This document shows, in pieces, positions 1 through 24,888 of a stretch of 24,888 bases of DNA (within the stretch, counting starts at the first letter, position 1; every line of letters begins with the position of its first letter). The stretch spans positions 1 through 24,888 of the IMG/VR virus record IMGVR_UViG_3300047357_001637. One strand, 5' to 3'. The DNA comes from a virus. The notes under the pieces were generated by a model, which searched no databases, was not told where the DNA came from, and was given only the letters and a program-made list of their open reading frames with translations. The position numbers and the translations under genes are program-made.

Positions 1-156
1 ATCTCCTTCTTTTAAGCCTGATACTGCATAAGACAAACCAGTTGTTACAGCATGATGAAAAAAACCGTTATTTTTATATAAATTTAAACTATAGCCATCA
101 ACATCTAAAGCTTCAGGCCAACTTAAAGCGACTTGCCCTGTATTAGGTAAACTCAT
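1..156 (-). CDS. FnIII-like tail-tip protein, N-terminal part (cut by left edge)
   Basis: This is the first 52 codons of a minus-strand gene that runs off the left edge. It starts at ATG 156, which overlaps the stop of the tail-tip gene in an ATGA junction, with a GGTGGAG ribosome site just upstream. The visible residues look like the start of a fibronectin type III domain: a hydrophobic strand followed by SWPEALDVDGYSLNLYKN, then VSGLKEGD, matching the usual W...GY.V...L..G pattern. In lambda, FnIII-like domains follow the conserved core of gpJ within the same polypeptide. Here the core ends and the FnIII-like part begins a new gene. I infer a tail-tip or receptor-binding accessory protein translated by coupling to its neighbour. 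The rest of the protein is not visible, so its full role is unknown. Confidence 0.75.
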   Translation of the reverse strand, partial: MSLPNTGQVALSWPEALDVDGYSLNLYKNNGFFHHAVTTGLSYAVSGLKEGD

Positions 157-3100
157 GATTCTCCACCTTCTATATGGGAAGTGTCCACATCATGACCCTC
201 ATACTCGTCATCTTCCGATGCATAGGTGACGCCGTCGATGTAATTATATTTTTTCGCATCATACAATAATGCTGTAACTTTGTATTGAGAGTTTTCGGTT
301 TCGATAATTTCCTTGATTCTATACTGAGAGCTTTTGATCGGGTCATTATTTGAATCATCATAATTCTTAACCATCCATACGTAGGAATTCTTCACCGATT
401 GATGTAGAGATTCAGCTACTGTTACTTCGAAGTCGTTCATTGAACTAATATCGTATTCTGAGAATTGACTTGGTCGATTGCCATCGTTGGAGTCAGTAGA
501 TTCTGTTGATTCAGCATAATTTTGAATATAAATTTTTGTGGCTCCAGTAATAGCGTCAGTAGGAATATCTATTTCAATAGTAAAATCATTAATCCTTGAT
601 GAGATTCTACCTCCTGAATGCTGAGATACTTTATTGTTATCCATGACCTCAATTACATCTCCAATTCTCAGGTAGCCTCCATGTAGACCAACTGTAAAAG
701 AGATGACTTCCGTCTCGATTTTATTACTCATTATTTTACTCGTAGCCAATCGGTTAGCTTCACCTTTTCGAGTAATTCCAATACCTGCAATTTTTGCATG
801 TCGGTACCCATGCTCTCGGATGCCAGCCTCATCTTCTACATACTCTGTTTTTTGCATATAGTTATCTCTCTCATCTAAGTAGTCTACTGTAGCAGCAGTA
901 ACTCTATTGGTTTGTGGTATAGTGGAGTAAATGAAGCCGTCTGAACTCACATTTGAATTAGTAAAAAGCATAACTGGATCAGATGGTTTATCAGTACTAA
1001 TATATATTTTTCCTCCACTAAAATTAATTTTTGAGCTATATATATTCATTAAATCTTTAATATAACTAAAAGCTTCTCTTTCTGTATCGACATATAGATT
1101 GCACATATATCTTCTTTCCTTGGTTTCAATGCCGTCAATAAATACATCCACCGCTTCATCTGCTCGACGAGCAAACTCAAAAAATGACCATTTATCAATT
1201 TGCTCATCAGTGATCCCATACTTGCCTAATCCGTAAATTGGATTAGTCAGTAAATCATAGATGATCCATGCAGGATTACTTGTCCAAGCTATTTCTTCAT
1301 TGAAAAACGAATTAGCTCTAGAGCTATCTGGACCATAACTTCCATTTGATGGCGAATATCCATTTGGTATCTTAACCATTTTACCTTTTATTAAAAATTC
1401 ACGGCTCGGAGGATTAGACATGTCTTTTGCGTTAATTCTTGAGGCAAACATTGCTGTATTAGGGTAAGAGAAAAACCCTGAAACATATTCTGTTACGGAA
1501 GCTAATTCTGCATCTAATTTGTTTCGAGCATCTGCAATACCATTATTAACAGGATCCATTTCTCTTGTCGTTCTGTAAAATTGTATAAGGCGATTTCTTT
1601 TACGTTTATCTTCAACGGGGTTAAAGGTGTTTTCACGATCAAAAGCACTCCATAATTCTGGATTAGAGCTCCTGGGGTATTGAGCTTCGTAGTCGCTTTC
1701 AAGCTGATCAAACGAAATAGGTAAAATTATATCTTTAATATAGGGGCTTGTTGCACAGCCTTGAATCTTTATGCTTCTTTTTAGCATTGCAAAGCCTTCA
1801 ATTCCGTACTCCACATCGAATATTAATTTAGCTGGCCATATTTCTCCGCTATTCTTAATTATTTCCCCCATCTTAATACATAAAAAGTTTGCACCACCAT
1901 CAGTACATTTAAACTTATCACCTACCATATACCCAAAGACAGCTCCAGCAAGAGATGCTGCACCAATCAGTAAGCTCTCCAAAAACACGGACTTCAGGCC
2001 ATCGGCAGCATCTGCTAAAGAAGGTGCGTTTCTGTTGAATCCTATTGCTGTAGAGGAAGGTAATATTTCCCCATATCCAATTGAGCAAGGAGGAACAAAA
2101 ACTCGACCTTGTATTGGAATTATTACAGGATCTGGAGGAGTAGCGGTCCTGACAGCTGTCTCTGCGAGTTTTTTCATAAGCAAAAAACCTAAAAGAGCTC
2201 CAATCAAAGGATTTAAATTTAAATAAACAATAGATTCATCTCCCTCATATATGTGATGAAGCTGGTTTGCTTTAATATTCAATGCAATCACAGAAATTTC
2301 AGGATTTTTAATCGTATGTGTATAAAAATAATCTTTCTCTCCATTGTTACGAGGGCCATATAGTTTATAATTCACAAAATGTGTTTGAGCAGGTAATCTG
2401 AACTCTTTCTCTAGCAAAGATCTCATTCCCTGAGATATATTATCTTTATTAATGTTTGGATTATCTGGCGAGCTTTGTATGGGAAGGAGGCCTTGTATTG
2501 GTGTAGTATTAATGCCAGCATTTTGATGATAACCTCCAATAAAGTCATATTCAAAATTAGAAAAATTAAAACGCCCATCTTTGTCCCTTATAGGAGTAGA
2601 GTTTAGATATATAGATCTAGCCCACCCATGCTTATCGATTTCTACTGAAGGGGCAGCAGGTTTCTGCGCAACGGTAATTGGAGGGGCGGAAATATTGATT
2701 TCTACATTATTATCCTCAATAGCATAACCTAATGCATCAATTGATTGATTGATTGATATATCACTTAATCTGCCTTCATGATCGGTTTGGACATTAAAAA
2801 CAATACTTGATTTGTCTGAACTAGGTAAGATGTTATCACTGCTAGGAAATTTAGAGAAACCTTTTCCCGCTTGAGTTTCGAAAATTTTAACTATAGACCC
2901 ATTGATTACATCTTGCTTTCGTACTAAAAGTTTTAATGCTTCTTTAGGAAAGCTAATCTCAGGCTCAAGGTTGCCGTAAATTGCATTCCAATCAGAGCTT
3001 GACTCTGGCAATGAATACCATGCGTAATTTGTATTTTCAAGTTCAGTCCAAGTGCTTGAGGCTACAAAATCTTCATTGAATGACAAGAAGTCTTCAGGCA

Positions 3101-6100
3101 AAGTTGGGTCAATAGATAAGCCAGAAGGAATTGTTGATTTTAGATTAAGAGTTACATCTTCAAAATTTGCTTCCCCATAGTTAGCGGGAACGGATATAAA
3201 ATTATGGGTATAACCAGAATCGATAATTTTTATATCATCAAGACTTGAGGAAATCGAACCATAACTGTCTGTTTTAAGCTCTATTTTTGCAGTATAAAGA
3301 CTATTGAAATTATATTTACTGTGTTGTAGTATAGGATTAAGACTATTTGGGATTAAGTCTTCATTATTTTCATAACTAAAACCGAGATACAAGGTAATTG
3401 CACTATTGGGTCTATATCCTAAGTTGCCCTGATTAATTGTTGAAACCGTAACGCTAGAAACGCCAAACGAATCGTTATAAATATTAAGAGAAGCTTGCTG
3501 AGCATTAGCTGAGTTACCTAATGAATCTACATAGCCTCCACCAGGATTCTCGAGGTCAAAAGATTTAATTCTACCCGTACAAAACAAATTAGCAGAAGGC
3601 ACAAAATGCTCATCCCAGCGAGAGGATGCAAAAGGATTGCTATTCAATTTGTTATTATCATCTTGATTAAGATTTATAACTTCAAGCTCGAGGCGTATCT
3701 TGGCATATTCATTACCACCCATCCATCCCAATGTTTTTGAAATGTTGGGCGAACTGAACCCCTTGACCAGTATATCTCTATATGCTACATATTTTCCGAA
3801 TACATTTTTAACTAATTGAGGTGCTACCCCGCATGCAGGGGAAGAAAATCCAGTGGCTTTGTTTTGAATAAAATTAGTCCAAGTGTTATCTTGACCTTCA
3901 TTGCCCCCATCAAATCTAAAATCTGATTCATTATCCAACTTTAAAATGTCTCTGCTAACCCTTCCTGAATTAAAAGTGACAGACATAGTCTGACTTCGCT
4001 CACTAGGATCAATGTTGAGATACACTCCGATATCTGCATAATTTGAAAAATTATTATCCCCAAAAGGGTTTGCTAAATTAGAGTTATTATCTTTTTTAAT
4101 TAAAATTGGAGTATAACCTCCAGAGACAGAATCATAAACACAATTATCTGGCACATTAGTTATAAAAACACCATCCACTTTACCATCTTTAGATATAGAT
4201 GCAAAAGCATCAATGTTAGTTATGCAGGATCGATAATTCACATCTGAACTAACTCCAAATGAAGATTTTCTGACAATGTAAACTTCTACTCTGTAAACTA
4301 AGTTTGGGTTATAAAAGGATCCTCTTGAGCTAATTCTGCAAAATCTAATATTTGGGTCGCTTACATCAGTAACAAAAGTTGGATCTGTATTCATTTTGCT
4401 CGAGCCAGATCCAGGACAAAACTTGATATATGTAGTGTGATTAAGACCTGTATCGTCAGTAGGTGGAGGCGGTAATTCAGCTTTTCTCAACTTCCCCGAT
4501 GTATTGACGTTAAATTGATTAAACACTTGGTCACTAAAGACTCGTTCTCTCAAAAGTAAGCCGACATCAATATAGTTTTCGTGCCCATTGTGTTTTGCAT
4601 AGTCAAATAAATGTGCAAACAATTGAATTTTTTCAAAATGTGTTATTCCTGCATCCATGCCATTAATAGCATATTTGTAGAACGAAACATTCTGTCTGTT
4701 TCCATTTAATTGATCTGATGGAGTAAGCCCTTTTATAGTTTGCATCCTGCCAAAAGTATCACCCCAATCAGCACTTAATTCTCCCGTTTCACTTCTTTTT
4801 TGATCCCAATATTTAGTGGATGAATCCCATTTATTTTCATTGGAATTCTCGATGAGTAAAAATGCCCTGCCAAGATGAAGATAATTTTCAAATTCAATTT
4901 GAACCTTTAGTAGCTTATAATCGCTTCCGCCGTTATTTATGTCGTATGCTCTCGACATTCCAACTTCTATGGTAACTGACGAAATACTATTGTAATTAGC
5001 TATTCTATTGTTGACGTCACAATATATTCTCGCAAATTTATCCCAAGTTTGGGTTATAGTGCTTCGATTACCGAATGGTCCACTTGGTTGTTTTAAGAAG
5101 TAATCTTCAAACGAAGGTTTAATTTGCTTCAAATTTTCATTCTGTACTCCAATCAAAAATCCAGCGTCAAAAGCTTGAGCTTGAGATTTTCTACTGTTGG
5201 GCATATTTTCCTTAAGCGACACTTTGATATTGGCAGGCGCATTATCTGGCTCAATAGTTATAGTTGTATCTTGGTTTGAGTTATAGCCTTTTCCAATTTC
5301 AACATCGCTAATTGAACTCAAGTTTTGAAGGTTAAATCCCGTAATAGCAATCTGGTTAGATGTTTCTGCGTCAAAGAAAGTGCCAGTTTCTTGATACTGA
5401 GATATTATATTGTTTGAAAAGTCTAAGCCGAAAGTGCCATTCGATTGATTTTTAATTGCAAAAATGCCATTAGATTCATTAGCAGGCAATGATGCGGATT
5501 TGCTTGCTCGGGGTTCATCAACAGAAATTTTGAATGGATGGGAGTCGTCTTTTGTATTTCCCGTAATTAAGCCAGTAAAGTTTGCTAAGTATCCAGAGCC
5601 TGAATGAATAATTGTTATTTGATTTGTTTTATTGGCTATGGTTTGATTGAATTCAGTTAAATCAATGAAATGAGAAAGTGGATCGCTAGGGGTATCTTGT
5701 GCATCAGAGTCGAATATAATATTTCCGACTTGTGCGGTCTTTTTTTCGTATCTAAGATTAGATGAACCTGAATAACCTAATGCTATATCGCCATTATCAT
5801 TGTTGAAAAATCCATTTGGACTAACTCCACTATAGCTAGATTTCCCAGTATTAGGTATCGCTAGTCCAGCTATTGGGCCTTCAGAGAGAATGTCGACCGA
5901 TCTATAAACTCCAATAGATTCTAATTTTTGATAATCTCCTCTCTCGCCAATAATCATGTCTTTACCATTCGCAGCGACAGCTTGAGATCTCCAAGGGCCA
6001 ATTGAGCCTCCTGCTGCCAAATCGGTCATACTAATACAAGACTCATCTTTAGAGCTAGGTCTAAATGCAGAGTCTGCATCTCCCTCTGGCGGAAAAACAT

Positions 6101-7010
6101 AAGGTTTGGTTGTAGTACCTTCTCCGTGGCCATTGGCGCTTGAGTCAGTAAAATTCTGGACCGCACCAACTAGCGATGGTCCGATAGTTTTTCTATAACC
6201 ACCTTTCTCGGATTCATCAGGATAATCTTCGTTATATGATTCATTGCCCTGGGATGCATCTGAAGCTTTAGCTCCACCTTTCATAAATGCGGGTTTAAGC
6301 CTTTTATCTTCGGTGCTGTAACTAAGCGTTGGTTCATCAGAATCAAAGTTATTAAAATCACTACCGCCTCTTAGATTATTATCTTTAGAAAAAGAATTAC
6401 CTCCGCTCGAAAAATCATACGAACGATTATGATTACCGAAAGGTAAATTGACTAATGTGTTTGCTTTATATATTTGTAGATTTTGATAATCGAAGTCATA
6501 ATTTTGTATGTTGGAATTTATAACTAAACTGCCAATCCTTAATTGACCATACACAACAGGAATTGGTGAACCCTGTTCTGCTCGATTTTCATTTGATGAA
6601 TATAAAAAAGAGTTAGTTTCTATAATTTCGTACTCTTCACCAGTTTCCTCAATCGGATTTAATTTGTTGGCTAACTTCTGTATTCCATAACCCATCGCGG
6701 CATTAAGCCCAAAATTACCAAGAAACCCTAAACCTCCCGTCAGCATACCCCCTGCAGCCTCAAAGCTGGGCATAATTTTATATTGGCTATCTTGCAGCAA
6801 TAAGTCTGAACAGAAACTCTCTAGGATATTATCCTTGCTGTCTATAAAAACATAATTGACTCCCGAGTTTAGCTTGTGAAGATAGTATTTTTTAAAACCT
6901 TTTTTAATTGCAAATAATGCCATTAATGCTTCACGCATAGTAAGAACATCTAGACTTACCTCGGAGCCAAACAACTCTGCCATTTCGCCTTTAAATAAAA
7001 AAGTTTTCAT
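153..7010 (-). CDS. Giant tail-tip protein: gpI-like domain fused to gpJ-like host-specificity protein
   Basis: This 2285-residue protein combines two lambda-type tail proteins. Residues 1-75 resemble the small folded domain of gpI. A glycine-rich hydrophobic stretch (about 86-115) follows, then the gpI-type end with EQGSPIPVVYGQLRIGS (about 145-161). After a Ser/Asn/Gly-rich linker the gpJ pattern begins at SEGPIAGL (S376), breaks off, and resumes at LNSTPI (L1469). Later gpJ landmarks are SIKIQG, YPNTA (Y1849), KIPNGYSPSNGSYG, and NPAWIIYDLLTNPIYGLGKY (N1912), followed by a Phage-tail_3-like domain to about 2150. The roughly 1075-residue insert is beta-rich with GxGY motifs. A second insert holds two membrane-like helices. 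By analogy with gpJ it should form the distal tip, bind the receptor and close the tube. ATG 7010 has an AAGG site five bases upstream and overlaps the previous stop (ATGA). The protein is about twice the length of lambda gpJ. Confidence 0.9.
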   Translation of the reverse strand: MKTFLFKGEMAELFGSEVSLDVLTMREALMALFAIKKGFKKYYLHKLNSGVNYVFIDSKDNILESFCSDLLLQDSQYKIMPSFEAAGGMLTGGLGFLGNFGLNAAMGYGIQKLANKLNPIEETGEEYEIIETNSFLYSSNENRAEQGSPIPVVYGQLRIGSLVINSNIQNYDFDYQNLQIYKANTLVNLPFGNHNRSYDFSSGGNSFSKDNNLRGGSDFNNFDSDEPTLSYSTEDKRLKPAFMKGGAKASDASQGNESYNEDYPDESEKGGYRKTIGPSLVGAVQNFTDSSANGHGEGTTTKPYVFPPEGDADSAFRPSSKDESCISMTDLAAGGSIGPWRSQAVAANGKDMIIGERGDYQKLESIGVYRSVDILSEGPIAGLAIPNTGKSSYSGVSPNGFFNNDNGDIALGYSGSSNLRYEKKTAQVGNIIFDSDAQDTPSDPLSHFIDLTEFNQTIANKTNQITIIHSGSGYLANFTGLITGNTKDDSHPFKISVDEPRASKSASLPANESNGIFAIKNQSNGTFGLDFSNNIISQYQETGTFFDAETSNQIAITGFNLQNLSSISDVEIGKGYNSNQDTTITIEPDNAPANIKVSLKENMPNSRKSQAQAFDAGFLIGVQNENLKQIKPSFEDYFLKQPSGPFGNRSTITQTWDKFARIYCDVNNRIANYNSISSVTIEVGMSRAYDINNGGSDYKLLKVQIEFENYLHLGRAFLLIENSNENKWDSSTKYWDQKRSETGELSADWGDTFGRMQTIKGLTPSDQLNGNRQNVSFYKYAINGMDAGITHFEKIQLFAHLFDYAKHNGHENYIDVGLLLRERVFSDQVFNQFNVNTSGKLRKAELPPPPTDDTGLNHTTYIKFCPGSGSSKMNTDPTFVTDVSDPNIRFCRISSRGSFYNPNLVYRVEVYIVRKSSFGVSSDVNYRSCITNIDAFASISKDGKVDGVFITNVPDNCVYDSVSGGYTPILIKKDNNSNLANPFGDNNFSNYADIGVYLNIDPSERSQTMSVTFNSGRVSRDILKLDNESDFRFDGGNEGQDNTWTNFIQNKATGFSSPACGVAPQLVKNVFGKYVAYRDILVKGFSSPNISKTLGWMGGNEYAKIRLELEVINLNQDDNNKLNSNPFASSRWDEHFVPSANLFCTGRIKSFDLENPGGGYVDSLGNSANAQQASLNIYNDSFGVSSVTVSTINQGNLGYRPNSAITLYLGFSYENNEDLIPNSLNPILQHSKYNFNSLYTAKIELKTDSYGSISSSLDDIKIIDSGYTHNFISVPANYGEANFEDVTLNLKSTIPSGLSIDPTLPEDFLSFNEDFVASSTWTELENTNYAWYSLPESSSDWNAIYGNLEPEISFPKEALKLLVRKQDVINGSIVKIFETQAGKGFSKFPSSDNILPSSDKSSIVFNVQTDHEGRLSDISINQSIDALGYAIEDNNVEINISAPPITVAQKPAAPSVEIDKHGWARSIYLNSTPIRDKDGRFNFSNFEYDFIGGYHQNAGINTTPIQGLLPIQSSPDNPNINKDNISQGMRSLLEKEFRLPAQTHFVNYKLYGPRNNGEKDYFYTHTIKNPEISVIALNIKANQLHHIYEGDESIVYLNLNPLIGALLGFLLMKKLAETAVRTATPPDPVIIPIQGRVFVPPCSIGYGEILPSSTAIGFNRNAPSLADAADGLKSVFLESLLIGAASLAGAVFGYMVGDKFKCTDGGANFLCIKMGEIIKNSGEIWPAKLIFDVEYGIEGFAMLKRSIKIQGCATSPYIKDIILPISFDQLESDYEAQYPRSSNPELWSAFDRENTFNPVEDKRKRNRLIQFYRTTREMDPVNNGIADARNKLDAELASVTEYVSGFFSYPNTAMFASRINAKDMSNPPSREFLIKGKMVKIPNGYSPSNGSYGPDSSRANSFFNEEIAWTSNPAWIIYDLLTNPIYGLGKYGITDEQIDKWSFFEFARRADEAVDVFIDGIETKERRYMCNLYVDTEREAFSYIKDLMNIYSSKINFSGGKIYISTDKPSDPVMLFTNSNVSSDGFIYSTIPQTNRVTAATVDYLDERDNYMQKTEYVEDEAGIREHGYRHAKIAGIGITRKGEANRLATSKIMSNKIETEVISFTVGLHGGYLRIGDVIEVMDNNKVSQHSGGRISSRINDFTIEIDIPTDAITGATKIYIQNYAESTESTDSNDGNRPSQFSEYDISSMNDFEVTVAESLHQSVKNSYVWMVKNYDDSNNDPIKSSQYRIKEIIETENSQYKVTALLYDAKKYNYIDGVTYASEDDEYEGHDVDTSHIEGGES
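1909..2210 (-). other. Pair of membrane-like segments in the gpJ-like part
   Basis: Two strongly hydrophobic stretches lie in the second insert: residues about 1602-1622 (LIGALLGFLLMKKL and following) and 1676-1700 (FLESLLIGAASLAGAVFGYM). They are separated by a Pro/Gly-rich loop containing PDPVIIPIQGRVFVPP, and followed by a short segment with two cysteines (FKCTDGGANFLC). Lambda gpJ has nothing comparable between the equivalent flanking motifs, as far as I recall. They could insert into the inner membrane during genome entry or pack inside the tip before release. Confidence 0.6.
2626..5858 (-). other. About 1075-residue insertion inside the first gpJ motif
   Basis: In lambda gpJ the motif SEGPI is followed within a dozen residues by LLNSTPV. 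In this protein SEGPIAGLA (376-384) and SIYLNSTPI (1466-1474) both match, but about 1075 residues separate them. The inserted part is rich in Asn, Ser, Asp, Gly and aromatic residues, has few long helices and only scattered cysteines, and contains spaced GxGY-type turns. I recognise no enzyme family in it. It could be a receptor-binding or decorating beta structure projecting from the tip. Confidence 0.7.
2690..5620 (-). repeat. Dispersed GxGY-type beta repeat in the tail-tip insert
   Basis: Degenerate motifs of the form G-x-G-[YF] followed by a strand recur through the insert: GSGYLANF (G471), GKGYNSNQDTTITIEP (G573), GGGYVDSLG (G1157), DSGYTHNFISVP (G1266) and GKGFSKFP (G1382). Looser relatives are NLGYRPNSAITLYL and ALGYAIEDNNVEINI. 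They suggest a protein built from repeated small beta units. The copies are too diverged to be DNA repeats. Confidence 0.5.
6516..7010 (-). other. gpI-like domain at the N-terminus of the tail-tip protein
   Basis: Residues 1-165 follow the lambda gpI layout: a first strand with FKGEMAELFGSEVSLDV, a helix with REALMALFAI, strands with YYLHKL and VNYVFI, a glycine-rich hydrophobic segment, and a terminal block with AEQGSPIPVVYGQLRIGS. Lambda gpI has the corresponding AQGN-x-LPVLYGEMRVGS near its C-terminus. In lambda gpI is a separate assembly protein. Here it continues in frame into a low-complexity linker and then gpJ. The assignment rests on remembered lambda sequence, not on a search. Confidence 0.75.
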
Positions 7011-7756
7011 ACTGCCTTATACCTATATACTTTATACACTTTATTAAGGTCTTCGGGGGTAATAAATTCTTTTTTGGGCAAAGCGTTTATTACATGATGG
7101 TAAATTTGGTGAGACTCAATATAAATTGCGAGATGGTGGTGTTCCGAGACATTTGGAGACAGTACAAGTATATCTCCATATTTAATGTTGTGTTTATCAA
7201 CTTCCAAGAAATGATGATCAAGGGTATTAATTAATTTTTGATTAGATTCTGTTCTATGTCTAGCCCAGTTGTCAATTTTGTCGTGCAAGTTAATATTTAA
7301 TTTTAATAGAAAAAAATCTTTTACAAAAGTAATGCAATCTTGAAATGTAGGAATGAAAATTCTGCCTTTAAGGGGTCGCGGCTTATATAGTTTTGGGTAA
7401 TATAAATTATAACTTTTACTTTTTAAAGAGAAAACATAAGAAGGTAAGTTTAATGACTGAGATACTTCTTTATCTAATTCACTCAAATTTGAATCTACAT
7501 CATGATGGCTGTGAAAAAGAGAAATAATTCTTTTATCCTCATAAAGTTTATAAAATTCTGAATCAGAATAAGAAAAAAATCCCTTTTCGATAGTGTTTCT
7601 ACTTTTCATTTTAAGGAAATTGAAATCAGAAAAAGATTTATTAAAATAAAAAACCCCGCCAATCTCTTCATTTGGGTGAGAGAGGGCATGTTTAACGCAT
7701 TGGTTAAATGCATTATTTGGGCCAAGATCCAGGGAATCCTCCAAATGGTAATCCAT
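7007..7756 (-). CDS. gpK-like tail protein: JAMM protease plus NlpC/P60 peptidase
   Basis: This protein (249 residues from ATG 7756) resembles lambda gpK. The N-terminal half has a complete JAMM metalloprotease signature: a glutamate in NEEIGGVFYF (E30/E31), then HSH at 82-84, Ser 92 and Asp 95 in the spacing H-x-H-x7-S-x2-D. The C-terminal half is NlpC/P60-like, with catalytic Cys 141 in QDCITFVKDFF, His 208 in HHLAIYI, and a third polar residue in YHHVINALPKKE. NlpC/P60 enzymes cut peptidoglycan cross-link peptides, so the protein may act in cell-wall penetration or tail-tip assembly. The open frame extends upstream to 7894 but that part lies inside the gpL-like gene and lacks family character. 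ATG 7756 gives a 44-base overlap. The 3' end overlaps the next gene in ATGA. The start is less certain than the function. Confidence 0.88.
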   Translation of the reverse strand: MDYHLEDSLDLGPNNAFNQCVKHALSHPNEEIGGVFYFNKSFSDFNFLKMKSRNTIEKGFFSYSDSEFYKLYEDKRIISLFHSHHDVDSNLSELDKEVSQSLNLPSYVFSLKSKSYNLYYPKLYKPRPLKGRIFIPTFQDCITFVKDFFLLKLNINLHDKIDNWARHRTESNQKLINTLDHHFLEVDKHNIKYGDILVLSPNVSEHHHLAIYIESHQIYHHVINALPKKEFITPEDLNKVYKVYRYKAV

Positions 7757-8585
7757 AAACAGTTTCAAAAATTCCAAATCTAGCCCTGCATCCAGCAATA
7801 TTTTTAGGGCAAACATCTTGAGTCCAGCGTATTTTATCATCTTCTGGGTGAGTCGTAGTGTTATTCGCTTGACAAACATAATACTGATCTCCAATCTTAA
7901 CTCCTGTTCCTGCTGAATATGTTGTTGTTTTTGACCATTCCGAGATAGTCAGGGAATTATTGCAGGACAAAGGTTTGCCTGCTTTATCGGTGGCTGGCCC
8001 GCCCTTATAGCCGCAACCATGCTCGCTTCGATATTTCCATTGGCATGTATTGTATACAATTTTTCTAGCTGGAACTATACCACCTTCTTTTTCAAGTTTT
8101 GAATTTAATTCAAACGAAATAACATCAGGATTCTCTACCTGTTTTGAATTAATGACATAATGTTCTTTAGGGAATGACGCTTCTGATGGAGTGCCAAAAG
8201 GGTTGATGTTATTAGGGAAATTATTTCCATGCAAAAATTTAACGAATGTTTTAATTCTTATGACTTCATACCCTATGAAATCTTTAAAATATCTAGTTTT
8301 TAGACTAAAAAATGAATCCGTGTTGTCAAAAGTGATAGTTGGCCTAGGCAGAGAGTCTACGCTGAAATCAAAACCTTCAGCTTTACAGGGTATATGGAAG
8401 TATTCATATTTACCTTGAGCTTTACCATATTTTATGGATTGATTAAATCCGTTTTCCCCAGAATGGAATCTATATCTTTTTTCAGTTCCATTGCTATCTG
8501 ATATACCTTTTAATACAATCTCATACAGAACAACAAGTGTTGATGGCTGCATTTCAAAAAGTTCATTCTGGACTTGTTCTTGCAT
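7713..8585 (-). CDS. gpL-like minor tail protein with inserted CBM5/12-like module
   Basis: This 290-residue protein lies between M-like and K-like genes, as L does in lambda. Its C-terminal region has the gpL-type cysteine arrangement: C181 and C191 in NTCQWKYRSEHGCGYKG, and C259 and C266 in DVCPKNIAGCRARFG, then an LPFGGFPG end. Lambda gpL is reported to bind an iron-sulfur cluster through four C-terminal cysteines, so these four are the likely ligands. Between the two pairs lies an extra segment of about 45 residues resembling a small carbohydrate-binding module. Extra cysteines are C67, C208 and C238. The ATG at 8585 follows the M-like stop by 13 bases. The protein would sit in the tail tip below the tape measure. 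Assignment is strong by motif and position. Confidence 0.88.
   Translation of the reverse strand: MQEQVQNELFEMQPSTLVVLYEIVLKGISDSNGTEKRYRFHSGENGFNQSIKYGKAQGKYEYFHIPCKAEGFDFSVDSLPRPTITFDNTDSFFSLKTRYFKDFIGYEVIRIKTFVKFLHGNNFPNNINPFGTPSEASFPKEHYVINSKQVENPDVISFELNSKLEKEGGIVPARKIVYNTCQWKYRSEHGCGYKGGPATDKAGKPLSCNNSLTISEWSKTTTYSAGTGVKIGDQYYVCQANNTTTHPEDDKIRWTQDVCPKNIAGCRARFGIFETVYGLPFGGFPGSWPK
7812..7946 (-). other. CBM5/12-like module inserted between the gpL cysteine pairs
   Basis: Residues 214-258 read ISEWSKTTTYSAGTGVKIGD, then QYYVCQANNTTTHPEDD and KIRW. This fits the pattern W-x4-Y-x2-G-x2-V-x4-Y-x-C/A...P...W of chitin/cellulose-binding CBM5/12 modules, which occur in many phage tail proteins. 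The aromatic residues W217, Y223, Y235/Y236 and W254 are in the expected places. It probably forms a surface loop that touches a glycan. Confidence 0.6.
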
Positions 8586-8598
8586 ATACTATAATAAA

Positions 8599-9735
8599 TC
8601 AAGGATGGGGACATTCTATAAAAGTAGCTGAAACTGTATGATTTTCGTGATACACGAAAGTATGACTCCATTCAGGGCAATAAAAAAAACTAAGGTCAGA
8701 GTTATGTGGACTAGTTGATCTTGAATCATGATTTTTATTATTATAATCTTTTTGGAGATGGAATGCAAATTTTCTATAACCAAGATGACTTTCTAAAAAT
8801 AATAATATACTCTTTGCTTCATTTCCTGATCTTTTGTCAAAAGTAAATTTAAATTTCTTTAAATTAGGATTGTACCCAAATTTATTTGTTTTTTTATAAA
8901 CACTATCCGCTGAACTTTGCTTGAATTTAGGTGAGTGAGCAACTTCAATAGATAACGTTGGTCTGAAATCAAAAAATCTTACATCTAGTTCATGATTATC
9001 GTAAATTGGTTTATACGGATAGAACGAACAATCATTTGGTTTATCAATAAAGATAGAATGCCTATAGTTATTATGCTGAGTTTTGATTGTGTCGGCTGGT
9101 ATGCCTACTGGAGCATTAACCTGCATTGGGTTGGTTGATGTAATTTCAGCATTTCGATAGTCTCCAGAATTATATATATAATTTCCTTCTTGTAGATCAT
9201 GAGGGTTATTGTTTGCATTTGAAAGACTAATATTTTGACTCTGATCAGAAGGATTAATAGATGAATTAACATCAATCAGGGAATCAATTATAGGGTTATA
9301 CTCATGAGAAGACTCTACACTATCTAATATAGAGGGTGCAACGCATGTTAGTTGTGCAGAAATGTTGTTAATATTATATTGAGGTTTAGAGTGATTGAAA
9401 CTTAAACAATGAAAAGGTAGCCTTTTAAAGGGGAAGCTTGGCTGAAACTCAAATGGATCTACTCTTTTGTTTGAAAAACTTCCATCACCATCGTACTCTT
9501 GAGGTTCGTAGTAGAATTGAGACTGCAAAAAAGATATAATATTTTGGCTTTCTATATCAGTTAGGTTTTGTAAATTTAAGCCATAGCTCATGTTAATAAA
9601 ATTCAAACCTTCAGATAAAGTTTGCGAGTAACTATCGTTATACTCCAGCGATTTTATGGTTGACGAAAATTCCGCAGTCGAACCAAAACTAGGTCGCACA
9701 CTGTTAAAGTTAAAATTTGTATGCTGAATATCCAT
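8599..9735 (-). CDS. gpM-like minor tail protein with two tandem domains
   Basis: This 378-residue protein is in the position of lambda gpM (about 110 residues) but appears to hold the gpM fold twice. The first copy (about 15-135) has LEYNDSYSQTLSEGLNF, an alternating strand, a helix with SQNIISFLQSQF, and a closing strand after LPFHCLSFNHSKPQ. The second (about 255-375) has SVYKKTNKFGYNPNLKK, a helix with AKSILLFLESHLGYRKFAF, and FYCPEWSHTFVYHENHTVSA. Both follow the gpM plan of strand, helix ending in FLE or FLQ, then [FY]-x-C-x2-[FW] before the last strands. A Ser/Asn/Asp-rich linker joins them. ATG 9735 shares its A with the previous gene's TAA (TAATG), and no clear ribosome site precedes it, which suggests termination-reinitiation. 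Role: tail-tip baseplate ring. Confidence 0.75.
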   Translation of the reverse strand: MDIQHTNFNFNSVRPSFGSTAEFSSTIKSLEYNDSYSQTLSEGLNFINMSYGLNLQNLTDIESQNIISFLQSQFYYEPQEYDGDGSFSNKRVDPFEFQPSFPFKRLPFHCLSFNHSKPQYNINNISAQLTCVAPSILDSVESSHEYNPIIDSLIDVNSSINPSDQSQNISLSNANNNPHDLQEGNYIYNSGDYRNAEITSTNPMQVNAPVGIPADTIKTQHNNYRHSIFIDKPNDCSFYPYKPIYDNHELDVRFFDFRPTLSIEVAHSPKFKQSSADSVYKKTNKFGYNPNLKKFKFTFDKRSGNEAKSILLFLESHLGYRKFAFHLQKDYNNKNHDSRSTSPHNSDLSFFYCPEWSHTFVYHENHTVSATFIECPHP

Positions 9736-10901
9736 TATGATAAATTCTGAGTTACTGATATTGAGCCATTAAGATAACCCTGAGAAGATACGGAAAGATC
9801 TTGCGATGTAACCACTCCATTACATGTAAATGTATTCATTATGCCGTTTGAATTGTCGCTAAAATTTTGATAATTTAAATCGCTTAGGGTAGCACTTAAA
9901 TTAGCTCTTTTGCCATTAAAGCCGTCAGATAGAATATTGGAATCTAAGTTGTCGCCATCAAGGGACATGCTTACAGTAGTAGAACCTTTAGACACTCTGT
10001 GGGGAACTAAGCCTACATCTTGCTCTGCTCCAGTTGGGGCATGGTAACTTGGTTGCCTGTTTACTGTAATTTGATAACTAAATCCAATAGGGTGATTGAT
10101 ACCTAGTGAACTATGGCCAACGATTTGACTATTATTTCCGTGAGGTATAGATTTTTGCGAGTAATCGGCAGAAGCATAATATGTATCAAGAAGATCGCTA
10201 TCTTGCTGTAATTCTCCAAAAATATCAAAAGATGCAGAAGCTTGAATAATGGAGTTGGGAGAAATAGAAAAAGAAAATGAATTTAAGTATGCATCGTTAA
10301 AAATAAATTCGCCAAAATGACCTGTAATTTTTTCTTCATCTATTGGCGGATAAGCTAATGGGTCTGACAATCCTGTGATATTAAAAAAGCTTTGTAAGTT
10401 GCCTGTATTCGGATAGAAGTTAACATCTAATTTACCACGCAAAGGCCCTTGAGAAACATAATTATATATTGGTTCGAAGTAGCCGTTTTGAGCCTCGTCT
10501 TCTGTTAAGGACCAATTACCGCTCTTAGATTCTAACTCAATAACATAATCTTTACCGTCAGGCATCACATCTTTAGTAAAATATAAATGTTTATTGTTTG
10601 GGAAAGTTACTTCAGTTCCTGACGGAATTTTAAAGATTGAAGTTGCCAAAGGTTTAGGAGGACCTTTCGTTGGACCTAGGGTGCAGAAAAAAGAGCTATT
10701 GGAGGAAAAGGTAACAGGGCTATACTGCATACTTGAGCCGACGCCGTATTCACATATTTGTATAACATTATCGTCAAGCTGTCGAGAGACCGTCAGGTCA
10801 TGACTAACCGAAAGACGCGCTTGTTCAGCGAATATGTACTCGCCATCTTGCCCATTAACAGACAAGTACAAAGGTACATCTTCATACGGCAGAAATTTCA
10901 T
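9735..10901 (-). CDS. Tail structural protein, tube/distal-tail-like, paralogue 2
   Basis: I do not recognise a named family. The 388-residue protein is beta-rich and clearly related to the gene before it: both have QGPLxG (here QGPLRGKLDV), a later block [AG]YLN[SE][FY]SFS (here AYLNSFSFSISPNSIIQASA) ending in [FY]G[DE], a segment with x-R-x-P-x-Y (NRQPSYHA in this copy), and a C-terminal FT[CI]...V/A strand pair. It has an extra N-terminal region (about 1-150). Its place between tape measure and gpM-like gene suggests a ring at the tube/tip junction or a tube protein variant. ATG 10901 overlaps the previous stop in ATGA. A TAGGAT sequence lies about 14 bases upstream. Function is inferred from context only. 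Confidence 0.8.
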   Translation of the reverse strand: MKFLPYEDVPLYLSVNGQDGEYIFAEQARLSVSHDLTVSRQLDDNVIQICEYGVGSSMQYSPVTFSSNSSFFCTLGPTKGPPKPLATSIFKIPSGTEVTFPNNKHLYFTKDVMPDGKDYVIELESKSGNWSLTEDEAQNGYFEPIYNYVSQGPLRGKLDVNFYPNTGNLQSFFNITGLSDPLAYPPIDEEKITGHFGEFIFNDAYLNSFSFSISPNSIIQASASFDIFGELQQDSDLLDTYYASADYSQKSIPHGNNSQIVGHSSLGINHPIGFSYQITVNRQPSYHAPTGAEQDVGLVPHRVSKGSTTVSMSLDGDNLDSNILSDGFNGKRANLSATLSDLNYQNFSDNSNGIMNTFTCNGVVTSQDLSVSSQGYLNGSISVTQNLS

Positions 10902-11701
10902 TTTTTATTAATATATCCTATATATTGTAAATTAACTGACATCAAATCTTCACTAGCAGAGCTGAGCCCTTGGTTAGCTAATCTTGCATTTTTAATTGTA
11001 AAAGTTTCAATTGTAGAATTATCTATTGGATTAGAAAGAGATATTTCAATATCTTGCTGAGAAGGTTTAATGAGATATTCATTCATTTTTTTTAATTCAA
11101 AATCAGAGACTTCTAAGGTGAAGTTTGCTTCTTGAGTGATAGGGGAAGATCGATCAACTTGAACTGGGAAGGGAGACCCTATTTTATAAATAGGGGTTCT
11201 GTCAATTCTTGTTGTAAAAGCGAAATTTGTAATTCTATTTGTTTGATAACCTGAAACATTTAATGAAATAGATCCTTGATTTGGAATTTGTATTGGAGGG
11301 TGAGCATTTACACCAGAGGCGTCAATGCCAGAACCTATGTCTCCGTATACCACAATGCCCGCTTGAACCTGAGGTATCGATCCCATGCTAGCGGAAAAAG
11401 AATATTCATTTAAGTAGCCACTTTCAAATCCAAAACTTTTATCTCCATAATTAATGCTACCACTGATTGGGTGATCACCCGTGTAATTAAGCAAGGGATC
11501 TTCCCCTATAAAGTATTTAGAAATAGAAAAGTTACCAACGAGAGGGCCTTGCATGACTGGGTAGACATGACCTTGACCAATGATATTGATAGGAGCTTCC
11601 TGAACTGCATAGCTGCCTGCAATTGATGTTACTCCAGATAAAAGAACTCCAGATAAATAAAATTGTTGCTCATAATTGGATATTGAGTTTTTATCAACCA
11701 C
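10898..11701 (-). CDS. Tail structural protein, tube/distal-tail-like, paralogue 1 (GTG start)
   Basis: This 267-residue protein starts at GTG 11701, eight bases inside the end of the tape measure gene. The start is chosen because GGGAGG lies eight bases upstream, the best ribosome site in this part of the window; upstream codons of the open frame only mirror the tape-measure sequence. It is beta-rich: FYLSGVLLSGVTSI, QGPLVGNFSISKYF, YLNEYSFSASMGSIPQV, VYGDIGSG, IQIPNQGSISLNVSGY and IDRTPIYKIGSPFPVQVD are visible. Several blocks match the next gene, so the two are diverged duplicates. No enzymatic motif is seen. The fold may be a tail-tube-like beta sandwich, but that is inference from pattern and position. 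Confidence 0.82.
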   Translation of the reverse strand: MVDKNSISNYEQQFYLSGVLLSGVTSIAGSYAVQEAPINIIGQGHVYPVMQGPLVGNFSISKYFIGEDPLLNYTGDHPISGSINYGDKSFGFESGYLNEYSFSASMGSIPQVQAGIVVYGDIGSGIDASGVNAHPPIQIPNQGSISLNVSGYQTNRITNFAFTTRIDRTPIYKIGSPFPVQVDRSSPITQEANFTLEVSDFELKKMNEYLIKPSQQDIEISLSNPIDNSTIETFTIKNARLANQGLSSASEDLMSVNLQYIGYINKK

Positions 11702-14700
11702 GCAACATTCCTCCCATTCTTTTTTCTTGTGACATAACTCCGACAACTGCATCTTTAATTTTCGCAGCCATCGCTTGATCTCCAGCTTCTCCACCAGAAG
11801 TTGAAGACTCTCCGCTGGAAGAGACACTTATATTGACCGTAACATTTCCTGAAGAAGGCGAGGCTGAACCCCCTCCAGACTGATCTCCACCGACTATGCC
11901 TCCTTGATTAAATCTCATCGCATTTAATTGATCAAAGAAGCCTGGGTTTTGTTTTTCAATATTATTTACACTGGAGGCTTTTATAACATATTCTCCCCTA
12001 TCAAGCATAACTGGGCCAACTTTATCTATTCCTGCTGGACCTCTAACTTTACCGCCAGAACTCAACTCCTCATAGTTATTAAGTAGTGTGTTTCTCTTGT
12101 CGAAACTAGGGTTACTAGCCCCTTGACCCATCATATTTTCCATTATATTGGTTCCACCAGAACCTCCAAAGCTGTCAACTGAACATTGACCCCCCGCACA
12201 AGATGGGGCTACTGGACTTGCATCGGACTGAATTAATTGCTCAGCAGTTACCCTATCGACTCCAGCTCTTTTATTCGATTTATTTATTGAATTTTGATAT
12301 GCTGCAAATGCATCAGGTTTTTTCTCGCGTAGATCTCCTAAATTATTGATGCCTTGCTTATTCCATCTTTCTACAGTTTTCTCTGTGCCTCCTCGAGTTT
12401 CATACAGCCCTTTTACTCCTTTTATCATTTGATTAAATCCAGCAGTACCCACTGCCATTGTTAGGCTATTGGTGATGCCTGACCACATCTGAGCTCTATC
12501 TTGAACTTTTTGATTTTGCTGTTGCACATCAAAGTCATATTTCTTAAGTAAATAATCTCCGTATTGCTTAGCGTAACTATCTCCGCCTTGTCTAGCTGGA
12601 GAAGACATCATGTTGCTAGATGGATCTATATTTAAATCTGAGGCAGTATTTAATCTAGCTGTTGAAGGAGCTTGCGGGGGTTCTGGATCATTGCTTGTAT
12701 CTCGATCTTCGTAATTAGCATAACCTGCACCAAAAGCTGTTCCTGTGCCTTTTGCTATTTTAGTCCAACTGGAATCATCTCCATTAGAGCTCAATGAATC
12801 ACTAGCAAAATTTTTAACCTTGTCCCATTGTTTACTTAGCCATCCTCCTTCACTCATATGTAACATTGGAGGCATTCGGCCCGCGTCGGATGTCGACATG
12901 TCAAATGAATCGTTATTTGGTTCGTCATACAATGCACTTAGAGAGCCAGTTTTATTTATTTTATCTAAAGTGCTGGGACCTAGCTTGTCAACCACTTTTT
13001 TGCGGACGACATATTCTCCAGATGTTAGCATTGCAGGAGTCTGGTTGGTTTTACCTCCCCCAGCATAGCCTCCTGAATTATAACCAACAATCCCTCCTTT
13101 ATTTAAGCCAAGAAGTTCAAAAATGCCAGTAGTAATTTGTGCCGTAGCTCTATCTAGTAATTTATCACTAATAGCCTTAGCTATACCAGCAAAAAACTGA
13201 CCAAACATATCACCCATATCTTTAGTACTGTCACCCATCATTTGCACCATATCTTTAAGGCCTTGCTTTACGCTGTCAAAAGTTGTATTTGCTAGAACTT
13301 CATTGAATCTTTCGAATTCAACATTAGCTTCTGCAATTCTTACCGCTATGGTGTCAGAAAATAATGTATTACCGTCTCCAGAGTTGTTGCTGATATTGTT
13401 CTCTTTTCTAGCTCGAGCTAATTCCACAGATGCTTCTGCCCCTCTAATAGTGTTCCCCATTTCCGCATAACCTGCGACTTTACCCGCCGCTGTTTGAACA
13501 TTAGCTGTAGCAGTTAAGCCGTCTCTTTCTACAGCATTTAAACCTTCTTGGAAAAATCCTTTAGCCTTTATTTTTTCTCTCAATCGGTCCATTTCTTCTG
13601 CGAATTTAGTTTGGCTTTGAGTTAATTGCTCGGTCGCTTCAAGGGCATAGAAGTTTGCAGCTTTATTAGCTTCGTATTGAGCTCTTAAGTTTATGGTTGA
13701 ATCGGTCAGTTTTGACACTTCGTCTTCGGTACGATAATCAAAAGTGTTTCTGCCACTTTCATCTCTTTTAAGATTTGCCTGAGTTGTCGTTGCTCGATCA
13801 GTAATTTGATTGCTGATAGCTCCTCTTTCATTTTTTACTTTTTGAGCAATAAGCTTGGCATACAATTCAGTATTCTTTCGAAGTTCTGCTTCGGCTTCTA
13901 TACGGGCACCTTGAGTGACTAGAGATTTATATTCTTGCGTTAGTTCTTCTGTAAGCGTTGTGGCCATAGCTTTTGTCGCTTTTTGTCTATATTCTTGACT
14001 ATCTAAAGTAGCAAAGGTTGCGTCAGAGAGTAGCTTTGTCATACCTGCAGTATGAGTGACTGCATCTAGTTCTTCGTGAAGCTTTTCGCTCAATAATTCA
14101 GCTGGATTGACAATATCTTGAAAGGCTGAAACTCTTTCTTTTGCGGCAGCTAAACCGCCTGCCGATAAGTTTAGTTCTTTCTCAATTGTTGATAGATTTT
14201 TCTCTCGTAGAGTTTTTTCTGCTCCAGCATTCTCTTTCTTTTCTTCTGTTATTCTTTGTTGAATACTTAAACCTAAATCAGATAGATCAGTTTGCTCATG
14301 GATAATGCCAAGTTCCTTGCTCTGTAAAACTTCTAAGTTTTCTTTTAATTTAGCAATTTTGTCTTCTGAGCTTAGCACTTTTAGCATTTTATTGTTGGCT
14401 TCGTCACTATTATGAACACCCTCAAGTTCTGAATGTAATTTTAGTAAAGTGGCTTTTACAATTTTATCTTGAGTTTCATTAGCTTTTCTTGCTAAAGCTT
14501 CTCTTGTTGAGATTAAGTTTGTGTCAAATGCGGTATCTGGATCTAGCTGTATCGTTTCAACTCGACCATCACCGCTAAACTGTGTTGTCGTAGTACTATT
14601 TAAATTTTGAAATACTTGATTTCCTTTATCTTTATTTAAGAAATCTTGTAAGATTTTTCTTCTCGCCGAAACATCTTGATTATTAATTGATTCTATTTCA

Positions 14701-17700
14701 TTATTGTATTGGTTGTCAATTTCTTTACTTTTCACTGCGAGTTGAGCTTGAACTGTTGCAGCACTGGACATAATGCCCAGGGAATCTTTAATCTTATTTC
14801 TTAGATTGTCTGAAGCTATCATATTACCTTGATCCATTTTTAATAAATTTAAACTATTTTCTGATTGCATTGTCTCAATCTTGAGATTATCTAAAATGTT
14901 AGCTCTTTCTTGAGCAATTTGTCGCAGGATATCTTGACCAAGTGTATATTTTTTTTCGGTGTCTTTCGCTGCTTTTGCGAATTCTTTAGCGAGTTCAGAA
15001 TTTTCTTTAAAAAATTCAGCCATGTCTGATAAACTCATTTCTCCATCAATTGCTGCCTGAACTTGAGCTTTTAAAACCATAGGTAGATCAGATTCTGAGA
15101 TAGATTTCTTAAATTCGTCCATTACACCCATTTCTTTCACATCAAAATATGTACTGTTATTGGTTCCGCTGTCCCTTATGGATACTCTATTGTTGCCAGG
15201 GGCCTTTCCTGGCACAGTTTTTTCTCTTTGTTGTTGAACTTCCGCGATGTCGACTGCGCCTTGTTGCACAATACCGATCAATGATTTGTAGACATTTTCA
15301 ACATCATTTTTATCACCACCAATGCCTAAATTAGCAGATCTTGCCATGGCAACTTTTTGAATCTCCTGAACAATAGGATCAGCATCTTTTCCACCAAAAC
15401 CAAGATACCCTTTTGATCCTTGAGCTGATGTAAAAGCCTGCATGCTTGCAGTTGCAGATAAAACTTGCTGGTAATCGAATGTTGCTTCCTGAAGCTTTTT
15501 CAAGCCTTCTGCCGTCCCTGAAGTCATTATCTGAATTTCGGATTCAGACAAATTTAATGCGGTAGCTAGGGTTGTAGCTTGACTGGCTAAATTACTTTCT
15601 TGTTTTGCTAATTCACCTGATAGCTTAAGTCTTTTCATTTCTCCATCAAAAGTTTGAGCTTGAGACGAATTGGATAGTTCTAATAATTGATTCCTAGTAC
15701 TCTCAATTTCTTGATGTGCGGATATTGCATTGCCCAGAGCATCAATACCTTTGGAGGTTTTTTCTGCAGATTTTCTTAAAGTATCCAGTGGGCCATCTAG
15801 TAAATCTGTATTTTCTTTTATAGATTGAAATACTGGAACAAGAGCTGAAGCTACTGCAACGAGCCCCATTAAGGGTCCTGCCGCCATCATACCCAGCCCT
15901 CCAGCCATTCCCGCCATTTTCCCCATTTTGCCGCCTTTGCCTGAATTTTTAGATTGATTATACTTATCTTTACCTCTTGCTGATAGACCTTTTGTGTCTA
16001 CAGCTGTCATCAATAACATTGCTTGCGAAACTCCTTGAACCGCACTATTCATAATTGCCATGCTTGCGCCGAAGGCTCCCATCTTTTCCGTCGCTCCTCC
16101 CATTACTCCTTCGAGTGCATATGTTATAGTGGTTAGACCGATCATTCTTGTCATTAAATCGCTGCTATTTTGTTGGACTTCATCCATTCCTTTCCCAGCA
16201 TTTGTCGAACCTTTTCCTGTAGCTTCTAGACTGTCGGCGGCATTATTGGCCGTTTTATCTAGCTTTTTCAATCCTTTTGAACTATTAAAACCGCCTCTAT
16301 TGCCAGCTGCTCCTCGCTGACCGATATAATTCGGAACGATACCTCCGCTTGCTCCATGAGTTTTTGGATCCATACCCATCGATATTGCTCGATTAACACC
16401 TTGCGAGCCAGACTTAGGTTCGTCTCGAGTATTCGCAACTAACAAGCCTGCTGGATTCTTTGGGTTCTTGAGTCTATTGTCTTGATCTATGTAAATGTCG
16501 GCGGCAGAACCTCGCTCTCTCAGAGCTTCTTTCTCTCTTGAAATAGCATCTTCTAATGGGTTTGCAAAGTTAGGAATTAAACCTTGACTTTTCCTTGGTT
16601 TATTGAGAGCCGTAAAATGATCTTGGTTGAATTTTATACCAAATCGACCATCTGTATTACCGTATGCTGGCTTCTTAATTAAGCCAGTAAGGTTACGAAA
16701 AGTTTTTGCATTAACACCGTTTGTTGCAAAGGGGTTAAATATGGTTGAACTTAAATAGGGGCTATCATTACCTACACCAACAATTTCTGCAAAGCTGGGT
16801 AATTTTTTTGTAAGATCCAGGGAGCCAGTATTTACCGCATCTTGAATCATATCTTTGCTCACTAAACCTTTAGTCATAAGCTTGTTTAAAACAAGTCGAG
16901 GCCCATGAGTGGCTCCAGAATATGCATCTGCATATTTCCAGTACCGTGTAAGATGATTAGGGCCAGTTTGACCATGTGGAGTTTTAAGTTTATTTTGATT
17001 AGGTATATTTCTTTTAGCCCACTTCGTATCGAAAAAATCTAACTCAGCTGGACCCACTCCAGTCCACCCTTTTGTTACATAAGTATTTGCAATAGCTTTT
17101 TCGTAAGCATGACCAGCTTTTGTGTTAAAAGCTATAGATTGACCTGAACTAGCTTGATCACTTATTCGTGTTACAGATAAAGAAGCGACAGGCTTTATAC
17201 TATCAAAATCTATAGAATTACCGCTTTTTGAAATGTTTGCAATTCTACCTTTGAGCTTTGTAGATTTAGGGCTTTGCCCTGGATCAGGCTTAAAAACTTG
17301 ATTGCGACCAACTTTATAAGCATGTCTTGCATCAATGAGTTGACTGCCTTTCCTACCTTTCGTTAAAGTAAATTTTTTATTAAAGTTAGGAACCAAACCA
17401 TTACTATAATGCGAATGGTTTTTGCTTCCACTTTTATCTTCAATCTTCTTCTTATCTTCAGTTATTTCTTTTATGCTATCATCAACTGCACCAGATGATT
17501 TTTGGTTTTGCCAATTTTGTGACGGAAAGTTAGGTATGAAACCTTTGGAGAATCCGCCTCTAAACATTTTAATTTCATCAAGCTCTACCATGTCACTAGA
17601 TGAAGGGTCGAGCCCCATCATTCTCAGATACTTAGATACTTGTTTTTCTTCGCCAGGTATATAATCCATTGAAGACATATACGGATCACCCTCTTCAAGC

Positions 17701-20700
17701 ATTTGCTTGTTCTCGAGGATGGATTCACTAATTTTACCAGGAGTCATGGATCCAGATATTCTCATTTTAGGTATGCGTTTACCTCGACCTCTAGCTTGAT
17801 TTAATAGTTTGTGTCCTTCCACTAATAACCTTGGTATTCTTGGGCCAACAACAAATCCAGCACTAATGTCCGTATAAGGTTTTCCCGTTTTTGCTGATTG
17901 CTCTATATCTTTATATATCCTTCTTAATTCTGAACTACCTTTTCCTCTGCTAGGACTAATCCAACTAAGATCTAATTTTCTAGGTTTATTGCTCTTTTTA
18001 TCTTGAGTTTTGTTTGATTGATTCTTAGAAGGAATCATAAAATTAGGAATATGACCTTCGCTTAACAATGAATCATAAGAGTCAACTTTATCTACAGCAA
18101 AAATTCCATGTTTATTATAATGTTTAATGTGCTTATTAACGTCTTTAATAAAAAGATTATTCGTGCTAACTGTACGTTTTGAACTAGTTACTCCTGCCAT
18201 TGCGGAATAATGCTTGGAACCTCGATTTCCAAGTCCAATAGGATTGTTTCTTTTCGCAGATTCTTTATCTTTAGAATACTGAGATCCCATTTTCTTGAAT
18301 CTGTCAAGGAATGTTTGTGCCGCTTTTGGACTTACCATTTCTGGATGAGCTTTAGACATTTCACTTAAATAATTTGCAAAACCAGAAAGACCCATATAGT
18401 CAGAAGAAAGTCCGTATGAGCCTTTTTTCTTATCTATGTCCCATGTTATTTTATTAGCAAAATTAGGAATTAACCCATTAAACAAGCCTGCTCTCTTGAC
18501 CATCTCAGGGTTGACATCTTCGTAACCAAGCGAACTTAACATCTGAGATGAGTCGTCAAGCTTTTTTCCTTGCATTTTTTGAGCTAAATCAGAGCGACCT
18601 TGCTTTGCTAGAAAATCTTCTATATACCTATCACTGTAAAGCCTAATACTTTTTGCTATTAAATTAGGAGCGGTATACTTTCCGTATTTTGATTCTATAG
18701 GTTTGCGACCAGGGCTAAAAAAGTCAATTTTGAAATTTTCATCACCTTTGCCTTTTTGCCTCCCTTTAGGCGTGTAAGCTCCAGTCCAGGTTGGGTGGTA
18801 GCCTTTTTGCTGAAGTGAAGATTTAAATAGAGCATCTTCTTGTGTATTTCCGACGATCTTATGCTGGTTCTTGTTACCAAAACCTTTTGCGGATTTTAAT
18901 TTTTTTTGTTGCGAAGCAATCGATTTCCTTTGTTTCGAGGGAATTGCGGATGATTGATCTGAGAAATATACTTGTCGCTGTAAGACATTAATACCCATTT
19001 CTTTCAACGCTGCAAATTCATCAGAATAAGTAGCGGCGCTTTTCATTACGTTATCGAGAGAAGCTTCTAAAGTTTTCCATCCTTTTATTTTTTCACCTCT
19101 AAAATTAGATGCAGTAGTCTCGGTGATCATTTTTGCTTTAGGTAGTTTTAGTATGTTTGTTCCAGCTAGTCGTTGAGCTTCTAGAGCAAAATTGGGAATA
19201 AAACCATTATAGCTATAAGGATCAAAGCCATGCTTGTCTGAGAAATCTTTTTCATATTGTTTTCCAGCTTTACTGTTTTTAGGTGGCATTATTGCAGGTT
19301 GATCCATGCCTTCAAAACTTTTTACTTCTTCGTTTTTATTATATACTACCCTGCCAAGTTTAGGTATTGACATTGTGGAAACTTGACCTGCTACATAGCC
19401 TCCTTTTTTAGCGCCCTCTCTTTCTTTGATCTCTTCTATTGGGGTCGCTTTCAATGAGTAATTAGGAATAAGTCCAGTAGCTACATTTTTACCTGTGGGT
19501 TTATTCGAACCTTTAATGCCCGCAACTGTTAAATTTCCCTGAACCCCACTAGCTCTTAAAAGTGGAGCCATATCTCGAGCTATTGATCTTTGTAATTCAA
19601 TCTGCTTTGTTTGAGATCTTAAAGTTTCTAATAAAATTTGTTCTTGTTTGTTTTTATTTCCAGCATTAGAAAGAAGTTCCGCACCTAATACTTTATTATC
19701 AATCATGGCAGCAACTATAGCTTCTTGAATTTCTAACTCTTGCTGTTTCACAGTTTTAATTTGAAGCAAATCCTGTAATGAGGTTTTTGCAAATTTTAAA
19801 GCATTAGCGAAGAGCTTACCAAAGATCAACACCAATGCAACCATGCCTGGACCAGCAAGAACATTACCCAACCCCCTAGCTATTCCTTGTGCGAAATCAG
19901 CACCCAAACTTTCACCCTCTTTTGCTCCAAGCATATCAGAAATAAATCCTAATATATTGTTAGCTGATTCTAGAAATTCTTTGAGTGCTGGAGCGATAGT
20001 TAATTCTCCAAGATTTGCCGTTAATTCTCGAACTGTTGTAAGGGTTTGGTTAGCTATAGAAGAAAGGGTTTTTTGCAGCATGGCATTTTTTTGATACGCT
20101 TCATTGCTTGCTTGGGATGAAGTCATGGTAGCCTGCGAATAAATGGAAGTTTCTTTACTCAAGTCTTTGAGCGCCGCTTTTAAAACGTTGATTTGGAAAA
20201 CTCCACCAACTTGCTCTGCTACAGCAGCTTTTGTTGAGACAGCTAAATTATCATAAGATGAAGAAAGATTTTGCAAAACAGTTAAGGCTGGCAAAGTGTT
20301 ACCTCTAATATCTCTAACGGCAATACCCAGCTCTTCCAATCTATCTAAAGTAGAACTTCTTTGAATCCTTGTGAAAATTGTCTTAAAACTATTACCAATA
20401 ACAGCACCACCTCGAGCAGTAATTTGTTGAGCTGCTGTTACTGCACCTATTAATTGATCAAAGTTTACTCCTGCATCTTGAGCTACCGCACCTGCACGAG
20501 CTAAGGCATTAACAAGGTCATCCGCACTAACCGCAAACTTAACATCGACGGCTGCCAATTTATTGATAATTTCTGTTGTAGTTAAACCTACATCGGCAAA
20601 ACCGTTGACTGCTGCAGTTAAACCTTTAACTGATTCTGCAGCCTTTAGGCCAGTAAGTCTAGTTAATATAAGAGCATCATTGGTTCGTTTTAAAGTTTCT

Positions 20701-21131
20701 TCCATTGACAAACCTTGTCGAGAAAATTCTAAAGCTGCTTCAGCTGCAACTTCTAACGATTGAGAGGTGTTTCTAGCAACATTAAATAAACCATCTCCAA
20801 ATTTTTGAAGGTTATCTGCGGTAGTTCCTAATACTGCATTGATATCTGCAAGAATTTTTTCTACTTTAGTAGCTTGAATAACAAGCTGAGCAAATGAAGC
20901 ACTAACACCCCCAATTATAGCAGCTGATGCTCCGAAGGCAATAACACGAGCATTTGATGCTTCAAGAGACTTGGTGAACTCATTTGCTTGTGCGGACATC
21001 TTGCCAAGAGGCCTGTTGAAGTCTGCAGCGTTAACTTTAATAGCAAGTCCACGGGCATTAATTTTTTTAACCGCGACCTGAACGCTAGACTCTAAGCCTA
21101 CTTGATAAGTTTTTAATCCTAATCCTTGCAT
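11694..21131 (-). CDS. Tail tape measure protein with inserted modules
   Basis: At 3145 residues this is the largest gene. Residues about 60-350 match the TP901-type tape-measure core: IIGGVSASFAQLVIQATKVE, EAALEFSRQGLS, LAAVDVKFAVSADDLV, ITARGGAVIGNSFKTIFTRI. A hydrophobic helix follows near 440. From 553 to 1602 the protein changes into Lys/Gly-rich, mostly non-helical modules marked off by eight G-x-[IV]-P-N-[FY] motifs. Two of these modules resemble PD-(D/E)XK nucleases. From about 1650 to 2650 it is long helix and coiled coil with Gly/Ala-rich hydrophobic stretches. The C-terminal 470 residues contain two GEYV boxes and Gly/Ser-rich tails. If only helical parts set length at about 1.5 angstrom per residue, the tail would be some 300 nm or more. 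ATG 21131 has AAGGA about nine bases upstream. Function in tail length and genome passage is well established for the family. Confidence 0.95.
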   Translation of the reverse strand: MQGLGLKTYQVGLESSVQVAVKKINARGLAIKVNAADFNRPLGKMSAQANEFTKSLEASNARVIAFGASAAIIGGVSASFAQLVIQATKVEKILADINAVLGTTADNLQKFGDGLFNVARNTSQSLEVAAEAALEFSRQGLSMEETLKRTNDALILTRLTGLKAAESVKGLTAAVNGFADVGLTTTEIINKLAAVDVKFAVSADDLVNALARAGAVAQDAGVNFDQLIGAVTAAQQITARGGAVIGNSFKTIFTRIQRSSTLDRLEELGIAVRDIRGNTLPALTVLQNLSSSYDNLAVSTKAAVAEQVGGVFQINVLKAALKDLSKETSIYSQATMTSSQASNEAYQKNAMLQKTLSSIANQTLTTVRELTANLGELTIAPALKEFLESANNILGFISDMLGAKEGESLGADFAQGIARGLGNVLAGPGMVALVLIFGKLFANALKFAKTSLQDLLQIKTVKQQELEIQEAIVAAMIDNKVLGAELLSNAGNKNKQEQILLETLRSQTKQIELQRSIARDMAPLLRASGVQGNLTVAGIKGSNKPTGKNVATGLIPNYSLKATPIEEIKEREGAKKGGYVAGQVSTMSIPKLGRVVYNKNEEVKSFEGMDQPAIMPPKNSKAGKQYEKDFSDKHGFDPYSYNGFIPNFALEAQRLAGTNILKLPKAKMITETTASNFRGEKIKGWKTLEASLDNVMKSAATYSDEFAALKEMGINVLQRQVYFSDQSSAIPSKQRKSIASQQKKLKSAKGFGNKNQHKIVGNTQEDALFKSSLQQKGYHPTWTGAYTPKGRQKGKGDENFKIDFFSPGRKPIESKYGKYTAPNLIAKSIRLYSDRYIEDFLAKQGRSDLAQKMQGKKLDDSSQMLSSLGYEDVNPEMVKRAGLFNGLIPNFANKITWDIDKKKGSYGLSSDYMGLSGFANYLSEMSKAHPEMVSPKAAQTFLDRFKKMGSQYSKDKESAKRNNPIGLGNRGSKHYSAMAGVTSSKRTVSTNNLFIKDVNKHIKHYNKHGIFAVDKVDSYDSLLSEGHIPNFMIPSKNQSNKTQDKKSNKPRKLDLSWISPSRGKGSSELRRIYKDIEQSAKTGKPYTDISAGFVVGPRIPRLLVEGHKLLNQARGRGKRIPKMRISGSMTPGKISESILENKQMLEEGDPYMSSMDYIPGEEKQVSKYLRMMGLDPSSSDMVELDEIKMFRGGFSKGFIPNFPSQNWQNQKSSGAVDDSIKEITEDKKKIEDKSGSKNHSHYSNGLVPNFNKKFTLTKGRKGSQLIDARHAYKVGRNQVFKPDPGQSPKSTKLKGRIANISKSGNSIDFDSIKPVASLSVTRISDQASSGQSIAFNTKAGHAYEKAIANTYVTKGWTGVGPAELDFFDTKWAKRNIPNQNKLKTPHGQTGPNHLTRYWKYADAYSGATHGPRLVLNKLMTKGLVSKDMIQDAVNTGSLDLTKKLPSFAEIVGVGNDSPYLSSTIFNPFATNGVNAKTFRNLTGLIKKPAYGNTDGRFGIKFNQDHFTALNKPRKSQGLIPNFANPLEDAISREKEALRERGSAADIYIDQDNRLKNPKNPAGLLVANTRDEPKSGSQGVNRAISMGMDPKTHGASGGIVPNYIGQRGAAGNRGGFNSSKGLKKLDKTANNAADSLEATGKGSTNAGKGMDEVQQNSSDLMTRMIGLTTITYALEGVMGGATEKMGAFGASMAIMNSAVQGVSQAMLLMTAVDTKGLSARGKDKYNQSKNSGKGGKMGKMAGMAGGLGMMAAGPLMGLVAVASALVPVFQSIKENTDLLDGPLDTLRKSAEKTSKGIDALGNAISAHQEIESTRNQLLELSNSSQAQTFDGEMKRLKLSGELAKQESNLASQATTLATALNLSESEIQIMTSGTAEGLKKLQEATFDYQQVLSATASMQAFTSAQGSKGYLGFGGKDADPIVQEIQKVAMARSANLGIGGDKNDVENVYKSLIGIVQQGAVDIAEVQQQREKTVPGKAPGNNRVSIRDSGTNNSTYFDVKEMGVMDEFKKSISESDLPMVLKAQVQAAIDGEMSLSDMAEFFKENSELAKEFAKAAKDTEKKYTLGQDILRQIAQERANILDNLKIETMQSENSLNLLKMDQGNMIASDNLRNKIKDSLGIMSSAATVQAQLAVKSKEIDNQYNNEIESINNQDVSARRKILQDFLNKDKGNQVFQNLNSTTTTQFSGDGRVETIQLDPDTAFDTNLISTREALARKANETQDKIVKATLLKLHSELEGVHNSDEANNKMLKVLSSEDKIAKLKENLEVLQSKELGIIHEQTDLSDLGLSIQQRITEEKKENAGAEKTLREKNLSTIEKELNLSAGGLAAAKERVSAFQDIVNPAELLSEKLHEELDAVTHTAGMTKLLSDATFATLDSQEYRQKATKAMATTLTEELTQEYKSLVTQGARIEAEAELRKNTELYAKLIAQKVKNERGAISNQITDRATTTQANLKRDESGRNTFDYRTEDEVSKLTDSTINLRAQYEANKAANFYALEATEQLTQSQTKFAEEMDRLREKIKAKGFFQEGLNAVERDGLTATANVQTAAGKVAGYAEMGNTIRGAEASVELARARKENNISNNSGDGNTLFSDTIAVRIAEANVEFERFNEVLANTTFDSVKQGLKDMVQMMGDSTKDMGDMFGQFFAGIAKAISDKLLDRATAQITTGIFELLGLNKGGIVGYNSGGYAGGGKTNQTPAMLTSGEYVVRKKVVDKLGPSTLDKINKTGSLSALYDEPNNDSFDMSTSDAGRMPPMLHMSEGGWLSKQWDKVKNFASDSLSSNGDDSSWTKIAKGTGTAFGAGYANYEDRDTSNDPEPPQAPSTARLNTASDLNIDPSSNMMSSPARQGGDSYAKQYGDYLLKKYDFDVQQQNQKVQDRAQMWSGITNSLTMAVGTAGFNQMIKGVKGLYETRGGTEKTVERWNKQGINNLGDLREKKPDAFAAYQNSINKSNKRAGVDRVTAEQLIQSDASPVAPSCAGGQCSVDSFGGSGGTNIMENMMGQGASNPSFDKRNTLLNNYEELSSGGKVRGPAGIDKVGPVMLDRGEYVIKASSVNNIEKQNPGFFDQLNAMRFNQGGIVGGDQSGGGSASPSSGNVTVNISVSSSGESSTSGGEAGDQAMAAKIKDAVVGVMSQEKRMGGMLRG
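11945..12057 (-). repeat. Tape-measure GEYV box, copy 2
   Basis: This encodes GGKVRGPAGIDKVGPVMLDR, then GEYVIKASSVNNIEKQNPGF. It shares the order G-G-x...P-[AV]-M-L-x2-G-E-Y-V-[VI]-[RK]-x2-x-V with copy 1, about 345 residues earlier. Two such boxes may pack against each other or against tip proteins at the end of the tube. Confidence 0.7.
12955..13100 (-). repeat. Tape-measure GEYV box, copy 1
   Basis: This encodes GGIVGYNSGGYAGGGKTNQ, then TPAMLTSGEYVVRKKVVDKL and DKINK. A glycine-rich turn followed by P-[AV]-M-L-x2-G-E-Y-V-[IV] and a short helix is a recurring element near the C-terminus of tape-measure proteins. A second copy lies at 11945-12057. Confidence 0.7.
16584..17381 (-). other. 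Tape-measure module with degenerate PD-(D/E)XK-like motif
   Basis: Residues 1251-1516 lie between the sixth and seventh boundary motifs. HAYEKAIANTY (E1344), AELDFFD (D1365) and KYADAYSG (D1402-A-Y1404) line up with the E, D and E-x-K positions of the other nuclease-like module. The catalytic lysine position is occupied by tyrosine. Both modules have NT at the start of the helix and a DFF strand, so they look like diverged copies. This one may be structural, DNA-binding or inactive. Confidence 0.45.
18475..19190 (-). other. Tape-measure module with complete PD-(D/E)XK-like motif
   Basis: Residues 650-885 lie between the second and third boundary motifs. Within them E765 (QEDALF, helix), D803 (FKIDFF, strand) and E813-S-K815 (PIESKYG, next strand) give the E...D...E-x-K order of PD-(D/E)XK nucleases. 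A helix with NLIAKSIRLYSDRYIEDFL follows. The family is very diverse and short motifs can arise by chance, but the strand-turn-strand setting fits. If active it would cut DNA; timing relative to ejection is unknown. Confidence 0.5.
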
Positions 21132-21161
21132 ACCTTTTTCCTTGTTAGGAATAGGTACACT

Positions 21162-22166
21162 TTATTTTTTTGGAATGCCGCTTAATTCCATCAAATCTTC
21201 CATACTGAGAGAGCCTCCTCTGTCTTTCGCGGCCTTTTGCAAAGAAACTCCTGCTTTATCAGAAGGTCTTTCAAGTCCAGCATATTCATAATCCTCTTCG
21301 GATGCTCCAAACAATGTTGCTCCATCTTGATCTTTATCAAGTTTGCTCTTCATTTTTTCCTTCGCCTCATCACTGATACTTCCATAATCTAATAATGCCT
21401 GAGGATCTTTTTTGATTTTCTCTGGAATATGTTTATTATTTTCAAATATATTTTTGAATATTTTTGTATATACAATAAGCTTGAGTTGATTGTAAGTTAA
21501 GCGAACAACTGGGCTACCAAAAAAGCCAACAGTATCATCACTGAAAGGAAAGTAAATATAATAAAAATCCTGAAGAATCATTTCTTGTATTTTTAATTCT
21601 TCAAAAGCAAGAAAAGTTTCATTGTATGTTGAGATTAATTTTTGAACTTCTTCGGGGTAAAGCTCATTAAAATCGTCTTCTTCTGGGAATAATTTATTTT
21701 CTAGTTTTGGATCTGTATAAAATGATTTAATTATATAATAATCGTTTGACCTTTTGTCTGCATATGCTTCAGCATTAACTCCCATTAATTCAGTTTTTTT
21801 CTGCTGAAGTTTATTAATTTTATCCCGTGTTTCATTGATAGTTTTATTTTGCCTATCAATATCAGATTTTAAAACAAGCTGGGTTTTATTAGCTTGTAGC
21901 TGACTAATAAAAAGGTCTAGCCTTTTAATCTCGTCTTCGTCAGAATCGCTCCAATGACCATCTTTTTTAAGGGCAGCCAAAACTTCCTCTTCAGTAGGTA
22001 TACCTCTCTTTATAGCATCAGTTAAATAGTTGGATCGTATTTCATCGATGTCAACTTGATCGAGAGATGTTAAATGTTTTATATAATAAGTTTGACCGTC
22101 TACCTTTGCTTTTGTGTGACCTTCTACGATCTCCTTGAAGATCTTCCTGTAGTCAGTAATTTCCAC
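21162..22166 (-). CDS. Charged protein in tail-chaperone position, 334 residues (GTG start)
   Basis: I do not recognise the family with certainty. The gene lies directly upstream of the tape measure, where tail assembly chaperones are usually encoded. The N-terminus reads VDGQTYYIKHLTSLDQVDID. Residues about 75-128 form a charged coiled coil (DEIKRLDLFISQLQANKTQL and KTINETRDKINKLQQKKTEL). The middle is acidic and aromatic (DFYYIYFPFSDD, RLTYNQLKLIVYTKIFKNIF), and the C-terminus has a Gly/Ser-rich tail. The start is GTG 22166, one base after the previous stop, with GAAGAAGG about 11 bases upstream. The gap to the tape-measure ATG is 30 bases. A chaperone or tape-measure-binding role is inferred from position only; it is longer than lambda gpG or gpGT. 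Confidence 0.85.
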   Translation of the reverse strand: MEITDYRKIFKEIVEGHTKAKVDGQTYYIKHLTSLDQVDIDEIRSNYLTDAIKRGIPTEEEVLAALKKDGHWSDSDEDEIKRLDLFISQLQANKTQLVLKSDIDRQNKTINETRDKINKLQQKKTELMGVNAEAYADKRSNDYYIIKSFYTDPKLENKLFPEEDDFNELYPEEVQKLISTYNETFLAFEELKIQEMILQDFYYIYFPFSDDTVGFFGSPVVRLTYNQLKLIVYTKIFKNIFENNKHIPEKIKKDPQALLDYGSISDEAKEKMKSKLDKDQDGATLFGASEEDYEYAGLERPSDKAGVSLQKAAKDRGGSLSMEDLMELSGIPKK

Positions 22167-22167
22167 A

Positions 22168-23016
22168 TTATAAAGTACCTTCTTCTATGTCTTTTTCTAA
22201 ATTCTCGAAATCTTCTTTGGTAGCTGAAACACTAAAATACCAAAAACTAACGAAAGCCGTTAACTTATCGTAAACTAAATCAAGCAATGGATCCTCATCC
22301 TCTTCTAGGTCATAAAGATAGTTTAACTTATCATCAAAAGTATCGCCCTTGAAATAAGGTTCTAATTCTCCTTTTTCATTTTCTAAGTTAGTAAGAGATA
22401 ATAAATACCAAGAGATGACTTTAGTTTGAGCTTTACTGTCTGCAGTATGATTTAATAGTGCAGAAAAGTTGGTCTCAGTTTTTGCAATATCTCTTCTTAA
22501 TTGAGCCATTTCTTCAACTGTCTCTTTTTGCTTATCTGAGAATTTATTTTTATCGCTAATTTTCCACGATGTAAATTCTGTTTGGAGTTGGCCAAGTCTG
22601 CCATACATCTCCGCTAAAGCTTTTGCTTCCGCTTCACTCATGATACCTCCAGTATCGCTATACTTATTAAGGAGCATTGCTTTGGTTAAGATGCCATCTT
22701 TAACACAGCGACTCATCTCAATACTGTATTCCATATCCGCTTCTTCCATTTGGCGGCGAGTTGGCTGTTTAATCACAAAAGAATAAGGGGCATTTTCTTT
22801 TTCTTTACGGGTTTCTTGTACAATTTGGGTTTCTGTTACTTTTTGTTTTTCAGTCTCAACATACTTTTCTTCTTGCCCTTCAGCATTTTTGCGAGTCTTT
22901 TCGACTTCTACATCTTTTTCAACTTCGACTTTTTTCTCAACATCGACTTGTTTTTCGATCTCTTCTTCTAAGAAGACTTTAAATCTATAAATTTCTTTAT
23001 TTGTTTTTGTATACAT
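22168..23016 (-). CDS. Hypothetical tail-assembly-region protein with Glu/Lys/Val repeats, 282 residues
   Basis: I do not recognise this gene. The N-terminal 75 residues are very charged, with short repeats such as VDVEKKVEVEKDVEVEKT followed by ETEKQKVTETQIVQETRK. Then comes a block with PYSFVIKQPTRRQMEEADME and CVKDGILTKAMLLNKYSD, a helical centre with EMAQLRRDIAKTETNF, and an acidic C-terminus with YLYDLEEDEDPLLDLVYDKL. It has no signal peptide or obvious catalytic motif. ATG 23016 is preceded by AAAGGA with eight bases between. It ends one base before the 334-residue gene, so the two are probably translationally coupled and may act together, possibly like the G and GT pair, though no classic frameshift site is seen. 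Confidence 0.85.
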   Translation of the reverse strand: MYTKTNKEIYRFKVFLEEEIEKQVDVEKKVEVEKDVEVEKTRKNAEGQEEKYVETEKQKVTETQIVQETRKEKENAPYSFVIKQPTRRQMEEADMEYSIEMSRCVKDGILTKAMLLNKYSDTGGIMSEAEAKALAEMYGRLGQLQTEFTSWKISDKNKFSDKQKETVEEMAQLRRDIAKTETNFSALLNHTADSKAQTKVISWYLLSLTNLENEKGELEPYFKGDTFDDKLNYLYDLEEDEDPLLDLVYDKLTAFVSFWYFSVSATKEDFENLEKDIEEGTL

Positions 23017-23048
23017 TTCCTTATTCCTTTGTTAAATTAATAGTAAAA

Positions 23049-23330
23049 TTAAAATTTAAAATTTACAGTAAATTTTTCTATATTAGAATTTGCTTCGCGC
23101 ATTGACTCATTACCTATATCAAGAATTTTCTTTCTTAAATATTGCATTTTTTCATCATCAAGATAATTGGCTTGATCAATGATGTCAGAATGTTCGGGCA
23201 AATGTTTTTTCAGTTTATCAAAACATATTTGATTTTCTGCATGCAAATCCTCGACTAATACTAGAAAGCTTTTAAATAAACTTTTAGTATTACCTTTAAC
23301 CGTATCTGATAGAAATTTTCCTGCTTCCAT
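23049..23330 (-). CDS. Small helical hypothetical protein, first gene of the leftward operon
   Basis: The protein is 93 residues if it starts at ATG 23330, or 98 if it starts at TTG 23345. The ATG is preferred because AAAAGG lies just upstream and nothing resembling a ribosome site precedes the TTG, although the spacing of four bases is short. It is predicted all-helical, with KSLFKSFLVLVEDLHAENQI and DDEKMQYLRKKILDIGNESM. No cysteine pair or catalytic motif is visible. It is followed after 32 bases by the 282-residue gene. It could be a small structural or chaperone subunit; I cannot assign a function. Confidence 0.75.
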   Translation of the reverse strand: MEAGKFLSDTVKGNTKSLFKSFLVLVEDLHAENQICFDKLKKHLPEHSDIIDQANYLDDEKMQYLRKKILDIGNESMREANSNIEKFTVNFKF

Positions 23331-23386
23331 AAAACCTTTTACCAATTAATGATACACATATTATTGTATTGTGTGTAAAAAAAAGT
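23331..23386. promoter_or_regulatory. Divergent intergenic region with candidate promoters
   Basis: About 55 bases separate the two divergent start codons. Leftward, TTTACA (complement near 23374) is followed 19 bases later by TATCAT. Rightward, TTTTAC is followed 16 bases later by TATTAT. ACACA on the left and TGTGT on the right (about 23355-23375) form a short imperfect inverted repeat that could be an operator. All matches are weak in such AT-rich DNA. No terminator hairpin is visible. Confidence 0.3.
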
Positions 23387-23845
23387 ATGGGTTCTTTAAT
23401 CAGCGATAGTGACAAAGAGGCTTTTGAGTCTGTCTTTGATGATATACACGATACTTTTGCTCGTGATATTAAGTTTATTAAGGAGGCTCAAAGAGTTATA
23501 TTGAGCACCGATCCTAATTATAATTATTTATATAAAAATGTAAGAGGTAGCGTGACATCTATAGAGCGAAAAATTGTAGAGGCAACATTTAAAGCTCGAA
23601 TTTTATATATCGGCAGACAGAATGAGGGAATATTTGATGGCGAAGTCGACGCTCAAATTAAAGTTGAAAAACATGTTGGCGAAGTTCGAATTAAAGTAGA
23701 TAAAGAGGGATATGGATATTTGAAGGAAACAAAGAGATGTGAATTTGATGGTAGAAAATTTTCAGTAATCAGCGATGAAATGCCGCATGGACTTTTTTCA
23801 CCTAAGTATTATACTTTTTATTTAAAACCAGTAGACGAAGGTTGA
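23387..23845 (+). CDS. Putative head-closure/neck protein, 152 residues
   Basis: This is the first gene reading rightward. The start is taken as ATG 23387; the open frame extends to a TTG at 23369 but nothing supports that codon, and no clear ribosome site precedes either. Residues 1-65 are helical (SDSDKEAFESVFDDIHDTF, SIERKIVEATFKARIL). The C-terminal half alternates short strands (FDGEVDAQIKVEKHVGEVRI, YGYLKETKRCEFDGRKFSVI) and ends with KYYTFYLKP, a layout compatible with small neck or head-closure proteins. The next gene looks like a tail-completion protein, which supports a role at the head-tail junction. This is inference from size, fold impression and position; no family match is claimed. 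Confidence 0.8.
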   Translation: MGSLISDSDKEAFESVFDDIHDTFARDIKFIKEAQRVILSTDPNYNYLYKNVRGSVTSIERKIVEATFKARILYIGRQNEGIFDGEVDAQIKVEKHVGEVRIKVDKEGYGYLKETKRCEFDGRKFSVISDEMPHGLFSPKYYTFYLKPVDEG

Positions 23846-23846
23846 T

Positions 23847-24446
23847 ATGTATATTAGAAGAGCTACTACAAAATCAATTAGAGGGAGTATTGACCTGTCC
23901 AGAAATCAACAATATATCAAGGCAGTTAAGTCTCTTGTATTAATTGAATTTAAAAAAATGAAGCGAGAGCTAGTAGAACAGTTTAAAAATCACCCAGTAA
24001 CATCTGAGATAGAGGCTGGACCAAAAGCAACTAATATATCTGGTACTCTTGGGGGTAGAGGTAACTTATTTTCTTTCATAGGATTCAACTCTAGTGATAA
24101 GCCTACCCAACCAATATATAGAAAGCTAGAACAAATCTCATTACAAAGTACTTCTATAACTAAAGATGGGCGGTCTAAAACTTTTATTTTTTACCCTACC
24201 GCTGAAGAAATATTCAAGGTAACACCAATGCCGTGGGCAGAAGGTAGAAGTTGGGCAAAAGGTATAGAAACTGGAATTGCAGGGTTTGGAGCTTACTTAA
24301 GAAAGAACGACTCGGGTCGCTCTGGAGCAGGTATACAAACAGCATCCAAGATTCAAAAGGGCGGATTTAAAAATACCAAGTATATATCTAGTATGATAAA
24401 AGATTTCGAGGTTAGAACTTTAACATTAAATAAAATTGTTGCATAA
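23847..24446 (+). CDS. Putative tail-completion/neck protein, 199 residues
   Basis: ATG 23847 follows the previous stop by one base, with GAAGG about seven bases upstream. The N-terminal helix (AVKSLVLIEFKKMKRELVEQ) leads to FKNHPVTSEIEAGPKATNIS and then GTLGGRGNLFSFIGFNSSDK. That order, a helix, HPVT, a Gly-rich turn and a phenylalanine-rich strand, recalls small HK97 gp10-like neck or tail-completion proteins of marine phages, from memory only. Later residues include a strand with KTFIFYPTAEEI, a Trp/Gly-rich PWAEGRSWAKGIETG and a C-terminal basic helix. It probably works with its neighbour to join tail and head. Confidence 0.8.
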   Translation: MYIRRATTKSIRGSIDLSRNQQYIKAVKSLVLIEFKKMKRELVEQFKNHPVTSEIEAGPKATNISGTLGGRGNLFSFIGFNSSDKPTQPIYRKLEQISLQSTSITKDGRSKTFIFYPTAEEIFKVTPMPWAEGRSWAKGIETGIAGFGAYLRKNDSGRSGAGIQTASKIQKGGFKNTKYISSMIKDFEVRTLTLNKIVA

Positions 24447-24448
24447 TA

Positions 24449-24888
24449 ATGAAGCCGCAGTTCCAGCATCAAGTAATTACTAGTTTTGCCCTATGGCTCG
24501 ATCATGTTATACTGCAAAGAGGTGAAGCATTTCAAAATATAGAATCATCTTTTTATTACCAAAGTGATCCACGGTTAGATAGTAATTTTGTATCTTTCGC
24601 TTCGCCGCACAAACAATGGGTAACCGACTTTTCCGTTTCAAAAGCAAAAATAATTAATGGTATCACATTAAATGATAGATTCATTAATAGAAATGATGAA
24701 GATATAAAATATGATTTTGACAATGGTAGGGTATTGATACCTAGCTCTTTAGCTAATTCAATGTCTTCCGTAGAAGGCAGTTATGCCGTAAAAGATTTTA
24801 ATATATATATTACTGACCAAACAGAAGAAGAGCTTTTAATTGAAAGTAAATTTGATACCAATAGTAGATTTGACCAAGGTATATTCGA
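24449..24888 (+). CDS. Structural protein of unknown function, N-terminal part (cut by right edge)
   Basis: The frame opens at ATG 24449, two bases after the preceding stop, and stays open for 146 codons to the right edge. It begins MKPQFQHQVITSFALWLDHV, followed by QNIESSFYYQSDPRLDSNFV and SFASPHKQWVTDFSVSKAKI, then a beta-rich part with DFDNGRVLIPSSL and DFNIYITDQTEEELL. There is no signal peptide or catalytic motif. Proteins with a similar opening occur, from memory, beside neck genes in marine phages, but I cannot name a function. A role in the head-tail connector or tail terminator is possible from position. The stop codon is outside the window. Confidence 0.8.
   Translation, partial: MKPQFQHQVITSFALWLDHVILQRGEAFQNIESSFYYQSDPRLDSNFVSFASPHKQWVTDFSVSKAKIINGITLNDRFINRNDEDIKYDFDNGRVLIPSSLANSMSSVEGSYAVKDFNIYITDQTEEELLIESKFDTNSRFDQGIF

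Follow-up and report, generated by a model that had tools for sequence, protein, structure and literature searches.

The tape measure gene and its motif-bounded modules

The window, i.e. the whole analysed stretch of 24,888 nucleotides from IMG/VR virus record IMGVR_UViG_3300047357_001637, carries a 3145-aa ORF on its minus strand (Table 1). By its sequence matches, this ORF is the tape measure protein (TMP) of a siphovirus. It matched PhageMin_Tail (PF10145, E=5e-22) and TMP PHROGs 4211/14917/28 (down to 1.5e-40). Minor tail genes of the M-, L- and K-like types lie downstream, the TMP gene stands among the late virion genes, and the two upstream ORFs (22168-23016 and 21162-22166) are chaperone-like by position only. 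A K-like neighbour protein (7007-7894) contained an NlpC/P60 domain (E=1e-5) and matched JAB weakly.

As located in the initial annotation, the TMP contained eight copies of the motif G-x-[IV]-P-N-[FY], starting at residues 553, 643, 886, 1026, 1197, 1245, 1517, and 1597. Motif 1 begins exactly at base 19475 and motif 8 finishes exactly at base 16326. Shuffled TMP sequences gave 0.003 matches, with a maximum of 1 in 2000 shuffles, compared to the 8 observed, and the motif was absent from every other frame of the window. The inter-motif stretches were 42-266 aa long. Their description as basic, Gly/Pro-rich and less helical modules was borne out: the net charge fraction of the cargo region was +0.061, compared to +0.011 in the N part and -0.016 in the C part, the G+P content was 14.2% (9.1% and 11.2%, respectively), and the helix propensity was lower than that of the remainder of the TMP. 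Of 80 relatives, 73 had a TM-like segment less than 250 aa ahead of the cargo, but only 32 had one within 300 aa past it.

Table 1. Features of the tape measure gene and of its cargo region in the window
Feature	Position	Strand	Basis or remark
Tape measure protein (TMP), 3145 aa	ORF 11694-21131	(-)	PF10145, TMP PHROGs, downstream minor tail genes
PhageMin_Tail domain, aa 119-310 of conserved N part	20202..20777	(-)	PF10145
TM-like hydrophobic segment, aa 420-438, ahead of cargo region	19818..19874	(-)	Hydropathy
Module 1, conserved opening linker domain, aa 553-642, motif 1 GLIPNY	19206..19475	(-)	47-58% identity in relatives
Module 2, predicted PD-(D/E)XK nuclease, aa 643-885, motif 2 GFIPNF	18477..19205	(-)	Invariant E, D, ExK
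Module 3, family F10, aa 886-1025, motif 3 GLIPNF	18057..18476	(-)	7 members, differing neighbours
Module 4, family F26, aa 1026-1196, motif 4 GHIPNF	17544..18056	(-)	4 members
Module 5, short, aa 1197-1244, motif 5 GFIPNF	17400..17543	(-)	No relative found
Module 6, possible distant F12/F21/F28-class member, aa 1245-1516, motif 6 GLVPNF	16584..17399	(-)	11-sequence alignment
Module 7, conserved closing linker domain, aa 1517-1596, motif 7 GLIPNF	16344..16583	(-)	45-59% identity in most relatives; alignment A1
Motif 8 GIVPNY, end of cargo region	16326..16343	(-)	Last-module closure in relatives
TM-like hydrophobic segment, aa 1742-1760, past cargo region	15852..15908	(-)	Hydropathy

Distribution and conservation of the motif

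Across the family, there were 6.1 motifs per 1000 aa within the cargo region, as against 0.065 in the rest of the same TMPs and 0.028 in other ORFs. In an unbiased DNA scan for GFIPNFA, 72 of 80 matches fell within ORFs of more than 300 aa, and the same TMP N-terminus was found in 32 of the 34 ORFs having enough upstream sequence. The motif marks out a large group of phages that is apparently uncultured. A cultured phage collection gave no match to the cargo region, the opening linker, an ADP-ribosyltransferase (ART)-like module (see below), window module 4, or a further module of relative L006, and a literature search for the motif together with TMP returned no paper. As to the host, matches were obtained only in MAG contigs binned as Halobacteriovorax and Flavobacteriaceae, which is too weak for an assignment.

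The last module was closed by the full motif in 121 of 144 proteins, and most of the remaining ends shown retained a P-[NS]-F core. Codon identity between motif copies was mostly near the codon-usage expectation, from which selection would act on the motif peptide. Identical codons were slightly over-represented for I, V, and P, and the codons for G, N, and F were not homogenised. The motif is conserved mainly as a peptide rather than as DNA, and the reading of it as a DNA recombination site was weakened by the codon test. Conservation at the protein level fits either a protease-site or a threading-joint mechanism.

AlphaFold predicted the opening linker and module 2 as two confident, separate domains, with motifs 2 and 3 in linkers of pLDDT <50. 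A reading of the motif copies as internal strands of one continuous domain was unsupported by this model, which places them between domains. The initial annotation had expected the motif to cluster in TMPs and had named chance frequency and internal strands as outcomes that would tell against modularity; neither was found, since the motif clusters in TMPs and AlphaFold puts two copies in linkers. When the two-domain model (moderate confidence) was queried by Foldseek against PDB and BFVD, nothing significant was obtained. ParB-like matches recurred but were weak (E 0.8-0.9); they may have come from the linker domain and were set aside.

Exchange of whole modules among related viruses

Motif-bounded regions were present in 98 non-redundant ORFs, the first motif lying mostly at aa 540-650. 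The array had a common layout at a fixed point after the N part: an opening linker domain came first, then between one and about ten exchangeable modules, and finally a closing linker domain, with G-[FLYH]-[IV]-P-N-[FY] as boundary peptide. The N part was about 530 aa in most lineages (516 +/- 96 aa counting truncated ORFs too), and the cargo size ranged from 268 to 2277 aa. The C-part length varied between lineages too, and in most identity classes its median difference equalled or exceeded that of the cargo, so size variation extends beyond the cargo.

The near-identical relatives L005 and L006 were 98.2% identical in DNA up to a motif, after which one extra 266-aa module was found, from motif to motif. 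In the close pair L040/L125, the cargo differed by 952 aa and the C part by 5 aa; in the L135/L143 pair, the differences were 1127 aa and 102 aa, respectively. With the motifs masked, 65% of homology blocks started no more than 10 aa from a motif (random, 14%), and 85% ended no more than 15 aa from one (random, 18%). Module families adjoined many different neighbours, and non-nuclease modules were shuffled as much as nuclease modules. The dN/dS of the modules was 0.025-0.51 (median 0.09), indicating purifying selection. Whole modules are gained, lost, and reshuffled, while the N part stays constant in length, as does the C part in several close pairs. By this comparison, hundreds of related viruses exchange modules like cassettes.

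Enzyme signatures in the modules

In module 2, E226, D264, E274, and K276 (alignment A5; TMP aa 765, 803, 813, and 815) were invariant in 20 aligned sequences of family F2, which were 30-43% identical to the window. The PD-(D/E)XK invariants were found in F2, F1/F6, and F13/F40, thus in at least three divergent families, and the nuclease catalytic residues stayed invariant at 13-51% identity. By profile, a PD-(D/E)XK module was present in 95 of 117 TMPs, making it the commonest module type; the other 22 had no recognised nuclease module. Family F5, seen in the relatives only, showed invariant YRG, SGxxS, and ExE (n=10), which is the R-S-E ART signature. Its structure model was too poor for a fold search (mean pLDDT 48), and a profile search of the PDB was empty. 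A GNAT-type module was also found in relatives (Pfam, E=5e-5).

Most modules had no match in Pfam, PADLOC, or characterised PHROG families. No Pfam peptidase or LPD domain was matched among the modules scanned, and HExxH peptidase modules were not found as a family, the signature occurring in only 2 of 487 modules. The profile of module 4 matched part of an L017 module over 148 columns. Module 6 is possibly a distant member of the F12/F21/F28 class: its 11-sequence alignment had nine invariant columns, including G, D, D, H, and K, the hhalign probability was only 54%, and a pattern search for its relatives gave none. In the window TMP, a single nuclease signature was seen, together with a possible second enzyme; its relatives have nuclease, ART-like, and GNAT-like modules. 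These signatures support the prediction that enzymes make up many of the modules, with PD-(D/E)XK nucleases foremost and R-S-E ART-like and GNAT modules in some phages.

Interpretation of the cargo region

The modular cargo system proposed in the initial annotation is well supported at the sequence level by whole-unit exchange at the motifs, purifying selection, and enzyme signatures. We consider that the region is probably an exchangeable effector array inside the TMP, which would be delivered at infection. Since the TMP fills the tail tube and leaves it as the DNA channel opens, the array would reach the envelope or the cytoplasm of the cell before the DNA does. The modules would then refold and act on nucleic acids and proteins of the host or of competitors, in takeover or counter-defence. 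The motif would act at the protein level, as a joint within the flexible linkers that connect separately folding modules, so that any module is compatible with any neighbour; a protease or chaperone might recognise it as well. It is doubtful that the array is a tail-borne polyprotein magazine, whose enzymes, a rapidly reshuffled and phage-specific set of nucleases and protein modifiers, would be cut apart at the motif on leaving the tube and act in the host before the first phage DNA arrives.

A somewhat better case, still a tentative one, can be made for a polyprotein in which a phage or host protease cuts G-x-[IV]-P-N-[FY] at assembly or ejection, freeing each effector. The NlpC/P60 domain and weak JAB match of the K-like neighbour would suit such cleavage, but siphoviruses that lack the motif commonly have K-like proteins too, which counts against it. 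Each internal boundary is marked by a short, strongly conserved peptide that lies in a predicted linker and is nearly absent elsewhere in the TMP; however, the same conservation is compatible with a binding or folding joint. Metallopeptidase processing has been proposed for polyvalent proteins (PMC5512222), whereas a dedicated protease was not found here and HExxH was rare in the modules. Moreover, 22 of 72 TMPs have lost PN[FY] at the first boundary, where release would thus require a different site. It is rather unlikely that the motif binds a tail assembly chaperone or the tube lumen and so keeps the modules extended in the tube. A repeated aromatic/hydrophobic linear motif located in linkers would be apt for such binding, the tail tube lumen is filled by TMPs (PMC11313276), and domains of 140-500 aa would have to unfold for the narrow tube. 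Nevertheless, TMPs of cultured phages share the N-terminal domain without the motif, and the motif spacing is highly irregular across relatives, from 8 to over 1000 aa.

That the modules are spacer or virion-structural domains counted in the ruler, with nuclease-like signatures as relics, seems very unlikely. They do reside in a structural protein, and most have no recognised function; but the catalytic residues are invariant in divergent sequences under purifying selection, and a loss of these residues in most members was looked for and not seen. Furthermore, the cargo shifts by about 1000 aa with the N and C parts nearly constant in several close pairs, and about 1000 aa at 1.5 Å per residue would correspond to about 140 nm of tail. 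Equally improbable is a selfish origin, in which nuclease modules would be homing-type elements spreading their own coding DNA between TMP genes, with the motif as recombination site. The commonest modules are indeed nucleases, nuclease genes are reported at phage exchange boundaries (PMC10448857), and the slight codon excess for I, V, and P points the same way. However, shuffling was equally frequent in non-nuclease modules, the codons for G, N, and F argue against homogenisation, and the modules lie in frame within a large structural protein where no splicing element was seen.

Relation to known systems and implications

The exchangeable array resembles the polyvalent proteins of phages and conjugative elements (Iyer et al. 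2017, PMC5512222), for which injection together with the DNA is assumed, but is embedded in the TMP. Both would combine disparate domains, among them ART and GNAT enzymes, within a single large virion-associated polypeptide of the late genes. Here, in contrast, the array is fixed within the tail ruler, bracketed by two linker domains and a repeated motif, and has no HExxH peptidase family and no LPD match in the modules scanned; the term 'tape measure' is absent from the text of PMC5512222. Sle1/Tme-type contractile injection effectors (PMC13277306) are likewise TMP-related and carried in the tube with an exchangeable functional domain, but this is one C-terminal domain in bacterial nanomachines, compared to an internal multi-module array in phages. 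Phage T4 Alt and the N4 virion RNA polymerase are also enzymes that travel in the virion and are injected along with the DNA (PMC5512222); however, T4 Alt is packaged in the head, and neither is a tail-ruler part or an interchangeable array. Bacteria target TMPs, as in the case of SNIPE (PMC13190303). The TMP of Bacillus phage Stills belongs to the same N-terminal family (HMM E=3.5e-58) and has extra catalytic domains, but these are annotated as wall-active domains (LysM and lysozyme), and the motif and the opening linker domain are missing. The helix E, strand D, and (D/E)xK of the PD-(D/E)XK superfamily are invariant in the module families, although the modules were apparently too divergent here for recognition by Pfam or, with the two-domain query, by Foldseek.

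TMPs are usually regarded as rulers and DNA conduits. In the group described here, which is common among virus contigs from the environment, the TMP would serve as a hold for exchangeable cargo, having a defined site of insertion, standard linkers, and a grammar of cassettes. Such TMPs make it possible to test whether enzymes of a phage reach the cell before its DNA does. They would also offer a large set of uncharacterised effector domains that could be screened against host defences, as well as a natural template for packing cargo into tail tubes.

Tape measure protein and its tail gene neighbourhood

The window, a virus contig from IMG/VR, is 24,888 bases long. Its ORF at 11694-21131 matched the Pfam profile PhageMin_Tail at aa 119-310 (E=5e-22) and the tape measure PHROGs (best 1.5e-40), which identifies it by homology as a tape measure protein (TMP). 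Genes for minor tail proteins of M-, L- and K-like type come after it. The 2285-aa protein begins with MKTFLFKGEMAELFG, which we take to resemble a lambda gpI-like start, and is possibly a fusion of the I-J type. Pfam gave nothing above cut-off for the two ORFs at the chaperone position; the second starts with GTG just past the stop of the first, in another frame, with a two-base overlap or shift. In the K-like protein, a JAMM-type HSH-x7-SxxD stretch is legible, and the protein is a possible candidate for a tail-tip protease.

Tail genes in the window
Feature	Position	Strand	Description
Tape measure ORF	11694-21131	minus	3145 aa
Central tail protein	153-7010	minus	2285 aa; position of the lambda J-like protein; Pfam Phage-tail_3 (PF13550)
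Two ORFs	21162-23016	minus	282 and 334 aa; immediately 5' of the TMP, position of the tail assembly chaperones
Lambda K-like protein	7007-7894	minus	NlpC/P60 E=1e-5; weak Prok-JAB match

Distribution of the motif

The eight G-x-[IV]-P-N-[FY] motifs were located correctly by the initial annotation, all of them in the TMP. The shuffled TMP contained a mean of 0.003 motifs per shuffle, and no motif was found when all other frames of the window were scanned. The motif-bounded stretch (the cargo region) was basic, rich in G and P, and low in helix propensity compared with the N part before it and the C part after it, in the window and its relatives alike.

To collect the family, the N-terminal domain and three modules (the first, the second and the last) served as queries; this similarity-selected set comprised 98 non-redundant ORFs with at least two motifs, the first mostly near aa 540-650. 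Since these ORFs had been selected by similarity, IMG/VR was also scanned for the GFIPNFA DNA pattern alone, and 80 loci among the matches listed were examined. Of these, 72 lay inside ORFs >300 aa, and the remaining 8 were in short frames and chance-like in appearance. The TMP N-terminal domain was present in 32 of 34 ORFs with 450 aa or more ahead of the first motif, again among the matches listed. Per 1000 aa, the motif occurred 6.1 times within the cargo, 0.065 times over the remainder of these TMPs and 0.028 times elsewhere among ORFs. The motif and the opening linker domain (module 1) were absent from three cultured-phage TMPs sharing the N-terminal domain (HMM E 1e-50 to 1e-58), and the cargo region and the modules tried had no match among 50,697 cultured phage records. 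A contig of 71,679 bases in a Halobacteriovorax MAG (L180) is equal in length to an IMG/VR contig of the family (L101); the MAG record is therefore likely to be this phage and gives no more than a hint of the host.

Architecture and exchange of the cargo

A conserved domain of ~85 aa stands at the opening of the cargo and a related domain of ~78 aa at its close; both fall into one family (F0) on clustering, and the variable modules occupy the space between them. A Foldseek search with the model holding the opening linker (19206-19475, minus) placed ParB-like structures near the top in PDB and BFVD, at nonsignificant E values of 0.8-0.9. Of 80 TMPs, 73 have a hydrophobic segment shortly ahead of the cargo; fewer have one past it. 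Many contigs are incomplete, and part lengths were measured in the 89 TMPs whose 3' end is complete. Here the N part was 516 +/- 96 aa (525-550 in most, the low values coming from ORFs truncated at the 5' end); the cargo ranged over 268-2277 aa, and the C part over 909-2851 aa. Among pairs with similar N parts, the cargo differed by 952 aa vs 5 aa elsewhere (L040/L125), 1127 vs 102 (L135/L143) and 610 vs 27 (L039/L112); this pattern was not general, as the median C-part difference equalled or exceeded the cargo difference in most identity classes.

Simple clustering sorted 487 modules into 46 families and 78 singletons. Their order varied, being F8-F7-F11, F7-F8-F11, F11-F8-F7 and F7-F11-F8 in L020, L045, L081 and L083, respectively. 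When homology blocks between TMPs were computed with motif residues masked, 65% of the starts lay within 10 aa of a motif vs 14% at random, and 85% of the ends within 15 aa vs 18%. In the cleanest case, the DNA of L005 and L006 is 98.2% identical up to a motif, after which L005 has an extra 266-aa module; the module following this insertion is identical in L006, where it stands directly behind the motif. Same-family modules adjoin in two TMPs (F33-F33, L157 aa 1933-2075; F19-F19, L039 aa 656-993), which suggests duplication. The dN/dS of compared modules was 0.025-0.51 (median 0.09, most pairs being linker domains), with medians of 0.05-0.32 in exchangeable families, and the modules are therefore regarded as functional proteins.

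Module identities

Most module families had no match in Pfam and PADLOC. Window module 2 belongs to F2, in which E...D...E-x-K is invariant in 20 sequences, which is the PD-(D/E)XK nuclease signature. F1/F6 carry G-x-x-x-E...D...(D/E)-x-K in 25 sequences of 13-51% identity, and by eye F13/F40 carry the same pattern. A nuclease-type module was present in 95 of 117 TMPs, counted by profile match rather than by catalytic residues. F5, absent from the window, contains YRG, SGxxS and ExE, the R-S-E signature of ADP-ribosyltransferases; neither the model of this family nor its PDB search was informative. F11 weakly matched GNAT acetyltransferases, and DUF7178 and PcfJ reached the Pfam cut-off in single modules. 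The F12/F21/F28 class has invariant G, D, D, H and K, and window module 6 may belong to it (weak profile match, 54%).

Nature of the motif

Among 588 copies, position 2 was mostly F, L, Y or H; I or V stood at position 3, and F or Y at position 6. Small residues were preferred just 5' of the motif, and A came next in half. For G, N and F, codon identity among the copies within a gene was close to what codon usage predicts; for I, V, P and Y it was moderately higher, and it is therefore mainly the peptide that is conserved. For aa 540-897, AlphaFold (20 sequences, mean pLDDT 77) predicted two confident domains, with motifs 2 and 3 in segments of pLDDT <50 and motif 1 at the edge of such a segment. 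Of 72 TMPs, 22 retain just G-x-[IVL]-P at the first boundary; at the closing boundary, the motif was complete in 121 of 144, and most others shown had a P-[NS]-F core. Given the peptide conservation, the linker placement and these boundary forms, a protein-level joint is the minimum reading. The motif may be a protease site, as initially proposed, or a binding site.

Proposed delivery

On the computational evidence, the TMP carries a modular, exchangeable and selected array, bounded by motifs and in a fixed place, and signatures support nuclease and other enzyme modules within it. The nearest concept is that of polyvalent proteins, in which a single injected polypeptide combines many disparate domains (PMC5512222); the text of that paper does not contain "tape measure", and their metallopeptidase processing domain was not seen in the TMP cargo. 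Actinobacterial contractile injection systems have TMP-derived effectors with exchangeable domains (PMC13277306). By the descriptions in these papers, both systems lack an internal, motif-delimited array like the present one.

TMPs fill the tail tube (PMC11313276), the lambda TMP aids genome passage over the inner membrane, where bacteria attack TMPs (PMC13190303), and ejection proteins are able to refold once through a narrow channel (PMC8954989). From this TMP biology, we infer that the enzyme array would reach the cell with or ahead of the DNA. Nucleases arriving ahead of the phage DNA could conceivably act on host DNA, RNA or rival elements, or modified phage DNA might be spared.

What the first reader, a model, noticed from the sequence alone, without database searches (positions are those of the whole stretch)
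18475..19190. Nuclease-like module with E765, D803, E813-x-K815 inside the tape measure
The residues fit the PD-(D/E)XK order and lie in a strand-turn-strand setting. A nuclease carried inside the tail would enter the cell first and could attack host DNA or a resident plasmid or prophage, or process the phage end.
Basis: inference. Interest (0 to 1): 0.75.

Follow-up and report, generated by a model that had tools for sequence, protein, structure and literature searches.

The report
Nuclease cassette inside phage tape measure
The protein that sets the tail length of this bacterial virus carries what looks like a DNA-cutting enzyme, one of several interchangeable enzyme cassettes in a group of related viruses, which suggests that the tail itself delivers weapons into the bacterium.

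Summary
E765, D803, E813 and K815 lie as stated in a 3145-aa tape measure protein (TMP). In 31 homologous modules (window's included; one each in 31 of 86 TMPs), D803, E813 and K815 are invariant and E765 is E in 29, D in 2. In 28 non-redundant modules (mean identity 29%) 6 of 235 columns are invariant, three being these residues. AlphaFold2 (pLDDT 91) puts E765 on a helix, D803 before a strand, E813/K815 on a strand. The module core aligns with DUF4143's nuclease motif (hhalign 54%, E 1.3e-4; reversed controls 0.08-0.7). Foldseek found no nuclease, no fourth strand follows, distances were not measurable: PD-(D/E)XK membership is likely, not proven.

The larger find: the module is one cassette in a TMP 'cargo bay'. 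Cassettes are separated by G-[FLYH]-[IV]-P-N-[FY] joints and differ between close relatives (SNase, acetyltransferase, ADP-ribosyltransferase-like, other nuclease-like). No close relative is in the phage collection searched; four distant named TMPs checked lack joints. Delivery, cleavage at joints and target are inferred. New variant of a known kind (MuF toxins, polyvalent proteins).

The parts
11694..21131 (-). Tape measure protein gene, 3145 aa, one uninterrupted frame
   Evidence: PhageMin_Tail, phrog_4211/14917/28
19932..21023 (-). Conserved TMP N-terminal region, residues 37-400
   Evidence: 12-sequence alignment A3
19797..19874 (-). Hydrophobic segment residues 420-445, about 110 residues before the first joint
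   Evidence: Kyte-Doolittle scan; such a peak lies within 250 aa before the bay in 77 of 86 TMPs
19458..19469 (-). Joint 1, IPNY 555-558 (GLIPNY)
19206..19457 (-). Head module (residues 559-642), first element of the bay
   Evidence: labelled 'h' in 47 of 86 TMPs by a crude regular expression
19188..19199 (-). Joint 2, IPNF 645-648 (GFIPNFA)
18477..19187 (-). Nuclease-like module, residues 649-885
   Evidence: 31 homologous modules; AF2 pLDDT 91.2, pTM 0.88
18648..18839 (-). Putative active-site core: E765 (18837-18839), D803 (18723-18725), E813 (18693-18695), K815 (18687-18689), K827/S828
18459..18470 (-). Joint 3, IPNF 888-891 (GLIPNFA)
18051..18458 (-). Cassette residues 892-1027 (cluster 12, 5 modules in 5 TMPs), function unknown
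18039..18050 (-). Joint 4, IPNF 1028-1031
17538..18038 (-). Cassette residues 1032-1198, a BLAST cluster of its own among 420 modules
   Evidence: cluster 81
17526..17537 (-). Joint 5, IPNF 1199-1202
17394..17525 (-). Short stretch between joints 5 and 6, residues 1203-1246
   Evidence: cluster 82
17382..17393 (-). Joint 6, VPNF 1247-1250
16584..17381 (-). Second nuclease-like cassette, residues 1251-1516 (G..[FY]E ... D ... D ... GH ... K)
   Evidence: alignment of 12 modules, the window's added by eye
16566..16577 (-). Joint 7, IPNF 1519-1522
16344..16565 (-). Tail module (residues 1523-1596), last element of the bay
   Evidence: labelled 't' in 60 of 86 TMPs by a crude regular expression
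16326..16337 (-). Joint 8, VPNY 1599-1602
11697..16325 (-). Post-bay TMP body, residues 1603-3145

Best explanation
Residues 649-885 are a PD-(D/E)XK-type, metal-dependent nuclease domain (new family) carried as a cassette inside the tape measure protein. The TMP is a delivery string: a conserved N-terminal TMP part, a bay of one to about ten cassettes bounded by G-[FLYH]-[IV]-P-N-[FY] joints, and a long C-terminal part. At infection the TMP leaves the tail before or with the DNA, and the cassettes, perhaps cut loose at the joints, act in the host; the nuclease most likely cuts host or rival DNA (chromosome, plasmid, prophage), while sister cassettes in relatives modify host proteins. Shown: cassette, motif conservation, joints, different cassette sets in close relatives. 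Inferred: catalysis, cutting at the joints, delivery, target.
For: Motif: D/E/K 31 of 31, E 29 of 31 (+2 D); 6 of 235 columns invariant in 28 modules, 3 of them the motif. Model pLDDT 91, E765 on a helix, D803 before a strand, ExK on a strand, K827/S828 on the next helix. hhalign with DUF4143 (PF13635, 23 sequences): core prob 54%, E 1.3e-4, all four residues in register; whole module 32%, E 5e-4; with UPF0102 the core aligns in the same register but only at E 0.03; reversed controls E 0.08-0.7, GNAT control E 0.45 (core) and 0.095 (whole). Delivery logic: the module is in frame in the TMP; 522 joints in the bays versus 3 outside, 9.3 expected in shuffles of the 86 TMPs; TMPs 70-97% identical in the N-terminus share on average 0.34 (Jaccard) of their cassettes where both bays are whole (112 pairs: 4 with the same set, 16 with nothing shared; 0.33 in 157 pairs with cut bays included). 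Other cassettes are enzymes by profile (GNAT E 5.4e-5 and SNase E 7.7e-6, both above Pfam's cut-off; phrog_452 endonuclease and phrog_415 polynucleotide kinase), with catalytic positions kept in at least 4 of 5 SNase and 9 of 10 GNAT cassettes. Lambda TMP is labelled by a fusion to the inner-membrane protein ManZ during injection (PMC13190303, passages).
Against: No sequence match of the window's module at a trusted level in Pfam, NCBIfam, PHROGs or PDB; among 28 members the best Pfam match is Phage_ASH, E 6.8e-4 in 2 members, unrelated to nucleases. Foldseek against PDB and BFVD: no match at E <= 0.001; VIA-align best Z 2.4. The model shows only helices after K827/S828, not the usual fourth strand. 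hhalign 54% is below the 82-92% that the three known families give among themselves; UPF0102 (0.03; whole module 0.056, out of register) and Mrr (0.065, over E and D only) are near the level of the controls. One relative (L118, TMP 49% identical) has the head module but no joint in the 770 aa held, so the bay is not universal. No evidence of delivery, cleavage or activity; no close relative in the phage collection.
Confidence: 0.6

Rival explanations
1. An active PD-(D/E)XK nuclease, but one that serves the phage's own DNA: it trims or nicks the leading end, helps circularisation or recombination, or matures the end held in the tail.
For: The leading DNA end of siphoviruses sits near the TMP (recalled); nuclease-like cassettes of two kinds occur in 64 of the 86 TMPs, as a needed function might.
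Against: The cassettes beside it vary and include SNase, GNAT and ART-like modules; two apparently different nuclease-like families alternate; 22 of 86 TMPs were assigned to neither set; L118 has no joints.
Confidence: 0.15
2. A nuclease fold kept for a structural or DNA-gripping role in the tail, without catalysis.
For: Invariant K827 and S828 could bind DNA; Foldseek sees no standard nuclease.
Against: D, E and K of the motif are invariant at 29% mean identity, which a purely structural role would not need.
Confidence: 0.1
3. A different metal-dependent or Lys/Glu-based enzyme whose E, D, ExK spacing resembles the motif.
For: No fold match to PD-(D/E)XK; no fourth strand after the second helix.
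Against: In-register hhalign to DUF4143; one of 28 members hits the restriction-endonuclease-like PF21111, weakly, E 0.032.
Confidence: 0.12

Closest known systems
DUF4143 (PF13635), C-terminal PD-(D/E)XK part, and UPF0102/YraN (PF02021)
   Same: Helix Glu, Asp before a strand, ExK on the next strand, in register with the module core
   Different: Cellular families; the module has a long variable insert between E765 and D803 and no C-terminal fourth strand; hhalign only 54% (DUF4143) and 1.7% (UPF0102)
Polyvalent proteins of phages and conjugative elements (PMC5512222, passages)
   Same: Several unrelated enzyme activities in one phage polypeptide predicted to be injected with the DNA
   Different: The passages speak of packaging in the capsid or transfer by mobile elements; the word 'tape' does not occur in that text; no joint motif in the passages seen
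MuF polymorphic toxins of temperate phages (PMC5576092, passages)
   Same: Variable toxin domains, nucleases among them, on a phage protein; proposed delivery into the host
   Different: MuF domain near portal/terminase genes, C-terminal toxin, usually a small ORF after it; here an internal array in the tail's TMP
Tme and Sle1 effectors of contractile injection systems (PMC13277306, abstract and passages)
   Same: TMP-related, modular, reconfigurable effectors loaded in a tail tube
   Different: Actinobacterial contractile nanomachines, coiled coil plus a C-terminal domain; here a phage's own TMP with an internal multi-cassette bay
T4 Alt ADP-ribosyltransferase (as described in PMC5512222 passages)
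   Same: Enzyme carried in the virion and injected to alter the host
   Different: Separate head protein

Membership tests
PD-(D/E)XK nuclease superfamily | Asp and (D/E)-x-K motif conserved | tested here: met
   D803, E813, K815 in 31 of 31 modules, 28 of 28 non-redundant
PD-(D/E)XK nuclease superfamily | Acidic residue on the helix before the sheet | tested here: met
   E in 29, D in 2 of 31; helix 111-131 of the model
PD-(D/E)XK nuclease superfamily | Core order helix-strand-strand-strand-helix-strand (recalled) | tested here: inconclusive
   Helix, strands, ExK strand and helix are in order; no strand after that helix; N-terminal strands 39-46 or 71-79 might replace it, not testable without coordinates
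PD-(D/E)XK nuclease superfamily | Structural match to a known member | tested here: inconclusive
   No Foldseek match at E <= 0.001, VIA Z up to 2.4 to unrelated chains; absence does not exclude
PD-(D/E)XK nuclease superfamily | Profile homology to a known member | tested here: inconclusive
   DUF4143 prob 54%, E 1.3e-4, motif in register; reversed controls E 0.08-0.7; UPF0102 0.03 and Mrr 0.065 near the controls
PD-(D/E)XK nuclease superfamily | Metal-dependent nuclease activity | not testable with these tools
   needs protein
Siphovirus tape measure protein | TMP profile, in a block with tail-tip genes | tested here: met
   Phage_tail_L, Phage_min_tail, Phage-tail_3 and NlpC/P60 downstream; the two genes upstream have no trusted family
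Polyvalent proteins | Several disparate enzyme domains in one phage polypeptide | tested here: met
   For example SNase with the nuclease-like module in L036, L064, L068, L072 and L039; in the window itself only nuclease-like cassettes are recognised
Polyvalent proteins | Injected into the host with the DNA | not testable with these tools
   inferred from TMP biology
MuF polymorphic toxins | MuF domain | tested here: not met
   Whole TMP against Pfam at E <= 1 lists only PhageMin_Tail and TPR_22
MuF polymorphic toxins | Small immunity ORF directly downstream | tested here: not met
   Among ORFs of at least 80 aa the next minus-strand one is a 309-aa ORF overlapping the TMP end
Sle1/Tme CIS effectors | Contractile injection system locus | tested here: inconclusive
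   Window has lambda-like tail genes and no sheath among the ORFs scanned, but the window is only part of a genome

The most novel reading that the evidence does not exclude
A large clade of uncultured phages has turned its tape measure protein into a polymorphic, multi-cassette effector array: enzymes (nucleases of several families, SNase, ADP-ribosyltransferase, acetyltransferase, kinase, phosphatase) are encoded in frame between fixed G-[FLYH]-[IV]-P-N-[FY] joints, are swapped by recombination between phages, and are released one by one by site-specific cleavage at the joints as the tape measure crosses the envelope, so that the tail delivers a chosen set of weapons ahead of the genome.
Probability: 0.4. 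Interest if true: 0.9.

Novelty: new variant of a known kind. Interest (0 to 1): 0.75.

Why it matters
Tape measure proteins are treated as rulers and DNA conduits. Here they look like the carrier of exchangeable enzymes: 86 distinct TMPs with the joints were read, and the TMP N-terminus has at least 586 relatives in the viral collection, most of them not examined for joints. A short fixed joint marks each cassette, which gives a rule for finding unknown phage-delivered effectors by sequence alone, offers a new nuclease family, and makes the old question 'does the TMP enter the cell, and what does it do there?' directly testable: follow a cassette.

Tried and rejected
Foldseek on the first, 6-sequence model (pLDDT 66) gave only noise; discarded. 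Foldseek and VIA-align on the good model found no nuclease; told as evidence against. No close relative of the module by single sequence in viral contigs or phage records (best E 2). No relative of the module by pattern scan of genome contigs. The TMP N-terminus finds 12 loci there: five MAG contigs with joints (L112, L113, L115-L117), L114 cut at a first 'GLVPN', L119 cut after 265 aa, L118 with the head module but no joint in 770 aa, and four distant Firmicutes TMPs (25-27% identical) without joints. Four named phages among the 119 records and the two were checked for joints (Stills, Phass-1 with TAG read as Q, BUCT082, IME347): none has any. A homing endonuclease or intein reading was dropped: the frame is uninterrupted and the neighbours are cassettes with the same joints. 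PADLOC and NCBIfam on 69 cassette representatives gave scattered weak matches (best SNc+LTD 1.8e-4), not used. PDB searches for the ART-like, kinase-like and ParB-like cassettes found nothing below E 0.5, so those names rest on motifs seen by eye and recalled. hhalign of the second nuclease-like family gave no support: best 4.5%, E 0.009, to the window's module over 16 columns; DUF4143 0.024, UPF0102 0.63, Mrr 0.21; a reversed-against-reversed control reached 0.018. The first hhalign run had wrong-strand rows in the yardstick families; repeated correctly, the one cited. A regular expression for the second family matched 13 of 33 (41 of 1650 shuffles); the alignment columns are the better evidence. 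Papers: in the capped listings of searches I saw no report of such an array; the library lacks subscription papers and bioRxiv, so this is no proof of absence.

Rows dropped before counts: 105 TMP frames reduced to 86 by removing exact containments and replacing L001 with the window; near-identical pairs remain (for example L033/L034, L037/L038, L057/L059, L060/L061). Five of the 86 (L020, L022, L024, L025, L027) were found through a joint-like DNA pattern, the others through the TMP N-terminus or the module; the 80 are the best-scoring, so nearest, relatives. 53 of 86 are complete frames; 78 have the bay end inside the locus. Cassettes under 40 aa were left out (420 kept). The 69 representatives leave out cluster 0, representatives under 90 aa and window-only clusters. 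The 33 modules of the second family were picked by architecture (longest module of 33 TMPs). In the 12-module alignment two rows (the window's and L004's) were added by eye. Of 30 DUF4143 loci 7 and of 30 Mrr loci 1 (short or weak matches) were left out. One search looked at 80 of 120 stretches.

Full report
What was reported. A nuclease-like module with E765, D803, E813-x-K815 inside the tape measure protein. The frame 11694-21131 (minus) reads 3145 aa; the residues are where stated and window 18477-19190 is residues 648-885. The protein is a tape measure protein by Pfam (PhageMin_Tail, 5.2e-22) and PHROGs (phrog_4211, 1.5e-40), in a lambda-like tail block (Phage_tail_L, Phage_min_tail and Phage-tail_3; NlpC/P60).

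Relatives. The module alone finds nothing. From these and the earlier loci 86 distinct TMPs, the window's included, were read.

The module is a family. A 6-sequence profile matches 31 of 420 cassettes at E <= 1e-6. D803, E813 and K815 are 31 of 31, E765 is E in 29 and D in 2. After reduction to 28 modules below 90% identity (mean pairwise identity 29%), only G713, D803, E813, K815, K827 and S828 of 235 columns are invariant.

Structure. With 28 sequences AlphaFold2 gives pLDDT 91.2 and pTM 0.88 (6 sequences gave 65.6). E765 is on helix 111-131, D803 just before strand 159-160, E813 and K815 on strand 167-170, K827/S828 on helix 176-184; then only helices. Foldseek finds no PDB or BFVD match at E <= 0.001 and VIA-align no Z above 2.4.

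Profile comparison. The module core aligns with DUF4143 at 54%, E 1.3e-4, with E765, D803, E813 and K815 on the Glu, Asp and ExK of that family (whole module 32%, E 5e-4); with UPF0102 at E 0.03 in the same register (whole module 0.056, out of register); with Mrr at 0.065 over E and D only. The reversed module scores E 0.08-0.7 against the four families; GNAT scores 0.45 (core) and 0.095 (whole). The known families among themselves score 82-92%. So only DUF4143 stands out; a distant member is the best reading, short of proof.

The cargo bay. The module lies between IPN[FY] joints, 8 in the window. In 86 TMPs there are 522 joints in the bays and 3 elsewhere, against 9.3 expected in shuffled TMPs (the bay is defined by the joints, so the in/out contrast is partly by construction, the excess is not). 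Around the PN that the search pattern itself requires, G stands two before the [IV] in 92%, the next residue is F, L, Y or H in 86%, [IV] in 96%, [FY] in 99%, and A follows in 54%. Four distant Firmicutes TMPs and four named phage TMPs lack joints, and so does L118, a 49%-identical relative that keeps the head module: perhaps an empty bay.

Cassette sets differ. The 420 cassettes fall into 84 BLAST clusters. By crude labels a head module stands in 47 and a tail module in 60 of 86 TMPs; between them the content changes: L064 reads NUC-SNase-c2-c33, L059 NUC-c1b-c2-ART-c16, with 82% identical N-termini. In 112 pairs with 70-97% identical N-termini and whole bays the mean Jaccard share is 0.34; 4 pairs have the same set, 16 share nothing. 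Nuclease and N-terminus identities do correlate (Spearman 0.54, 465 pairs), so vertical descent is also present.

Other cassettes. GNAT (L040, E 5.4e-5) and SNase (L036, 7.7e-6) exceed Pfam's cut-offs; L064's SNase matches thermonuclease structures (best 5.9e-4) and phrog_452 endonuclease, L058's HAD-like cassette phrog_415 polynucleotide kinase (1.3e-5). In at least 4 of 5 SNase cassettes the Asp, Arg, Asp, Glu, Arg of staphylococcal nuclease (recalled) are kept; in at least 9 of 10 ART-like cassettes YRG, two Ser and ExE are kept, the R-S-E pattern (recalled), but no profile supports the ART name. A second nuclease-like family, by motif only, is the large cassette of 33 TMPs: G 33, E 32, D 31, [DE] 31, K 32 of 33; hhalign does not support it (best 4.5%). 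With the 31 above, 64 of 86 TMPs carry one or the other.

How it may work. Hydrophobic peaks lie within 250 aa before the bay in 77 of 86 TMPs, within 300 aa after it in 36 of 79, and inside it in 5 of 86. Lambda TMP is labelled from an inner-membrane protein during injection (PMC13190303, passages). A soluble bay near membrane segments on a protein that reaches the inner membrane fits delivery of the cassettes. The joints look too conserved for a plain linker; cutting or docking there is inferred. The target is unknown.

Comparison with what is known. Polyvalent proteins (passages), MuF toxins (passages) and TMP-related CIS effectors (abstract and passages) share the idea of enzymes on a delivered structural protein; none of the passages seen describes an internal, joint-bounded array in a phage's own TMP, and the listings of searches showed none. 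The listed best TMP matches in 50,697 phage records are about 24-29% identical.

Verdict. Observation confirmed; nuclease reading likely (about 0.85 for a PD-(D/E)XK-type domain, in my judgement); delivery as effector plausible (0.6 for the whole explanation); the cargo-bay architecture is the more important result.

Noticed in passing
window 16326-19469; 86 TMPs: TMP bay of varying cassettes bounded by G-[FLYH]-[IV]-P-N-[FY] joints, often framed by a head and a tail module.
   Followed up: yes
window 16584-17381: Second nuclease-like cassette (G, [FY]E, D, D, GH, K kept in 11-12 of 12 modules, two of them added by eye), without a clear ExK: a variant or degenerate nuclease.
   Followed up: partly
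L020, L022, L025, L027, L075, L085, L091 and 26 other TMPs: A second G..FE/D/[DE]xK nuclease-like family by motif, usually the only large cassette of shorter TMPs; hhalign gives no support.
   Followed up: partly
L118:3943-6252: Relative (49% identical) with the head module but no joint and no cassette in 770 aa: perhaps a TMP with an empty bay.
   Followed up: partly
L037:9319-9993, L004 residues 1668-2018: ART-like cassette with YRG, Ser and ExE positions kept in at least 9 of 10; no profile match.
   Followed up: partly
L022:2610-3206, L058:6996-7766, L301 minus strand: Kinase-like cassettes by eye (GDLHGSN / RDVHSGN; GPSGSGKTT), no profile support.
   Followed up: no
L071:13160-13804: ParB/sulfiredoxin-like IEGNHRVAA stretch by eye (recalled); PDB search found nothing.
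   Followed up: no
window 7007-7894: Tail-tip protein with NlpC/P60 (E 1.1e-5) and a weak JAB match (0.014); a JAB protease would be one candidate for cutting the joints.
   Followed up: no
window 21162-22166 and 22168-23016: Two minus-strand genes upstream of the TMP (334 and 282 aa) without a trusted family; ORFs of similar size lie upstream in L002, L007, L008, L009.
   Followed up: no
L112-L119: TMP relatives in contigs binned as Flavobacteriales/Flavobacteriaceae (3 of 8), Halobacteriovorax (2, one MAG), Neomarinimicrobiota, Verrucomicrobiales, Proteobacteria: a weak host hint.
   Followed up: no
window 16320-16583 versus Escherichia phage vB_EcoS_IME347 TMP: The tail module has its only matches in the phage collection (E 0.9, two records of one phage) in a tape measure protein; that TMP has no joints, may be chance.
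   Followed up: partly
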